A stretch of 64,000 bases of DNA, taken from contig PLZV01000058.1 in the NCBI GenBank assembly GCA_003152315.1, positions 1 through 64,000 of the forward strand, given 5' to 3'. This document shows positions 1 through 64,000 of the stretch, in pieces. A program made the translations under genes and the position numbers. The notes beneath the pieces were generated by a model. The model worked only from the letters and a program-made list of their open reading frames with translations, was not told the DNA's origin and did no database searches. Position 1 is the first letter of the stretch. Each line of letters starts with the position of its first letter. This DNA is from Verrucomicrobiota bacterium (GTDB lineage Bacteria > Verrucomicrobiota > Verrucomicrobiia > Palsa-1439).

Positions 1-115
1 GGCTGTCGATCTGGTTGCGCAGGACGCGGTTCTCCTCAAGCAGATACTCGATTCTGCGTAACAGGTCTTCGTTGACGCTGCCGGTGATGTAAGCCAGCAT
101 TCGTTTCCAACGCAT
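1..115 (-). pseudogene. N-terminal part of a DDE integrase-type transposase, cut by the window edge
   Basis: The minus strand opens with ATG at 115 and reads 38 codons to the window edge (MRWKRMLAYITG..., then NEDLLRRIEYLLEENRVLRNQ). This matches the start of integrase-core transposases common in Planctomycetes and Verrucomicrobia, in which a coiled 'EYL..EN..LR.Q' helix precedes the helix-turn-helix. A GAGGAG ribosome binding site lies about 7 bases upstream. Because the rest lies outside the window, I cannot tell whether the gene is intact; 'pseudogene' here means partial. The family assignment rests on recall of sequence pattern only. Confidence 0.6.
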
Positions 116-181
116 GGATTGCTCCTCGGCCCGATGCTACCCGAGGACATTCAGCGAGGACGAGTTCTTTGACCCTACGGG

Positions 182-397
182 TTGCACAATCTGGCCATCG
201 GCCTGGGCTGGCTACCGTGGGTGGTGCTCGTGCCCAAAATGTGGCCTAAGATTAAAGCGAAACCCAAGCGGGGTATTACGCAGGATGAGCATATGCGCAT
301 CGTTTCGCCTGACAAAAATCGGGAGCGAAGCTTGTATTACGAGCTGCTATGGGAGATTGACGCCAATAGCAAAGTGGTTGGATATTGCTGTTCGTAA
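182..397 (+). pseudogene. Internal fragment of a tyrosine recombinase (integrase)
   Basis: The frame reads NLAIGLGWLPW, then WPKIKAKPKRGITQDEHMRI and NRERSLYYELLWEI. This is the join between the N-terminal SAM-like domain and the catalytic core of integrases frequent in Verrucomicrobia (pattern 'KRAIT.EEH..I......ER..FYEL.W..G'). After LLWEI the homology stops and the frame closes in unrelated residues, so the catalytic R...HxxR...Y residues are absent. It is a relic of a mobile element. A second integrase fragment lies at 21678-21983, so the catabolic cluster between them is flanked by recombinase debris. Confidence 0.5.
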
Positions 398-461
398 ACT
401 AGGAAGTCACCAGGCCGTTGCATAAAGGCTTGGGCTTTCAATAGAAATGCTGCGGTAGTTC

Positions 462-839
462 TCATATGTTGGTCGGTTGGCCGATGCTGTACAAGAGATC
501 TTTGAGAGGCGCGTGTTGGATAGCGTGGACGTTGCAACCCATTTGGGAATGTTGCCACGTGAAGAACAGTTGATTATCGCTCAGGAACGCCATGAGCGCG
601 TCGTCAATTTCGGCGTCAGGCAATCCTCTGCGGTCGTGCAGTGCAAGCAGAATGTCAGTCCTGCATTCGACGATATGGTGCTTTGTCAGGATGCCCAAGC
701 TGCTCCCGCTGGCTTTCACCAGGAATCTGTTCTTGCCAAGCCGAGCGGAGGCGTTGCCCTCACCGAGAATCGCCAGCGGTTGTCGAGGATTCCCCAGCTT
801 GTGGGATAGCCACAGCAATGATTGCAGGCGCTATTGTTT
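462..839 (-). pseudogene. Decayed class II aldolase, directly downstream of fucI
   Basis: The frame starts just after the fucI stop, with a likely TTG at 818. Its first ~75 residues are a good class II aldolase/adducin N-terminus (LSHKLGN..., LAILGEGNASARL, FLVKASGSSLG, then AEIDDAL). Beyond that it degenerates. The expected 'PSVE' catalytic segment is missing and the metal-binding 'GHTHP' segment appears only as HAIQHAP before an early stop. The protein is about 118 residues against 220-270 in the family. Position suggests it was the sugar-phosphate aldolase of the fucose pathway. I read it as non-functional; a frameshift cannot be separated from deletion by eye. Confidence 0.6.
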
Positions 840-840
840 A

Positions 841-2643
841 TCAGTATTTCCCATAAAGTGGCCCAAAGTTCCGACACGCCGCGAACTCGGCAGCCTGCGG
901 TTCGTTCGCGCCGAATTCGATCCAGGCGCTCGGGCGAAAAATACGCTTTTCGTCGATGTTGTGCATGTAAACTGGAATGCGCAACATCGCGGCGAGCGTG
1001 ATCAGTTCGTCTCCAATGTGGCCACAGCTGAACGCGCAATGATTGGCACCCCAGTTGTTCATCACGGTATATACGTCGCCGAACGCTCCACGGCCGGTCG
1101 TCCGCGGCACAAACCACGTCGTCGGCCAGGTCGGATTCGTACGCTGGTCGAGCGCATCGTGAACCGACTCGGGCAATTCGATGGTGACACCCTCGGCGAT
1201 CTGCAGGGCCGGCCCCAGTCCTTTAATCAAGTTGATGCGTGCCGCCGTGATCGGCATGCCGCCGCGCGTGCGGAAGTGCGTGGAGAATCCGCCGCCATGA
1301 AAGTATTCGTAGATTGCGGGACACCATTTCGTCGCCTGGAGACATTTGCCGGCTTCGTCGGGCGTGATTTCCCACCATGGTTTCATCGCCGGTTGGCCCC
1401 CGACCGCTTGTTGGCCTGTGCCGTCAAGTGCCGCCGGGCCGCTGTTGACGAGGTGGAGAAATCCGCCGGCGGCGTCGCCCTTGAGTTTATGGCCTGTGAC
1501 GCGCCTCACCGCGTCGGTGCTCCAATACGTCCGAACATCGGCGAATACTTGCGCGCTGCCGGTTAGCAAATGACCGAAAAGCATCGTCGCCGCATTGAGC
1601 GCGTCGTTCTCTGTAGCGACGACAAACGGCTGGCGAATACCGTTCCAGTCAAACGACGAGCAGAGGACCGCTTCGAGAAAATCGCCGTTGGGCAAATGAT
1701 CGGTCCACTGGCGCTGGCCCTGGAAACCCGCGGCGATGGAATTGTGGCCGAGCGATTCCTCACCGAATCCCATCTGGGTGAGGCGCGGGTTGCCGATCAT
1801 GAGATCACGAACGATCAGCGCCATCTTCACGCAATATTCCCATTCCTTGCCTTTCGCGTCGCGCGAACGTTGCTTCTTCGGATCGTTGGGGTCGAGACCT
1901 TCTTGACAGTTTTCGCGGACCCATTTCCATGCGCGGGAAAATTCCTTTTGATCGAAAACGCCGCGTTCGATACGGCGGACAAGTTCAACCATATCGACAC
2001 CCATCACGCGCATGCCGAGATAGGCTTCGAAGAATGCGCAGTCCACGACCGAGCCGGCAATGCCCATCGAGGAGCCGCCCAGCGACAGGTAGGATTTGCC
2101 CCGCATTGTGGCGACCGCCAACCCGGCGCGGGTGAACCGCAGGATTTTTTCCTGCACATCGTCCGGAATCGTCATGTCGTCCGGGTCCTGCACGTCGCGG
2201 CCATAGATGTTGAAGATTGGCAGCCCTTTCTGGTTGTGCCCGGCTGATACGGCGGCTAGATAGACCGCGCCCGGTCGGGCCGTGCCGTTGAAGCCCCATA
2301 CGGCCTTCGGTAACAACGGATCCATGTCCATCGTTTCGCTGCCGTAGCACCAGCAGGACGTAACGGTGATCGAAACGCCCACGCGTTCCCGTGCGAATTT
2401 CTCGGCGCACATCGACGCCTCGGCAATTCCGCCGATGCAGCGGTCGGCGATGACACAGTGAACTTTCGTGCCATCGGCATGACGCAGTTTCTTGCCCAGC
2501 AATCCGGCCACGCTTTTGGCCATGTTCATCGTTTGCCTCTCCAGCGATTCACGCACGCCGCCGAGTCGTCCGTCGATGGTTGGACGGATACCGATTTTGG
2601 GTGGTTCTCCCACGAGACGGTTAACGGGACGATTGACTTTCAT
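841..2643 (-). CDS. fucI: L-fucose isomerase
   Basis: This 600-residue protein aligns along its whole length with recalled E. coli FucI, including [30 protein letters not shown] and the C-terminal YGPLY. The metal and catalytic residues appear as Glu345 (VATEND), Asp369 (FADVRT) and His535 (WGANH). It converts L-fucose to L-fuculose with a divalent metal in the cytoplasm. The ATG at 2643 is chosen because it follows an AGGAAGG ribosome binding site and gives the family's N-terminus; an open frame upstream overlaps the permease gene. It is the last intact gene of the minus-strand cluster. The aldolase after it is decayed and no fuculokinase is visible, so the second step must be done elsewhere. 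Confidence 0.97.
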
Positions 2644-2659
2644 CAGATTGCCTTCCTGT

Positions 2660-3724
2660 TCAGGTTGACTGCCTATGGCGCACGCGGTCCAGGGCGACCG
2701 CAGCAATGATGATGCCGCCGATCACCATTTCCTGGACCCACTTCGGCCAGCCCATCTGCTGGCCGCCGGTGTACAAGACGGTGATCGTCAACGCGCCAAT
2801 GAGCGTGCCCAAAACCGATCCTTCGCCCCCGGTGAAACTCGCGCCGCCGATGATCACCGCGGCGATGACAAACAGTTCGTACGTCAGCGCGGTCGTTGGC
2901 TGTCCCACGCCACCGATGTAGGAAAACTGCATCAAGCCGGCCACGCCACAAAAAAAACCGCACAGCGTATACACGATCAGTTTCGTCAGCCCGACCCGGA
3001 CGCCGCACAGCCGCGCCGTTTCCTCGTTGGAGCCGACGGCGAAAATGTGCCGGCCCAACCGCGTATACCGCAAGAGAAAGGAGGTTACCAGCACGCCTCC
3101 GATCAGGATCCATACGCCCGTGGGCAATAACCATCCGCTGCTGGTCTTGCTCGTCAACGTTGGGTCCATCAAGCTGCCGATCCAGGTGGATTCAGGCGGG
3201 TAGATGTCGCGTTCGTTCGCCATCCCTTTGGCCAGACCACGAATGACTCCCATCGTGCCCAGCGTCACAATGAACGGCATCAACCGGAGCCCGACAATCA
3301 GGCAGCCGTTTGCCAGACCGGCCAGGGTCGCGGCCCCCACGCCGGCGGCCACCGCCATGATCGAGGCCAGCGCCGGGTGCTGGTAAACAAAGTAGTGCGC
3401 GTCGGCGGACGCCACGGTCGCGGCGCCGGTGGCTCCCCCCCAGTTGAGCGTCGCCGCAACGGTGATGACCGAGAGCGCGATCATTGAGCCGACCGACAAA
3501 TCGATTCCGGCCGCGATGATCACCAACGTCATGCCCAGGCCCGCGGTCGCGTACACGGCGCTCTGGCGCAGTATGTTTTCCAGATTGCGCAGCGTGTAGA
3601 ACTTCCCGCCCTCCACCAGCACGGCAAAGAAAACGAACACCACAACCAACGCCAGGAACCGGCCCAGAATGTCCACCCATCTCGATTTGAAAAGAGACGA
3701 TTCTGCAAACGCCGCTCCGCTCAT
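2660..3724 (-). CDS. Sugar ABC transporter permease (CUT2/RbsC type)
   Basis: The 354-residue protein is strongly hydrophobic, with about 8-10 membrane segments. It carries the RbsC-type signatures [13 protein letters not shown] near residue 75, GLANGCLI, and [15 protein letters not shown] near the end. It forms the membrane channel for the upstream ATPase (3721-5211) and binding protein (5266-6234). The ATG at 3724 overlaps the ATPase stop as ATGA, so translation is probably coupled; the open frame extends further upstream but only as a shadow of the ATPase gene. Only one permease is present, so it presumably works as a homodimer. Its place next to fucI suggests L-fucose as substrate, which is inference. 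Confidence 0.93.
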
Positions 3725-5211
3725 GACTCCTCCTGTCCCGTGGCAACCAACATCAACTGACGTTCGTCCCAGTCGGCGCGCGGCCGGGTTTCGCTCAGCC
3801 GTCCCCGGCACATCACCGCGATCCGGTCGCATGCGCCCAGCAACTCCGGCAGATAACTGCTGACGATCAACACCGCCTTGCCACGCATGGCAAGCTCGTC
3901 GATCAACTGATAAATCTGCGCCTTCGATCCGACGTCGATCCCGCGCGTCGGTTCGTCCAGCAACAACACATCCACGTCCGCGTGCAGGAGCCGCGCGATG
4001 GCGACTTTCTGCTGGTTGCCACCCGACAAATCGGCGAGCTGCTGGCGCGGGCCGGCGCATTTGATGGAAATCTTTTCAATCCACGGCCGGCAGGCGGCGC
4101 GCTGCCGGGAAGGAAACACCAGCCGCCAAGGGCCGAGTCCGTCCAATCGGGCGAGCGTTAGGTTGTCGGCAATGCTCAACCCCAGCGCCAAGCCCTCCGC
4201 CTTGCGGTCCTCGCTGACCATGCCCACCCGCTGGGCCCACCGTTTGTGAGGCGGTGCGGCTCCACTGTAGGCCGCGACGCGAATGTCCCCACGCCTGACC
4301 GGCGCCAGTCCGAAAATCGACCGCAGCAATTCCGTCCGCCCCGCGCCCACCAGCCCGGCTACGCCGAACACTTCGCCGCGATGTAGCGCCAACGACGCTG
4401 CTGTGGGCTTTCCCTCACCGGCTAGGTCCTTCACTTCGAGAATGACCTCGCCCGGCATGCGCGACGTGCGCGGGTACAACTCGTCCACGTCGCGTCCAAC
4501 CATCAGCGCAATGATCCGCTCCACGGGCGTTTCGCGGGTGATGCCCGTACCCACAGTCTGGCCATCGCGCAACACGGTGAAGCGGTCGGAGATTTTCTGC
4601 ATTTCCTCCAGGAAGTGGGAAATGTAAATGATCGAGATCCGCCGAGCTTTCAGGTTGCGGATCAATTCGAACAGTTTCTCGATGTCAGGCAACGTCAGCG
4701 AACTCGTCGGCTCGTCCAGCACCAGCACGCGGCACTCCAACGCGACCGCCCGCGCGATCTCAACCAGTTGCTGCTGGGCAATGGACAGCCGCCGTACGGG
4801 CGTGGACGGGTCCACGTGGTCCAGTCCAACCTCATGCAACGCGCGTGCCGCCCGCCGGCGCATCGTCCGCCAGTCCAATAGCGGGCCGCGGGAAGGCTCG
4901 ACGCCGAGCAGGATATTTTCCATCACGGAGATATGCGGCGCGAGTGAGAGTTCCTGGTAAATCATCGCTACGCCGGATTCTCGCGCGCGTAACGGGTTGC
5001 CGGGTCGGTACGGTTCCCCATCGAGAAACATTTCCCCGGCATCAGGCGTGTGAGCGCCCGACAGCACCTTCATCAAGGTGCTCTTACCGGCTCCGTTTTC
5101 GCCGACAAGCGCCAACACCTCGCCCGGTGCGACCTTGATGTCCACTCCGGCGAGCGCTCTTGTCGCGCCGAAACACTTGCGCACGCCGTGCATCTCCAAA
5201 CGATTCGTCAT
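3721..5211 (-). CDS. Sugar ABC transporter ATP-binding protein, duplicated domains (RbsA type)
   Basis: The 496-residue protein has two ABC domains. The first shows Walker [10 protein letters not shown] near residue 38, the signature-like LSIAQQQ and Walker B LVLDEPTSS. The second has a degenerate Walker A (GLVGAGRTE), a strong LSGGNQQ signature and [11 protein letters not shown], which is the normal asymmetry of CUT2 ATPases. It energises import of a monosaccharide at the inner membrane face. The gene lies 54 bases after the binding-protein gene and overlaps the permease by ATGA. The set of one binding protein, one ATPase and one permease is complete. Confidence 0.95.
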   Translation of the reverse strand: MTNRLEMHGVRKCFGATRALAGVDIKVAPGEVLALVGENGAGKSTLMKVLSGAHTPDAGEMFLDGEPYRPGNPLRARESGVAMIYQELSLAPHISVMENILLGVEPSRGPLLDWRTMRRRAARALHEVGLDHVDPSTPVRRLSIAQQQLVEIARAVALECRVLVLDEPTSSLTLPDIEKLFELIRNLKARRISIIYISHFLEEMQKISDRFTVLRDGQTVGTGITRETPVERIIALMVGRDVDELYPRTSRMPGEVILEVKDLAGEGKPTAASLALHRGEVFGVAGLVGAGRTELLRSIFGLAPVRRGDIRVAAYSGAAPPHKRWAQRVGMVSEDRKAEGLALGLSIADNLTLARLDGLGPWRLVFPSRQRAACRPWIEKISIKCAGPRQQLADLSGGNQQKVAIARLLHADVDVLLLDEPTRGIDVGSKAQIYQLIDELAMRGKAVLIVSSYLPELLGACDRIAVMCRGRLSETRPRADWDERQLMLVATGQEES

Positions 5212-5265
5212 TTATTGAAGACCCGTTATGTTTGGCCCACCATCAGATTCCAAATACGCTGTCCG

Positions 5266-6234
5266 TCATTCCAACCCGACAAGCTTGCGAATCGCTGGGT
5301 CGCTCTCCAGCCCCGTCTTGGTAACCAGAACGGCGCCAGTATCGATCACGGGCGGCACTTTCTCGCCCTTGACAACCTGGACGAGCGTTTCGACCGCCAG
5401 ATAGCCCATCTTGAACGGGTCTTGCGCAACTAACGCGTCGATGCGCCCCGCCTGCACTTCCTCAATCAGTTTCTTGGACGTGTCGAATCCGACGAACCGC
5501 ACGTCGGTCTTAACGCCGGCTTTCCTCAGATCGTCCAACGCCGATGCGACCCCCAGGGCCGAATAAAGGTTGGCCGCAAAGATGCCATCAAGCTCGAGCT
5601 TGCCTGCTTTCATAAACTTCTCCAGCGTATTGGCGGCGGCGTTTTTGCAGCCTTCAATGGTGCCCGTGTCAGGGTACGGATCGGCAACGACCGTGAAGCC
5701 GGCAGCCCGGACCGTATCGAGGAAGCCTTTGGCACGTGCCTCCGTGCTGCCGGTGCCCTGGACGAAACGCATGCACATCACCTTGGCGGGTTTGTTGCCG
5801 AGCAATTTAACCAGATACTGCCCCCCCAGCGTCCCAGCCTTCTCGTTGTCGGTCGCCACAAAACTCGATTGCGCCCTGCCTTCCACCGCCGAATCGAACA
5901 CGACGACGGGGATGCCGGCCTTGACCGCGTTCTCGACCTGCTTGCGCTGGGCCGCCTTGTTGAGGGGTGCAATGGCCAGGCCGTTGACGCCGAGGTTGAC
6001 CATGTTCTCGATGATCTTGTTCTGCTCGGCGATCTCGGTCTCGGTCACCGTGCCTTCCCAGCGAATGTCGACGTTCAGATCCGCTGCCGCCTTGCGCGCG
6101 CCTCTCGCGACCGTCTCCCAAAACTCGCCGCCGGTGCTCTTGGGAATCACGCCGAGTTTGAACTTTGTGTCGGCGGCAAACAACTGGCTCGCCAGAACGC
6201 ATACGGCCAGCAGGATTGCAATGCGTTTCAACAT
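5266..6234 (-). CDS. Periplasmic sugar-binding protein (RbsB-like)
   Basis: The 322-residue protein begins with a typical signal peptide (MLKRIAILLAVCVLASQLFA, cleavage likely after Ala). A type-I periplasmic binding fold follows, with KLGVIPKSTGGEFWETV, GLAIAPLNK, VVVFDSAV and VGFDTSK. It captures the sugar and hands it to the permease/ATPase pair downstream. The ATG at 6234 is chosen because GGAGA lies just upstream and the signal peptide starts there; an earlier in-frame start at 6273 would overlap the dehydrogenase gene and add a charged extension. Substrate is not readable from sequence; fucose is suggested by fucI at the end of the cluster. Confidence 0.93.
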   Translation of the reverse strand: MLKRIAILLAVCVLASQLFAADTKFKLGVIPKSTGGEFWETVARGARKAAADLNVDIRWEGTVTETEIAEQNKIIENMVNLGVNGLAIAPLNKAAQRKQVENAVKAGIPVVVFDSAVEGRAQSSFVATDNEKAGTLGGQYLVKLLGNKPAKVMCMRFVQGTGSTEARAKGFLDTVRAAGFTVVADPYPDTGTIEGCKNAAANTLEKFMKAGKLELDGIFAANLYSALGVASALDDLRKAGVKTDVRFVGFDTSKKLIEEVQAGRIDALVAQDPFKMGYLAVETLVQVVKGEKVPPVIDTGAVLVTKTGLESDPAIRKLVGLE

Positions 6235-6256
6235 GGCAGATCTCCGGTTGAAGTGG

Positions 6257-7339
6257 TTATTCATCGTACACAATACAAACCTTGCCAGTCTGCCCTTTGT
6301 CGGCCAGGTCGTAGGCTTCGGAGGCCTTCGCGAGCGGCAGTCTCACACCGCACGTCGATTCGGGGTGCACGCCCACCCGGGCAAGGTGGAGGGCGAGGTC
6401 GGCCAGATGTTTGCGCGACGTCACCCACGAACCGTACAGCGTGATCTGCTCGTGGATGAGAAACGGCGACACGTCGAACTCCACCTTGCCGCCTTCGCCG
6501 ACAAATCCGCAACGACCCCATTGGGCGGTACCGCGTAACGCCACCAACCGCGCCGACGCAGCGCCCGAACAGTCGATGCTGACTTCACAGCCGTGGCCGC
6601 CGGTGAGTCTCTTGATCTCGGCAAGCGGGGAGTCATCCGCCGACAACACGTGGTCCACCAACGGAGCATGGCCGCGGTATTTGAGTTTTTGAGCAAATTC
6701 CAATCGGCCCGGTGCCAGATCGATCCCGATGATTTCGGTAACGCCGAGCGACCTGGCAAGTTGCGCCGCCGCGAGCCCGACCGGGCCAAGTCCCGTGACC
6801 AACAGGCGGTCGCGACCGGAAACATTCATGCGCGTGAGACATTCCCACGCCGTGCCAAACCCGCAGGCCATGAACGCGCCGTCAATATACGTCAGCTCAT
6901 CCGGCAAGCGTACGCAGGTGTTTTCTTCGGCCAGGCAATAGTCGGCGTGGCCGCCATCACGTTGCCAGCCGTAGGCCTTGCGGTGCACCGGGCTGGTGCA
7001 ACTGATCATGTACCCCTGCATGCAATCCTCACAGCAGCCGCACCCCGCAATGTGGTAGAGAATCACCCGATCGCCGACCGTGAATGCCTTGCAGTTGGAA
7101 CCGAGTTTGACGATCTGTCCGCTCGGTTCATGGCCCGCAATGACGCCCTGATACGCTTCGGGCCCTTTGCCGAGATGTTCGCGGTAGATCGCGCGAATGT
7201 CACTGCCGCAAATCGAGGACGCTTTCATTTTCACCAGCACCTGTCCCGTCCCCGGTTCTGGTACGGGAAATTCGCGGAACTGCACCGCCCGGTTGCCGGG
7301 CAGAATGACGCCTGTCATCGTTGTCTGTTCCGTTGTCAT
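6257..7339 (-). CDS. Zinc-dependent alcohol dehydrogenase (MDR family)
   Basis: The 360-residue protein shows the catalytic zinc ligands Cys44 (ICGSD) and His70-Glu71 (GHEP). A structural zinc cluster is formed by Cys100, Cys103, Cys106 and Cys114. The nucleotide-binding motif is GLGPVG. It resembles sorbitol/threonine/L-arabinitol-type dehydrogenases that oxidise a polyol or sugar alcohol with NAD(P). The ATG at 7339 overlaps the stop of the aldo-keto reductase gene as ATGA. Next to fucose isomerase and an importer, it may act on fucose-derived or lactaldehyde-derived alcohols; the substrate is not determined. Confidence 0.85.
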
Positions 7340-8391
7340 GGACGCGTGATTTCCCCGTTCAGATCCCAAAGATCCTCCCAATTCTGCCCTGACTTCCACA
7401 AGAACACCTGTCCCTTGATAAGCCGGCAATTCCGGTCGATTCCGGCGACCTCCTGCATTTCCTCATTCGTCAGCGGCTCGCTGACCACGCCACCGAGATT
7501 ACCAAGATAATGGGCATGGCGCACCGAGAAAGGAATCGGGATTTGGCCGCGCTGCTGCGCCCATTTCACGCAAACCACAGCCGGATGCACTCCCAGCCGC
7601 TGCGCAATCTTGACGATGACCGGGTCTTCCACGTCGACGGTGTCATGCGGGGTGCGGTCGCGGTCGGGCCGCGACGGCGAGCCAATGGGGCTGTAGCCGA
7701 TAGGCGCAATTCCATTGTCGCGCACGAACTGGAACAACTCGGATTGTTGGAAGTGCGGATGCAGTTCCATCTCATTGCAAGCCGGCTTGATCTCGGCGTC
7801 GCGCAGGAGCAGTTTGAGTTTCGGGATCGTCATGTTCGACGTGCCGATATGCCGTACCAGCCCGCGCTCCACCAGTTTCTCCATGGCCCGCCACGTCTTC
7901 ATAAAGTTCTCATGGATGTAAGGCTTCGCGTCCCGGCTGCGTGAGCCCACATCGCATCCCGGTGGGTGATTGTTCGGGAATGGCCAGTGGACGAAGTACA
8001 GGTCCAGGTACTCCAGTTGCAAGTCCGCGAGCGACTTTTCGCACGAAGCGGCGACGTCCTGCGGAGCATGCCTGTCGTTCCACAGTTTTGAGGTGATCCA
8101 CAACTCGCTGCGCCGGACACCGCCCTCGATAATTTGCCGTAGCGAACGTCCGATCAAATGCTCGTTGCCGTAGACGGAAGCGCAGTCAAAATGCCGGTAA
8201 CCCACCGAAGCCGCGCCCAGCACAGCTTCGGCAATCTCTTCGCCTGGGACACGATCGGAGCTGAACGTGCCCAACCCGATGGCGGGAATCGTCCTCCCCG
8301 TATACAGAGTTCTCTTGGGAATCCTGTTTGGGTCCACGTTATCCGTGGCTGGCGTGAGCACATCAACTTCGGTTGTTCGCCTAATCACCAT
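7336..8391 (-). CDS. Aldo-keto reductase
   Basis: The 351-residue TIM-barrel oxidoreductase has the full catalytic tetrad: Asp69 and Tyr74 ([10 protein letters not shown]), Lys102 (TSKLWN) and His135 (VHWP). The cofactor-binding region IPIPFSVR sits near the C-terminus. It would reduce an aldehyde or ketone with NAD(P)H, or run in reverse, in the cytoplasm. The ATG at 8391 has AGGA upstream and leaves four bases after the fucosidase stop; a GTG at 8409 is possible but overlaps that gene. It is translationally coupled to the alcohol dehydrogenase. Its specificity is unknown, and sugar or lactaldehyde reduction is only a guess. Confidence 0.88.
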
Positions 8392-8395
8392 GATC

Positions 8396-10174
8396 CTATG
8401 TCTCGTCACCGTCCGACGGTTTCAGTATCAGCACACGCAAATTCATCACCGACCGCCCAGGCTTGCTGATGACTTTCATGGTGACGGTAACTTTGCCGGC
8501 CTGCTGGATGCGGAGTTTGCCAAGTTTGAAGGACAGGTAGGTTTCCCCGTTCGTGGTATCCTGGATTTTGCCGCTGAGAACTTGATCACCGGTCACCACC
8601 GTGAATTCGCTGCCGGCACTGGATGCGTCAGCAGCATAGATCATCGACACGTCAAAATCGCCGGGCTTGAGCACCTCCACATCCCAGCGTACAAAATCCT
8701 TGGCATTGGTCCAATGTCCGATGTTCGGCTCACCGCCGCCCTCCAATTGCGCGGTCGAACCAACGACCTCGGCGTCCGCAGCCGTCAGAAGAATGATTCC
8801 ACCTTGGGCTTGCCGCGGAATGGAAATGGGGGCGAGTTGCACCGGACCACCCGGATCCAGCACCACGACGCTGGCGATGGTGTCTGGCGCTGTTGCGGGC
8901 AGTTGCAGCACCGCCTTGTCTTTTCCGACAACGCACTTGAGTTTCTCTCCCGAATTCGTCAACAGCCAGGCCTTCACGTTCTGGTTGAGTATCGGAACAG
9001 GTAACTCGCCATTGGCAGGCCAGTCGAAAACGTGCAGGTAAAGCCTGCCGCCTTTCTGCGTGCACCGACCCCACGCTAACTGCTTGCCAAATGGACTGGC
9101 CGAGGTGCCGTAAATGGCCTCGCCGTTTATTTTGAGCCATGCGCCCATCTCCTTGAGACGCTCGGCTTCCGGTTCGGGTATCACGCCTTCGGCTGTCGGC
9201 CCGACATTCAACAGATAGTTTCCACCCTTGCTGGCGATGTCGATCAAGTTGCGAAGAAGTTTCTCGGTGGACTTGAAATTGGTGTCGTAGGACTTGTAAC
9301 CCCACGTGTCGTTGATGGTCATGCACGTTTCCCAATCGCGACCGGGAAAACCAGAGGACGGTATCTTTTGTTCCGGCGTTTCGGTGTCGCCCTTGAAGCC
9401 ACCGCCCAGGCGGTTGTTGGTGATGATGTGCGGTTGGAGTTTCAACGAGGGGAGGAGTTTTTCAGCGCGCTCCTTCGTCATGACATCGGACGGCGTGTCA
9501 AACCACAGAACGGCGACGTTACCGTAGTTCGAAAGAATCTCACGCACTTGAGGTGCCGCAATCTTGTCGAGGTACTCATCAAAGTTGCCGTCCTGGGCCT
9601 TGTCCCAATGTGTCCCGCCTTTTACCGCGCCGCCCGGATGATGCCAGTCTTGCGCCTGCGAGTAGTAGAACCCCAGTTTGATCCCCTGCTTCCGACAGGC
9701 TTCGGCAAGTTCCTTCAGCGGGTCGCGACGGAAGGGCGTAGCGTCGCAAATATTGTAACGGCTGGCTTTCGTGCCAAACATCGCAAAACCATCATGATGC
9801 TTGGCGGTGATGATGATGTATTTCTGGCCGGCGTCTCTGGCGATGCGGACCCACTCGTCAGCATTGAACTTCACCGGGTTGAACTGCCCGGCAAACCTGG
9901 CATACTCAGCCACGGGGATTTTCCTCTTGTTCATGATCCATTCACCGATGCCTTTTACTTGTTCGCCGTTCCATGTGCCGGCGGGCACGGAGTAGATTCC
10001 CCAATGAATGAACATGCCGAACCGTGCCTCGCGCCACCACTGCATGCGTGCGTCGTGTTCCTGCGGCGTCTCGGTCTGCTCCTGTGCCGCGCAGGTTCCG
10101 AAAGCTGCCAGCAGAATGGCCAGTATCACGGTTTTGGTTTTCATGGCCAGGGGACGAACGATCGCGGCATGCAT
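8396..10174 (-). CDS. Alpha-L-fucosidase, GH29, exported
   Basis: The protein has the GH29 landmarks WWREARFGMFIHWG, KYIIITAKHHDGFAMF, GFYYSQAQDW and the nucleophile Asp in VLWFDTPSD near residue 225, followed by TFNDTW-like TINDTWGYK. A signal peptide ends in TCAA. It releases terminal alpha-L-fucose, probably in the periplasm or outside, feeding the adjacent importer and fucI. I chose the ATG at 10174 because a weak AGGCG lies upstream; an ATG at 10144 gives a more ordinary signal peptide and is equally possible. The last ~200 residues form C-terminal beta domains, likely carbohydrate-binding. Family is firm; natural polymer unknown. Confidence 0.93.
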   Translation of the reverse strand: MHAAIVRPLAMKTKTVILAILLAAFGTCAAQEQTETPQEHDARMQWWREARFGMFIHWGIYSVPAGTWNGEQVKGIGEWIMNKRKIPVAEYARFAGQFNPVKFNADEWVRIARDAGQKYIIITAKHHDGFAMFGTKASRYNICDATPFRRDPLKELAEACRKQGIKLGFYYSQAQDWHHPGGAVKGGTHWDKAQDGNFDEYLDKIAAPQVREILSNYGNVAVLWFDTPSDVMTKERAEKLLPSLKLQPHIITNNRLGGGFKGDTETPEQKIPSSGFPGRDWETCMTINDTWGYKSYDTNFKSTEKLLRNLIDIASKGGNYLLNVGPTAEGVIPEPEAERLKEMGAWLKINGEAIYGTSASPFGKQLAWGRCTQKGGRLYLHVFDWPANGELPVPILNQNVKAWLLTNSGEKLKCVVGKDKAVLQLPATAPDTIASVVVLDPGGPVQLAPISIPRQAQGGIILLTAADAEVVGSTAQLEGGGEPNIGHWTNAKDFVRWDVEVLKPGDFDVSMIYAADASSAGSEFTVVTGDQVLSGKIQDTTNGETYLSFKLGKLRIQQAGKVTVTMKVISKPGRSVMNLRVLILKPSDGDET

Positions 10175-10205
10175 TGTTTCGCCTGAAGTTCGAGTTCGGT
10201 TGCCA

Positions 10206-11171
10206 TCATTCCGCATCCGTGCGAGCGGTCTGCACCCGGGGCAGGACGTGCGCGTCAACGTCGGCGTCATTGCGCGGAACCCGCACGTCGCGAAACAACC
10301 ACCAATTCTCAACGTGATCGACTACCTCGCCGGGCCCGAGCCGGCTGACCGGCCCAAGTGTTTCGAGTTCGAGCATCTCCTTGTTTGTGAAAACTTCGAC
10401 CGAGCAACCCATGTCCGGATAGATCGCGGCCGGCTCGTGCCGGAAGGTTTTCAGGAACAATCGGCCGGCGCGCGCATAAGCGATCCAGCCGTCCGGGATT
10501 GCCGCACCGATCTTCTGCGGTTTGATTCTCGGTCCAGAGTCTTGCCGCAGTAAAATGTACTTGCAGCCCCACGTCCAGCGCGCGTCACTCATGTCGGTGT
10601 ACTTCCAGAGCGTCAACGAGTTGCCGGGTGGCAGGTCTTCCGGATGCGACCCGCGCGCCGGCAACGGCACAATGGCGGTCCCGCCGGGCGCCATTACCGT
10701 CAGCGCCCACGGCGCCAGGGTGACCGGTTGAGAATTAACGTTGCGAAGTCGGTGGGTGACGGTGGCGTGCGCCGCGTCCGATGCCAGGCGTACCTCGATC
10801 TCTTTCTGGATACCCGTCGTGGTTTCGACCGTTTGCACGAGCCGCACTGCCCCGTCTTCTTGTTCCAGTTTCACGGGCGAATTGTCGGGGAAGTACGTGC
10901 GCACTTTGTCTTCGGGTGCGTGCCAGAGCCGGTGCCCACCGTAGACGCGCCAATCCTCCCCACCCGTTCTTCCAAGCTCGTCAGGATACTCTTTGAATTC
11001 ATTCTCCGCGCCGATGAAACCGCAACGGATGACGCGCGGCCCGACATCGGTGGTGACAATCAGTTCCATCACGTCATTGGCCAGCCGATAGCAATTCGGC
11101 CAACGACCGTACACGATCGGTCGAACCTCAATTTCCTTCCGGTGATGTCGTTCTGTGCTGCCAATTCGCAT
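10206..11171 (-). CDS. Conserved mutarotase-like protein (DUF4380-type)
   Basis: The protein is 321 residues with no signal peptide. The conserved stretch WPNCYRLAND, then ELIVTTDVGPRVIR, EFKEYPDE, DWRVYGGHRLWHAPE and GGTAIVPLP resembles an uncharacterised family of galactose-mutarotase-like beta-sandwich proteins that I recall as DUF4380. These often occur in sugar-utilisation loci of Verrucomicrobia and Planctomycetes. A mutarotase role for freed sugars would fit the operon but is inferred. The ATG at 11171 has GGAG upstream; homology proper begins near residue 14, so the first residues may not be real. It sits between the binding-protein gene of the second importer and the fucosidase. Confidence 0.7.
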   Translation of the reverse strand: MRIGSTERHHRKEIEVRPIVYGRWPNCYRLANDVMELIVTTDVGPRVIRCGFIGAENEFKEYPDELGRTGGEDWRVYGGHRLWHAPEDKVRTYFPDNSPVKLEQEDGAVRLVQTVETTTGIQKEIEVRLASDAAHATVTHRLRNVNSQPVTLAPWALTVMAPGGTAIVPLPARGSHPEDLPPGNSLTLWKYTDMSDARWTWGCKYILLRQDSGPRIKPQKIGAAIPDGWIAYARAGRLFLKTFRHEPAAIYPDMGCSVEVFTNKEMLELETLGPVSRLGPGEVVDHVENWWLFRDVRVPRNDADVDAHVLPRVQTARTDAE

Positions 11172-11276
11172 TCGCCCAACTCCGCTTCTCAAGCACATTC
11201 GCTTCGTATTTCAACACCTGGCTGATTCGCGCGCGGTCCAATGGCGTGAGTGTAAGGTTGGCTCATCGGGTATTCG

Positions 11277-12335
11277 TTAGAAGTTGTATTGATCGATGTT
11301 GTCTTTGGTAAAGATCAGCGGTGGTCCGGCGATGACCAGGTTATTCTTCCCAAACCCCCGCCGTCCGAAGCCGGGCACGTCAAAAGAATTTCCCGTTTGC
11401 GCCGTGATCTTGTCGGTGGCCAATCCCACCGCGACATAAGCGGAGACGTAGCCTTCATCGGGCGGACTCCAGAGCGCGACCGCGGTAATGATATTGTCCT
11501 TAATATAGCGGCGAAGCTGGTTGGGGGTGCCGAGACCGGTGACAACGACGCCCCGGCCCCTGGCATTTGCCCCGCCGGGGTAGACCCCCGCAGCTTCGAC
11601 GGCCTTGGCGGCCTGTTCGATCCCCACGGAGGTCGGCGCAAGAATGGCGCGCAAATCCGGATACTTCGTGAGCAAGCCTTCGGCTTCGGTGCGACTCTTC
11701 TGCGGTTTGTCGTCGCCGTACACAATGTCCACGAGTTCCATCCGGGTGTACTTGGAATTCTTGAGGGCCTCTTTCATGCCTTGAATCCAATAATTCTGAT
11801 CGGGAGCGTCGGTGGTGGAGGAGAGGATGGCAAACCTGCCTTCGTAATGAATCAGTGAGCCCAGCAACTCGATCTGACTCGCCCCCAGCGTATCAAAATC
11901 ACACGGATAAACCGCGGCGTCGCGGTGCGACTCATTGCCGACAAGGTCAGTGTTCACCGTGACGACCTTGATACCGCGGGTACGCGCGTCGTCGAAGACC
12001 TGGTTCAACGCGTCGGAGCTGTTGGGCGAAATACAAATCACATTCACGCCCCGCTGCACCTGGTCCTTGATGAACGGGATCTGTGAGGTCGCGTCCGGAT
12101 TGGCAGGACCCGTGGTGAAAAACTCCGCCCCCAGTTCTTTGCAACCCTTCTCCAGACCGGCAACAACGCCATTAAAATATGGGTTGCCGGTATTCTTCGG
12201 GATGTAAACGACACGAACAGGGCCGGACGCCGCGGCGGCAACGGATGTTGTCCCCGGATTCGATGCAGCCTCGCGCTTCTGGCAACTGGTCGTCCCGGTC
12301 ACGAGAAACAACAACAGCGTTAACTTCCGGAACAT
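11277..12335 (-). CDS. rhaS: Rhamnose-type ABC transporter binding lipoprotein (RhaS-like)
   Basis: The 352-residue protein starts with a signal sequence ending in GTTSC, a slightly atypical lipobox, so it is probably lipid-anchored. The mature part follows the RhaS/LsrB pattern: YIPKNTGNPYFNGV, ANPDATSQI, ISPNSSDAL, DQNYWIQGMKE, VVYGDD-like VDIVYGDD, SVGIEQAAKAVE and the C-terminal ITKDN-like FTKDNIDQYNF. A strong AAGGAGAAGG precedes the ATG at 12335, and the gene overlaps the permease before it by 16 bases. With two permeases and an ATPase it forms a complete importer. L-rhamnose is the likely substrate given the neighbouring alpha-L-rhamnosidase; AI-2 is a less likely alternative. Confidence 0.9.
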   Translation of the reverse strand: MFRKLTLLLFLVTGTTSCQKREAASNPGTTSVAAAASGPVRVVYIPKNTGNPYFNGVVAGLEKGCKELGAEFFTTGPANPDATSQIPFIKDQVQRGVNVICISPNSSDALNQVFDDARTRGIKVVTVNTDLVGNESHRDAAVYPCDFDTLGASQIELLGSLIHYEGRFAILSSTTDAPDQNYWIQGMKEALKNSKYTRMELVDIVYGDDKPQKSRTEAEGLLTKYPDLRAILAPTSVGIEQAAKAVEAAGVYPGGANARGRGVVVTGLGTPNQLRRYIKDNIITAVALWSPPDEGYVSAYVAVGLATDKITAQTGNSFDVPGFGRRGFGKNNLVIAGPPLIFTKDNIDQYNF

Positions 12336-13333
12336 GACCCTTCTCCTTTGCTTGCGGTCCATTTTCGAAATCTCGCGAAACAATTCCCCATTAGCACGGC
12401 AACGATCAGCAAGGCGCCGCTGGCGGTCGCTTGATACTCAGCTTTGACATTGGCCACTCCCATTCCCGTTTGCAACACAGCAATCAGAAACAACGCCAGT
12501 ACCGACCCCGTGACCGTCCCGCGTCCGCCAAAAATACTCGCACCGCCCAGGACGACCGCCGTGATCACATCCAATTCCAAGCCGAGGGCATGATCATAGC
12601 GCGCCACACCCAAACGCGAAATCATTATCATTGCGGCCATGGCTGAGAATACCCCCGACATGACAAACACCGAGATCGTGACCTGCGCAACGGGTACGCC
12701 CGAATACCGCGCCGCTTCCGCGTTCGTACCCATGGCGAAGACCCACGTGCCGAAAACGGTTTTGTGCAGCACCAAGCCGAGCGCCACCGCGAGACCAAGA
12801 AAAAGCACCAACGGCACGGGCAACAGCGTCCCTGCAATTGCGACCCGTTCGATACCTGTAAACCACGCCGGCAGGCTCACGGAGTGGTCCCCCAAGAGCA
12901 CCTGCGCGAGGCCCCGGTACAGGGCCATCGTTGCCAGGGTCACCACGAGCGACGGCAATCCCAGTTGGGCCACGATAACACCATTGATTCCACCCAAGAG
13001 AGCGCCCAGCAACGGCGCGAGAAACACCAGCGGGAGGAGCGGTACGCCCAGCTTCACGTGCAGCGTCGCAATGCTCGTCCCCACCAATGCCAGTATCGAA
13101 GCGCACGACAAATCGATGTGTCCCGCCACAATCACAAATGTCATCGCCAACGCCATCAATCCCACTTCCATGTAGAGCGAACTGCGGTCGAGCAAATACG
13201 CCGCGTCGAGGAACCGAGGCACAAACGCCGCACTCACCCCGAACGCCACGACGAGCAGCGCCGCCGTGATCGATTCCGGCGTCGCCATCCATCTCGGGAC
13301 AGTCCTCCTTCCCGTTGCCAGCACCTCGTTCAT
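12320..13333 (-). CDS. rhaQ: Rhamnose-type ABC transporter permease 2 (RhaQ-like)
   Basis: The 337-residue membrane protein has a run of hydrophobic segments and the CUT2 permease motifs AGHIDLSCASILAL near residue 70 and GGASIFGGRGTVTGS near residue 265. It pairs with the permease at 13330-14304 to make a heterodimeric channel, as in RhaPQ or LsrCD. The ATG at 13333 overlaps the stop of that gene as ATGA. Its own 3' end runs 16 bases into the binding-protein gene. Rhamnose specificity is inferred from the set and the neighbouring GH106. Confidence 0.9.
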   Translation of the reverse strand: MNEVLATGRRTVPRWMATPESITAALLVVAFGVSAAFVPRFLDAAYLLDRSSLYMEVGLMALAMTFVIVAGHIDLSCASILALVGTSIATLHVKLGVPLLPLVFLAPLLGALLGGINGVIVAQLGLPSLVVTLATMALYRGLAQVLLGDHSVSLPAWFTGIERVAIAGTLLPVPLVLFLGLAVALGLVLHKTVFGTWVFAMGTNAEAARYSGVPVAQVTISVFVMSGVFSAMAAMIMISRLGVARYDHALGLELDVITAVVLGGASIFGGRGTVTGSVLALFLIAVLQTGMGVANVKAEYQATASGALLIVAVLMGNCFARFRKWTASKGEGSCSGS

Positions 13334-14304
13334 GCCTTTCTGAACCGCGTTCCCATCCAATGGTCGAATATCACCGCCACCAGAATCACCAAGCCGTACG
13401 TTGTCCCCTGCCATGCGTCGGCGATATTGAGCACCGTCAGCGCGGTGGAGATTGTTCCGAGTAGCAGGCAGCCCAGCACCACGCCCGCAACCGTACCCGA
13501 CCCGCCAAACACGCTCACACCCCCAACGACCACCGCCGAAATTGCAATCAACTCAAACCCGCTGCCGATTGCCGCGGGATTGATCGTTCCGAAGCGCGAC
13601 GCATAGAGCACTCCCGCCAGACCTGAACCCAATCCACTGAGCACGTAAACCAGAAACGTCACGCGGCGCACGGGGATGCCTCGCAGCCAGGCTGCTTCGG
13701 GATTGCCGCCGATAGCGTAGATATCCCGCCCGACCCGCGTGAACCGCAAGAACAACAAGGTCCCTGCGGCTGCCAGAATCGCAAAGACCACCACCCACGG
13801 CACCAGCGTCTGGCCGAACGGCCCGTCAATCGACCAGCGCCCTAACTCGCGCGGCAGGTTGTATTCGTCCACCTGTACGCCGCGGCTGACGATGTGCACG
13901 AGTCCGCGATACGCCCCCAATGTCCCCAGCGTAGCCACAATCGCTGGCACATTGCCATAGGCGATGAGCAGGCCGTTGACTGCGCCGAGCGTTGCGCCAA
14001 GCGCAATTCCCAACACCATCGCCCCGTAGACTCCGATACCCGGATGATCCCGTAGCGCGATGCCGACGGCCATCCCCGCCAGCCCCATCATCGAGCCGAC
14101 CGACACATCCACGCCGCGCGTGAGCATCACCATCATCTCGCCCATCGCCACCACCACCAGCAACGGAATCCAGAGCAGGATACTGCGAAACACGCCGGCC
14201 GTGAGAAACTTCGGCTGCACCAGCGCCGTTACCGCGCAAATCAGAACCCACAACGCCAGCGTTGGTAGTTCCCGTACTTCAACCAGCCGCCATCGATTAT
14301 TCAC
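13330..14304 (-). CDS. rhaP: Rhamnose-type ABC transporter permease 1 (RhaP-like)
   Basis: The 324-residue membrane protein shows [16 protein letters not shown] near residue 63, [25 protein letters not shown] and [14 protein letters not shown], all standard for CUT2 permeases. It begins with a GTG at 14304 that overlaps the ATPase gene by eight bases; no better start exists before the first membrane segment. It belongs with the ATPase, second permease and RhaS-like protein in one transcription unit. Confidence 0.9.
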
Positions 14305-15802
14305 GCAACACCTGTCCCGTTGCCGCGGCGATGACCCGTTCCGCTGTCGCTTCCTCCCGAGGGAACTCGGCCACGATCCGACCTTCGCGCATCACCAGGA
14401 TACGGTCGCTCATCGCCAGTACTTCCAGCAGGTCCGAAGAAATCATCAACACCGCCATCCCTTCGGCCGCCAATTCACTGACCAGCCGGTGCACCTCCGC
14501 TTTCGCACTGATGTCGATGCCGCGGGTCGGTTCATCGAGAAGCATCACTTTGGGTTTGGTCGCCAGCCACTTGGACAGCACGACCTTCTGCTGGTTGCCG
14601 CCCGACAACTCCCGTATCGGCTGGTCAATGCCGCGCAACTTCACATCGAGGCGCTTGACTCCGATGCGCGCGACGTCCCGCGCCATCGCATCTCGCCGCC
14701 AACCAAACCTGGCGAGACGGTCGACAATCGCCAGCGTCGTGTTCTGCCAAACGCTCATAGGCATCAGCAAGCCGTGGCGTTGACGCTCCTCTGGTACCAG
14801 CGCCAACCCCTTCTTCATCGCCCCGCGTGGCCCGGCGACCTGGACCGCCTGGCCGCCGATACGAATTTCGCCCGCATCGATCTTCTCGATCCCGAAAATG
14901 GCGCGCGCGACTTCCGTTCGTCCGGCGCCGACCAACCCTGCCAGGCCGACCACCTCGCCGGCGCGCACCTGCAAAGTGATGTCCGAGAATTGGCCGGCAC
15001 ACGTCAACCGACGCGTTTCCAGCGCGATCGAACCAATCGCATGTTTCACATCCTTCGCAAACAACGCTGCCAGCGGACGGCCGACCATAAGTCGCAGAAT
15101 TTCATCAATCGACGTCTCCTTCGTCAGTCGTTGGCCGACAATCTCGCCGTCGCGCAATACGGTGATTCGGTCGCAGATTTCGAAGATTTCCTCCAACCGA
15201 TGTCCGATGAATGCCAGTGCCGCGCCCCGGTCGCGCAATTGCCGCAGGATGCCGAACAACCTCTCCACTTCGCTCGGCGTCAACGCCGCGGTCGTCTCGT
15301 CCATCAGCAAAATCTTCGCGTGCTGCGACAGCGCCGAGGCCATCTCCACCATTTGTTGATCGGCGATCGACAAGCCGCGCACTTTCGCCCGAGGATCGAT
15401 TTTCACGCCGAGCGATTCAAGAATCTCCGCCGCCTCGCGGTGCACGGCATTCCAGTCAATCCGACCGTGGCGGCGCGGCTGGCGACCAATGAAAATGTTT
15501 TCCGCCACGCTCAAATCAGGAAACGTCAGCGGCTCCTGGTGGATCAGCGCAATTCCCTGCGCGATGGCATCGCAGGGACGGTGAAAATGAACGGTGCGCC
15601 CGTTGACCTGGACTGTCCCGGCGCGCGGCGTGTGCACGCCGCCAATGATCCTCGCCAGCGTCGATTTGCCGGCACCGTTCTCTCCGACCAAAGCATGAAT
15701 CTCACCCGGGAGCAGATCGAGACTGGCATTTTTGAGCACATCCACGCCTTCGAACGCCTTGTACAGGCCAACAGCTTTGACAAGCGGGACTTGTTCACCC
15801 AT
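14297..15802 (-). CDS. rhaT: Rhamnose-type ABC transporter ATP-binding protein (RhaT-like)
   Basis: The 501-residue protein has two ABC domains. The first carries GENGAGKST near residue 40, LSIADQQ and [10 protein letters not shown]. The second carries [16 protein letters not shown] and [10 protein letters not shown]. The order ATPase, two permeases, binding protein matches LsrACDB/RhaTPQS systems. The ATG at 15802 overlaps the end of the rhamnosidase gene by eight bases and has GGTGA upstream; an ATG four codons earlier is also possible, and the longer open frame is a shadow of the rhamnosidase gene. The name refers to the ABC ATPase, not to the E. coli rhamnose-proton symporter of the same symbol. 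Confidence 0.93.
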
Positions 15803-18500
15803 GGGAATCACCATTAGCCAGCAACCGCACCGGGCCGAGAAGACCGCTGGAATGCACTTGTGCCTGAGCTGGGTCGTAATCCCTGTAGGCACGGTTGACG
15901 AAAAAATATCCCGGCCATTTGCCCGGACCTTTCCAGTCGGCGGCGGCAGCGGCGATGGCGTTTTCTGTTCGGTTCGCCACCCTGATGACAATCTCGTTTT
16001 CCCCGGTGTGGACCAGACCGGTGACCTCGACTCGAAACGGGGCCTCGAAAACGGTCCCCGCCGACTTTCCGTTTACGCACAAGGACGCGACATCGCACAC
16101 CGTACCCAGATCCAGAAACACACCGCCTTGCGGTTCATGCGAGAGGTGGAATCTTGTTCGATAGATCGCCGTGCCAGCAAAGTGTTTCAAGTCGTTCATT
16201 TTCGACCAATCAATCAACTCGGGAAACTCCCTAACAAACGACTTGCGCCCATCGATGTGCTGAAACTCGACGCGCCAGGGGCCTTTTATCGCGACGAGTG
16301 AAGTGGCGTCGCCTGTCAGAACTGATACGAGACCTGTGGCGGGCTTGTCGCGTCGGATCATTGCCAGGCGTGATTCCTTCGGACCGATCGCGATCTCAGC
16401 TATCACACGGTCACCCTCGATGCGGTAAGGAGCGAGTTCTATCTTCCCGCTGTGAGCGTTCCAGAGTTCCAAACAGCCCTTGGCGCGGAAGGAGAACGCC
16501 TGGCGAATGGAATTCTCGGGCTGTGGATTATTCAGCAGGAACAGATCATAATCGGCTCCCTGACGGTGCAACCAGCGGACCGGAAGCTGATCGTCGGCTT
16601 TCAACTGCGGTTCGACGCCGATGCTCTGCAGAGCGGAAGTGATACCTTGGTTATCCACCCAATACGCGGCCCCTTTGCCAATCTCTCGCGACTGTGTTCC
16701 TGTCTTGTCGGGGAAAAGATCGACAACAATTCGGTGGAGTTTGGCCGTCTGAGTGTCATGATCCTTAAAGCCCGGGACTTCCGACGGTAATCGCAATGCC
16801 ACAACTGTGAGACCTCCCTCAACGAGGGTCTGAACCTTCTCGAGCGTCTCCAGCGGCATCGCCGCCGCGTCCAGAATCAGTACGCGGTAACGACCGAATC
16901 CCGTCATGAGACGGTCACCGTCCATTCTCGCGGACTGGCAGAGGACTCGATCCGTCAAGCGGTCGGACAGCCAGGATGTTCCTTGCGGAGAATTGTGGGT
17001 GCCATACTCGCAGACGTCCGCGACGGGTTGGCCGGACCGGAGTAGCAGGCTGTTGCGGCCCATGTAATCTGCCAGGACACGAAAGTAGGGCCAGAAAGAA
17101 TTGTTATGGTCGATCTCACAAGCGGCATAAAAATCCCATCCAGGAAAGCCGGCTGCCGGCGGTGAATAGCTATATCCGTGAAACACCAGTTGGCTGGCGC
17201 CGTTGGCAAAGATCGTATCCGCCTGTTGGCGGAGATCGTGCATGGTCATCCGCCAATGTTCCGTCAACCACGTGAAGCTCTCACAAGAAACCACGGGATG
17301 CCCGTAAACATGCCCCGCCGCCCGTGCCAGGTCGGCTCCGATCGGTACGTCTCCCGGCGCTTTGAAGTTCATCTCGAACTCGGGAATATCCGCCATGCCA
17401 TAGGAATCTTCCCAGTCGGTCGGACTGCCGTGAGCTTGCGCGCGTGACTGCAGGCCGTGCTGGTGGCACCAGCGGGTCAGTTCGCCGTAGCAATTCTCCG
17501 TGATCAGCTCACGCAACGTTTGGTCGTAGTCCCACCGAATCTGCGAGGCGATACCTTCATCGGAACCGCTGATCATGTGAAGGTACGGAGTCAGATCGTA
17601 GCCGCGCCGCGTGCGAAACTGTTGGAGAAAATCGGTTGTCCATGTGGGCCTGCCGAGTTCCCAACTATCGATGAAGAGGCTCTCGAACGTGCTGCCGGTA
17701 AGATTGCCGACTCGGTTCAGCACCGGCTGGACGCAGTGGTTCAGGTGAAAATCCATCGCGGACGCGCTCAGGTGATCCAGCACCGGACCTTTGTCCCGGG
17801 GATTGACCCGTTTGTGCGGGCCGACGCCACCGAGCTTCGCCCAAAAACACGTCAGCAACCATTTGCCTTCCGGCACGGACACGGAGATTTGACCATCGGC
17901 CGGTAGTTCGTTTGTCACCACCTTCGCCGGCTCGACGCTGCCAACGCGTCGTAGCGTCACGGCCACCACCGGACCACGCGGCTGGAAAATTGCGTGACCC
18001 TCGCCCGCGCCATCGAGTGAAACTGTTTGTGAGTCCAGGCTCTGACCGGCGTGCTCGTTGTCGACCCACGGTCCGGCATACGGCCAGCCGCTTCCGGGAG
18101 TCAGGTCCACCTTCAGGCCCAGCTTGGCGGCTTCTTCGATGCACGCCGCGACACGGTCAGCCCATTCCGGCGACGCGTACACAACTGGCTTGTGACCGCG
18201 CACGATCGGCAACGCATCATAAAGGGACTGGATCTCCACACCCGCCAGACCCTGCTCCTTCATCCCCCTCAATTCGCGGGCCAATTCCTTCCGTGTTACG
18301 GCTCCGCCGAACCACCAGTAGCGTGTGCGCGGTCGATATTCCATCGGTGGATCGGCAAAGTCGCGCTGAAGCTGCGCCGCTGTCGGCAGGATGTCCGCCA
18401 CGGACACGGTGGAAAGGAGGCCACCGACCACGATGGCACAAAGCGTGAACCGATTCCTGGCCGATGTTCTCAGGGCATCGAATTGGAACAGGCGTTTCAT
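15795..18500 (-). CDS. Alpha-L-rhamnosidase, GH106, exported
   Basis: The 901-residue protein starts with a signal peptide of about 38 residues (hydrophobic core FTLCAIVVGGLLSTVS). It then shows the GH106 N-terminal signature RPRTRYWWFGGAVT, with KEQGLAGVEIQ and DLTPGSGWPYAGPW. SFIDSWE-like LFIDSWELG and the EFEMNFK region belong to the catalytic barrel. A C-terminal beta-sandwich (about 790-900) resembles the galactose-binding fold of GH2-like enzymes. It would release alpha-L-rhamnose for the importer encoded directly downstream, whose ATPase gene overlaps it by eight bases. Confidence 0.88.
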   Translation of the reverse strand: MKRLFQFDALRTSARNRFTLCAIVVGGLLSTVSVADILPTAAQLQRDFADPPMEYRPRTRYWWFGGAVTRKELARELRGMKEQGLAGVEIQSLYDALPIVRGHKPVVYASPEWADRVAACIEEAAKLGLKVDLTPGSGWPYAGPWVDNEHAGQSLDSQTVSLDGAGEGHAIFQPRGPVVAVTLRRVGSVEPAKVVTNELPADGQISVSVPEGKWLLTCFWAKLGGVGPHKRVNPRDKGPVLDHLSASAMDFHLNHCVQPVLNRVGNLTGSTFESLFIDSWELGRPTWTTDFLQQFRTRRGYDLTPYLHMISGSDEGIASQIRWDYDQTLRELITENCYGELTRWCHQHGLQSRAQAHGSPTDWEDSYGMADIPEFEMNFKAPGDVPIGADLARAAGHVYGHPVVSCESFTWLTEHWRMTMHDLRQQADTIFANGASQLVFHGYSYSPPAAGFPGWDFYAACEIDHNNSFWPYFRVLADYMGRNSLLLRSGQPVADVCEYGTHNSPQGTSWLSDRLTDRVLCQSARMDGDRLMTGFGRYRVLILDAAAMPLETLEKVQTLVEGGLTVVALRLPSEVPGFKDHDTQTAKLHRIVVDLFPDKTGTQSREIGKGAAYWVDNQGITSALQSIGVEPQLKADDQLPVRWLHRQGADYDLFLLNNPQPENSIRQAFSFRAKGCLELWNAHSGKIELAPYRIEGDRVIAEIAIGPKESRLAMIRRDKPATGLVSVLTGDATSLVAIKGPWRVEFQHIDGRKSFVREFPELIDWSKMNDLKHFAGTAIYRTRFHLSHEPQGGVFLDLGTVCDVASLCVNGKSAGTVFEAPFRVEVTGLVHTGENEIVIRVANRTENAIAAAAADWKGPGKWPGYFFVNRAYRDYDPAQAQVHSSGLLGPVRLLANGDSHG

Positions 18501-18526
18501 TTGTTTTGTGCCGCGAACTCGCTGGC

Positions 18527-20665
18527 CTAGGGCGCGGGTTTCAATCCCTCCCAGTGGACGACCCATTGCCCGTTGTCGGGAAAGCCGGGTGCGTGCTTCT
18601 TCGGCGCGCCGTCCCAGCCCGCGGCCATCATCGCGACCGCGTACAGCAGGCCGCCGTTGCCGGGCAAGTAGATGGTCAGGTCGGGACGCTGGTAATTGTG
18701 ACCATTGATTTGGTAGTGGTTCTTCGGCGCATCGAGCAGCAATGCGTCCACGGCCAGCTCCGGTTCACCCAGACGCGCGGCGCACATGGCAACCATCGGA
18801 TAGTCCCAGCCCCATGTGTCGGGCCAGTTCCAATTGCCCCAAATCCAATGGAGCGTGCGCCGCATGGTCTCCGGGTCCACGTCCGGTCCCGGCAACATCC
18901 CCAGCGCGGCCGTCACCGAAGGATGATCATTCACCCATTTTTTTTGAGAATACGTTTCCGTTGCCGTCTCCGTGAATAAATATTTGTCGTCGGCAACCGG
19001 AGGTTTGGCCAGATGTTGCAGTACCTCGTCCCACTTCTCGACGCGCGGCAAGCCGAGCCGCTCACGCCATTGCTGCGCCACCTGCAGACCCCAGCGCCAG
19101 TAGGTCAGTTCGAAGGTCGGATCCAATGTGTGGTCCTTCGGGAAGATTTCCTGCGCACACTGCAATATCGGCCCCAGCACATACCGCTTCGTGTCCTTGT
19201 CCCAAGCGGGGTAGGACGCCATGAACTCGGCCGTTTCGAAAACGATTCCCTTGTACTTCTCCAACGTGGCGCGATCCGAATGAGTCCGGTAGCACAACTC
19301 CGCATAGAAAATCGGGTGCGGTTGTTGCCAGATCAGAAACGGTCCCACCGGCGATGGTGATTCGGCGCCGCTTGGGTTGGTCATCTTGGGCCAGCGCGCG
19401 CCGGTGTATCCCTGCCGCTTTGCCGTGCCCTCTGCGCGCGGCAGGATGGACTGATAGTATCCGAGGCTCTTTTCCAAGAGCGGGAGGCGGTTCCACAATG
19501 CGAAATGAGCCGCATGCCACCAGTGCATCTCCAAGTGGAACTTCCCGTACCAACTATTGTACGCCAGCCCGGTCTCTTGTGGAGGATAACTCCCGGCACA
19601 CTGAATGGCTGTCAGATATTGCGACAACACGATGCGCCGCTCGAGCTCCGGCCACCGTGAATCCTTGCTCCCGGACAAATCAATCGCGCCGCCCGTGCTC
19701 CAAAATCTGTTCCAGTGGTCGCGCACGCCGTCGCGGACCTGGTCGAAGGACGGTAACGTGGTGCTATCCGGCTTCGGGGTAAAGACACAGGCAAACTCCA
19801 GAGCACCGGCATCCTTTGCCGGTGTGAGCACGAAGGTGTGTTTCGCCACTTCGGCGAGCGTTGCCCCCACTGTCCAGCCTGCGGCGACGAAGTAAGAGTC
19901 GTTGTCCAGCTTGCGCACGAACGTCGCCCCCCTTGGTAGATCCTGACTCAAGCTGGTCTCGTGCGCGTCTGGTTTTGTCCAGTCCGCCGTGCTCGTGTCG
20001 CCGGTGCCGTACGGAAACTGCAGTCGAACGCCAAGCCGCCCCTGGTGCAACAGTGGCGACACCACGCGCACGGCGAGCAAATCACGCACGGGATGACAGA
20101 TCGTCTCCACGTCCACTGGTTTACCCTCGAATTTGAAATGACTGACGAGTATGCCGTCCCACAAGTTCAGGGTCTGCGCGATGTCCGTCAGGTCGTTCGT
20201 CGTCACCGTCGAACCATCCGCTTTGGTCAGTTGAAAACCGATACGACCGAGATGAAGCCGGTGCGGATTGGCGCGCAGCCAGGTTGTTTCGGCGGTGCGT
20301 TGATTGCCGGGTACATCAGCGTAGCCCACCCTGCGGTCAAGCAGATCAATGAATTCCCGGAAATGGAATTTGTCGATGCTCCAACCGTGCGGATTTGGCG
20401 ACGTGTGCCAGCCCCATTGCGAGAGCGTGCCGAGCGGAATCGTCTTCTCGTAGGCCTCGGCGAACGTCTGCAGCCCGGTCACATCCGCCGTGAATGCAAA
20501 CTCGCCGTTGCCAACTTGCAGCGGGTTTTCTGGATCGAGTTTGGCAAGCACGATATTGTGCCGCACCACCAACGCGTGGCGGTCGATCGCCGGTGTGTCC
20601 ACAACTCCAAACGCCGTTGTTGCGAGTACGCACAAAATACCGGCCCATTGGTAGTGCCTGTTCAT
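18527..20665 (-). CDS. Exported six-hairpin glycosidase, GH65/GH95-like
   Basis: The 712-residue protein has a signal peptide (WAGILCVLATTAFGV) and an N-terminal beta-sandwich, followed from about residue 330 by an alpha/alpha-barrel. Recognisable segments are AYNSWYGKFHLEMHWWHAA, GYTGARWPKM, LIWQQPHPI and the C-terminal APKNHYQINGHNYQ. This pattern occurs in proteins usually labelled GH65 or, more loosely, related to GH95 fucosidases. Substrate is unknown; an exo-activity on fucose- or rhamnose-bearing chains fits the context. The ATG at 20665 is supported by an ATGA overlap with the end of the DapA-like pseudogene; an ATG at 20692 is the alternative. Confidence 0.75.
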   Translation of the reverse strand: MNRHYQWAGILCVLATTAFGVVDTPAIDRHALVVRHNIVLAKLDPENPLQVGNGEFAFTADVTGLQTFAEAYEKTIPLGTLSQWGWHTSPNPHGWSIDKFHFREFIDLLDRRVGYADVPGNQRTAETTWLRANPHRLHLGRIGFQLTKADGSTVTTNDLTDIAQTLNLWDGILVSHFKFEGKPVDVETICHPVRDLLAVRVVSPLLHQGRLGVRLQFPYGTGDTSTADWTKPDAHETSLSQDLPRGATFVRKLDNDSYFVAAGWTVGATLAEVAKHTFVLTPAKDAGALEFACVFTPKPDSTTLPSFDQVRDGVRDHWNRFWSTGGAIDLSGSKDSRWPELERRIVLSQYLTAIQCAGSYPPQETGLAYNSWYGKFHLEMHWWHAAHFALWNRLPLLEKSLGYYQSILPRAEGTAKRQGYTGARWPKMTNPSGAESPSPVGPFLIWQQPHPIFYAELCYRTHSDRATLEKYKGIVFETAEFMASYPAWDKDTKRYVLGPILQCAQEIFPKDHTLDPTFELTYWRWGLQVAQQWRERLGLPRVEKWDEVLQHLAKPPVADDKYLFTETATETYSQKKWVNDHPSVTAALGMLPGPDVDPETMRRTLHWIWGNWNWPDTWGWDYPMVAMCAARLGEPELAVDALLLDAPKNHYQINGHNYQRPDLTIYLPGNGGLLYAVAMMAAGWDGAPKKHAPGFPDNGQWVVHWEGLKPAP

Positions 20666-21353
20666 ACGCGTGAGCAGGGGGACAACTTCCATTCCTCAAA
20701 GCGTGCCCGCAACTTGGCGACGGTCTGACTGTGAATTGCAGCCGAAGTCTTGGAGACGACCATCTTGGGGTGACCGGGTTTCAAGCCGCGCGCCTCCATG
20801 CCGGCTGCGATGCTAAGGGGGAAGGTGAGTCGGTCCATCGCTTTCCCCACTTCACGCATTCGCCTGCCAGCAAGGCCCGGTTGGTGGGTTGCCCCTGTCG
20901 GTATATGCGAAACTGTTCCAGAAGATATTCCGAGACGATATTCACCAATCCGCCGATGCAACTGGCCGCGCCGAGCGCGAGCGCTTCCGCCAGACGCGTG
21001 TCAATGCCCGAGAATACAAGGAAGTGTTTTTCTCGTCTGAGTCTAATCAGTCGCTGGTGATACGCGAACTCCGCGCCGCTGTGCTTGATGCTCGCCATCG
21101 GCGCGGCCAGTTCAAGGACGAGTTCGAGGATGGTCTTTCGTTCTTCGACCGTACATCGGACAAACTCGCCCGTGCTGCTCACCGCAAGGACGCCGTGAAT
21201 GCCACACGCACGCGGCCACGCGAGGTGTGCTTCGAGCGCGCGTTTCATCACTCGACCGCGGGCGTCCGCCAGAATCGTCAGTGCGACGAGAACGCCTTCG
21301 TGTGAAAACGATGTCTTCGTAGGTGGCCTCAAAGTGGAGTGATGCCGCGGCAT
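20662..21353 (-). pseudogene. Broken DapA-family (dihydrodipicolinate synthase-like) aldolase
   Basis: The first frame (from ATG 21353) reads a DapA-family N-terminus (GVLVALTILADARG, GIHGVLAVSSTGEFVR, then ELVLELAAP). It jumps straight to MASIKHSGAEF, which holds the Schiff-base lysine, so roughly 75-90 residues with the catalytic Tyr are missing. Near 20870 the reading frame shifts and homology continues in another frame (MREVGKAMDRLTFPL, AAGMEARGL, then TVAKLRARFEEW) to a stop that forms ATGA with the glycosidase start. It was probably the first gene of the minus-strand operon, perhaps a keto-deoxy sugar acid aldolase. It is not functional as read here. Confidence 0.8.
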
Positions 21354-21456
21354 GTTTTTTCTTGCCCTATGACAAATTGTACAGCCAGATCACCAATGAA
21401 ACACACTCTTCCCCCTACAAGCCTGATGAATATGAAGCTTGCGCGACGGCATAAAG

Positions 21457-21502
21457 TGGCGCTTCCGCCCCGATTCGAACAGGGAACTGCGGTTTAGGAA
21501 AC
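21457..21502 (-). other. 3' end of a tRNA-Arg(CCU): attachment-site remnant
   Basis: On the minus strand the sequence gives, in order, a 7-base anticodon loop with CCT, the anticodon 3' stem, a 4-base variable loop, a perfectly pairing T stem (CCCTG/CGGGG) around TTCGAAT, seven acceptor bases, a discriminator G and an encoded CCA. The 5' side of the anticodon stem matches only two of five pairs and no D-arm or acceptor 5' strand follows, so this is half a tRNA. Such anticodon-to-CCA pieces are the classic duplicated core left by tyrosine recombinases that integrate at tRNA genes. An integrase fragment lies 175 bases away. Confidence 0.75.
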
Positions 21503-21677
21503 ACGAAAAGCGTTTGCGTCCGCTGGGTCTATATTCCTCTGAATACATAGTTGCTTTCAATGACTTGTGCGAGGAGAATCTGATTGTCGAAACTGCGCCA
21601 AGATGTGTGGATCTGAGGCGAAATGTAGGAATTCATGGCGATTGAAATTCGGCTGGAAATACGGTCGGAACTCGACA

Positions 21678-21983
21678 TCAGTCTTGTACCAGCTTGATCG
21701 AAATCGGATCACCGGGGCAATCGACTACTATGTTCAACAAGTGCTGCAGTACCGGACTTCACCTATCGTGTCAGACGTGATCAAGCGAATGCTGGAGGAA
21801 CTGAAGACTGGAGGGCGACGCGAAGCAGCCATCCGCACGTTGCGCTGTTTCCTCGGTGAAGCCCTCACCCTTCAGTTCGGTGACCGACAATTGTCGACGG
21901 TTGCCCTGGATGAACTCAACGGCATCTGCTTGGTGCCCGATTTGAAACCCGCGCTGGTCCGTCAATCGATTGACAATCTCCAA
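21678..21983 (+). pseudogene. N-terminal fragment of a tyrosine recombinase
   Basis: The frame reads TGAIDYYVQQVLQ, then IVSDVIKRMLEELKTGGRRE, TLRCFLGEALTLQFGDRQLS and TVALDELNGI. This matches the core-binding (SAM-like) domain of verrucomicrobial integrases, pattern 'SV.EVV.EML..K...G.S......LR..L..FA..FG.R.L..IT..EL'. No start codon context is convincing. Homology ends where the IS5-like transposase sequence begins, so the gene was probably interrupted or deleted there. The frame stays open further by chance. The assignment is by pattern recognition only. Confidence 0.5.
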
Positions 21984-21984
21984 T

Positions 21985-22583
21985 CGGATGCGGCGTTGGG
22001 AGCGCAACTGCCAGAGCCACTCGATCAATGTGCCGGTGTACCCTCCGTTGGTGCAGATCACACGCAACCGACCAGAACAGTGGCTGAGGAACGACAACAG
22101 CAACCGCGCCCCAGCGCGGTTTGGCACCGCCGCCGGCGTGACCGCGACCGCCAAGACCAGCCCGCAGATATCGACCAGCAGATGCCGTTTGCCGCCCCGA
22201 ATCTTTTTACCCGCATCGAAACCGCGTTCTCCGGCTTGATCGGCCACCATGACCGATTGGCTGTCAATGATGCCGGCGGTCGGGTTGGTGTGCTTGCCAG
22301 CGGTGCTACGCACGACCATGACGAGGACATCATGAATGGGTTGCCAGATCCCTTGGCGACGCCACCGGCGAAAGTACCCGTAGACCGTGGGTCACGGGGC
22401 AAACTCGCGGGGCAACATCCGCCACGGACAACCGGCACAAACCGCATACAAAATGGCATCCACAATGAGACGCCGCTGGTAAACCGGTGGGCGGCCGAAC
22501 CCGCCGAAGGCGGGCACCAATTCCGCGATCAGGCACCACTGTTCATCGGTCAGACTGCTGGGATAGCTGAGGATGGATTGCAT
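21985..22583 (-). pseudogene. IS5-family transposase, nonsense-mutated and truncated
   Basis: From ATG 22583 the frame reads LTDEQWCLIAELVPAFGG, GRPPVYQRRLIVDAILYAV and PWRMLPREF. It then meets an in-frame TGA at 22392-22394 where the family has Trp, and continues in the same frame as TVYGYFRRWRRQGIW, IIDSQSV and KIRGGKRHLLVD. The second catalytic site, normally A-D-G-G-Y, reads TNGGY, so the Asp has become Asn. The C-terminal part with the catalytic Glu is gone after WQLRSQRRIRLEIV. Three independent lesions make it inactive. Confidence 0.85.
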
Positions 22584-22625
22584 CCCAAGCCAAAATCAAA
22601 TTCTGGGACTATCCGGAAGGAAACA
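21985..22625 (-). mobile_element. Dead, truncated IS5-family insertion sequence
   Basis: A transposase reading frame of IS5 type (see next entry) occupies the minus strand from 22583. Its C-terminal third is missing, and beyond about 21985 the sequence becomes an integrase fragment. I could not find a clear pair of terminal inverted repeats; the sequence near 22606-22625 may be the surviving right end. The left end appears deleted. Limits given are approximate. Confidence 0.65.
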
Positions 22626-22697
22626 CCACCACCCGCCCCACTTTCGACACGCGCTCCTGGATGGGCAGCGCGTTTTATGATTGACATCGCTCATTAA

Positions 22698-23516
22698 ATG
22701 GAACACACTGTTTGTACTCTGAAAGTTCCTCTGCACATCGTGAAGGCTCGCCGCGAGCAGTTGGCCGAACTGCTGCAACGCAACCGATTCTTATCGTTAG
22801 CCGAGTTGTGCAAACAGCTTGACGTCTCAGTGGCAACGGCACGGCGCGATTTGGCGGTATTGGAGCGGGACAACGTCATCACTCGCACTTGGGGTGGCGC
22901 GTTAGTGGACTACAACCAGCGGTTCCCATCCTTTCGGGAACGACAGTTCAAGGCGCATACCGCCAAACGCCAGATCGCGTTGGCGGCACTGCGGTTGATC
23001 AAGCCGGGGATGGTTTGCTTCTTCGACAGCGGCAGCACGGTGTACGCAATTGCTGAAGCGCTAACGGTCAAGCCGGTTGCCGGATTGAGGGTCGTTACAA
23101 ACAACCTTCCCGTCGCCGACATGCTGTCTGACCTGAAAGAGCTGCATGTGGAAGTTATTGCTGGTCAGTATCTGGCGCGGCAATCGATCCTTATGGGCGA
23201 ACAGGCGCGGCGTAGCTTACGGTTGTGGAACTTCGACCTCGCGTTTCTCAGCGCGGAGGGCATGACGCAGGCAGGGTTGTGGAACTCACAAGCGGACGTG
23301 GTCAAATTCCAACGCGCAATCGTGGAACGCATCCTGCGTGCGTACTTCTGTCTGGACGCCAGCAAGCTAGAGCATGAGGCTGCGGAGTTTCTACTGCCGT
23401 GGACAGCGATACCCGGCTTGATCACGAATGCGACCCCGGAAAGATTGAAGGCAGCAGGCATCCATTTGTCGCGTAAACAAATCATCCATGCCCGATCGAT
23501 GGGAACGTCGGCATGA
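22698..23516 (+). CDS. DeoR-family transcriptional regulator
   Basis: The 272-residue protein has a DeoR winged helix at about 15-75 (RREQLAELLQRNRFLSLAEL, VSVATARRDLAVLE, TRTWGGAL). A sugar-phosphate-sensing domain follows, with FFDSGSTVYAIAEAL, VVTNNLPVADML and CLDASK. Such repressors usually control adjacent sugar operons and release DNA when they bind a phosphorylated sugar. It lies 58 bases upstream of the rhamnose operon on the same strand and may control it, with rhamnulose-1-phosphate a natural candidate effector. The ATG lies just after the mobile-element debris, so its original promoter may have been replaced. Confidence 0.9.
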   Translation: MEHTVCTLKVPLHIVKARREQLAELLQRNRFLSLAELCKQLDVSVATARRDLAVLERDNVITRTWGGALVDYNQRFPSFRERQFKAHTAKRQIALAALRLIKPGMVCFFDSGSTVYAIAEALTVKPVAGLRVVTNNLPVADMLSDLKELHVEVIAGQYLARQSILMGEQARRSLRLWNFDLAFLSAEGMTQAGLWNSQADVVKFQRAIVERILRAYFCLDASKLEHEAAEFLLPWTAIPGLITNATPERLKAAGIHLSRKQIIHARSMGTSA

Positions 23517-23574
23517 AAACTCCCTGCCTGATCGCCGAAACCAAGATCAGAGAACTCGAAACCGCTTTTCCCCG

Positions 23575-24420
23575 ATGAATCTGCAAGCATCCAACCCACT
23601 ACTGGACGTGATCACCGAACTCTCGCACGAGTTCGGCACCGCCGAGTACGTCAAGGGCGGAGGCGGCAACACCTCGGCCAAGACAACGGACACACTTTGG
23701 GTCAAGCCATCCGGCACAACCCTGGCCGGGCTTACGCCAGAATCATTCGTGGCGATGGATCGCAAGAAGCTCGCACAACTTTTCGAGATTGAACCGCCGT
23801 CGGATTCAAGCGCGCGCGAAGCGCTCGTCAAAGACATGATGGCCGACGCCGTCAAACCCGGTAGCACAGGGCGGCCGTCCGTCGAAGCGCCCTTGCACGA
23901 CATCATGCCCGGCACGTTTGTCGTGCACACCCACTGCACGATCGTCAACGGCATGACGTGCGCTCGTCACGGTGCGGCGGCTTGCGCGCGGCTGTTCCCG
24001 GACGCGCTCTGGGTTCCGTACGTTGATCCCGGTTTCACGCTCTGCATGGAAGTCCGTCGCCGGCTTCGCGGGCAGCGGTTGGTCATCCTCGAAAACCACG
24101 GTATCTTCGTTGCCGGCGAGTCCGCCAACGAAGTGCGCGCGACGTACCATCGTGTGATTGACGCGTTGCGCGCCGAATATGCAAAAGCCGGTATCGCCAC
24201 AGAATTGAAGATTGTTTCGCCGGCCGCACCCGAGCCGGTCACACCGGATCACATTGTCTACAGCAAGAAACCGAAACTGGGCCCGGCAATGGCCGCCGAC
24301 GCCGCGCTGATCCGGCAACTTGCAAATGCATTTGGCGGAGTCCGACTCCTTGATGACCGTGCCCGCCACTTTATCGAAACCTGGGAGGTCGAAGCCTACC
24401 GGCAAACGCGAATTTTATGA
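23575..24420 (+). CDS. Class II aldolase, probable rhamnulose-1-phosphate aldolase
   Basis: The 281-residue protein has the class II aldolase hallmarks. These are GGGGNTSAKT and WVKPSGTTLAGLT for phosphate binding, Glu104 in PSVEAPLH as catalytic acid/base, and His118, His120 (VVHTHC) and His175 (ILENHGIF) as zinc ligands. Directly ahead of rhamnose isomerase and kinase it most likely cleaves L-rhamnulose-1-phosphate to DHAP and L-lactaldehyde; substrate is inferred from context. ATG 23575 begins the conserved protein. Its stop overlaps rhaA as ATGA. It may cover for the aldolase half lost from the chimera at 36022-37725. Confidence 0.87.
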   Translation: MNLQASNPLLDVITELSHEFGTAEYVKGGGGNTSAKTTDTLWVKPSGTTLAGLTPESFVAMDRKKLAQLFEIEPPSDSSAREALVKDMMADAVKPGSTGRPSVEAPLHDIMPGTFVVHTHCTIVNGMTCARHGAAACARLFPDALWVPYVDPGFTLCMEVRRRLRGQRLVILENHGIFVAGESANEVRATYHRVIDALRAEYAKAGIATELKIVSPAAPEPVTPDHIVYSKKPKLGPAMAADAALIRQLANAFGGVRLLDDRARHFIETWEVEAYRQTRIL

Positions 24421-25652
24421 GCACCGCTAAACAACAATACGCTGCACTCGGCATCAACACCGACCGCGCTATCCGCCAAGCGCTGGGGACTTCCATCTCG
24501 ATGCATTGCTGGCAGGCCGATGATGTCGGCGGCTTCGAGGTGAAAGAAGCCGGGCTGGCCGGCGGCGGCATCATGGCCACCGGCAACTATCCCGGCCGCG
24601 CCCGCACGCCGGATGAAGCCCGGCAAGACTACGAGCAAGTGCTGAAACTTGTCCCCGGCACGTTACGGCTCAACCTCCACGCCTGTTACGCCGAGACCGC
24701 CGGCAAGATCGTGGACCGCGACGCGCTCGAACCCCGACACTTCGCGAACTGGATGGCGTGGGGAAAACAACAACGCGTCCATCTCGATTTTAACCCGACG
24801 TTCTTCGCCCACCCGAAGGCCAACGATGGCTTCACACTGTCGCACACCGACAGAGCGATCCGGCAATTCTGGATTCAGCACGGCATTGCCTGCCGGTACA
24901 TCGCCGAAGCGATGGCCAGGAAGCAAGGCGGCCCGTGCGTCGTCAATTATTGGATACCGGACGGCTGCAAAGATTATCCCGCTGACCGGTGGACGCATCG
25001 GGCACTGCTCACCGAATCACTCGACGCGATCTTGCGGAAACAGTCAAGGCTTTGCGTGGACTACGTCGAAAGCAAATTATTCGGCCTCGGCAGCGAAGAA
25101 TATGTCGTCGGCTCGGCGGAATACTACAGCAGCTACGCGCTCAGCCGCGGAATCGGCTACTGTCTCGACATGGGGCATTGGCATCCAACCGAGGAAATCT
25201 ACGACAAGATTTCTGCGTACCTCCAATTCCACAAGAAACTGCTCCTGCACGTCAGCCGTCCGGTCCGTTGGGACAGCGACCATGTCGTCCTCTTCAACGA
25301 CGCCCTGCGAAACATCTTCCTCGAAATCCAGCGCGGCCACGCGTGGGACCGGGTGGCGCTGGCCACCGACTACTTCGACGCCAGCATCAACCGAATCGCG
25401 GCCTATGTCATCGGCCTGCGCGCCACGCGCAAAGCAATCCTTTACGCGCTGCTCGACCCAACGGTGAAGTTGAAGAAACTCGAAGCCGCCGGCGACAACG
25501 CTGGCCGCCTCGCATTGATGGACGAAATGAAAACGATGCCCTTCGGCGCGGTGTGGGACGAACTTTGCCGGCAAGCCGATAAACCACCGGATCGTGCGTG
25601 GATGGACGAAGTGCGCCAGTACGAAACGCGAATCCTTTCGCGGAGAACGTGA
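24417..25652 (+). CDS. rhaA: L-rhamnose isomerase
   Basis: The 411-residue protein matches recalled E. coli RhaA over its length: SMHCWQADDVGGFE, ATGNYPG, LNLHACYAE, LDFNPTFFAHP, DGFTLSHTD, VESKLFGLGSE, CLDMGHWHPTE, HVSRPVRWDSDHVV, YFDASINRIAA and LEAAGDNAGRLAL. It converts L-rhamnose to L-rhamnulose with Mn2+. The start overlaps the aldolase stop by four bases. It is the second gene of the operon, and rhaB begins three bases after it. Confidence 0.97.
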   Translation: MSTAKQQYAALGINTDRAIRQALGTSISMHCWQADDVGGFEVKEAGLAGGGIMATGNYPGRARTPDEARQDYEQVLKLVPGTLRLNLHACYAETAGKIVDRDALEPRHFANWMAWGKQQRVHLDFNPTFFAHPKANDGFTLSHTDRAIRQFWIQHGIACRYIAEAMARKQGGPCVVNYWIPDGCKDYPADRWTHRALLTESLDAILRKQSRLCVDYVESKLFGLGSEEYVVGSAEYYSSYALSRGIGYCLDMGHWHPTEEIYDKISAYLQFHKKLLLHVSRPVRWDSDHVVLFNDALRNIFLEIQRGHAWDRVALATDYFDASINRIAAYVIGLRATRKAILYALLDPTVKLKKLEAAGDNAGRLALMDEMKTMPFGAVWDELCRQADKPPDRAWMDEVRQYETRILSRRT

Positions 25653-25655
25653 GCG

Positions 25656-27115
<1,460 letters not shown>

Positions 27116-27119
<4 letters not shown>

Positions 27120-28201
27120 AGCTCAATCTCGACAGTTTTGATTCCGCCGAGCGCCGGCAAGCGTTGCTGGAAATCTGTGCCACGACGAAATGGCCCGAGC
27201 CGGGCACGGACGTCAACCTGCACAGCCATACGTTTTTCAGCTACAACGCCTACGGCTACTCGCCGACGCATTTCGCCGCGCTCGCCCGGCAACGCGGTCT
27301 CGCCGCCGCCGGTATCGTGGACTTCGATGTGCTCGACGGGTTGGAGGAATTCTACGAAGCCGGTGATTTGCTCGGGCTAAAAACCGTTGTGAGCCTCGAA
27401 TCACGCGTGTTCGTCCCGGAGTTTGCGGATCGCGTCATCAACTCGCCCGGCGAGCCCGGCATTGCCTACCACATGGGCGTCGGATTTCCGCGTGCGATTC
27501 AGCATCCGCTCTTGAAGCAAATGCGCCAGACGGCCGAACAACGCAACCGTGACCTTGTCGCTCGCGTCAACACCTTCACCGCGCCGGTCACACTCGACTA
27601 CGACCGGGACGTGTTGCCGCTCACGCCGAACGGCAACGCCACCGAACGCCACATTTGCGAAGCCTACTCGAAGAAGGGCGACAAAGGTTTTTGGAAATCA
27701 AAGCTCGGCGATTGTCCCGACGACCCCGCCAAATTGCAGGCACTCATCCGCGCCAGGACGATGAAGAAGGGCGGCATCGGCTACGTGCAGCCCGGCAAGG
27801 GATCTTTTCCGTTGATGGCCGACATGAACGAGTTCGTGCTCGAAGCCGGGGCGATCCCGACATTGACGTGGCTCGACGGCACGAGCGAGGGCGAGCAGGC
27901 CATCGAGGAATTGTTCGCGGTCGCGATCAAGTCCGGCGCCGCCGCCATCAACATCATCCCCGACCGCAACTACACGGCCGGTGTCAAAGACCAAAAGTTG
28001 AAGAACCTCTACGAGGTCGTGGCGCTGGCGGAGAGGCATAACTTCCCGGTTATCGTCGGCACGGAAATGAACGCGCCCGGCAACAAGTTCGTGGATGACT
28101 TTCAGTCGGCGGAGTTGAAGCCGCTCGCGCCGGTCTTCCTCACGGGCGCGCAGATTGTCCACGAACACGTCCAACGCGGCCGGCAAGCAGGGATTTCATG
28201 A
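27116..28201 (+). CDS. PHP-domain-like protein of unknown substrate
   Basis: The 361-residue protein begins the conserved part with NLHSHTFFSYNAYGYSP, the HxH metal motif of PHP phosphoesterase-like domains, followed by GLAAAGIVDFDVLDGLEEF. Near the end, IPDRNYTAG and FPVIVGTEMNAPGNK fit the later metal-binding strands. PHP enzymes hydrolyse phosphate esters, but no histidinol-phosphatase signature is evident. It is joined by ATGA overlaps to both rhaB and the next dehydrogenase, so it belongs to the rhamnose pathway in this organism. A sugar-phosphate phosphatase role is a guess. Confidence 0.75.
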
Positions 28202-29631
28202 ACACCATCCCGCAAACGCAACACGCTGTGCAATTGATTGGCCCAGACCAACTGAAGATCAACGAACAAAAACAAGTCTTCCAACCCGGCCCGCACCAGG
28301 TCCTGTGCCGGGTCGAAGCCTGCGGCCTGTGCTTCTCCGACCTCAAACTGCTCAAACAATTCTCCGGCCACGCCCGCAAATCCGAAGTCAAAGCCGGTAT
28401 CGACCAGAAGGCTCTTCTTGAAATGCCACACTACGTTCCCGGCGACAAGCCGGTCGTGCCCGGCCACGAGGCCGTGGTGCGTATCGTCAAAGTCGGCCCG
28501 CAAGTCACACGTTTCAAAGTTGGGGAACGTTACCTCGTGCAAACAGACTACCGCTGGCTGCCGACCACCAGTTCCAACGCGGCGTTTGGCTACAACTTTG
28601 AAGGCGCACTGCAAGAGTACACGCTCCTCGACGAACGCGTCATCACCGCGCCGGATGGCGAGTCGATGCTGATTCCCGTGCCTGATGACTTATCAGCCTC
28701 GGCCATCGCGTTGTGTGAACCGTGGGCCTGCGTCGAGGATGCCTACGTCGAGAAACAGCGCCGCACGCTGCGGGACGGTGATGTGGTTTATCACGGCAGC
28801 GATCCGGCCGAAGTCGAAAGATTGTTCGCGAACGTTCCGACCAACGGCCTGATGGTGATTTGCCAATGCGGTAGCAGATTTGGCCGGCCCGTCGTCGTTC
28901 CGGTCGGCCGCACGCATTACGGCGGTATCCGCATCGTCGGCACGACCGGCGACAAGGTCGAAGACGCGTTGGCGAGCATACCGACCACGGCGGAGATTCG
29001 TCCGAACGACAGGATCAACATCGTCGGCGCAGCCGGACCGATGGGCACGATGCACGTCATCCGCGATCTGTGCCAGGGAGTGCCCGGCGTGACCGTCTTT
29101 GCCGGTGACCTGAACGAGAAGCGCCTCGCATCCCTGCGCGAGCTGGCCCAACCGCTCGCCGCCAGGAACAAGCTGACGCTACGCATCTACAATCCGTCGA
29201 AGGACAGGCTCGTCGAGAAGTTCAACTATATCGTGCTGATGGCACCGGTCCCGGCGCTTGTCGCGCAGGCGGTGAAAGACGCTGCGGCGAACGCGATCAT
29301 CAACATCTTCGCCGGCATCCCCGCTGACAAGACTGCCGAAGTTGACCTCGACGCTTACATCGAGAAGCAGTGCTACTTTATCGGCACGAGCGGCTCGACG
29401 CTCGACGACATGAAAGCCGTGCTCGGGAAGGTCAAGACGCGCACGCTCGACACGAATCTCTCCGTCGCGGCGGTGGCCGGCCTCGACGGAGCGATTGACG
29501 GCATCCGGGCCATTGAGAACAACACCATGCCCGGCAAGATCATCGTCTATCCGTCCGTCAAGGGATTGAAACTCACGCCAGTCCAAGAGTGGAATGCTGA
29601 AACCGAACAAGCCCTTCTGAGGAAAACATGA
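28198..29631 (+). CDS. Zinc-type dehydrogenase resembling sorbose-1-phosphate reductase (SorE-like)
   Basis: The 477-residue MDR protein has CGLCFSDLK (catalytic zinc Cys), VVPGHEAV, LVQTDYR, GYNFEGALQEY, a Rossmann motif GAAGPMG and the C-terminal block YFIGTSGSTLDDMKAVLGKV. The latter block and overall length resemble SorE-type enzymes, longer than ordinary alcohol dehydrogenases. An extra segment of about 80 residues (roughly 190-270) lies before the Rossmann motif. It is coupled by ATGA to the genes on both sides and followed by an SrlD-like partner. I infer a sugar-phosphate or lactaldehyde oxidoreductase; the exact reaction is unknown. Confidence 0.75.
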   Translation: MNTIPQTQHAVQLIGPDQLKINEQKQVFQPGPHQVLCRVEACGLCFSDLKLLKQFSGHARKSEVKAGIDQKALLEMPHYVPGDKPVVPGHEAVVRIVKVGPQVTRFKVGERYLVQTDYRWLPTTSSNAAFGYNFEGALQEYTLLDERVITAPDGESMLIPVPDDLSASAIALCEPWACVEDAYVEKQRRTLRDGDVVYHGSDPAEVERLFANVPTNGLMVICQCGSRFGRPVVVPVGRTHYGGIRIVGTTGDKVEDALASIPTTAEIRPNDRINIVGAAGPMGTMHVIRDLCQGVPGVTVFAGDLNEKRLASLRELAQPLAARNKLTLRIYNPSKDRLVEKFNYIVLMAPVPALVAQAVKDAAANAIINIFAGIPADKTAEVDLDAYIEKQCYFIGTSGSTLDDMKAVLGKVKTRTLDTNLSVAAVAGLDGAIDGIRAIENNTMPGKIIVYPSVKGLKLTPVQEWNAETEQALLRKT

Positions 29632-30380
29632 CACTCAAAGACAAAATCGCCATTGTTACCGGTGCTGCGCAGGGTCTCGGCGCGGCGATCTGTCAACGGC
29701 TCGCCGCGGAAGGCGCACGGATTATTGCTGCCGACATCAAGGGCACGGACACAAAAGTGGACGTGACCAACGAAGCCGACGTGAAAGCGCTCTTCGATAA
29801 AGCGGTCACCGACTTCGGGCACCTGGACATTGTCGTTGCCAACGCCGGTATCCTCATCGCTGAACCAATCGCCGAGGCCGACGCTGAAAAATGGCGCGCG
29901 GTGATGAATGTGAATCTGTTCGGCGGTTTTCTCACGATGAAACACGCCTGCCGGGTGATGAAATCGCAGCGTAGCGGTTCGATCATCCAGATCAACTCCA
30001 AGTCCGGCAAGAAAGGTAGCGCGGCCAATTCCGCCTACGCCGCCACGAAGTTTGGCGGCATCGGCCTTGTGCAGAGCGTCGCCCTGGAAATGGCGTCGTT
30101 CGGCCTCCGCTGCAACGCCATCTGCCCCGGCAACCTGCTCGACTCGCCGCTTTGGACAGACCCCGACAAAGGATTGTTCGTGCAGTATTTGAAGGCCGGC
30201 AAAGTCCCCGGCGCGAAATCGATCCAGGATGTCCGGCAACATTACGTCGACCAGGTCCCGATGAAGAAGGGCTGCCGCTACGACGACGTGTGCAACGCCG
30301 TCGTCTTCCTGGCCAGCGACGCCTCCAGCTACATCACCGGCATTGCCCTCAGTGTCACCGGCGGCCAGGAGATGAATTGA
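29628..30380 (+). CDS. Short-chain dehydrogenase, sorbitol-6-phosphate dehydrogenase-like (SrlD type)
   Basis: The 250-residue SDR has TGAAQGLG for NAD binding, NAG at residue ~73, the catalytic Ser and YAATK. Its C-terminal half closely follows SrlD: NAICPGNLLDSPLW, HYVDQVPMKKGCRYDDV and SYITGIALSVTGGQ. SrlD oxidises sorbitol-6-phosphate to fructose-6-phosphate. In this rhamnose operon, beside a SorE-like enzyme, the true substrate may be another ketose or polyol phosphate. The start overlaps the previous stop by ATGA; 11 bases separate it from the E1 gene. Confidence 0.82.
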   Translation: MTLKDKIAIVTGAAQGLGAAICQRLAAEGARIIAADIKGTDTKVDVTNEADVKALFDKAVTDFGHLDIVVANAGILIAEPIAEADAEKWRAVMNVNLFGGFLTMKHACRVMKSQRSGSIIQINSKSGKKGSAANSAYAATKFGGIGLVQSVALEMASFGLRCNAICPGNLLDSPLWTDPDKGLFVQYLKAGKVPGAKSIQDVRQHYVDQVPMKKGCRYDDVCNAVVFLASDASSYITGIALSVTGGQEMN

Positions 30381-30391
30381 TAAGGAACAGA

Positions 30392-32683
30392 ATGCACACC
30401 ATCAAAAAGAAAACGCCAAAGAAATCGCCGGCATACCTGAGCGATCTCCGTCCACAATTCAAGCCCTGGATCATTGATTGCGGCAAGATCCCGGCGTTCC
30501 AGTATGCCGGCAACCTGAAGACCGAACTGGCTGGCAAGACCATCACCAAACAAGAAGCCATCAACCTCCTCGAAGACATGCTCATCATCCGCGAGTTCGA
30601 GGAGATGATCGTAAAACTCCGGTCAGGCGCGTACGAACCGCTGCCGACCTACAACTACCGCGGCCCGACGCACGTCTCCATCGGCCAGGAAGGTTGCGCG
30701 GCTGGCGCATGCTGCGTGTTGCATCTTGCCGACAAGATTACGAGCACGCACCGCGGCCACGGCGAATCGCTGGCCAAAGGTACGGTCGCCATTCGTGAGA
30801 TGGGCGAAGCTCAGATACGGAAGCGCGTGCCGACCGGCCGCGTCGAAGACGCGCTCGAAGAGCACCTCTACCGGACCATCTGCGAATTATTCGGCAAAGA
30901 AGACGGCTACTGCAGAGGCCGGGGTGGTTCGATGCACATCGCCGATTTTACCGTCGGCCACCTCGGAGCGAATGCCATTGTCGGCGGGGGAACGCCCATC
31001 GCGACCGGTGCCGCGATGGGACTGCGGTATCTGCGTGAAGATGCCGTCGTCGCCTGCTTTGCCGGCGACGGCGCGTTCAACAACGGCGTCGCGATGGAAG
31101 CGATGAATTGGGCCTGCCAGCAACAGTTCTCCAATCACTACGCCGGCGACCACAAATTTGGTCTGCCGCTGATTTTCGTCGTCATTAACAACCATTACGG
31201 CATGACGCATCGCACCGACGACGAAGTAACCGGCATCGCGCGCATCGCGCGCCGCGCCGCCGGCTTCGCCGACAACAACATGCACGCCGAAGTCGTCAAT
31301 GGCATGGACGCGTTGGCGGTCCGGGACGCCATGCGCCGTGCGATTGCGATCTGCAAGAAAGGCAACGGGCCGGTGTATCTCGACGTGGATTGTTACCGGT
31401 ACTTCGGCCATTCGCTCAGCGATCCACGCCTCGAGTACCGGACGAAGGAGGAGGAGGCCGCGTGGAAAGCGGTCGATCCGATTGCGAATCTCAAAGCCCA
31501 ATTCCTCGCTGCCAAGGTGCTCGACAAGGACGGTCTCGCCGCCGTCGAGAAGCGTTGCCGGGACCGCAACGCCCGCGCCGCCAAACGCGCTGTCGAAGCG
31601 GCGGACCCACCGGCCGAGGACGTGATCAAATACATGTACACCGACACAAAGGCCGAGGTCGTGCCGGAACCATTCCAGCACGTGGAACTCGTCCAGGAGT
31701 TGCCGGAGATCAAGCGTGTAAACGGCGAGTTGAACTACAAGGACGCTCTTCGCGAGGCGCTCATGGAAGAAATGCTCCGCGATCGCCGCGTCATCTTCTA
31801 CGGCGAAGACGTGGCCGACTACGGCGGCGCGTTCAAGGTTACGAAAGGTTTGCTCGAAGCGTTCGGACGCGACCGGGTCTTCAACACGCCGATCAGCGAA
31901 GCGTGCATCTGTGGCACAGCCATCGGCGCAGCCATGATCGGTTTGCGACCGGTGGTCGAGCTGATGTACTTCGACTTCGCCCTGATGTCATCCGACCAGA
32001 TCAGCAACCAGGCGGCGAAGTGGCATTACATGAGCGGCGCGCAAACCGAAGTGCCATGCGTCTATCGCGTGAGCGCCGGCGCCGGCAAGGGCTATGGCGG
32101 GCAACATTCGCAGATGCTCGAGTCGATGTTCTGCCATATTCCCGGCTTGTACGTGGTCGTGCCGGCCACGCCCGCCGACGCCAAAGGCTTGCTGAAGTCC
32201 GCCATCCGCGACAATAATCCGGTCATGTTCGTCGAGTCGCAAGGCCTCTACGGCATGAAAGGCCCGGTGCCCGAGGGCGATTACCTCGTGCCGATCGGCG
32301 TCGCAAACGTCGTCCGGGAAGGCAGCGACATCACGTTCGTTGCCTGGGGTCCGGCGGTGCACGATTGCTTGAAGGCCGCTGAGAAACTCAACGCCTCCGC
32401 CGAAGTCATCGACCTGCGCAGTCTCGTGCCGCTGGACATCGAAACGGTACTACGCAGCGTGCAGAAGACCGGCCGTTGCGTCGTCGCCAGTCACACCATT
32501 CACATCGGCAGTTACACCGGTGAGATCGCGAGCACGATTCAGGACGAAGCCTTCGATTACCTCGACGCCCCGGTCAAGCGCGTCGGCGCGAAGAACGGCA
32601 TCGCGCCGCAGTCGCACATTCTTGAGGCCGCGTTCCTGCCAAGCGTCCAGGACATCATCGCCGCCGCCAACTCCATCCTCTGA
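30392..32683 (+). CDS. 2-oxoacid dehydrogenase E1 component, alpha and beta fused
   Basis: The 763-residue protein joins an E1-alpha half (1 to ~400) and an E1-beta half (~430-763). The alpha half includes YRGPTHVSIGQEGCAAG, HRGHGESLAKG, RGRGGSMH and the thiamine-diphosphate motif GDGAFNNG...NN near residue 225. The beta half shows LNYKDALREALMEEM, YGEDVADYGGAFK, TPISEACICG and FVESQGLYG. It decarboxylates a 2-oxoacid, most likely pyruvate, and passes the acyl group to the E2 encoded next. The ATG at 30392 follows AAGGA; a longer open frame upstream is an SDR shadow. Acetoin dehydrogenase is an alternative for this E1 type. Confidence 0.92.
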   Translation: MHTIKKKTPKKSPAYLSDLRPQFKPWIIDCGKIPAFQYAGNLKTELAGKTITKQEAINLLEDMLIIREFEEMIVKLRSGAYEPLPTYNYRGPTHVSIGQEGCAAGACCVLHLADKITSTHRGHGESLAKGTVAIREMGEAQIRKRVPTGRVEDALEEHLYRTICELFGKEDGYCRGRGGSMHIADFTVGHLGANAIVGGGTPIATGAAMGLRYLREDAVVACFAGDGAFNNGVAMEAMNWACQQQFSNHYAGDHKFGLPLIFVVINNHYGMTHRTDDEVTGIARIARRAAGFADNNMHAEVVNGMDALAVRDAMRRAIAICKKGNGPVYLDVDCYRYFGHSLSDPRLEYRTKEEEAAWKAVDPIANLKAQFLAAKVLDKDGLAAVEKRCRDRNARAAKRAVEAADPPAEDVIKYMYTDTKAEVVPEPFQHVELVQELPEIKRVNGELNYKDALREALMEEMLRDRRVIFYGEDVADYGGAFKVTKGLLEAFGRDRVFNTPISEACICGTAIGAAMIGLRPVVELMYFDFALMSSDQISNQAAKWHYMSGAQTEVPCVYRVSAGAGKGYGGQHSQMLESMFCHIPGLYVVVPATPADAKGLLKSAIRDNNPVMFVESQGLYGMKGPVPEGDYLVPIGVANVVREGSDITFVAWGPAVHDCLKAAEKLNASAEVIDLRSLVPLDIETVLRSVQKTGRCVVASHTIHIGSYTGEIASTIQDEAFDYLDAPVKRVGAKNGIAPQSHILEAAFLPSVQDIIAAANSIL

Positions 32684-32691
32684 ATTGAACC

Positions 32692-34011
32692 ATGGCAACA
32701 CCCATCATCATGCCCAAATTCGGTCAGATGACCGAAGAGAGTGTCATCGTCGAATGGCGCAAGACGGAAGGCGACAAAGTTGTCAAGGGCGACATCCTCT
32801 TTACCGTCGAGACCGACAAATCGGTGATGGACGTGGAGAGCTTCTTTGAGGGCACGCTAGTAAAGATCGTTGTGCCGGCTGGCGTCAGCGTACCGGTGCA
32901 GAGCACGGTCGGTTTCATCGGCCAGCCGGGCGAAGCGATACCGACGGTGGAAGCGCCGAAGCCGGCACCGCCCAAACCTGAACTGATAGGACGCGCTGTC
33001 CCCAGCGCGCCGCCGCCTACGCCAACGGCAGGGACGCGGACGGCTGAGGCAGCCATCCCTACCACGACTCCAGCGATGTTCCGCATCAGTCCGCGCGCCG
33101 TTGCGCTTGTCCGAGACGCGGCAATTGATCCAACAAAGATCACCGGCAGCGGGCCGCAAGGCCGCATTGTTGAGAAAGACGTGCGCGCCTACCTCGATGC
33201 GCAGGGCTACGACCAACTCCGCATCACACCGTCAGCCAAGGAACTCGCCAGGAAGGAAGACATCGACATTCTCACGCTGCGCCGGGGCGATAAGCGCATC
33301 ACGGTGGGAGACGTGGAGCGCGCGATCGCCGAAAAGCCGAAACCGATGTCGAAGATACGCCAGATCATCGGGCAACGACTGACCCAGAGCGTCGTCACCC
33401 AGCCGCATTTCTTCGTCACCGTGTCGGTTGATATGACCGATCTCGTTGTATTGCGCGCGCGGCTCAAGGAAGCTGGCGCGCCGTACACGGTCACCGACTT
33501 CATCTCACAGGCTGTCGTGCTCGCCTTGAAGGAGTTTCCGGATGTGAACAGCACGACCGACGGCAAGACGATCCGTTGGCACAGCCGCGTGCATCTCGGC
33601 GTGGCGGTGTCGTTGGAGCAAGGGCTGGTCGTGCCGGCAATTCGTGGTGCGGATGAGATGACACTCGCGGAGCTCAGCACGGCATCGAAGGCCATGGCGG
33701 AGAAGGCGCGCGCCGGCAAGCTGGCGCCCGACGAGATGTCCGGCAGCACGTTCACGATCTCAAACATGGGCATGCTCAACGTCGAGAACTTCACGGCAAT
33801 CATCAACACCGGGGAAGCCGCGATTCTCGCGGTGTCCAGCACGTTGCCGCAGCCGGTCGTGCACGATGGTCAGGTGGTTGTCCGGCAAATCATGAAGATG
33901 ACGCTGTCGAGCGATCATCGGATTGTGGATGGGGCGCTGGCGGCGAGGTTCATCAATGCGATCAAAGCGAAACTTGAAGACGTGGAACTGTGGAAACGGC
34001 TGATGGCGTAA
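32692..34011 (+). CDS. 2-oxoacid dehydrogenase E2 component (dihydrolipoamide acyltransferase)
   Basis: The 439-residue protein has one lipoyl domain with the lipoylated Lys43 in VETDKSVMDV, a Pro-rich linker (about 84-125), and a peripheral subunit-binding domain (about 126-164, ISPRAVALV...GRIVEKDV). A second, shorter copy follows (about 175-213, ITPSAKELA...ITVGDVERAI). The acyltransferase domain (218-439) ends with the catalytic His409 in SSDHRIVDGA. It is the core of the complex formed with the fused E1 and the E3 at 34592-35977. The gene begins eight bases after E1. Confidence 0.93.
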   Translation: MATPIIMPKFGQMTEESVIVEWRKTEGDKVVKGDILFTVETDKSVMDVESFFEGTLVKIVVPAGVSVPVQSTVGFIGQPGEAIPTVEAPKPAPPKPELIGRAVPSAPPPTPTAGTRTAEAAIPTTTPAMFRISPRAVALVRDAAIDPTKITGSGPQGRIVEKDVRAYLDAQGYDQLRITPSAKELARKEDIDILTLRRGDKRITVGDVERAIAEKPKPMSKIRQIIGQRLTQSVVTQPHFFVTVSVDMTDLVVLRARLKEAGAPYTVTDFISQAVVLALKEFPDVNSTTDGKTIRWHSRVHLGVAVSLEQGLVVPAIRGADEMTLAELSTASKAMAEKARAGKLAPDEMSGSTFTISNMGMLNVENFTAIINTGEAAILAVSSTLPQPVVHDGQVVVRQIMKMTLSSDHRIVDGALAARFINAIKAKLEDVELWKRLMA

Positions 34012-34017
34012 GCTGCT

Positions 34018-34569
34018 ATGAGCACCGGCAGAAGCAACAAACTAACGGCGCAAATCGGTGAGTACTTGGTGTGCGCTGAACTTGGAAAACGGAATCTAAT
34101 CGCCACTCCATTTGCGGGCAATGTTCCGGCGTTCGATGTATTGGCAACGGATGAATTCTGCCGCACAGTTCCAATTCAAGTAAAAACAACCCGCGGAGAC
34201 AATTGGCCGACTGATGCAAGAATGTGGTTGAACATTGAATTCGATAAGAGCACTGAAGTTCAAAAAAATCTCGGCCGTGCGACAATTAAGAATCCGGATT
34301 TGATTTACATTTTCGTCGCGATTGCTCGCGACGAGAAAAGCAAAGACCGATTTTTCATTTTAACTAAATCGCAGTTACAAGTCGTGTGCATCGAGAGCTA
34401 TTCACGTTGGATGAATAAGCACGATTGGAGACGACCACGTTCACCTGAATCTTACGATTGCCGATTCGATATTTCTGAAATCGAAAATTACGAGAATAAC
34501 TGGCCGTTGATTTCTGGCAGGTTGAAATCAACCAGCCCAGACCAATCACTTGAAACAACGGAAGAATAG
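34018..34569 (+). CDS. PD-(D/E)XK nuclease-like protein inserted in the dehydrogenase operon
   Basis: The 183-residue protein shows Glu15 in GEYLVCAEL, Asp40 in AFDVLATD and the QVK triad (54-56) in VPIQVKTTRGDNW. These give the E-D-QxK arrangement of restriction-endonuclease-fold proteins. The rest, such as NPDLIYIFVAIA and DRFFILTKSQLQ, fits the later core strands. Base composition is clearly more AT-rich than its neighbours, and it splits the usual E2-E3 gene pair, with only 6 and 22 bases to the neighbours. It is probably a recent arrival. Biological role unknown; no methylase or other defence partner lies next to it. Confidence 0.65.
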   Translation: MSTGRSNKLTAQIGEYLVCAELGKRNLIATPFAGNVPAFDVLATDEFCRTVPIQVKTTRGDNWPTDARMWLNIEFDKSTEVQKNLGRATIKNPDLIYIFVAIARDEKSKDRFFILTKSQLQVVCIESYSRWMNKHDWRRPRSPESYDCRFDISEIENYENNWPLISGRLKSTSPDQSLETTEE

Positions 34570-34591
34570 ATTTCAAAGGTAAAATGATTTT

Positions 34592-35977
34592 ATGGATGCA
34601 TTTGACATCGTAGTCATCGGCGCCGGACCTGGCGGGTACCCGGCGGCGATTCGGGCTGCGCAACTCGGGGCCAAGACCGCCATCGTGGAGAGGGAATTCC
34701 ACGGCGGCACGTGCCTGAATTGGGGCTGCATTCCGACCAAGGCGCTCATTGCCGCCGCCGACCTGTACGCGCAGATCCGAGATGCCGAACAACTCGGGAT
34801 CACGGTGAAAGGTGTGGCAGCGGATTACGCAGGGATGATCGCCCATAAGAACAAGGTCGTGCAGCAATTGCGCAGCGGCGTCGGTCAATTACTGAAAGCC
34901 AACGGCGTGACGCAATTTACCGGCACGGCATCATTCGTGGATCGCAACACACTCGACGTCGGCGGCCCGCGCATCGACGCGAAGAAGATCATCATCGCCA
35001 CAGGTTCGACCTCGGTCGTGCCCGGGTTCCTCCCGAAACATCCGCGTGTCGTGGAGAGCCGGGGTTTCCTCGAACTCGACAAGTTGCCGAAGACGTTGAT
35101 CGTGATGGGCGGCGGCTACATCGGGTGCGAACTGGCCTGCATGGCGGCGATGCTCGGCGTGAAGGTGACGATTGTCGAGTTGCTCGAGGACATTCTGCTC
35201 TTGCTCGACGCGGACGTGCGACGGGAAGTCCGCACGAACATGGAGAAGAACCTCGCTATCCGCATCCTCACTGGCAAGGCACTGGAGAAGGTCGACGTGA
35301 ACGACAAAGGCGTTACCGGCAAAGTTGGCGACGAGAAAGTCGAAGCCGCGTTGCTGTTGGTGTCCGTGGGGCGCAAGCCGGTCACGGATGGGTTGAAGTT
35401 GGAGAATGCCGGGGTGAAGACGAATGACAAGGGCTTTATCCCGGTGGACGACTTTGGACGGACCAACGTCGCGAATATCTACGCTGTCGGCGACGTGAAC
35501 GGGCGGACGCAGTTGGCGCACTACGCGACGTCGCAAGGCGTCGTTGCGGCGGAGAATGCGGTTGGAAAGAAGCCACACAAGCACGAATCGCTCGTGCCGG
35601 GCGTGATCTTCACGTCACCGGAAGTCGCGCTCGTTGGGTTGACGGAAGACGAAGCAAAGAAACAGGGGCACAAAGTCGTCACGGGCAAGTTCCGATTCGG
35701 CAGTCTTGGTCGCGCGATCGCGGTGGCGCAGACGACCGGCTTTGTGAAATGGATAGCGGATGCAAGGACCGATCAGTTGCTGGGCGCAGCGGTGGTCGGC
35801 GCGCACGCGACGGAGTTGATTGCCGAGGCGACGCTGGCGATTCGCTCCGAACTGACCTGCGGGGAACTCGGCCGGACGATCCATGCGCACCCCACGTTCA
35901 GCGAGGCGTGGATGGAAGCGGCTCACGCGTTGCATGGCGTGTGCGTCCACGGGGCGCCGCAAAAGAAGCGGTCATGA
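34592..35977 (+). CDS. lpdA: Dihydrolipoamide dehydrogenase (E3)
   Basis: The 461-residue flavoprotein has the FAD motif GAGPGGYPAA, the redox disulfide Cys41-Cys46 in GGTCLNWGCIPTK, the NAD motif GGGYIGCE, the second FAD motif NIYAVGDVNG and the C-terminal catalytic His in HAHPTFSE. It reoxidises dihydrolipoamide on the E2 of the same operon and reduces NAD. Length and motifs are normal. It lies 22 bases after the nuclease-like gene. Its stop overlaps a 13-codon reading frame by ATGA. Confidence 0.96.
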   Translation: MDAFDIVVIGAGPGGYPAAIRAAQLGAKTAIVEREFHGGTCLNWGCIPTKALIAAADLYAQIRDAEQLGITVKGVAADYAGMIAHKNKVVQQLRSGVGQLLKANGVTQFTGTASFVDRNTLDVGGPRIDAKKIIIATGSTSVVPGFLPKHPRVVESRGFLELDKLPKTLIVMGGGYIGCELACMAAMLGVKVTIVELLEDILLLLDADVRREVRTNMEKNLAIRILTGKALEKVDVNDKGVTGKVGDEKVEAALLLVSVGRKPVTDGLKLENAGVKTNDKGFIPVDDFGRTNVANIYAVGDVNGRTQLAHYATSQGVVAAENAVGKKPHKHESLVPGVIFTSPEVALVGLTEDEAKKQGHKVVTGKFRFGSLGRAIAVAQTTGFVKWIADARTDQLLGAAVVGAHATELIAEATLAIRSELTCGELGRTIHAHPTFSEAWMEAAHALHGVCVHGAPQKKRS

Positions 35978-36015
35978 AGATCGATCGGTGTGCGTTCGGA
36001 GTCTGGAGGAATTAA
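35974..36015 (+). pseudogene. Thirteen-codon stub of a lost operon gene
   Basis: An ATG overlapping the lpdA stop as ATGA opens a frame MKIDRCAFGVWRN and then stops, exactly where IS630 transposase sequence begins a few bases later. The ATGA start is the usual gene junction of this operon, so this looks like the beginning of a gene whose body was replaced. The residues recall the start of the mutarotase-like family seen at 10206-11171 (basic start, then G-x-W-x-N). Too short to be sure. Confidence 0.35.
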
Positions 36016-36021
36016 GTCGGC

Positions 36022-36255
36022 TTGAGCAGTGGTCGCGGCCAACTGCGCTTCATGGTGGTGCACCGCCGAGTCACCGCAGCCCAGTTTGTCGAGTTCTTGC
36101 GTTGGCTGTTCTATCGGCCACAGCAGCCGATCTTTCTGATTTTGCACGGACATTCGATTCATCACAGCTACAGTGTCGCACGCTTCTTGCATAGTTGGCA
36201 GGGACGCTTGCGTCTATTCTATCTGCCGCCGTATTCGCCCGAGCTCAATCCTGTA
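36022..36255 (+). mobile_element. IS630-family transposase fragment
   Basis: The fragment covers part of the DDE domain of an IS630 transposase. The catalytic Asp of 'VDGH' reads LHGH and the catalytic Glu after 'SPELNP' is missing, so it is inert. No inverted repeats or TA duplication could be seen. It has replaced the front of the operon gene that follows. Confidence 0.75.
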
Positions 36256-37725
36256 CCATGCAATTACACGCATGGCGGGCTGAAATTCGAGTCGCTTCAC
36301 CCCGCAAAGCGCCGCGCCGTGTTCGCCCAAATCCTGCCCTGGCTGCGCGGTCAGGTCAGCCAGCAACGGCGGTTCATCGGCACGGTCCAGGACGACGACA
36401 CCATGTTGCGGTTCGTCAACAGTGCCGACGCGCCCCGGCTCGCCGAACTCGGGACGTCCTGCCCCGATCATTTTCTCCGGACCAAGATCAAACCGCTGTG
36501 CGTGGACTGGAATCCGCAGGCGGAGGACGCCGCCGCGCTGAAGAAGAAACTCGCCGCCGGCCTCGTGAAGCACCGCGAGGACTACGCCGCCTATTACAAC
36601 AAGTGCAAACAGGCCAACTCGCCTGCCATGCGCGACTCCAACCCGACGGTGATTCTCGTGCCCGGACTCGACATGATCGCGTGGGGCAAGGACAAAAGCG
36701 AATCGCGCGTCACCGCCGAGTTCTACAACGGCGCGGTGGAAGTGATGCGCGGCGCGGAAGCCAATGACGAGTACATCGCGCTGCCGCAACATGAAGCGTT
36801 CGACATCGAGTACTGGCTGCTTGAAGAAGCGAAGCTGCAACGGATGCCGCCCGAGAAGGAACTGGCCCGGCAGGTGATCGCTATCATCGGTGCCGGCAGC
36901 GGTATCGGCAAGGAGGTCTCCCATCGCCTGGTCAAGGAAGGTGCGCACATCGTCAGCGTTGACCTCAACGCCAACGCGGCTCAAGCCACCGCAAAAGAAA
37001 TCACCGACAAATTCGGCGTCGGCATCGGCGTGGCCGGCACGGGCATCTCCAATTGCGGCTCGGCCATCGGACTGGCGGCCGACATCACCAGGCGCGACAG
37101 CATCCGCGCGATGCTCGACGACATCGTGCTGGCTTACGGCGGCCTCGACAGCATTGCGATCACCGCCGGCATCTTCGTGCCGCCGGACGCGACCGGGCAC
37201 GTCGCCGACGACAAATGGGCGCTGACGTTCGCGATCAATGTGACCGGCGCCTACCTCGTCGCCGATGAGGCCGCGAAACTCTGGCGCGAACAGGCGTTAC
37301 CGCCCAATCTCGTGCTCACAACCAGCGTCAACGCCGTCGTGGCGAAGAAGGGCAGCGTGGCCTACGACACGAGCAAGGCCGCCACCAACCATCTCATGCT
37401 GGAATTGGCCGTCGAGTTGGCGCCGTTGGTGCGCGTCAACGGCGTGGCGCCCGCGATAGTGGTCGATGGCAGTGCGATGTTTCCGCGCGACCGCGTGCTC
37501 GCGTCGCTGGCAAAATACTCAATCTCTCACACCGAGAGCGAATCCGATGATCAACTACGCAGCAAGCTCGCCCGATTCTACGCTGATCGTACGCTCACGA
37601 AGGGGCCGATTACGACGGCTGACCAGGCTGAGGCGATCTTCCTGCTGCTCACAAAGCGCTTGGACAATACGACCGGCCAGATCATCAGCGTGGACGGGGG
37701 CCTGCCCGAAGCATTTTTGCGCTAG
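36022..37725 (+). CDS. Chimera: IS630 transposase fragment fused to headless RhaD-dehydrogenase (RhaE/W type)
   Basis: One 567-residue frame opens with TTG at 36022, about 11 bases after a GGAGGAA. Residues 1 to ~78 are an IS630-type transposase piece (FVEFLRWLFYRP, FLILHGHSIHHS, LFYLPPYSPELNP). From about residue 93 it continues as the bifunctional rhamnulose-1-phosphate aldolase/short-chain dehydrogenase, but without the zinc-binding aldolase core. What remains is the linker (RFVNSADAPRLAELG, CPDHFLRTKIKPL) and an intact SDR domain with GAGSGIG (290-296), NVTGAYLV and AYDTSK. It may still act as a lactaldehyde-type dehydrogenase, or be decaying; no stop interrupts it. Confidence 0.85.
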   Translation: MSSGRGQLRFMVVHRRVTAAQFVEFLRWLFYRPQQPIFLILHGHSIHHSYSVARFLHSWQGRLRLFYLPPYSPELNPVPCNYTHGGLKFESLHPAKRRAVFAQILPWLRGQVSQQRRFIGTVQDDDTMLRFVNSADAPRLAELGTSCPDHFLRTKIKPLCVDWNPQAEDAAALKKKLAAGLVKHREDYAAYYNKCKQANSPAMRDSNPTVILVPGLDMIAWGKDKSESRVTAEFYNGAVEVMRGAEANDEYIALPQHEAFDIEYWLLEEAKLQRMPPEKELARQVIAIIGAGSGIGKEVSHRLVKEGAHIVSVDLNANAAQATAKEITDKFGVGIGVAGTGISNCGSAIGLAADITRRDSIRAMLDDIVLAYGGLDSIAITAGIFVPPDATGHVADDKWALTFAINVTGAYLVADEAAKLWREQALPPNLVLTTSVNAVVAKKGSVAYDTSKAATNHLMLELAVELAPLVRVNGVAPAIVVDGSAMFPRDRVLASLAKYSISHTESESDDQLRSKLARFYADRTLTKGPITTADQAEAIFLLLTKRLDNTTGQIISVDGGLPEAFLR

Positions 37726-37743
37726 CCGAATTTTTCCCTGTCT

Positions 37744-38871
37744 ATGTCGCTAAAGAAAACGATCGCCGATAAGTTCAAACACCGTTTCGGTGTGCCGCCA
37801 ACATTCGTCGTGCGGGCGCCGGGCCGGGTCAATCTGATCGGCGAGCACACCGACTACAACGATGGCTTCGTCTTGCCGATGGCCATCGACCGGGCCACTT
37901 GGATCGCGTTACGTCCGCGTAGCGACGGCCATGTCGTATTGCACTCGCTCGATCACGACGAGACAATCGAATTTTCCGTCAACGACCTGCGCAAGGACGC
38001 GAAGCATTGGGGTGAGTACCCGAAAGGCGTTGCCTGGGCGCTACGCGAGGCGGGCCACGTACTGCGAGGCTGGGAAGGCGTTGTCGCGTGCAACGTCCCA
38101 ATGGGCGCCGGGCTTTCGTCGTCGGCCTCGTTCGAGTTGGCTGCGGCCCGCGCGTTTGCGGCTGTGTCAGGTTTTGCGTGGGACGCAGTTGCGATTGCGC
38201 GGCTCTGCCAGCGTGCGGAGAATCGATGGGTCGGCGTCAACTGCGGCATCATGGATCAGATGATTTCGGCGGCTGGCAGAGCGGGACACACGCTTCTGAT
38301 CGATTGCCGATCGCTCGCGACGCAACTCGTGCTTCTGCCGGCCGGGACGGTGGTGGTCGTGCTCGACACAGCGACACGTCGCGGGCTGGTGGATTCGGCG
38401 TACAACGAGCGACGCGCCCAATGTGAAGCTGCGGCGAGATTTTTCGGTGTGAAAGCACTCCGCGACGTGAAACCCAAGCAGTTCGCCGCGCAAGCGGACC
38501 AACTCGATGAGGTGACGCGCCGCCGCGCCCGGCACGTGATCAGCGAAAATGAGCGCACATTGCGAGCGGCAGAGACACGCGATGCGGTCGAGTTGGGCCA
38601 GTTGATGAACGCCAGCCACGACAGTCTGCGGGACGATTTTGAAGTTACGAACAAGGAATTGAATGTGATGGTAGAATGTGCACGACCGGCGGAGGGATGT
38701 TTCGGCGCGCGCATGACGGGCGCCGGCTTTGGCGGATGCGCCGTGGCGTTGGTGCGGGCCGATGTGGCAGAGAAGTTCGGGAATGCCGTGGCCGGTAGCT
38801 ACCACAAGGCTACGGGGTTGACGCCGAAGGTTTACGTGTGCCAGCCGTCGAACGGAGCGAAGGTCGTTTAG
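37744..38871 (+). CDS. galK: Galactokinase
   Basis: The 375-residue GHMP kinase shows the galactokinase signature GRVNLIGEHTDYNDGFVLPMA near residue 28, the ATP-binding PMGAGLSSSAS, the acidic site GIMDQMIS, and MTGAGFGGC near the end. It phosphorylates galactose at C1. It lies 18 bases after the chimera on the same strand. Galactose could come from the GH2 enzymes encoded further downstream. No galactose-1-phosphate uridylyltransferase or epimerase lies in the window. Confidence 0.95.
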   Translation: MSLKKTIADKFKHRFGVPPTFVVRAPGRVNLIGEHTDYNDGFVLPMAIDRATWIALRPRSDGHVVLHSLDHDETIEFSVNDLRKDAKHWGEYPKGVAWALREAGHVLRGWEGVVACNVPMGAGLSSSASFELAAARAFAAVSGFAWDAVAIARLCQRAENRWVGVNCGIMDQMISAAGRAGHTLLIDCRSLATQLVLLPAGTVVVVLDTATRRGLVDSAYNERRAQCEAAARFFGVKALRDVKPKQFAAQADQLDEVTRRRARHVISENERTLRAAETRDAVELGQLMNASHDSLRDDFEVTNKELNVMVECARPAEGCFGARMTGAGFGGCAVALVRADVAEKFGNAVAGSYHKATGLTPKVYVCQPSNGAKVV

Positions 38872-39083
38872 TACTTCGTCGTGGCCGAGATGACGGCAGG
38901 TGTTCGCATGCGGCATATTTCTCGTCACGGATCAGAACACCAACCAGTTCAGCGATCACGGCCAAGGCTTGCACTTCACCGGCGCTCTTGTAGGCTTGTG
39001 CGTGCAGGACTTGGGCGACACGCGGACGGCCGCGGATTTCGACTACTTCGCGATGATACAAGGTACAGGAAGGGAAACATCGT

Positions 39084-40082
39084 ATGCAGCGCTTGAAAGG
39101 TCTCTACATTTTGGATCGGGAAGCCTTCGAGAGGATTTACGGCACCGAGGAACAGCGGGACATTGATGGACTCGTTGACATCCTGGCTCCACCTCAAGCC
39201 GACGAGTCGATCCGGAACGACCTGTCTCCTCTGGCAGACGTTGAGGTCATATTCTCCGGCTGGGGGGCACCCCTGATGGATGAAACCTTTCTGGCGGCCG
39301 CTCCCAAGCTGCGAGCGGTTTTCTATGCCGCCGGGTCGGTTCGCAGTTTCGTGACAGAGCCGTTCTGGAAGCGCGGGATCATTCTGACAACCGCCGCCAC
39401 GGCCAATGCCGTGCCTGTGTCGGAATACACCTTGGCGGCGATTCTCTTCGGCCTGAAACTCGGTTGGCGCCACACAATGCAGATGAAGCGTGAGGCTAGA
39501 TACCCGGTCAGGACAAACGTCCCCGGTTGTTATGACAGTATCGTGGGACTGGTGTCGCTGGGCTTGATCGGGCGTCTTACCCGCGAGCGGTTACGACCGT
39601 TTGATCTACGCATCGTGGCGTATGACCCGTTTGTGAAACCCGACTATGCCCGCGAGCTGGACGTGGAGTTGCTGCCGCTCGATGAATTATTCCGTCGCTC
39701 GGATGCCATTTCGTTGCACACACCGTTGCTCAAAGAAACCGAGGGGATGATCACGGGTGCCCATATCGCGTCGATGAAGCAGGGTGCGACATTCATCAAC
39801 ACTGCGCGCGGGGCCATTGTACGCGAGAACGAAATGATCGAGGTGCTCAAGCAACGCCCCGACTTGCAGGCCGTGCTCGACGTGACCTATCCGGAGCCGC
39901 CCGCGGCCGGCTCGCCGTTGTACACGCTGCCCAATGTCATTCTCACACCTCACATCGCTGGCTCGATGGACGCCGAATGCCGGCGCATGGGCCGCTACAT
40001 GGTCGAGGAGTTGCGTCGATACGTGGCCGGCAAGCCGTTGCGGTGGGAGGTCACGCGCGAGGCGGCCGCGAACAGGGCTTGA
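39084..40082 (+). CDS. D-isomer specific 2-hydroxyacid dehydrogenase
   Basis: The 332-residue protein has the family's NAD-binding segment (VSLGLIGR, one glycine fewer than classical GxGxxG), Arg in INTARGAIV, Glu in TYPEPPA and His in TPHIAGS, which form the R-E-H catalytic set. It interconverts a 2-hydroxyacid and a 2-oxoacid with NAD(P). It lies about 210 bases after galK and forms a pair with the following TIM-barrel gene (six bases between). A role in handling lactate or sugar acids from deoxy-sugar breakdown is possible but not shown. Confidence 0.88.
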   Translation: MQRLKGLYILDREAFERIYGTEEQRDIDGLVDILAPPQADESIRNDLSPLADVEVIFSGWGAPLMDETFLAAAPKLRAVFYAAGSVRSFVTEPFWKRGIILTTAATANAVPVSEYTLAAILFGLKLGWRHTMQMKREARYPVRTNVPGCYDSIVGLVSLGLIGRLTRERLRPFDLRIVAYDPFVKPDYARELDVELLPLDELFRRSDAISLHTPLLKETEGMITGAHIASMKQGATFINTARGAIVRENEMIEVLKQRPDLQAVLDVTYPEPPAAGSPLYTLPNVILTPHIAGSMDAECRRMGRYMVEELRRYVAGKPLRWEVTREAAANRA

Positions 40083-40088
40083 TGCGCG

Positions 40089-40856
40089 ATGCTGATTCCG
40101 GGGCTGATCTCGGTTACGTTTCGAAAGCGGTCGCCCGCTGAGATTATCGCGCTGGTCAGGCAGGCGAACCTTCGGGCCATTGAATGGGGTGGCGATGTCC
40201 ACGTGCCGCATGGCGACTTACGCCGCAGCTCGGAGGTACGACGCCAAACGCAGGATAGCGGCCTGGTTGTCTCTGCTTACGGCTCGTATTACCGGGTTGG
40301 TCAAAGCGAGCAGGAGGGGCTGTCGTTTGAGTGCGTGCTGGAGACTGCTGTTGCGTTGGCTGCGCCGACGATTCGGGTATGGGCAGGCACGGTCGGCTCC
40401 CAACAGGCGGACGCGACGTACCGCGCTCTGATCATCGAGGAGTCGCGACGCATCGGCGATATGGCGGCGGCGGCCGATATTTCGGTTTCCTATGAGTTTC
40501 ACGGCGGCACCCTGACTGATACCAATGAGTCTGGCTGCCGTCTTCTCCGCGAAGTGTGCCACCCTAACGTCTACACCTTCTGGCAGCCACCGAACAGTGA
40601 ACAACTGACCTACTGCCTGGCAGGACTTCAAGCTCTCCTGCCGCGGCTGACACACGTGCACGTCTTCCATTGGTGGCCCACCGCTTCTGACCGCCGCACT
40701 CTGGCCGAAGGGCGCGACCGCTGGGCGCAGTACCTCCGGACGATCCGTACGACCGGACGGGATCATTTCGCCTCGCTGGAGTTTGTGCGCGATGACAGTC
40801 CCGATGCCTTCTTGGAGGATGCTCAGACACTCCGTCATTGGCTCGCATCTGAATGA
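40089..40856 (+). CDS. Sugar phosphate isomerase/epimerase-like TIM-barrel protein
   Basis: The 255-residue protein has the xylose-isomerase-like pattern: LISVTFRKRSPAEIIAL, LRAIEWGGDVHV at the second strand, TIRVWAG, VSYEFHGGTLTD with the metal-binding Glu, and a late FASLEFVRDD. Such enzymes isomerise or epimerise small sugars or sugar acids, or act as hydrolases. It follows the 2-hydroxyacid dehydrogenase by six bases. The substrate is unknown. Confidence 0.82.
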   Translation: MLIPGLISVTFRKRSPAEIIALVRQANLRAIEWGGDVHVPHGDLRRSSEVRRQTQDSGLVVSAYGSYYRVGQSEQEGLSFECVLETAVALAAPTIRVWAGTVGSQQADATYRALIIEESRRIGDMAAAADISVSYEFHGGTLTDTNESGCRLLREVCHPNVYTFWQPPNSEQLTYCLAGLQALLPRLTHVHVFHWWPTASDRRTLAEGRDRWAQYLRTIRTTGRDHFASLEFVRDDSPDAFLEDAQTLRHWLASE

Positions 40857-41177
40857 AACCAGTCGCACTGGCACCCGCGCGTACCTATGGAAAGCTGTCG
40901 GCATCCTGATAGACAAGGCGACGGTGATGAAGGCCGGATGCGATGCCAATTTCATGTGCGCAGACTTTATCTAAACCGCACATGTGTGCGTGACTAGTTG
41001 CTCGTGTGGCAGGTGGGACCCCGAGTATGCTAAACGATATACAATTGGCGGAGAAGTCGGTGGAGACGGGTTTCAAGGCATGATCATAACGGTGGACGAT
41101 GCGGACTACCAATTATGCTGTCATCGGCGGCGTTGTTCATGCAGCAGTACTTTGATGTCGCGTTCGCTCGGTGCAGC
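40857..41177 (+). promoter_or_regulatory. Intergenic region with a shared upstream motif
   Basis: These 321 bases contain no convincing gene. At 40984-41004 the sequence reads GTGTGCGTGA, three bases, then GTTGCTCG, a motif repeated upstream of two other extracellular genes at 50940 and 58325 and more loosely at 61114. It lies about 175 bases before the GH128 gene. A regulatory role is inferred from recurrence alone. Confidence 0.4.
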
Positions 41178-44100
41178 ATGTTGAAGACAATCCTTAAAGC
41201 AATCGTGGGGAGACCCCTCCGTTTCGCTCCGGTGTCGCGCATCACGGTGCAATGCGCGGTGGTCGCGCTGTTTCCGCTGGTCGCCGCGGGACAGACCTTG
41301 ACCATCACCAATGGGATCCAAGTTTACACGGCTCTGACGAACACGACGGTCACGATGACCGGTCAATGTGAGTTGCGACTCACGGACGCCAGCAGCCCGC
41401 TTTCCGGCTGCACAATCAATCTGAATTCCCCCGACGCGTGGCTGTTTCTGTTAAATGTGCGGCCGTCAGTTGTTTCTACCGGTGCTGCCAATTACCTCAG
41501 CCAAATCCAAGTGAATGGCGCGGCGGCGGTCGTGGGCACCAATGTCCGGGTGGATGAATACGTGATGGGTAGCGTGATCGTCCCGCAACCGCCGAGTTAT
41601 ACGCCCATGCAAGTGTTCAGCAACGCGCATTTCATCGGGTCATCGACGCTCTTGGGACTGTACACATACTACACGAACAACGTTCTGGGCGTGATGAACA
41701 AGAACATCGGGTCATTTATCTTGAAGCGCGGCTATTCATGCACGTTGGCGCAGAACGCGGACGGCACAGGTGTCAGCCAACACTATGTGGCGCAGGATGG
41801 CGACCTCCAAGTGGGTGTGTTGCCGACGGGGCTGGATCATGCCGCCACTTTTGTGCGGGTTTTCCCCTGGCGTTGGACGGCCAAAAGAGGGTGGGCGGAT
41901 ACTGCCGGAGACAATGCGCTCGTGCATGTTTATTGGTTTTACGATTGGGGTAACGGAAGGACTTCCACGTCGGACTCGGAATACGCTCCCATGCAATGGG
42001 GTGGGGGATACACCACCGGCATCAACAGCAAACAGAAGTCCACATCGCTTCTCGGGTTCAACGAGCCGGACGAGACCAGCCAGGCCAACCTGACTGTGTC
42101 GGCCGCCATCTCCGACTGGCCGAACCTGGTGCACTCGGGTTTGCGGTTGGGCTCGCCGGCGGTCTCCGATAGCTCCGGCACTGGCGTGGGAAAGAATTGG
42201 TTGTATACTTTCATGGGTGAGGCAACGAACCTTGGCTTTCGCGTCGATTTTGTGCCCATCCATGCTTACTGCCCCTCCTCGTCGGCCTCGGCACTGACCA
42301 GTTATCTGGCTGACGCTTATAGCAAGACGAAGCGGCCGATCTGGCTCACGGAATTCAACTATCAGGCGACCTGGTGCGGCAGCACACCCACGTACGACCA
42401 GGACGCCGTCGTGGTCAGTAACATGATTGTCGCGCTGGAAGCCGCTCCCTATGTGGAACGGTACTCGATCTACAACTGGGTCGGGGAGACCCGCTCCATG
42501 ATTGGCAGCAATGGCGCGCTGACCGAAGCGGGAATCCTCTATCGCGACATGCCATCCACAATGGCCTACTTACAGGCGCTGCCAGCGGCCGGGAGCCGGG
42601 GCATCGCGCAATTTGAATTTGAGAACAATACCTTGGACAGTTCCGGTTATGGCAACAACGGGACCGCGGTGGGTATTCCCACGTACGCGCCCGGCCACAC
42701 GGGACAGGGGATCGTGCTGGACGGCACGAACAGTTACGTCCAGCTTCCACCAAGTGTGGCCACCGGCCAGTCCTTTAGTTTTGCCGCCTGGGTGTATTGG
42801 AACGGTGGGGCAAGCTGGCAGCGCATTTTTGATTTCGGGAATGATACGACCCACTACCTGTACCTGACGCCGAATTCGGGCAGCGGCACGTTCCGTTTCG
42901 CAGCTCTCAATGGCGGCAGTGAGCAGAGGCTCGAAACCCCCTCGCCACTGCCCGTTGGTCAATGGGTTCACGTGGCGTTCACGCTCAGCGGCAACAACGG
43001 GAGGCTCTACACCAACGGCCTCCTCGCGGCGTCTTCAACCAGCTTTACGATCAGTCCGGCCAGCTTCTCACCGGCCTTGAACTACCTTGGCAAAAGCCAG
43101 TTTGCCGCCGACCCGCGGTTTAATGGCGAACTGGATGAGGTCCAGGTAGCGGACACTACGTTTACAGCCGCGCACGTTGCCGCGTTAATGACCGACTCGC
43201 CCCCGCAATTCGCTACCAGTCTCCTTCCACGGGGGACCGCCACGCGGGGGACGCCTTACACCAACGATATCATGGGTACGGCGAGCGATCCGGATCCGGG
43301 GGACACATTCACCTATAGCAAGGCCGGCGGCCCGGCCTGGTTGAATGTGGGTCCAGACGGAAGCCTCGCTGGCACGCCGGGGTCCAGCGATGGTGGCACG
43401 AACTACTTCACCGTGCGCGCCACCGATGCGGCTGGTGCGAGCGGGTTTGCCCTCGTGATGGTCATCCTGCCGCCCTTGCCGATCGTCAATACCAGCGGGA
43501 CGTGGGCCATCGATACCAGCGGAAGCTGGAGTGATAGCAACAAGTGGAGCGGCACCCTTGTCGCCAACGGCGCGGGGTTCACCGCTGATTTCAGCACGTT
43601 GTCCCTCAGCGCCGACCGGACGGTCGATCTGGACAGCTCCCGCAGCATCGGCACCTTGAAATTTGGCTCTTCCAGCGCGCATAACTGGATCGTGTCTTCC
43701 ACCAACAACAGTGTTTTGACCCTTAACGGTGGGAGCCTCAATGGGGCGGGTTCGATCGTGGTCAATCAAAACACGGTAACCATCTCCGCCTCTCTGGGTG
43801 GAACGAACGGTTTCACCAAGAGCGGCACGGGTACCCTGGTTGTTAGTGGCTTCAATACGTTATCCGGCACACTCAACGTGGACACTTCGCAACCCTCGAC
43901 CGGCAACGATGGTATCGTCCGGTTGGTCGGGCCTGGCGCGGACGGAGGCGTTTCGACCATTAACATCGGCGATCAGAATTCCGCCACTTCCACCTTGCAA
44001 TTGGACGGCACCACCGGAGATGTGGGTGTGTCGGCCCGCTTCACCGTGAATTGCCGCAACACCAGCGTGGCGACGATCGAGAATTTTGCGGGCACGAACA

Positions 44101-45446
44101 CGCTCTCCAGCAACGTTTCGTTGGGCAGCGGCGGCAGCTTGTTCAACATTCAATCGGACACGGGGTTGCTGATCTTCAGTGGGACGAATCAGTACGGTGG
44201 CTCGTTGACCGGCGGTCGCTCATACGCCTTTTCCGGCGAGGGCAATCATCTGGTGAGCGGGCCGATTCGTAATTCAACCAATGGCGCGCCCATCGCCCTC
44301 ACCAAAGCCGGCGCGGGTGTGTTGACGCTGTCGGGAGTGAATACCTACGCCAACGGGACGACTGTGAGTGGCGGCACGTTGCTGGTGGATGGCTCGATAG
44401 TCAGCAACGTGACAGTCGCCAGCGGCGCGACACTCGGCGGCAACGGCACGATCAATGGCCCGGTAACGGTTGCCAATGGAGCGACCTTGTCGCCCGGCGA
44501 CCCCACCGGGACGCTGACGGTCAAGGCCCTCGTAGTAAATAATTCCTCAACACTGGCCTATCGGTTGGGCGCCAGTAGCAGCCTGGTGGCCGTGACCGGC
44601 AACCTGACGTTGGGCGGCACGCTCAACGTCACGGATGCGGGCGGATTCGCCGCGAGCACGTACACGCTGTTCACCTACACAGGAGGCTTGACGTACAACG
44701 GGCTGACGGTCGGCACGTTGCCGGCCGGCTTCAATGCGACGGTCAGCACCAGCACGGCCGGCCAGGTCAATCTGGTGGTCTCGGCGTTGCCCCCGGCGGC
44801 CAGTTTCACTGCCACTCCGCTCAGCGGGGTCGAGCCGTTGCAGGTGATCTTCACCGACACTTCGACGGGTTCCCCTACGACTTGGGCATGGGATTTCGAC
44901 AACAACGGGTCGACCGACTCGACGGTTCAGAACCCGACCAATACCTACGCGACGGGTACCTACACCGTGAGGTTGATCGCCTGCAACGGGGGCGGCTGCG
45001 GCACGAACACTCATGTCAATTACATCAACGTGATCACGGTGCCGCAATCCTGGCAGAATTTCTACGGAGTGGCACCGGATGCATCTGATCCCTTTGGGGT
45101 CGGCATGAGCAACACCAACAAGTTCCTGGCCGGCTTCAGCCCGGTTAACGGCGCGGCGTACCTGCACATTATCAACCTGGTAGCGACGGACAACGATATC
45201 AACGTGATCTACTGGGGAGCCAACGGCGACAGCAGCTATGCGGGCGGGCCTGCGTCGCGCACCAACGTGCTGGAGTTTGCGCCGGGCGCGGCCGATGGCA
45301 GCTACACGAACAACTTCGTGAGTGCGGGTGTGACTGACATCCTCAGCGGCGGGACCGGTGTCGGTGTAGTGACCAACATGGTGGACCCGGGTGGCGCGAC
45401 CAACCAGCCGACGCGATTTTATCGCGTCCGCGTGTTGGTGCCGTAA
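41178..45446 (+). CDS. Secreted multidomain GH128 beta-1,3-glucanase-like protein
   Basis: The 1422-residue protein starts with a signal region (VQCAVVALFPLVAAGQ). The GH128/Asl1-like catalytic domain (about 210-450) has the two glutamates in LLGFNEPDE (~296) and IWLTEFNY (~392), with LGSPAVS and VPIHAYCPSS between. Then follow a LamG domain (~475-670), a cadherin-like Ig domain (~680-766), autotransporter-type beta-strand repeats (~770-1205), a PKD domain (~1207-1286) and a C-terminal module ending RFYRVRVLVP. It should cut beta-1,3-glucan outside the cell. ATG 41178 gives the best signal peptide; 41115 is possible. The stop overlaps the next ATG (TAATG). Confidence 0.85.
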   Translation: MLKTILKAIVGRPLRFAPVSRITVQCAVVALFPLVAAGQTLTITNGIQVYTALTNTTVTMTGQCELRLTDASSPLSGCTINLNSPDAWLFLLNVRPSVVSTGAANYLSQIQVNGAAAVVGTNVRVDEYVMGSVIVPQPPSYTPMQVFSNAHFIGSSTLLGLYTYYTNNVLGVMNKNIGSFILKRGYSCTLAQNADGTGVSQHYVAQDGDLQVGVLPTGLDHAATFVRVFPWRWTAKRGWADTAGDNALVHVYWFYDWGNGRTSTSDSEYAPMQWGGGYTTGINSKQKSTSLLGFNEPDETSQANLTVSAAISDWPNLVHSGLRLGSPAVSDSSGTGVGKNWLYTFMGEATNLGFRVDFVPIHAYCPSSSASALTSYLADAYSKTKRPIWLTEFNYQATWCGSTPTYDQDAVVVSNMIVALEAAPYVERYSIYNWVGETRSMIGSNGALTEAGILYRDMPSTMAYLQALPAAGSRGIAQFEFENNTLDSSGYGNNGTAVGIPTYAPGHTGQGIVLDGTNSYVQLPPSVATGQSFSFAAWVYWNGGASWQRIFDFGNDTTHYLYLTPNSGSGTFRFAALNGGSEQRLETPSPLPVGQWVHVAFTLSGNNGRLYTNGLLAASSTSFTISPASFSPALNYLGKSQFAADPRFNGELDEVQVADTTFTAAHVAALMTDSPPQFATSLLPRGTATRGTPYTNDIMGTASDPDPGDTFTYSKAGGPAWLNVGPDGSLAGTPGSSDGGTNYFTVRATDAAGASGFALVMVILPPLPIVNTSGTWAIDTSGSWSDSNKWSGTLVANGAGFTADFSTLSLSADRTVDLDSSRSIGTLKFGSSSAHNWIVSSTNNSVLTLNGGSLNGAGSIVVNQNTVTISASLGGTNGFTKSGTGTLVVSGFNTLSGTLNVDTSQPSTGNDGIVRLVGPGADGGVSTINIGDQNSATSTLQLDGTTGDVGVSARFTVNCRNTSVATIENFAGTNTLSSNVSLGSGGSLFNIQSDTGLLIFSGTNQYGGSLTGGRSYAFSGEGNHLVSGPIRNSTNGAPIALTKAGAGVLTLSGVNTYANGTTVSGGTLLVDGSIVSNVTVASGATLGGNGTINGPVTVANGATLSPGDPTGTLTVKALVVNNSSTLAYRLGASSSLVAVTGNLTLGGTLNVTDAGGFAASTYTLFTYTGGLTYNGLTVGTLPAGFNATVSTSTAGQVNLVVSALPPAASFTATPLSGVEPLQVIFTDTSTGSPTTWAWDFDNNGSTDSTVQNPTNTYATGTYTVRLIACNGGGCGTNTHVNYINVITVPQSWQNFYGVAPDASDPFGVGMSNTNKFLAGFSPVNGAAYLHIINLVATDNDINVIYWGANGDSSYAGGPASRTNVLEFAPGAADGSYTNNFVSAGVTDILSGGTGVGVVTNMVDPGGATNQPTRFYRVRVLVP

Positions 45447-47302
45447 TGAATCCGAAGACAATCGAGAGTCCAGCCGTTTTGGATCGAACAAAACGAAAGT
45501 CCTGTTCACGACCCATCGAATCGCCCACTTTGGCAAAGGCGTTTGCCCGAAAACGCGTCAGCCTGAACGGCCAATGGCAGTACATCGTTGATCCTTACGA
45601 CACGGGCTACCGCGATTATCACCAACAACTCTATGACACGGCAACCAACCCTTCTGGTGGATATTTCCTCGATCGCTCTCCCCGTGATTCATCGGAGTTG
45701 ATTGAATACAGCTTTGATGACAGCCCCACTCTCAACGTGCCGGGCGACTGGAATTCGCAGGATGAGAAACTTTTCTACTACGAAGGGACCGTCTGGTATC
45801 GGCGCAAGTTCAACTTCAAAAAATCGGCGGCTCAGAACCGCCTATTTGTCTATTTCGGCGCGGCCAACTACGAGAGTGACGTTTACCTCAATGGCAAAAA
45901 GCTTGGCAAGCATGTCGGTGGATTCACGCCGTTCAGCTACGAGATCACTGCGCTGGTCCGCGCCACGAACAATTCGCTTGTCATGCGCGTAAATAACCAG
46001 CGGACGCTTGGGGCCGTGCCGACGGTGAACACCGACTGGTGGAACTACGGCGGCATTACCCGTGACGTGCTGCTGATCGAGACACCGGCAACGTTCATTG
46101 CCGGTTTTCGTGTGCAACTCAAACCCGGTAGCACGAACATAATCGAGGGCCGGGTGCAACTCGACGGAGCGCAAAAGGAGCAGACCATCAGGGTGGCGAT
46201 CTCCGATCTCAAGCTGTCCGCCGAAGCACGCACGGATACCAATGGCCTCGCTCATTTCGAATTGGCAGCCAAAGAACTCCCGCTCTGGTCGCCCCTACAT
46301 CCGTCGCTGAACACGGTGACGATTGCGTGTGACACGGACCAAATTTCTGACCGCATCGGCTTTCGCACGATTGAGACTCGCGGCACGAACGTCCTGTTGA
46401 ATGGCGAGCCGGTTTTTCTTCGAGGCATATCGATCCACGAGGAGAATCCCTTGCGCGGCGGGCGGGCGTGGTCGGCGGAAGACGCGCGGCTGTTGCTCGG
46501 CTGGGCCAAGGACCTGAACTGCAACTTCGTACGCCTGGCGCATTACCCGCACAGCGAGAACATGGCGCGGTTGGCCGACGAAATGGGCATCATGGTTTGG
46601 GAAGAGATTCCCGTGTATTGGACCATCCAGTGGACGAACGCGGAGACGCTGCAACTGGCACAATCCCAGCTTGAAGAGCTGATCACGCGCGACCAGAACC
46701 GGGCCAGCGTTGTCGTATGGTCAGTCGCCAACGAAACCCCCGTCAGTGCGGAACGGACGAGTTTTTTGAAAGCGCTCGTGGACAGCGCGCGGTCGGCCGA
46801 TGGCACGCGGTTGATTTCTGCCGCGATGGAAGTGCGTTCTGACCCGGACAATCCCGACCACAAAATTGTCGACGACCCATTCAGCGAGTTTACCGATCTA
46901 TTGAGTTTTAACCAATATATTGGCTGGTATGACGGTACGCCCGACAAGCTGGATCGCGTGACCTGGACGATCAAATATGCCAAGCCGGTGTTCATCAGCG
47001 AATTTGGCGCAGACGCCAAACAGGGGTTGCACGGGGACTCGCGTACCCGATTTAGCGAGGAGTATCAGGAGGATCTTTACCGACGAACACTACTGATGCT
47101 GCAACGGATTCCCGGCTTCACTGGCCTGACCCCGTGGATTTTGTGCGACTTTCGCTCCCCACGCCGTCCGCTGCCGAAGATTCAGGATGGCTGGAATCGG
47201 AAGGGACTTATCGGCCAGAACGGGGCGAGAAAAAAAGCCTTTGCCGTTTTGAAAAAGTTCTATGACAAAATGGAAACCTCAGGCAGGAGCCAAACTGGAT
47301 GA
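45446..47302 (+). CDS. GH2 glycoside hydrolase (beta-galactosidase/beta-glucuronidase type)
   Basis: The 618-residue protein has a jelly-roll (about 40-215, WYRRKFNF, NYESDVYLNG), an Ig-like domain and a TIM barrel. The acid/base is Glu430 in WSVANE and the nucleophile Glu519 in FISEFGAD; DWWNYGGITRDV and VRLAHYPHSE are typical GH2 landmarks. No signal peptide is apparent: the first 40 residues are basic and polar, unlike the secreted neighbours, so it may be cytoplasmic or the annotated start may be too early. It overlaps the GH128 gene by one base and the next GH2 gene by ATGA. PWILCDFRSPRR resembles beta-glucuronidases. Confidence 0.88.
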   Translation: MNPKTIESPAVLDRTKRKSCSRPIESPTLAKAFARKRVSLNGQWQYIVDPYDTGYRDYHQQLYDTATNPSGGYFLDRSPRDSSELIEYSFDDSPTLNVPGDWNSQDEKLFYYEGTVWYRRKFNFKKSAAQNRLFVYFGAANYESDVYLNGKKLGKHVGGFTPFSYEITALVRATNNSLVMRVNNQRTLGAVPTVNTDWWNYGGITRDVLLIETPATFIAGFRVQLKPGSTNIIEGRVQLDGAQKEQTIRVAISDLKLSAEARTDTNGLAHFELAAKELPLWSPLHPSLNTVTIACDTDQISDRIGFRTIETRGTNVLLNGEPVFLRGISIHEENPLRGGRAWSAEDARLLLGWAKDLNCNFVRLAHYPHSENMARLADEMGIMVWEEIPVYWTIQWTNAETLQLAQSQLEELITRDQNRASVVVWSVANETPVSAERTSFLKALVDSARSADGTRLISAAMEVRSDPDNPDHKIVDDPFSEFTDLLSFNQYIGWYDGTPDKLDRVTWTIKYAKPVFISEFGADAKQGLHGDSRTRFSEEYQEDLYRRTLLMLQRIPGFTGLTPWILCDFRSPRRPLPKIQDGWNRKGLIGQNGARKKAFAVLKKFYDKMETSGRSQTG

Positions 47303-50300
47303 TTGCAACGTTATTCATCCACTATCGACGGACGCTGCTGGGCACCCTGGCGGTTTTCAGTTTGGCTCTGCCAGTGGCAGCTCAGACCTATACTCCGCCG
47401 CCCAACAATCGCGCGGACATCGATTTGGATCCCGGCTGGCGGTTTATCCGACAGGATGTTACCGGGGCGCAAACCAACGGGTTTGATGATTCGACCTGGA
47501 CCCCGCTGAGCTTGCCGCACACATGGAACAATCTGGACGGCCAGGACGGGGGCAACAATTACTACCGCGGCATCGGCTGGTATCGCAAGCATTACACGGT
47601 GGATGCCAGCTACACGAACCGGCATCTCTTTATCAAGTTCGACGCGGCATTTTACGTGGCGGACGTGTATGTCAACGGCACTTTGTTGGGCGAACATCAA
47701 GGCGGTTTCGGGGCATTTGTTTTTGACATCACGACCAACGTCAACATTGGCGGTGACAATGTCATCGCCGTAAAGGTCAACAACGCTTCCAACGCCAGCA
47801 TTGCGCCGTTGAGCGCGGACTTCACTTTTTTCGGCGGCCTCTATCGAGACGCGCATCTGTTGGTGACGGACCCGGTCCACATCTCACCCCTGGACTACGG
47901 CTCGCCCGGGGTTTATCTCAAACCCACCAACGTCAGTTCCAATTCTGCCAATCTCCAGGTCACCACGGTGGTCTCCAACGCCAATGCCGCGGCTGTGACG
48001 GTGACGGTGCGTGCCGTCGTCACGGACGCGGCAACGAACATCGTCATGACCGTATCAAACGTCATCACGCTGGCGGCGGCGTCGGGGTCGAACGTGGTGT
48101 CGAGTGCAGTGCTGGCAAATCCCCATTTATGGAACGGACTGGCCGACCCCTATCTCTACCGGGCTTTTGTGGAGATTTACAATGGCTCAAACCTCACGGA
48201 TCTGGTCAGCCAATCGCTGGGTTTTCGCTGGTTCAGCGTGGACCCGAACAACGGCTTTTTCCTCAATGGCCGGTCGTATGATCTGCACGGAGTTGACATG
48301 CATCAGGACTGGCTGAACTACGGTTGGGCGCTGACCAACGGCCAGCGTGACGTCAATTTCATGTTTCTCAAGGAACTCGGTGTAACGGGTATGCGGCTCT
48401 CGCATTATGAGCATCATGATTATACCTACCAATTGGCGGATCAAAACGGCATCGTTTTGTGGAGCGAAATCCCGCTGGTCAACGGGGTCACCGAGACGAC
48501 GGCGTTCTACAACAATGCCAAACAACAGCTTCGGGAGTTGATCCGGCAACGATATAACCATCCCTCCGTGGTCTGCTGGGGGATGTACAATGAACTCACC
48601 CTGAACGTGAACACCGCGCCAACCAATCTGGTCAATCAATTGGTTCAACTGGAAGCGCAAGAAGACCCAACGCGTCCGTCCACCGCCGCCACGCTGGCCA
48701 GCAACGGAGATGCAAACACTTGGTATCCGCAACTGGCCAGCTTTAATGAGTACTTTGGCTGGTATGAAGACCCGTTGAATGGCATCGCCTCCTGGGCGGA
48801 CAATCTCCACGCGAGTCATCCGACCAACTGCATCGGCATCAGTGAATACGGTGCTGGGGCGAGCATTTACCAGCACAGCGAGGATCCGGTCGCCAAACCC
48901 GGTCAAAGCTGCGTCTGCACCCACCCGGAAGAATGGCAGAACATCGTTCACGAAACCAACTGGCAGCTGATGAAGGCGCTGCCGTTTATTTGGTGCAAGT
49001 TCCTCTGGAACATGTTTGATTTTGCTTCCGACGGACGCAACGAGGGCGACACGCCGGGCCGCAACGACAAAGGACTGGTCACCTACGACCGCCAGATCCG
49101 CAAGGACGCCTTCTATTATTACAAGGCCAACTGGACCACCAACGCCATGGTTTACATCACCGGCCACACATTCACGAACCGGTTGGCGAATTCCATCACC
49201 GCCAAAGTCTATGCCAACTGCGATTCGGTCGAATTGTTTCTCAACGGGACCTCACAAGGCACGCGCACGAGCACCAATTTTATTTATACCTGGCCGATCG
49301 CACTCGTCGGTGGCAGCAACCTAGTCCAGGCCATTGGCACCAAAGGCAGCACGCAAGTGAACGATTCCCTGGTTTGGTTCGCCCCAATCAGCGTGGTGAT
49401 CACCAGCCCGGCTACTTCGACCGTTTATCTGAACAGTACGAGTGACACATTGCAACTGGCTGCTTCCACACCGGGTTCTTCCGGCTCGATCCAGACCGTT
49501 TGGGCACAGATCAGCGGTCCCGGCGCCGTCACCTTCGGGAACAGCAATGCCCTGGCGACGACGGCGCGGTTCAGTGCGGACGGTGTATATGGGTTGAGTG
49601 TGACCGTCAGTAACGGGGCCGTGGCGAGCGCGGGACTGACCGTTGTTGTCAACCCAAGTGTCGCAGTCACCAATGGGTTGCTGGCCTGGTGGAAGATGGA
49701 TGAAACCGGGGGCACGACCGCGGCGGATTCCTCCGGCAACGGCCGCACCGCGACCCTGACCAGCGCCAGCTTCACCAACGGATACCTTTCCAATGCGCTT
49801 CAATGCAACGGCTCGACCAGCCGGGCCACCTATTCCGCCCAGGATTCAAACCAGGTGACCGTCACCGCGTGGGTCCGCGCCACTGCGCAAGGCGGCGGTT
49901 TGTTCCCTCGCATCGTGGATGCGCCGGCATATCGCTTTTTTTTCCGCTTCAGCAGTTCTGACGTGAACAGTGTAGGCTTCGCCACAGAGGACAGCGTCAA
50001 TGGCGATTTTGATTCGGGTGGCAACACCATCAACACCGGCGTCTGGTTTCATGTTGCGGCCAGTTATGATCGCAGCAACCTCACCAATGTGCCGACGCTC
50101 TATGTCAACGGAACGAAATTGCCGACGGTGACTCTGACCCCACCATCGGGCACCGCGCCGCCTCTTACCGGCACCGGCTACATCGGCAACCGGTCCGCGC
50201 TCGATCGGGGTTGGAGTGGCCAGATCGATGATTTGCGAATTTACAGCCGTCTCCTTTCGGATGCTGAAATCCAGGCGCTGTTCACGATGCCGCCGACAAA

Positions 50301-50796
50301 CATTGCACCCATCGTGTCCGCCGGCACGAACCAAACTGTTATCTGGCCCGTGATCGTGAGCTTGAGCGGCAGCGTGACCGACGACGGGAAACCCAACCCG
50401 CCTGGGGTGACGACCACGACATGGAGCCAGATCAGCGGGGCCGGCACGGTTGCCTTCGGCAACCCGAACGCGGTTTCCACCACGGCCAGTTTCTCCGCCT
50501 CCGGCATTTATCTCCTGCAGCTTGCCGCTAACGACGGGCAAGCGCAAACTGTCGCCAACGTTGTCGTCTCTGCAGTCACCCAGCCGACCCTTGCCATCCA
50601 ATTGCTTCCCGGTTTTATACAATTGTCCTGGCCGACGAGCTGCTGCAACTGGCGGCTGCAATTTCAAACGAATTCGTTCAACGTTGGGATGACCACCAAT
50701 TGGGTGGACGTGTTGGGTTCGACTGCCACCAACGAGATGAGTTTCCCAATCGACACAAACATCGGCTCCGCTTTCTTCCGGATGGTCTTTCCGTGA
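47299..50796 (+). CDS. Secreted GH2 beta-galactosidase-like enzyme with LamG and Ig-like domains
   Basis: The 1165-residue protein has a signal peptide ending LALPVAAQ. The GH2 N-terminal jelly-roll includes SLPHTWNN and GIGWYRKHY. The barrel carries the acid/base Glu432 in WGMYNE and the nucleophile Glu516 in ISEYGAG. After the barrel, a DUF4982-like Ig domain (~625-700) is followed by Ig-like repeats (~700-790), a LamG domain (~790-1000), another Ig-like repeat and a C-terminal beta module. Its ATG overlaps the previous GH2 stop. The pair would remove beta-galactosyl or beta-glucuronyl units; galactose could feed galK. Confidence 0.87.
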   Translation: MIATLFIHYRRTLLGTLAVFSLALPVAAQTYTPPPNNRADIDLDPGWRFIRQDVTGAQTNGFDDSTWTPLSLPHTWNNLDGQDGGNNYYRGIGWYRKHYTVDASYTNRHLFIKFDAAFYVADVYVNGTLLGEHQGGFGAFVFDITTNVNIGGDNVIAVKVNNASNASIAPLSADFTFFGGLYRDAHLLVTDPVHISPLDYGSPGVYLKPTNVSSNSANLQVTTVVSNANAAAVTVTVRAVVTDAATNIVMTVSNVITLAAASGSNVVSSAVLANPHLWNGLADPYLYRAFVEIYNGSNLTDLVSQSLGFRWFSVDPNNGFFLNGRSYDLHGVDMHQDWLNYGWALTNGQRDVNFMFLKELGVTGMRLSHYEHHDYTYQLADQNGIVLWSEIPLVNGVTETTAFYNNAKQQLRELIRQRYNHPSVVCWGMYNELTLNVNTAPTNLVNQLVQLEAQEDPTRPSTAATLASNGDANTWYPQLASFNEYFGWYEDPLNGIASWADNLHASHPTNCIGISEYGAGASIYQHSEDPVAKPGQSCVCTHPEEWQNIVHETNWQLMKALPFIWCKFLWNMFDFASDGRNEGDTPGRNDKGLVTYDRQIRKDAFYYYKANWTTNAMVYITGHTFTNRLANSITAKVYANCDSVELFLNGTSQGTRTSTNFIYTWPIALVGGSNLVQAIGTKGSTQVNDSLVWFAPISVVITSPATSTVYLNSTSDTLQLAASTPGSSGSIQTVWAQISGPGAVTFGNSNALATTARFSADGVYGLSVTVSNGAVASAGLTVVVNPSVAVTNGLLAWWKMDETGGTTAADSSGNGRTATLTSASFTNGYLSNALQCNGSTSRATYSAQDSNQVTVTAWVRATAQGGGLFPRIVDAPAYRFFFRFSSSDVNSVGFATEDSVNGDFDSGGNTINTGVWFHVAASYDRSNLTNVPTLYVNGTKLPTVTLTPPSGTAPPLTGTGYIGNRSALDRGWSGQIDDLRIYSRLLSDAEIQALFTMPPTNIAPIVSAGTNQTVIWPVIVSLSGSVTDDGKPNPPGVTTTTWSQISGAGTVAFGNPNAVSTTASFSASGIYLLQLAANDGQAQTVANVVVSAVTQPTLAIQLLPGFIQLSWPTSCCNWRLQFQTNSFNVGMTTNWVDVLGSTATNEMSFPIDTNIGSAFFRMVFP

Positions 50797-50869
50797 GGGC
50801 GCTGTACTAACCCCCGATCAGACCCCGTGTTCCCTGCGCCCCAAGGAGAAACCGTTCGAGCTCGAGTAG

Positions 50870-50898
50870 TTGAGTAATGAGTGATGTTAAGCTATTAT
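50870..50898 (+). promoter_or_regulatory. Sigma-70-like promoter candidate upstream of the BNR_4 gene
   Basis: TTGAGT at 50870-50875 and TATTAT at 50893-50898 are 17 bases apart, the ideal bacterial spacing. They lie about 145 bases before the ATG at 51042 and just ahead of the shared GTGTGCGT motif at 50940. Promoter rules in Verrucomicrobia are poorly known, so this is a suggestion. Confidence 0.35.
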
Positions 50899-51041
50899 AT
50901 GCGAGCGGGATAAGCGCAATCGCCATTGGTATCGCAACTGTGTGCGTAATGGGTTGCTCGCATCGCCGAGTGGACATGTATACGATTACAACTTCCGACT
51001 AAGCCAACGAGGCTAAGGGCAATGCCGCAGGGGATAGACAC

Positions 51042-52772
51042 ATGATAAAGACAGTGCTCACGAAGGTGCTGACAGTGGTCTGCCTTGTCGGTTTGGTCAC
51101 CAGTACGGTCGCCACAGTCACGCTCGCGAGTCCTCAGGTTACCCTCATCCCGGTCACCGACGGCAATCCGCCCGCCAGCGGGTATGGCTACGCGGGCGTC
51201 ACGGATAACTCCGTCAACGCCGTCCCATTTATCTGTTCGGGGTTGATGACCGTGAGCAACCAGCAATTCCTCACGTATTATGGCCAGCACCAGACGGATC
51301 CTTCCTACACCTTCAACGGCACCATCTGGGTCGCGCGGCGCACGGTCGGCTCGAACACTTGGGAAGTATTCCGGACCACTTTCACGCCGAACGATATCAA
51401 CGACGGCCACGACGTGGTGAGCTTCGGCATTGATGGCGAGGGCTACATGCATATTAGCTGGGGTATGCACAATGACGTGCTGAATTATGCGCTGAGCACG
51501 ACACCGGTGACGGGGACCAATTCAATTGCTTTCGGGCCGAATCTCGGCCCGATGACCGGCGGCGAAGTGACCAACACCTATCCGCAGTTCCTGACGATGC
51601 CCAATGGCGACCTGCTTTTCTTTTGTCGCAGGGGCGGGCCCGGCGGCGGGTCAGGTGGCGGCGACTCCTACCTCAACCGGTACGTTCTGTCCTCGCACAC
51701 CTGGACAAACGTCAACATGACCAACGGGGTGTTCCAGCCGTTTATCAAAGGCTATTGGAGCGCGAGTGATAATTACAATGCGTATCCCAACATGCCGTGT
51801 CTGGACGCGGCGGGCAATCTGTTCCTGACCTGGACCTGGCGTGAGACCCCCGCCTACCAATCCAATCACGATTTTCTTTATGCCCAGTCACCGGATGGTG
51901 GTGTCACCTGGCAGCACAGTAACGGCAGCGCCTACAAACTGCCGATTTGTAAACTTAACGAGGCCGGCGCCAACTCGGTCGCCCAGAGGATTCTCGTCAT
52001 TCCCCAAAACTACAGCCTCATCAATCAGGCCGGTATGTGTCTGGATGGGAACAACCGTACGGTGATTGCCACGTGGTGGGCGCCCGGCACGCCGACGAGT
52101 AATTTCCAACGCCAATACATGGTTGTGTTCCCCGATTCCAACGGCGTGTGGCAGACGCGGCAGATTTCCAACCGTACCATAGACCCGCCCGGCATAATGC
52201 AACAGGATGCCACCGTGCGCGATCTGGGCCGGCCGGTGGTCGTCGCGGACAAGGACAATCGCATCATCGTGCTGTACCGCGACAACTCCGGCAGCAACGG
52301 CCTGACGATCGTGCACTCGTTGCCGTACGCGGTCGATCCGTTGCGCACGAACTGGACGGCGGTGGTTCTGACCACCGATAACCTGGGGTCGTATGAGCCG
52401 GTGATCGACCTGGCGCGGTGGCAAATCGACAACGTCATGGACATCTTGTACCAACCCAACACCGGCCATGGGTATGTGTCACCATCGAACAACGCATCGC
52501 CGATTGGCGTGCTCGAGTGGGACGCCGGGGCTTACTTCAATTACGTGCCGACGTTGCAGATGATGTTCACCAATGGGAATCAGGACGTGGCACTCTCCTG
52601 GCAGTCGCAAACCGGCTGGGGCTACCAGGTCCAGTCGAGCACCAATTTGCCGGCGTGGGATGTCCTGACCACACTCAACGGCAACGAAGGCACCTTACAG
52701 TACACCCACACCAACGCCGCCACCGTTCCTGCGCGTTTCTGGCGCTTGCAAACGAAAGAGGGAGGATTCTGA
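51042..52772 (+). CDS. Secreted BNR_4-type beta-propeller protein, candidate polysaccharide lyase/hydrolase
   Basis: The 576-residue protein has a signal peptide (VLTVVCLVGLVTSTVATVTLA). It then shows BNR_4-type propeller repeats: DGHDVVSFGIDGEGYMHISW, TYPQFLTMPNGDLLFF, CLDAAGNLFLTWTWRETP, QSPDGGVTW and RDLGRPVVVADKDN. A C-terminal module of about 70 residues (VALSWQSQTGWGYQVQSS...RFWRLQ) is typical of verrucomicrobial secreted proteins. Seven-bladed BNR_4 proteins include lyases acting on rhamnose-uronate polymers such as ulvan and related families; I cannot assign the reaction. It is a close paralogue of the second half of the protein at 58426-61110. Confidence 0.8.
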   Translation: MIKTVLTKVLTVVCLVGLVTSTVATVTLASPQVTLIPVTDGNPPASGYGYAGVTDNSVNAVPFICSGLMTVSNQQFLTYYGQHQTDPSYTFNGTIWVARRTVGSNTWEVFRTTFTPNDINDGHDVVSFGIDGEGYMHISWGMHNDVLNYALSTTPVTGTNSIAFGPNLGPMTGGEVTNTYPQFLTMPNGDLLFFCRRGGPGGGSGGGDSYLNRYVLSSHTWTNVNMTNGVFQPFIKGYWSASDNYNAYPNMPCLDAAGNLFLTWTWRETPAYQSNHDFLYAQSPDGGVTWQHSNGSAYKLPICKLNEAGANSVAQRILVIPQNYSLINQAGMCLDGNNRTVIATWWAPGTPTSNFQRQYMVVFPDSNGVWQTRQISNRTIDPPGIMQQDATVRDLGRPVVVADKDNRIIVLYRDNSGSNGLTIVHSLPYAVDPLRTNWTAVVLTTDNLGSYEPVIDLARWQIDNVMDILYQPNTGHGYVSPSNNASPIGVLEWDAGAYFNYVPTLQMMFTNGNQDVALSWQSQTGWGYQVQSSTNLPAWDVLTTLNGNEGTLQYTHTNAATVPARFWRLQTKEGGF

Positions 52773-52787
52773 GCCCACTTCGCTGAT

Positions 52788-53528
52788 ATGGATCCAAAGC
52801 CCTCACCCAAAAACACTTCGCTCCGTTGGCTGGTTGTTTTTGTTGTTGTCGCGGCGATAACCACGATCTTCTTGTTGCGACGAGACGGGGGCCGGAGCCG
52901 CGACTTGCCGGGTCACACCTCGGCTGCGACGGGTACCGTCGTGCGGACTTCACCGGTGCCTGTCGCCAAAGCAGTTGTGTCCAACGAAGCGAGCCGGCGG
53001 CCAGAGACAACCACGTACGCTTCGTTTCAAAAACGTCCTTTTCAGGTAGTGACCGCCAGCAACGACTACGAATGGACTGCGGAAGACGGCAAGAGCACGA
53101 ATGTGATCCGTCAGCTTGCCCACAACGACCTGGAATATCAACGGATGGTGGAGGAAAACTCTCGGATCATTCGTCGTCAACTGGTCTATGACAAGGATAC
53201 CGCCGCCGCATTGATCGAACGGGCCAGATTGACGGGCGAACCGATTCGACGCCTCACCCTGCCGGGATTGGATGGTCAGGAAGTGGAGTTCGAGATCACG
53301 AAGGCGGATCTCAATCCCTCGGGACAACAAGGGATGTTCGCCGGGCGCGTCGCTGGCCGGGCGGACTCGATGGTGACATTGGCGTTCAAAGGCGGCCGCG
53401 AGGCGTTCACGGTCATCTCGCCATCGGAGAACCTGTTTCTCCAGGGCGACCCCCATGAGCCGGGCGATCTCATCGTGAAGAGCATTGACCCGGATACGTA
53501 CGTGCTTGGTGTTTGTGGAAACCCATGA
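52788..53528 (+). CDS. Membrane-anchored protein resembling a metallopeptidase propeptide
   Basis: The 246-residue protein has one N-terminal membrane segment (about 13-30, LRWLVVFVVVAAITTIFLL) and a Ser/Thr/Pro-rich stretch. A conserved-looking domain follows (EWTAEDGKSTNVIRQLAHND, RQLVYDKDTAAALIERARLT, LPGLDGQEVEFEITKADL, MFAGRVAGRADSMVTLAFKG). I recall similar segments as the N-terminal part of verrucomicrobial proteins carrying reprolysin-like peptidases. Here it is a separate gene whose stop overlaps the start of the metallopeptidase-like gene as ATGA. A chaperone or inhibitor role for that partner is inference. Confidence 0.6.
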   Translation: MDPKPSPKNTSLRWLVVFVVVAAITTIFLLRRDGGRSRDLPGHTSAATGTVVRTSPVPVAKAVVSNEASRRPETTTYASFQKRPFQVVTASNDYEWTAEDGKSTNVIRQLAHNDLEYQRMVEENSRIIRRQLVYDKDTAAALIERARLTGEPIRRLTLPGLDGQEVEFEITKADLNPSGQQGMFAGRVAGRADSMVTLAFKGGREAFTVISPSENLFLQGDPHEPGDLIVKSIDPDTYVLGVCGNP

Positions 53529-56500
53529 ACAGCGCCTCCATACGAAGCCGAAACAATCGTTGCTCAAGAAGACCTGGGTTTGCGAGCTGTATCACCCTGG
53601 GCCTGTGGCTTATTGCCATCCTGGCGGATCCGACGGCTTCAAGGGCAGCTGTTACTTTGACGACTGGTGACAGTTTGGGCAATTCGTCGTTCAACACCGC
53701 GGGTAACTGGAGCGAGGCCCTGGCTCCGCACTCCGGCACTAGCTACGTGGTGTCCGTCATTCAGTTGCGCACGCCGGCCTCTGGAAGCAGCTTCACTTTC
53801 CTGGGCGATTCGCTCACGATTGGCAGCGGCGGGCAATTTACTTTCAAGGGAACCGGAACCGCCGGCATCATCACGGTGACCAACCTGATTCTCAACGGCG
53901 GTTCGATTACGCACTTGGACGCTGCAGGTGACCTTTTCCAACTCGCCGGAAACCTCAATATCACTGCTGACTCGATGATCTACGCCAAGCAGGGGCCGAT
54001 CGTCATCACCGCGGTGATCAGCGGTAATGGCCGATTCACCAATCCGGGGGCCGACGGGACTTCCAGCATCCTGACTATTTCCAACAGCGTCAACACCTGC
54101 ACCGGCAGCATCGTTAATAACGGACGCTTTACATTGTTCGCTAATGCCAATTTGAATTTTGTAATTGGCGCCAGCAACGTCAACAACCGGGTTTCCGGCA
54201 CGGGTGCGGCGACGACCTTCAATGGTCGATTCGTCTTCGACCTTTCCGGTGCGAGCACGAACTTCGGCGATAGCTGGACGATTGCGAGCGCGTCGGGGCA
54301 AACTTTCGGCGCCACGTTCAGCGTTGACGGATTCAGCCGTCAGGGTTTCGGGACCGGCCCGGGCACGTGGGACTTGAGCGCCAACGGTGTCGTCTACGAG
54401 TTCGTCACGTCAACGGGTGTCATGACGGTGCTGGCCCAGGCGAGTGCCGCCGTCTCGACCACCACCTTGGGCGTTCGCGGCGGAAAGTTCGGCTTCGTGG
54501 AAGCTGATCTCGCCGCCTGTTACGCGCCGAGCTATGCGTCGAGCGTCGGCGGGGAGGACAACGCGCAGGTGCTGATCGCCAACACTGTCGTGGGCAGCAA
54601 TCAAATACAGGATCAGGGCGGCACGGGCGCGCACATGCGCATCGCGGGTTTCTACCAGTCCAGCAACGACCTCATCAATGCCACCACCACCGGCGGCATC
54701 GTGGGTTGGTTGTCCGGCAACAATGCCAACGTTCAGGACATAGTGGCATTCGGCTCTTCGGTCGGCGCGGATCTTTTGGTCTATATTTGCCAGGATAGCG
54801 ACTTCGCCACCATCGCCGGGGTCTCGCAACAGCCGGGCATGTATTCGGCCCTCAATCCCGGCGCGGTCTTTTATCCTGTCCTGGCGCATGAAACGGGCGG
54901 CCACAGTTACGGCCGGTCGCACTCCGACGGCGTTCTGAATCCCAAGACCATCATGCTGCACAACTACTGCGGGGGTGGCGCGGCGCCACCCTATTTTTAC
55001 ACGAATCCAAACATCTGGTTCAATGGCGTCGAACTCACCGGGGATCCGAACAACAACTGCTCCATGGGCGCGCTGATCAACGGCGGCGACAACTCGGCGC
55101 CCAGCCCGGAGGTCGTGGCGGATCGGCGCCCGCGCGTCGTGGTCGGGCCGAACTTGAACAACGCCGTCTTGCACTGGTCATTTACCAACGCGCCGGGATT
55201 CGCCCCGGCTGGCACGACGATTCCCGATCAGATTTCCGCCGCGCCGGCCGTCGTGCGCGGCACGAACGCGGTGTTCACCGGCGGCGCGCTGCGGATCCCC
55301 GGTGGTAGCAGCGGCAACGCGGCCGCCAATTCCATCGCGGCTTATATTGATTTGCCGAACGGCATCGTCTCCAGCCAAACGAATATCACCATTGAGATCT
55401 GGGCCAGACCGCTTTCCGGGCCGACTTCCGCTCGCATTTTTGATTTTGGCCGAACGGTGCAGGCGGGCGACGGTCTCGGCGCGGCCGGCGAATATACCGG
55501 TACACCCGGGACTCCGGCACCGGGCGTCACGCAAGCATCGGACGACATTCTATTGACGGCCGCGATCACGGACCTTAACGAGCAACGCTTCCATGCCCAA
55601 CTCAACGGCGGCACGGCGATCACGCTCGACGCGGGGCTGGCCACGACCGCGGGCGTGCAGCATCACTACGCGATCACGTTCACGGACGGCGCGGGAAGTT
55701 TCGGCGGCGCGGGCGGCCGCTGGCAGTGGTACCGCGACGGCGACGCGGTCGCATTTCTCGACGTGAACTTCCATCTGGCCGATATCGAAGATGTGAATAA
55801 CTGGCTGGGCCGTCCGCAGTTGAGCAGTGATTTGATGGCCAACACCGAGTATGCGGAAGTGCGCATCAGCAACGTGGTGTTGACACGCAACCAGCTTCTG
55901 GCGAACTATCTGCTTGGGCCGAATTACGTCCCCACAGCGACCGTTACGCTCACCAATGGCGATGCGGTGGGGGCGACTTCCTTCAACGCCGCCGGTCAGT
56001 GGAGCAACGGCGCGGCGCCCTCCAGCGGCAATAGCTATGAGACGCTTAATTTCCAGTTACTCACGCCCTCGTCGGGCAGCCCGTTCGCGTTCCTCGGGGA
56101 TTCGCTGAGAGTTTCCGGCGGCGCGCTGCTTTTTGGAGGCACGAGCGGCAGCACGATCACGATCACCAACCTCATCCTCAACGGCGGCGGGGTGCGAAAT
56201 TCCGGCTCGGGGATTTGCACGCTGGCCGGCAACATCCTGGTGACCACCAACGGCGCGGAATTCAACGGCGTGAACGGCGGAGACATCATTGCCGCTAACC
56301 TCAGCGGCAATGGCCCGATCACGTATCTGGGCAACGCCACCACGCTCTCCGGCAACAACAGCGGGTTCACCGGCAAGACGTTCATCGGCAACGGCGCGGC
56401 CGGCACGGTGGTCATCGATTCGCAGGCGCGTCTCGGCCCGAACCCGGCCGTGTTTACCCCCGACCAACTGTCCTTCGATCGCGGCACGTTGCAAGTCACG

Positions 56501-58132
56501 ACATCGATGGCCCTCGGTGATTCCAATCGCGGCATCTTCCTGGATGTGAGCGGCGGCACGTTCAATGTTCCCTCCGGCGTGACGCTGACGCTGTCCAACA
56601 CCCTGTCGACTCCGGTCACGGCGGCGAATATCGTGGTTGGCTCGATCACCAAAGCCAACGCCGGGACGTTGGTCCTGAGCAGCCCGACCAATTCGTTCAA
56701 AGGAACACTTTTCGTGGACACGAGCAACAATGCGGGCAACGACGGCGTCGTGAAATTGGTAAACAATCAGGTGCTGGCCGGTGCGCACTCACCGATTATC
56801 ATCCGCAATAACAATAGTGGGACCTCGACGTTTCAACTGGATGGCACGGCCGGCAACCTCACGTTGTCGCAAGGTATCATGGTGAATTGCCGGAACAACA
56901 CCAGCCCGGCGATCGAAAACCTCGTCGGCACAAACACAATCAACGGATTCGTCACGCTGAGTTCCGGCGGCAGTCTCTTTAACATTCAGTCGGACGCCGG
57001 CCTTTTGATTCTCGCCGGCACCAATCAGTATCTCGGTTCATTGGTCGGCGGGCGCACCTACACGTTCCAGGGTGCGGGCGACCATTTGGTTTCCGGCCCG
57101 ATTCTCAATTCCACAAACGGCTCGCCCATCAGTCTATCGAAGTCCGGTACCGGTCGGCTGACGCTCACCGCGACAAACACCTACACCAGTACGACGACCA
57201 TCAATAGTGGCACGCTAGCGGTCTCCGGCAACGGCTTGATTGCCAACAGCGCGACCATTACCGTGGCTGGCGCTGCGACCCTGGATGTCAGCGGCCATAA
57301 CGGCGGAGGGATGACAATTGCCAGCGGCCAGACCTTGGCTGGTGGCGGCACGGTCACTGGCGCAGTGACGATTGCCAACAGTGCGACCTTGTCGCCCGGC
57401 GTTGGAGGACCCGGGACGCTGACGGTCAACGGCAATCTGGTGCTGAACAATTCCTCAACACTGGCCTATGAGTTGGGCACCAGCAGCGACCGGACGGTCG
57501 TCAACGGCAACCTGACGCTGGACGGCGTTCTGAACGTCACCGATGCGGGCGGGTTTGCGAGCGGCAACTACACGCTGATCACCTACACGGGCACGCTGAC
57601 GGACAACGGTCTCACGGTCAGTAATCCTCTGCCGGGCGGATTGGTCGGCACGATCGATAGCGGCGGCGGCACCGTGGTCTTGCAGGTCGCCGTTCCACTC
57701 GATCCGTTTGCCGCGTGGCAGAATCAGTACTTCGGCAGCACCAACTGCGCGCTGTGTGGTGGCGATGCGGACTTCGACAGCGACGGTCTGACTAACACCA
57801 ACGAGTTTCTGGCCGGGTTCAACCCGACCAACACCGCGGCCTATCCGCACATCATCGCCATCGCGGTCTCGAACGGCACGGACATTGCGATTACCTATCT
57901 CGGGTCCAACGGCGACACGAACTATCCGGGCGGGCCGTTGACGCGCACCAACGTGCTGGAGTTCGCGACGGGCACGGTCGACGGCAGCTACACGAACAAT
58001 TTTGCGAGCACGAGTCTGACGAACGTCCTCAGCGGTGGAATCGGTCTCGGCACAAACGTCACCGCGACCGAACCGTTTGGCGCGACCAACAGTCCGGCGC
58101 GGTACTACCGTGTCCGTGTGCTGGTGCCGTGA
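53525..58132 (+). CDS. Giant secreted metallopeptidase-like protein with LamG and beta-strand repeats
   Basis: The 1535-residue protein has a signal peptide ending ASRAA and an N-terminal beta-strand repeat domain (~42-305). A metzincin-like domain (~310-495) has the zinc-site sequence HETGGHSYGRSH near residue 455, one residue longer than the usual HExxHxxGxxH. A LamG domain (~550-795), a second beta-strand repeat region (~800-1390) and a C-terminal module with DADFDSDGLTNTNEFLAGF follow, ending YYRVRVLVP. The ATG at 53525 is chosen for the ATGA overlap. It is presumably a surface protein that degrades or binds protein or glycoprotein; activity is uncertain because of the unusual motif. Confidence 0.75.
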   Translation: MNSASIRSRNNRCSRRPGFASCITLGLWLIAILADPTASRAAVTLTTGDSLGNSSFNTAGNWSEALAPHSGTSYVVSVIQLRTPASGSSFTFLGDSLTIGSGGQFTFKGTGTAGIITVTNLILNGGSITHLDAAGDLFQLAGNLNITADSMIYAKQGPIVITAVISGNGRFTNPGADGTSSILTISNSVNTCTGSIVNNGRFTLFANANLNFVIGASNVNNRVSGTGAATTFNGRFVFDLSGASTNFGDSWTIASASGQTFGATFSVDGFSRQGFGTGPGTWDLSANGVVYEFVTSTGVMTVLAQASAAVSTTTLGVRGGKFGFVEADLAACYAPSYASSVGGEDNAQVLIANTVVGSNQIQDQGGTGAHMRIAGFYQSSNDLINATTTGGIVGWLSGNNANVQDIVAFGSSVGADLLVYICQDSDFATIAGVSQQPGMYSALNPGAVFYPVLAHETGGHSYGRSHSDGVLNPKTIMLHNYCGGGAAPPYFYTNPNIWFNGVELTGDPNNNCSMGALINGGDNSAPSPEVVADRRPRVVVGPNLNNAVLHWSFTNAPGFAPAGTTIPDQISAAPAVVRGTNAVFTGGALRIPGGSSGNAAANSIAAYIDLPNGIVSSQTNITIEIWARPLSGPTSARIFDFGRTVQAGDGLGAAGEYTGTPGTPAPGVTQASDDILLTAAITDLNEQRFHAQLNGGTAITLDAGLATTAGVQHHYAITFTDGAGSFGGAGGRWQWYRDGDAVAFLDVNFHLADIEDVNNWLGRPQLSSDLMANTEYAEVRISNVVLTRNQLLANYLLGPNYVPTATVTLTNGDAVGATSFNAAGQWSNGAAPSSGNSYETLNFQLLTPSSGSPFAFLGDSLRVSGGALLFGGTSGSTITITNLILNGGGVRNSGSGICTLAGNILVTTNGAEFNGVNGGDIIAANLSGNGPITYLGNATTLSGNNSGFTGKTFIGNGAAGTVVIDSQARLGPNPAVFTPDQLSFDRGTLQVTTSMALGDSNRGIFLDVSGGTFNVPSGVTLTLSNTLSTPVTAANIVVGSITKANAGTLVLSSPTNSFKGTLFVDTSNNAGNDGVVKLVNNQVLAGAHSPIIIRNNNSGTSTFQLDGTAGNLTLSQGIMVNCRNNTSPAIENLVGTNTINGFVTLSSGGSLFNIQSDAGLLILAGTNQYLGSLVGGRTYTFQGAGDHLVSGPILNSTNGSPISLSKSGTGRLTLTATNTYTSTTTINSGTLAVSGNGLIANSATITVAGAATLDVSGHNGGGMTIASGQTLAGGGTVTGAVTIANSATLSPGVGGPGTLTVNGNLVLNNSSTLAYELGTSSDRTVVNGNLTLDGVLNVTDAGGFASGNYTLITYTGTLTDNGLTVSNPLPGGLVGTIDSGGGTVVLQVAVPLDPFAAWQNQYFGSTNCALCGGDADFDSDGLTNTNEFLAGFNPTNTAAYPHIIAIAVSNGTDIAITYLGSNGDTNYPGGPLTRTNVLEFATGTVDGSYTNNFASTSLTNVLSGGIGLGTNVTATEPFGATNSPARYYRVRVLVP

Positions 58133-58190
58133 TAGCACGCGCGGGCCGATGCAGCTTACCCACCATGCTTCGGCCATTGATCCTCCATTA

Positions 58191-58219
58191 CTCACAGCAC
58201 TTGGGTATTGTGTTATAAT
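58191..58219 (+). promoter_or_regulatory. Sigma-70-like promoter candidate
   Basis: A perfect TATAAT at 58214-58219 lies 17 bases after CTCACA (58191-58196), four of six matches to TTGACA. It sits in the 293-base gap before the gene at 58426, upstream of the shared motif at 58325. The call rests on consensus match only. Confidence 0.3.
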
Positions 58220-58425
58220 ATGCTTTCCCACAACAGGTTAAACATTGAAGCGGTTGAGTTATCTGAGGATTGAGTTAATGTACTGGCTCGGCAAGGGTGG
58301 AATCGCCGCTTTGCGCACGCACCTGTGTGCGTAACCGGTTGCTCGCATCGCCGAGTGGACAGGTATACAAGTACGACTTCAGACTGGGTCGACGAGACAA
58401 CGGGCAGCGCCGCGGGGATAGACAC

Positions 58426-61110
58426 ATGTTAAATACAGTGCTCAAGAAGGTGCTGGCCGCGGTTTGCATCACCCCTCCCGTCGGCTTCTGGCGCTTGCCC
58501 ATTCACCCCTCACGAGACGTTCGCGGCACATTCGGGGAATGCCGCGCTCATTGCGGTGCAGCCGTGATTATCTCGGTGCTTGTGGCCGCACTGGCCGGCC
58601 CGGTGGCTTCGCGCGCGGCAACCGTTACGCTGACGGCTGGCGATAACCTGGGTACGACCTCGTTCAACACCGGCTTGAACTGGAGCGATCACTTGCCGCC
58701 CGCCGCGAGCAACGATTACGTGGTCTCAATCTCTCAACTCCGCACGCCTCCCGATGGCAACAGCTACACTTTTGGTGGCAATTCGTTGACGATCAATACC
58801 ACTGGCTCCCTTTTTTACAAGGGCACCGGCGGCGCAGGCGTTATCACCGTGACCAACCTGATTCTCAACAGCGGCACGATCATCCATAACAGCGGTACGT
58901 TGGACAATCTTATGCTTGCCGGAAACCTCAACGTCCCGGCTGATTCGGTGATCTATGCGAAGCAAGGGCCAATTACCATCAGTGCGGTGATCATTGGTAA
59001 TGGCAAGATCACCGACCCAGGAGCTGACACGACTGCATCCGTGTTGACCATTTCTGCAAATAACAACACCTACACGGGCAGCATCGTCAACAACGGACGC
59101 TTTCAACTGGCAGCCAACGCCAACCTGAATTTCGTGATTGGCGCCAACAACGTCAACAACAGCGTTTCCGGCGCGGGCGCGCAAACCACGTTCAATGGCA
59201 ACTTCGTTTTCAACCTATCCGGCGCCAGTGCCAACCTGGGCGATAGCTGGACGATTGCGAGCGCGTCAGGACAAACCTTTGGCAGCACGTTCACCTGCGT
59301 CGGATTCAGCCATCAGGGCGGCGGAACCGGCTCGGGGTTCTGGGATTTGGGCGCGAACAGCGTTTACTACGAGTTCAATACGTCGTCGGGTGTTTTGACC
59401 GTGGTTTCTCAGCCGTCAACAAACTCTATTCCCCCGGGTCCTCCGGGCTTGACGGGCGTGAAGGGGACGTACATCCCGGTTGACGACGGCAACACCAATA
59501 CCAGCGAGTACGGGTACGCTGGGAGTACTGATAACTCCATCAACGCCGTACCTTTCATCTGTTCGGGGTTGATGACCGTGAGTAACCAGCAGTTTATCTC
59601 CTACTATTATCGTAACCAGACCAGTGCGACGGACACGAACAACAACACCATCCTCATTGGCCGTCGCAATACTAGCACGAACCTCTGGCAGGTCTATCAC
59701 ACATCGTTCACCCCCGACGACATCACCGACGGCCACGACGTGGTGAGCTTCGGCATTGATGGCGAAGGATACATGCACCTGAGTTGGGGCATGCACAACG
59801 CCACACCGGTGAAGTACGCGCGCAGCACGACGCCGGTGACGGGCACCAATTCGATTGTTTTCGGGCCGAATCTCGGCTTCATAACCGGCGGCGAAGTGAC
59901 CAATACCTATCCGCAGTTCCTAACGATGCCCAACGGCGATTTGCTCTACATTTGTCGCAGAGGCGGGCCCGGCGGTGGGTCCGGCGGCGGCGACAATTAC
60001 CTCGACCGTTACAGTCTGTCCACGCACACCTGGACAAACGTGAACATGACGGGCGGGGTGTTCCAGCCGTTCATCAAAGGCTATTGGTCGGCGGCCACAA
60101 ATTACAATGCGTATCCGAACATGCCGTGTCTGGACGCCGCGGGCAATCTCTTCTTGGTTTGGACCTGGCGCGAGACCCCCGCCTACCAGTCCAATCACGA
60201 TTTTTTCTATGCCCAGTCGACGGACGGCGGTGTCACTTGGCAGCGCAGCGATAATAGCGCCTACACGCTGCCGATTTCGCAATATGGTATTCACGAAAGC
60301 GGCAGCACCAATTCGATTGCCGAGAAAATTCTGAGTATTCCCCAGAACTCCAGCATCATCAACCAGGCCGGCATGTGCCTTGATGGGAATGATGATCCCG
60401 TCATCGCCACATGGTGGGCGCCCGGCACACCGACGAGTAATTTTCGCCGCCAGTACATGGTCGTGTTCCCTGACTCCAACGGCGTGTGGCAGACGCGGCA
60501 AATATCCAACCGCACCAATGACCCGCCCGGCACATTGGAACAGGACGCCGCCGTGCGCGATCTGGGCCGGCCCGTCGTTGTGGCGGACAAAGACAATCGC
60601 ATCATCGTGCTGTACCGCGACAACTCTGGCAGCAACGGCCTGACGGTCGTGCACTCGTTGCCGTACGCGGTGGATCCGTTGCGCACGCACTGGACGACGG
60701 TTGTTCTGACCACGGATAACCTGGGGTCGTATGAGCCGGTGATCGATCTGGCGCGGTGGCAAATCGACAACGTCATGGATATCCTGTACCAGCCCAGCAC
60801 CGGCCACGGTTATACGGCGCCGGCGAACACGGCATCGCAGGTTGCCGTGCTCGAATGGAACGCTGCGGCTTATTTCAATCCAATGCCCCCGTTGCAAGTG
60901 ACATTCACCAACGCGAACCCGAACGTCGCGCTCTCCTGGCCATCGCAAACCGGCTGGGGCTACCGACTCCAATCGAGCACAAACCTGCCCGTGTGGGATG
61001 TTCTCAGTACGCTCAACGGCAACGAGGGTACCCTGCAATACATCCACACCAACGCCGCCGCTGTCCCCGCGCGCTTCTGGCGCTTGCAAATAAGGGAAGG
61101 CGGTTTTTGA
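58426..61110 (+). CDS. Secreted fusion of beta-strand repeat domain and BNR_4 propeller
   Basis: The 894-residue protein begins with a short stretch like the 51042 gene's signal (TVLKKVLAAVC), then a second signal-like core (AAVIISVLVAALAGPVASRAA). Next comes a ~270-residue beta-strand repeat domain paralogous to residues 42-305 of the 53525 protein, and then a complete BNR_4 propeller plus C-terminal module nearly identical to the 51042 protein (DGHDVVSFGIDGEGYMHLSW, CLDAAGNLFLVWTWRETP, RFWRLQIREGGF). It appears to be a mosaic of its two neighbours. ATG 58426 is chosen because the sequence around it (GGATAGACACATG) matches that of the 51042 gene. Function as for that paralogue. Confidence 0.82.
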   Translation: MLNTVLKKVLAAVCITPPVGFWRLPIHPSRDVRGTFGECRAHCGAAVIISVLVAALAGPVASRAATVTLTAGDNLGTTSFNTGLNWSDHLPPAASNDYVVSISQLRTPPDGNSYTFGGNSLTINTTGSLFYKGTGGAGVITVTNLILNSGTIIHNSGTLDNLMLAGNLNVPADSVIYAKQGPITISAVIIGNGKITDPGADTTASVLTISANNNTYTGSIVNNGRFQLAANANLNFVIGANNVNNSVSGAGAQTTFNGNFVFNLSGASANLGDSWTIASASGQTFGSTFTCVGFSHQGGGTGSGFWDLGANSVYYEFNTSSGVLTVVSQPSTNSIPPGPPGLTGVKGTYIPVDDGNTNTSEYGYAGSTDNSINAVPFICSGLMTVSNQQFISYYYRNQTSATDTNNNTILIGRRNTSTNLWQVYHTSFTPDDITDGHDVVSFGIDGEGYMHLSWGMHNATPVKYARSTTPVTGTNSIVFGPNLGFITGGEVTNTYPQFLTMPNGDLLYICRRGGPGGGSGGGDNYLDRYSLSTHTWTNVNMTGGVFQPFIKGYWSAATNYNAYPNMPCLDAAGNLFLVWTWRETPAYQSNHDFFYAQSTDGGVTWQRSDNSAYTLPISQYGIHESGSTNSIAEKILSIPQNSSIINQAGMCLDGNDDPVIATWWAPGTPTSNFRRQYMVVFPDSNGVWQTRQISNRTNDPPGTLEQDAAVRDLGRPVVVADKDNRIIVLYRDNSGSNGLTVVHSLPYAVDPLRTHWTTVVLTTDNLGSYEPVIDLARWQIDNVMDILYQPSTGHGYTAPANTASQVAVLEWNAAAYFNPMPPLQVTFTNANPNVALSWPSQTGWGYRLQSSTNLPVWDVLSTLNGNEGTLQYIHTNAAAVPARFWRLQIREGGF

Positions 61111-61156
61111 AGCGTGTGCGTGAACTAGTGCGGCTCTCCGTCATCTTTTCGCACTG

Positions 61157-63310
61157 ATGGACAGGCGGTTCATCAACCTTATGGTAGCGCGGGCAATGAA
61201 TGCGCTCGTCAATTGCGTGTTCTTCACCTTCCTCTGCGCTCTCGCTGCTGACACGTCTCACGCACGTGACTTCACCGAATGGACTTCGGGCTCGGGCAAT
61301 TGGACAAACACTCCGCATTGGTCGGACGGGTTGCCCAACCCGTTTCTGCGGACAGAAATTCATGGGACCAGCACGGTGGTCATTTCCTCCGGCACGTGCG
61401 TGGCCGGCGATCTGGAGGTGGGTTTGAAGCAAGGCGACCATGCGCGTGTTGAACTCAATGGCGGCCAACTGATTTTGATGCAGGATTCGTTGCGCATCGG
61501 CGAATTGAGCGGAGGCGATGGTGAATTCGTCATGAAGGACGGAGCCTTGCACTGTCCAGTGGACGTGTATTCGGGAGCCGCCAACGGCGTTCCGGGTCGC
61601 GCCACGAAGGCCGCTCTACGCGTTCAGGGAGGGAATTTTCTCGCGCGAACCTTGAACGTCGGCAGCGGTTGGGGAGCGGACTCGCTGCTGGCGATCGAAG
61701 GCTCGCACGCCTCGGCGGTTCATGTGCTCGACTATTGCTATATCCAGGCATTTGCCGACGCCAACGGAAAATCCGGCACGGGCACGCTGTCCTTCACGCT
61801 GGATGAACATGGTGTCACACCCATTACGATTCAGTCCTACAGCGACGGCCTGCGAATCAACAAAGACGCCAGCAGCCGATGTCGACTGGAAATCAAGCTA
61901 AGCGCGGTGCCGCCGCGTGAGGACATCCCGCTTGTTTCCAGTCACGTGCCGACTATCGGGACCTTCAATGAATTACCGGAAGGAAGCGAAATCACTGCAC
62001 AAAACTCGGGACGGACCTATCGCTGGCAGTTAACGTATCGCGGCGGCGCGAGTGGGACGGATCTCGTGTTGAAAAATCAAACCGGGTATGCTGCCGATGC
62101 GCCAGTGACTAATACGCGGCCAATGCCGCAAATTCCGAACGCGCTTTGGACGGAACGCCCACTTTATCCTCTCTCCACGGAAACGAATGGCGAACCGGCC
62201 TTTCCCGGGGCGGAAGGCTTTGGCGCATTTACCCCGGGTGGTCGCGGCGGCAAAACCATTTATGTGGAGAACCTCAACGATTCGGGTCCCGGCAGTCTGC
62301 GCGCGGCGATTGAGACCGCCGGAGCGCGCACCATTGTATTCCGCGTCGGCGGAGTGATTCCGCTGAAATCCACGCTCATGATCAAAGAACCGTTCCTTAC
62401 GATTGATGGGCAGGGCGCGCCTGGTGCCGGCATCCTGCTCCGTAATCACGGCATGGAAGTCCGGACGCACGATGTCGTCCTGCGCTATTTCCGCGTTCGC
62501 CTCGGCGATGGCGACATTCAGCTGGACGATCCCAAGGCACTTGACAGTTACAAAGGCGGCACCGGCGAGCACGCGCTCTATTTCATCGAAGGTTCCAGGA
62601 ACTGCATCGCTGATCATCTGTCGTTGAGTTGGTCCACGACCAAGATTCTCTCGGTGACAAAACTCAGTGACCTGATCTCGATCCAATGGTGCATCCTGAG
62701 CGAGAGCCTTAATTTCGCCGGGCATGGCTACGCATCCATCGCCGGCGGAGATCGCGTTACGTGGCATCATAATCTATTCGCGCACAACCAAAGTCGAAAC
62801 GTCCGCTTCGGCGGCCTCGTTGACGCCGACTTCCGCAACAACATTATCTATGATTGGGGGGACGAAGCGGCGTACGGCGAATTCGATAAGGTGAATTATG
62901 TCGGCAATTATCTGAAAGCGGGACCTTCCACGCGCCGGTAACCGCGGCTCTTTCATGACGGCGTCGCCGTCGTCATGCCGGGATCGTTCTTCGTGGCGGG
63001 CAACATTCTTGAAGGCTCACCGAAGGTGAACCAAAACAACTGGCTGGGAATGGGAAAGGGCTACACTCGCGACAATGTTGGCGCGTCGGAACCATTCCCC
63101 GCGCCGCCAGTCACGACCGAACCGGCCCAGGCCGCATTGGAACACGTGCTGAAAGACGCGGGCGCCACGCTTCCGCGACGGGATGCGGTTGACGGGCGCA
63201 TCGTGGGCGAGGTGCGAGATGGAACGGGACATATTATTAAGTGGGTCAAAGATGCCGGCGGCTGGCCTGACTTTCTGTCAACCACGATGCCGTCTCAATC
63301 ACTCAAGTAG
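61157..63310 (+). pseudogene. Secreted PL1-like pectate lyase interrupted by an in-frame stop
   Basis: The frame starts with a signal peptide (NCVFFTFLCALAADTSHA) and a beta-strand repeat N-terminal domain (~40-300). It continues with a parallel beta-helix pectate lyase: PGAEGFGAFTPGGRGGK, YVENLNDSGPGSLRAAI, FLTIDGQGAPGAGI, DHLSLSWSTTK and FRNNIIYDWGDE. A TAA at 62939-62941 ends it at residue 594, yet the same frame continues after the stop with typical family sequence (PGSFFVAGNILEGSPKV) to 63310. One base change explains the break. It would have cut pectin-type galacturonan. A shortened but active enzyme or stop read-through cannot be excluded. Confidence 0.82.
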
Positions 63311-63485
63311 GACAGGAGCAAACTCCGTAACATCCACTGATGAGTACCCAGCGTTCTGGCTTGGCATTATTCCTCGTCCTGCAATACCGGGAGCCGCACG
63401 TTTCTCCTCCAGCCATGATGTTTGGGCTGCAAACGCACGTGAGGATTTTTCCTCAGAACTGTCAGATTAGAGAAAGGAACTGACG

Positions 63486-63539
63486 ATGAGGGACGAAACT
63501 CAAGCACGAATTCTTAAGTCAGTCCTGTTGAGTCCATGA
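63486..63539 (+). CDS. Possible 17-residue leader peptide coupled to the PEP synthase-like gene
   Basis: ATG at 63486 has AAAGGAA upstream and opens a 17-codon frame (MRDETQARILKSVLLSP) that ends in TGA overlapping the ATG of the next gene as ATGA. The downstream gene itself has no other clear ribosome binding site, so the mini-frame may serve translation coupling. It could also be chance. Between 63311 and 63485 I see nothing else. Confidence 0.3.
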   Translation: MRDETQARILKSVLLSP

Positions 63540-64000
63540 GCCTGTCCGCCGCGTTCACTTTACCGCTCCACGCGATTCGCCGAACCGATCGGCTGCAGGC
63601 TGGCGGCAAGGCAGCCAATCTCGGTGAATTGATTGTCGCAGGATTGCCGGTCCCGCGCGGCTTTTGTGTCACCACCGCTGCGTTCGATTGTTTCCTGGCT
63701 TCTTGTCCCTGCCTGGCAGAGTCCTCCGTGCCGGCGGCAGTCAGAGATGCGGTGTTGGCCGCGTGGCGCGAACTCGGTGACGGGAAGAGTTTTGCCGTTC
63801 GTTCCAGCGCGACCGCGGAAGATGCCCGCGAGCGTTCGTTTGCCGGCCAGTTCGAATCCGTACTGAACGTGCGGGGAGCGGAGGCGCTGCTGGATGCGAT
63901 CAAGTCCTGCTGGCTTTCGCTGTTCTCTGAACGAGCGCTGATCTATCTGGCCAGACAACAGGTGTCTGTGGAGAAGGTCAAGATGGCGGTGCTGGTGCAG
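63536..64000 (+). CDS. PEP synthase/pyruvate phosphate dikinase-like enzyme, N-terminal part
   Basis: From ATG 63536 the frame is open for 155 codons to the window end. It shows QAGGKAANLGELIVAGLPVPRGF and FAVRSSATAEDARERSFAGQ, the ATP-grasp N-terminal domain of phosphoenolpyruvate synthase/pyruvate phosphate dikinase proteins. It would make phosphoenolpyruvate from pyruvate, or act as a related phosphotransferase. The central His and C-terminal PEP domain lie beyond the window, so the subtype cannot be decided. It may be translated by coupling to the 17-codon frame in front. Confidence 0.88.
   Translation, partial: MSLSAAFTLPLHAIRRTDRLQAGGKAANLGELIVAGLPVPRGFCVTTAAFDCFLASCPCLAESSVPAAVRDAVLAAWRELGDGKSFAVRSSATAEDARERSFAGQFESVLNVRGAEALLDAIKSCWLSLFSERALIYLARQQVSVEKVKMAVLVQ

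Follow-up and report, generated by a model that had tools for sequence, protein, structure and literature searches.

A decayed junction of mobile-element pieces between two fucose/rhamnose catabolic clusters, probably inside a genomic island at a tRNA-Asn gene of a Verrucomicrobiota bacterium

Among described systems, the islands found at the ssrA gene of Dehalococcoides come closest to the locus analyzed here: they carry catabolic cargo, lie in tandem, are each bounded by short 3′ repeats of the target RNA gene, and some of their members lack an integrase of their own (PMC3146451). They use a serine recombinase and a tmRNA target, whereas the island described below has a 26-nt core from tRNA-Asn, the remains of a tyrosine integrase and sugar genes as cargo. 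The tRNA-Asn genes of Klebsiella pneumoniae are likewise presented as integration hotspots (PMC4891358); the islands in question belong to another phylum and bear virulence and microcin cargo. Recombination of an element with the 5′ part of a tRNA gene is known but uncommon, according to the passage of PMC6563490 that cites Zhao and Williams (2002), and such elements stand in reverse orientation at the tRNA, as do the relatives of the integrase discussed below. Tycheposons also pair a tRNA with a tyrosine recombinase (PMC10872708). Compared with the last two groups, our locus keeps fragments only, and the 5′ half of its tRNA is unrecognisable. A further parallel is found in Escherichia coli, where an IS5-family element lies between the divergent deoxy-sugar operons fucPIK and fucAO, next to a promoter (PMC11894529). 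That insertion sequence is active and acts through a fusion promoter, while the one studied here is dead and reads away from the neighboring operon.

The window, by which we mean the whole analyzed stretch of 64,000 nucleotides, belongs to a 125-kb contig (C41) of the source genome (G000), a 62-contig draft that is 95.8% complete; two congeners, G001 and G002, served for comparison. Positions 21354-22697 contain three broken mobile pieces, and the tRNA-Arg half, the integrase fragment and the IS5 relic that an earlier note had reported there were all confirmed. This scar stands between two fucose/rhamnose catabolic clusters (Table 1), the left one of which also encodes a RhaS-like binding protein and a sugar ABC ATPase. 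Taking all the evidence together, we consider it probable that these pieces form a dead junction within a genomic island built up by accretion, with the history set out below.

Table 1. Features of the window, with the evidence for each.
Feature	Position	Strand	Basis
IS copy end at contig edge; also C5:332398-332579 and C30 end	1..181	+	95-97% identity
Left-end piece of tRNA-Asn island family; also C5:244795-244987 and C58:18903-19097	182..376	+	84-87% identity, C5 orientation
L-fucose isomerase, left cluster	844..2706	-	NF008220/TIGR01089 above cut-off
GH106 alpha-L-rhamnosidase, left cluster	15798..18566	-	PF17132 E=1.7e-90
DHDPS-family aldolase pseudogene, internal deletion and frameshift, left edge of scar	20662..21353	-	profile match, sequence reading
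tRNA-Arg(CCU) 3′ half, nt 31-77, CCA included; putative decayed attachment core	21457..21502	-	alignment to intact gene
Spacer, no significant similarity; may hold decayed tRNA 5′ half, element end and integrase start	21503..21653	.	not found by HMM; rank 16 of 1252 in pairwise scores
Fragment of a tyrosine integrase (residues 80-180) lacking the catalytic domain	21654..21950	+	similarity to C5 integrase
IS5-family relic, one end kept, transposase 3′ end deleted, frame broken	21946..22656	-	DUF4096 + DDE_Tnp_1
Conserved predicted operator with -35 TTGACA (22681-22686), rha operon	22676..22696	+	comparison with homologous operons
DeoR-family regulator, right cluster	22698..23516	+	profile and homologue comparison
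Class II aldolase, rhamnulose-1-P aldolase-like; real start probably 23577 by sequence reading	23488..24420	+	profile match
L-rhamnose isomerase	24417..25652	+	NF002203 above cut-off
Rhamnulokinase	25656..27119	+	TIGR02627 E=6.5e-145, below curated cut-off

Evidence for an island is found near the two ends of the contig and involves a tRNA other than that of the scar. At C41:120362-120387, next to the right end of an island family, the final 26 nt of tRNA-Asn(GUU) recur without change, and the flanks of this segment align with the copies on contigs C5 and C30. Across the source genome, 3′ copies of tRNA-Asn with shared ends are located at C5:244202, C5:334646, C30:73713 and C41:120362, and an island left end with a core remnant lies at C58:19690. 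One member of the family is complete, a sister island of 90.4 kb (C5:244203-334677) that runs from an intact tRNA-Asn (244127-244202) and the left end to the right end and its core. The sequence to the right of it (C5:335013-335620) corresponds to the one found in G002 just downstream of its tRNA-Asn, and therefore G002 holds the empty site and C5 the complete island. On C41, the right flank joins at position 124147 a sequence whose counterpart in G002 is 13.5 kb downstream of tRNA-Asn. At the proximal end the left-end piece was assembled, and the insertion sequence at position 1 breaks the contig before the left core. Judging from these alignments, the window is most simply read as the left half of a second island, of ~120 kb, at the tRNA-Asn hotspot, and both sugar clusters are probably cargo of that island. 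A protein search of the two congeners returned no match to the DeoR regulator, and a comparison with the same two genomes, which had no positive control, returned none to the DNA of the left cluster. The earlier note had proposed that at least one cluster arrived on, or was rearranged by, an integrative element. This holds in so far as the clusters lie on an acquired island bounded by tRNA-Asn 3′ copies and were not found in the two congeners; the tRNA-Arg event as the carrier is not supported, because the intact tRNA-Arg gene has an empty flank on its 3′ side and C41 has no partner copy. A search of C41 for relatives of the C5 integrases int1 and int2 found only the fragment in the scar and no functional integrase, so the island would be fixed or dependent, not autonomous. 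It is, moreover, a mosaic with internal duplications.

Other traits of the family were recorded along the way. Besides two integrases, the C5 island carries a gene for a ClpA-like AAA protein and genes that resemble those of restriction-modification systems, and a DeoR relic with the same operator as in the window is found near its right end. Further ends of the family lie at C30:73685-73910 and C58:17952-20008, and on both C30 and C41 the order right end, core, left end is seen at junctions, as in tandem arrays. Large secreted-type open reading frames at 41115-45446, 53513-58132 and C41:74291-81640 share related C-terminal parts, which are also present on C5 and C30, and thus represent repeated island cargo.

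As for the scar itself, the half tRNA extends from the anticodon loop (TTCCTAA) through the CCA end. The genome holds a single intact tRNA-Arg(CCU), at G000:C12:12796-12872, and the alignment of the half tRNA to it has 42 identical positions, 4 mismatches and a single one-base gap. Two parts of the intact-gene sequence each matched the window solely at the half tRNA (0 in 100 shuffles). Neither ARAGORN nor Rfam made a call on the half tRNA, because it falls below their models. The 46-base core from tRNA-Arg(CCU) that the earlier note had described is correct as to the gene, the copy being diverged rather than exact. A foreign donor, to which a reading of the variable loop and T-stem had pointed, was rejected: the gene of its own genus gives the best fit (42/46 plus one gap), other families fit worse, and no donor was matched in 384 genomes of the class at 3 mismatches or in GTDB contigs.

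In the congener G001, nt 31-77 of an intact tRNA-Arg(CCU) recur without any change, as a direct repeat, 1.5 kb further on; the 1.5-kb unit has repeated arm-like motifs on both sides, and the C-terminal piece of an integrase adjoins the second core. The G001 repeat breaks at nt 31, exactly as the window copy does, and tRNA-Arg(CCU) therefore serves as an attachment site. The half tRNA is thus well read as a core that integration at a tRNA-Arg(CCU) gene left behind, and the same nt 31-77 unit, present as a direct repeat in G001, supports the footprint of site-specific integration that had been claimed for it. The second copy of the core that was looked for is absent from C41: this contig carries neither a copy of the 5′ part of tRNA-Arg(CCU) nor a further copy of its 3′ part, and no intact tRNA-Arg. 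Having no partner, the window piece therefore marks an old, broken event. The intact gene, for its part, has an uninterrupted 3′ flank, as C12:12887-15363 corresponds (86%) to a block that in G002 sits 8.5 kb beyond tRNA-Arg(CCU).

Two observations concern the tRNA-Arg(CCU) gene in these genomes. An insert of ~8.5 kb at G002:C15:69068-77522 separates tRNA-Arg(CCU) from the block directly adjoining the tRNA in G000, and no second core was found at that insert. In the source genome, an intact integrase of another family (C12:11589-12746) is divergent from, and 50 bp away from, the only intact tRNA-Arg(CCU); it is not similar to the window fragment and was rejected as its parent.

The integrase fragment shares 72% of its amino acids with a 400-aa intact integrase at C5:253435 (int1), and 90% of its nucleotides over 235 bp. 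The catalytic domain PF00589, present in int1, is missing from the fragment, and P0001 had no Pfam match. The IS5 relic is 76% identical to a copy on C51 with an intact 266-aa transposase; it has lost ~60 C-terminal codons, and its left end is deleted at 21946. The relic does not show both terminal repeats and a target duplication, and no pair of terminal repeats was recovered for the C51 copy. The integrase and IS5 pieces overlap by ~5 bp at their junction, which suggests that they were fused by a deletion.

Immediately to the right of these remnants, the rha operon has a predicted operator that reads TATGATTGACATCGCTCATTA, with 0 mismatches to a pattern common to the regions upstream of DeoR homologues in G007, G046, G041, G023, G056 and G032 and of the C5 relic; 0.08 matches are expected in shuffles, for a pattern that was written from these same sequences. 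The gap from the IS end is 20 bp to the operator and 25 bp to the -35. The earlier note had also suggested that promoters and regulation were rewired at this point. For the rha operon this is unsupported, because an operator and -35 conserved in homologous operons survive at such a short distance from the IS end; as far as sequence comparison can tell, the operon keeps its own predicted operator beside the scar. No promoter-like site was found for the left cluster, whose first gene is dead. With regard to the regulator, the codon that aligns with the DeoR starts of homologues is a CTG at 22719-22721, where the homologues have GTG or ATG, and an in-frame ATG at 22698, 21 bp upstream of it, falls within the promoter. 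The G007 homologue (64%; G007:C3:18700-25310) heads an operon with a fucose isomerase, a kinase and dehydrogenases, and this type of regulator is therefore common to fucose and rhamnose operons.

The history we favor would begin with integration at a tRNA-Arg(CCU) gene, which would have left the half tRNA as a core. From the polarity of the half tRNA, the tRNA-Arg element would have occupied the right-hand, rha-operon side, and the left cluster would be its flank. The integrase piece, for which the nearest relative is int1 of the sister island, may be the remnant of an island integrase. An IS5-type element would have inserted just upstream of the rha -35, and a deletion at a microhomology would then have fused the interior of the IS to that of the integrase. 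The scar would by now move nothing, and the rha operon would have kept its own operator.

Two other explanations also invoke an integrase, and both assign the vanished element to the rhamnose-operon side of the scar. According to the first, which we hold as a tentative possibility, the scar is an ordinary attR of the 3′ type at tRNA-Arg(CCU), with the rha operon as cargo beside the integrase. Its breakpoint at nt 31 is that of the G001 core, and the arm-flanked unit in G001 shows that elements of the 3′ type do use tRNA-Arg(CCU). However, no intact tRNA-Arg is present on C41, the sole intact gene has an empty 3′ flank, and the branch to which the integrase belongs is known here from the tRNA-Asn island and from elements on the 5′ side of tRNA genes.

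The second explanation stems from those 5′-side elements. Within the order, 18 relatives of the integrase were compared, and nine of them are divergent from an intact tRNA gene, at 71-185 bp from its 5′ end; eight anticodons are represented, one pair (in G009) is at tRNA-Arg(CCU), and the nine integrase-tRNA pairs share a conserved end motif. Two of these elements, in which the far end could be traced, are complete and repeat the tRNA 5′ half there exactly: on C61 (G000:C61:139863-152232), nt 1-45 of tRNA-Leu(caa) recur at a distance of 12.2 kb, and at G007:C19:60957-68698, nt 1-41 of tRNA-Thr(cgt) at 7.7 kb. These two elements thus appear to recombine with the 5′ part of tRNA genes. The scar could then be the decayed integrase end of an element that rebuilds the tRNA 5′ half, with just the tRNA 3′ half and the middle of the integrase still legible; this element would have been situated on the right and would have delivered the rha operon. 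The tRNA half and the integrase piece are indeed oriented in the window as in such elements, and the summed pairwise similarity of the spacer to their ends gives it rank 16 among 1252 segments, which is a weak signal. On the other hand, an HMM of the conserved right end of the family finds nothing in the spacer, the tRNA 5′ half cannot be recognised there and has no copy on C41, and the closest integrase, int1, has no adjoining tRNA. We regard this explanation as somewhat unlikely. Elements that rebuild tRNA 5′ halves are rarer than the island biology, which is ordinary, and we find it doubtful that a member of such a family, acting on many different tRNA genes, carried an L-rhamnose operon in this lineage and that the operon was later captured in a tandem array of large tRNA-Asn islands.

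It is also conceivable that no integrase ever acted at this place and that the pieces are debris that arrived with unrelated DNA, by recombination or IS-driven rearrangement. Truncation of every piece, a pseudogene as the left neighbor and the mosaic, internally duplicated make-up of the island would all fit. An att-like tRNA breakpoint together with an integrase piece in the usual orientation of its family is nevertheless improbable by chance, and we judge this account unlikely. Finally, activation or rewiring of the rha operon by the IS5-type insertion, as by IS5 at fucAO of E. coli, where a fusion promoter is formed (PMC11894529), is very unlikely in spite of an IS end so close to the operator and the -35, given a dead element with its transposase on the minus strand, no promoter-like match and an intact native operator.

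On the reading that we favor, a dead junction inside a tRNA-Asn island, a locus for the degradation of fucose and rhamnose is linked to a defined integration hotspot. The mechanics of islands seem to be little described in this lineage, in which polysaccharide-sugar clusters would travel in islands of ~100 kb. The locus also indicates that a half tRNA can lie beside an operon without being the site through which the operon arrived, and that a scar upstream of an operon need not signal a change in its control.

What the first reader, a model, noticed from the sequence alone, without database searches (positions are those of the whole stretch)
52788..55000. Split metallopeptidase: separate propeptide-like protein and an unusual HETGGH zinc motif
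A membrane-anchored protein resembling a peptidase propeptide is encoded just before, and translationally coupled to, a giant protein with HETGGHSYGRSH. The spacing between the first and second His is one residue longer than in metzincins. If active, this is a variant zinc site and a two-gene peptidase system; if not, a surface scaffold.
Basis: partly seen in the sequence, partly recalled or inferred. Interest (0 to 1): 0.6.

Follow-up and report, generated by a model that had tools for sequence, protein, structure and literature searches.

The report
Split metallopeptidase with stretched zinc motif
Some Verrucomicrobiota bacteria appear to have cut a secreted protein-digesting enzyme in two, keeping its inhibitory propeptide as a separate membrane-anchored protein, and later lengthened the enzyme's zinc-binding motif by one residue; the sequences support this, but nothing has been tested at the bench.

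Summary
Gene A (52788-53528) is a 246-aa membrane-anchored protein that overlaps gene B (53525-58132) by ATGA. B carries HETGGHSYGRSH (54887-54922), an HExxxHxxGxxH motif one residue longer than in metzincins. It is not a one-off: ten loci, window included, carry the extra residue, form one clade, and all have A next to B. An eleventh relative lost the site. In 384 genomes of the class, all 15 hits of the A profile lie beside (14) or fused to (1) a metzincin domain. A is homologous to the pro-region of single-chain M12B-like peptidases, and its C-terminal CGNP aligns with a cysteine-switch-like Cys present in 25 of 27 of them. The split occurs in canonical HExxH relatives too, so it most likely came before the insertion. 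Best reading: a zymogen gene split at the propeptide boundary. A is an inner-membrane chaperone/inhibitor acting in trans, as Acinetobacter CpaB does for CpaA; B is the secreted, probably active peptidase with a bulged zinc helix, as in DPP III. Activity, metal binding and export are inferred. The structure model of the catalytic domain failed. New variant of a known kind.

The parts
52788..53528 (+). Gene A: membrane-anchored propeptide-like protein, 246 aa
52827..52880 (+). N-terminal hydrophobic anchor of A
   Evidence: hydropathy
53223..53525 (+). part of A homologous to the pro-region of single-chain M12B-like peptidases
   Evidence: hhalign prob 96.3, E 1.9e-9; controls
53514..53525 (+). 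C-terminal CGNP of A, aligned with the cysteine-switch-like Cys of single-chain relatives
53525..53528 (+). ATGA stop/start overlap of A and B
53525..58132 (+). Gene B: secreted multidomain protein, 1535 aa, with the metzincin-like domain
53525..53647 (+). signal-peptide-like N-terminus of B
   Evidence: read from sequence
53651..54439 (+). N-terminal extension of B, 68% identical to the N-terminus of the neighbouring gene 58297-61110; in the aligned relatives the catalytic domain lies near the N-terminus
54497..55171 (+). M12B-like metzincin domain of B
54887..54922 (+). HETGGHSYGRSH, HExxxHxxGxxH zinc motif
54944..54979 (+). Met-turn region KTIMLHNYCGGG, His at Met+2
55160..55960 (+). approximate laminin-G-like region, by alignment to relatives in which Pfam Laminin_G_3 is significant
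   Evidence: not significant in the window protein itself
57131..57226 (+). passenger-type beta-strand repeat (PATR / autotrns_rpt)

Best explanation
A and B are the two halves of an M12B-like metallopeptidase zymogen whose gene was split at the boundary of propeptide and catalytic domain. B has its own signal peptide and is exported. A keeps the membrane anchor and the propeptide fold and stays in the inner membrane facing the periplasm. There it helps B fold and blocks its active site in trans until B leaves the cell, probably through a type II secretion system, as CpaB does for CpaA. In five of the eleven pairs of this family the A tail still carries the cysteine-switch-like Cys. The HExxxH motif arose once, inside this split group, by insertion of one small residue; the helix probably carries a pi-bulge so that both His still bind zinc, as in dipeptidyl peptidase III. 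Shown by sequence: homology, adjacency, single origin, conservation. Inferred: activity, metal binding, inhibition in trans, export route.
For: B domain: Pfam Reprolysin_5 matches 7 of 8 members at E<=1 (best 3.7e-8); two of the seven full-length relatives pass its cut-off (33.2 and 32.0 bits against 27). Family against canonical catalytic profile: prob 99.6, E 1.2e-23, 199 columns, one-residue insertion at the motif. A against single-chain pro-regions: prob 96.3, E 1.9e-9; reversed 0.7, ten column shuffles 0.0-0.1. A fused single-chain protein in G518 was found by the A profile alone, E 2.5e-6. Junction Cys in 25 of 27 single-chain rows with a residue there. A profile in 384 class genomes: 15 hits, 14 adjacent and 1 fused to a metzincin domain (with 18, 37, 38, 50, 72, 97, 98). 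The same 11 genomes hold strong A and strong B; 4 of these were not in the profiles. HExxxH clade 99/96 support, one change. Weak fold match to the ADAM17 prodomain and CpaB. Secretin, T2SSK and T2SSE hits clustered twice in the genome.
Against: No protease, zinc or secretion data exist. The catalytic model failed (pLDDT 28.8). The A model is poor (mean 49.2) and its fold matches are not significant (Foldseek E 0.26; Z 6.3 is in the range common by chance). The window B domain alone is below every Pfam cut-off (14.4 bits against 22). The tail Cys of A is missing in 6 of 11 pairs of the family. G110 lost the second and third His but keeps both genes, so the pair can persist without an intact site. 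A has no PF01562 match in the window genome, but that search rang in no control either.
Confidence: 0.55

Rival explanations
1. A is purely a folding and secretion chaperone, B a zinc protein with little or no peptidase activity (adhesin or glycan-binding scaffold with laminin-G-like and passenger-type repeats).
For: Large repeat and laminin-G content; one-residue insertion in a motif that is normally rigid; G110 has lost the site but keeps both genes.
Against: First His, Glu, second and third His and the Met are kept in 10 of 10 HExxxH members down to about 48% identity; purifying selection.
Confidence: 0.25
2. A is a standalone inhibitor that protects the periplasm only, with no folding role, like propeptide-like cathepsin inhibitors (CTLA-2, crammer).
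For: Propeptide-derived domain with a Cys-containing tail in 5 of 11 pairs; such separate propeptide inhibitors exist (abstract of PMC4089206).
Against: Constant adjacency to one partner and membrane anchoring fit a dedicated chaperone better.
Confidence: 0.15
3. The A/B split is an assembly or frameshift artefact of one single-chain zymogen.
For: Single-chain forms exist.
Against: Separate A and B in 11 class genomes plus L009, with B carrying its own signal peptide in the aligned relatives; one canonical pair has the order B then A (G386:C6).
Confidence: 0.01

Closest known systems
CpaA/CpaB protease and membrane-anchored T2SS chaperone of Acinetobacter (PMC4713064, PMC6299215, PMC7542363; passages read)
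   Same: Adjacent genes; [quoted passage not shown] VIA-align ranks chain 6o38_M second for the A model, Z 6.2 (the row reads 'chaperone-substrate complex', that it is CpaB is recalled).
   Different: Gene order cpaA then cpaB; no sequence match found between A and any solved chain; B has HExxxH; CpaB was not described as a propeptide in the passages read.
Single-chain M12B-like (Reprolysin_2 to 5) bacterial metallopeptidases
   Same: Catalytic domain and pro-region both homologous; membrane anchor + pro + catalytic order seen in G518.
   Different: One chain; canonical HExxHxx.xxH in all 32 canonical loci found, a few of which belong to split pairs; mostly Tyr at Met+2, against His in the HExxxH clade.
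Dipeptidyl peptidase III (M49), HELLGH (PMC3268031, passages read), and tubulin carboxypeptidases TMCP with HExxxH (PMC10499314, passages read)
   Same: HExxxH with two zinc-binding His and a wider helical turn; removing one residue in DPP III still leaves an active enzyme.
   Different: Third ligand in DPP III is Glu downstream; here it would be His in HxxGxxH, and the sequence is metzincin-like.
Lipase-specific foldases (Lif/LipH; abstracts in the listing and passages in PMC4713064)
   Same: Membrane-anchored steric chaperone encoded beside its client.
   Different: Unrelated client and no family match of A.

Membership tests
M12B / Reprolysin-like metzincins | profile score above the curated Pfam cut-off | tested here: met
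   2 of 7 full-length relatives pass Reprolysin_5; the window protein itself does not
M12B / Reprolysin-like metzincins | HExxHxxGxxH zinc consensus with four-residue His spacing | tested here: not met
   HExxxHxx.xxH in 10 loci of the family; one degenerate
M12B / Reprolysin-like metzincins | Met-turn Met downstream of the motif | tested here: met
   Met invariant in the 8-row alignment and present in 11 of 11 family rows
M12B / Reprolysin-like metzincins | metzincin fold | tested here: inconclusive
   model pLDDT 28.8; profile alignment over 199 columns only
M12B / Reprolysin-like metzincins | propeptide in the same chain | tested here: not met
   separate gene A in 11 of 11 family pairs
M12B / Reprolysin-like metzincins | zinc-dependent proteolysis | not testable with these tools
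   needs an assay
T2SS dedicated membrane chaperones (CpaB type) | encoded adjacent to the client | tested here: met
   14 of 15 A hits adjacent, 1 fused
T2SS dedicated membrane chaperones (CpaB type) | N-terminal transmembrane anchor with periplasmic C-terminal domain | tested here: met
   hydrophobic stretch of 1.8 or more in 12 of 14 A proteins, 1.2 in two; topology inferred
T2SS dedicated membrane chaperones (CpaB type) | chaperone needed for T2SS secretion of the client | not testable with these tools
   T2SS genes present
T2SS dedicated membrane chaperones (CpaB type) | CpaB fold | tested here: inconclusive
   Z 6.2 with a poor model
M49 dipeptidyl peptidase III | HExxGH plus downstream Glu ligand | tested here: inconclusive
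   HExGGH or HELAGH present, but sequence is metzincin-like and the Glu ligand was not searched for
M12B propeptide PF01562 | profile match of A | tested here: not met
   no PF01562 match in any of 8 A proteins; homology seen only against bacterial pro-regions

The most novel reading that the evidence does not exclude
A natural gene fission turned a zymogen into a two-protein system in which a membrane-held propeptide works as a cysteine switch in trans. Freed from the single chain, the peptidase evolved a working metzincin site with HExxxH spacing and His in place of the Met+2 Tyr. By the weak fold match, CpaB-type chaperones may themselves be escaped propeptides.
Probability: 0.3. Interest if true: 0.78.

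Novelty: new variant of a known kind. Interest (0 to 1): 0.6.

Why it matters
The spacing in the metzincin motif is treated as fixed (general knowledge). A clade with one extra residue, in which the two motif His, the Glu and the third His are kept in 10 of 10 members, makes it testable how far a zinc helix can be stretched. The split pairs, with canonical and fused relatives still present, show how a propeptide can become a dedicated secretion chaperone, and would give an evolutionary route to pairs such as CpaA/CpaB. Profile searches miss these enzymes: the window protein is annotated by no peptidase family at cut-off.

Tried and rejected
Single-protein and profile searches of solved structures gave no convincing relative: the first row was a designed protein (ThreeFoil, E 0.008, repeated short stretch away from the motif), and the best metzincin row was 1yp1 at E 0.52. 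Viral contigs, phages and plasmids gave no relative. A pattern hit in a viral contig (L065) is an unrelated HEHGGH stretch and was dropped. Structure prediction of the catalytic domain failed, so no fold search was run with it. Foldseek and VIA-align with the A model are reported as weak. A rule-based count of Met+2 Tyr gave 24 of 30 canonical rows; three of the six misses (L028, L044, L080) are mis-picks of the rule, two of them seen as MxY; the same rule mis-picked the Met in four family rows, whose Met-turns are read. Reprolysin_5 finds nothing in the own genome, showing the profile's blindness rather than absence. The print form HExxGHxxGxxH for M12B peptidases occurs in PMC10469887 (passage); all 32 canonical Verrucomicrobiota loci here have HExxH, so I take it as loose notation, but it may point to other cases. 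Searches for HExxxH metzincins in print; only PMC7804941 (M49) and PMC10469887 came up. Other phyla could not be sampled with the handles in hand, so absence outside Verrucomicrobiota is not claimed. L015 (G110) aligns with canonical length and was not counted as HExxxH.

Full report
What is there. Gene A (52788-53528) encodes 246 aa: a short positive N-terminus, one hydrophobic stretch, and a C-terminal domain ending in ...DPDTYVLGVCGNP. Gene B starts at ATG 53525, sharing ATGA with the stop of A, and encodes 1535 aa: signal-peptide-like start, a 263-aa extension, a metzincin-like domain with HETGGHSYGRSH and TIMLHNYC, a laminin-G-like region by alignment, and PATR repeats. Pfam and NCBIfam name neither A nor the catalytic domain of B at cut-off.

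Relatives. One genome contig (L009, Verrucomicrobia subdivision 3, 81% identity) and seven of 141 related genomes, own included, match the domain. With the profile A1, 27 of 384 class genomes match at E<=1e-5 and 26 of 387 phylum genomes at E<=0.01, mostly distant canonical peptidases. Strong matches (E<1e-20) are in 11 of 384 class genomes, own included. In 47 loci fetched (window included), 9 have HExxxHxx.xxH, 32 canonical HExxHxx.xxH, and 6 neither: three short or off-domain matches, one with stops, a degenerate site (G110) and one without the motif. L009 makes ten HExxxH loci. The residue before GH is Gly in eight and Ala in two (HELAGH, G386 and G550). The tree puts the ten in one clade (99/96), next to G110 and then G326, a split pair with canonical HEIGHNYGASH; the branching below the clade is weak (87/17), and the tree is rooted only at its midpoint.

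Gene pair. Every one of the 11 family members has an A gene directly upstream, overlapping or within about 30 bases of the likely start. In the class sample the A profile has 15 hits at E<=0.001 in 13 of 384 genomes; 14 lie beside a metzincin gene and one (G518) is the pro-region of a single chain with canonical HELGHNMGCGH. The phylum sample gave three further hits at E 0.003-0.005 (G207, G308, G027) that lie mostly outside the propeptide part of the profile; they were not followed. The pairs G326, G386:C6 and G112 (two) are split and not of the HExxxH type where read; for the second G112 pair (C30) the partner was identified by Pfam, not by reading the motif. In G386:C6 the order is B then A. 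So splitting is wider than, and probably older than, the longer motif. Profiles were built from eight members; G326, G386, G397 and G550 are outside them and still pair.

What A is. Against 28 pro-regions of single-chain peptidases the A alignment scores prob 96.3, E 1.9e-9 over 98 columns; the reversed alignment gives 0.7 and ten shuffles 0.0 to 0.1, and A does not match the catalytic domains. One of the 28 rows (L025, G112:C43) was later seen to be a split pair whose upstream stretch is not in frame with A; it was not removed. The aligned end of the pro-region has Cys in 25 of 27 rows with a residue there, matching the CG four residues from the end of A. I read this as a cysteine-switch position; that reading is recalled knowledge of M12B zymogens. 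The Cys is kept in 5 of 11 A tails of the family (window, L009, G075, G105, G397). The A model is poor, but its first Foldseek row is the ADAM17 prodomain (E 0.26, not significant) and VIA-align gives ADAM17 zymogen Z 6.3 and the chaperone chain 6o38_M Z 6.2 first and second. These are leads, not proof.

What B is. The family profile aligns with canonical M12B-like domains over 199 columns (prob 99.6, E 1.2e-23) with one residue inserted between HEx and GH. The stretch from HE to the Met-turn is 22-24 residues in the family rows read correctly, against mostly 39-51 in canonical rows. In the HExxxH clade the residue at Met+2 is His, where most canonical rows have Tyr; degenerate G110 has Phe there. 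His1, Glu, His2 and His3 are kept in 10 of 10. In an ideal alpha-helix positions i and i+5 face different ways; a pi-bulge would bring them together, and in DPP III the helix has five residues in that turn (PMC3268031, passages). This is inference for B.

Mechanism. CpaB is a membrane-anchored chaperone beside the adamalysin-like peptidase CpaA, needed for its secretion, and its C-terminal tail blocks the active site (PMC4713064, PMC6299215 and PMC7542363, passages). The same layout here, with A shown by profile comparison to be related to a propeptide, makes a trans-acting propeptide the best reading. The own genome has secretin, T2SSK and T2SSE hits close together on contigs C26 and C36, so a type II route is available. 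What B cuts is unknown; in the window it lies among carbohydrate-active genes, but the genes around the other pairs, read by eye, do not look alike.

Limits.

Noticed in passing
51042-52772 and 58297-61110: Two BNR_4 genes flanking the A-B pair are 79% identical over 547 aligned columns, suggesting a local duplication around the pair; both resemble an alpha-L-rhamnosidase model well below its cut-off.
   Followed up: partly
53651-54439 and 58624-59430: A 263-aa segment is shared at 68% identity by the N-termini of B and of the downstream BNR_4 gene: domain shuffling inside the locus.
   Followed up: partly
36022-37725: ORF joining a DDE_3 transposase fragment to a short-chain dehydrogenase.
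   Followed up: no
L048, L049, L063, L064: Split propeptide/peptidase pairs outside the HExxxH clade; three have canonical HExxH read from sequence, one was identified by Pfam only.
   Followed up: partly
L015 3300-11326: G110 member of 2360 aa has lost the second and third His but keeps the A gene, a likely pseudoenzyme.
   Followed up: no
C-termini of B genes and of 47299-50796: Several of these large secreted proteins end in a similar FYRL..P type tail, possibly a shared C-terminal domain.
   Followed up: no
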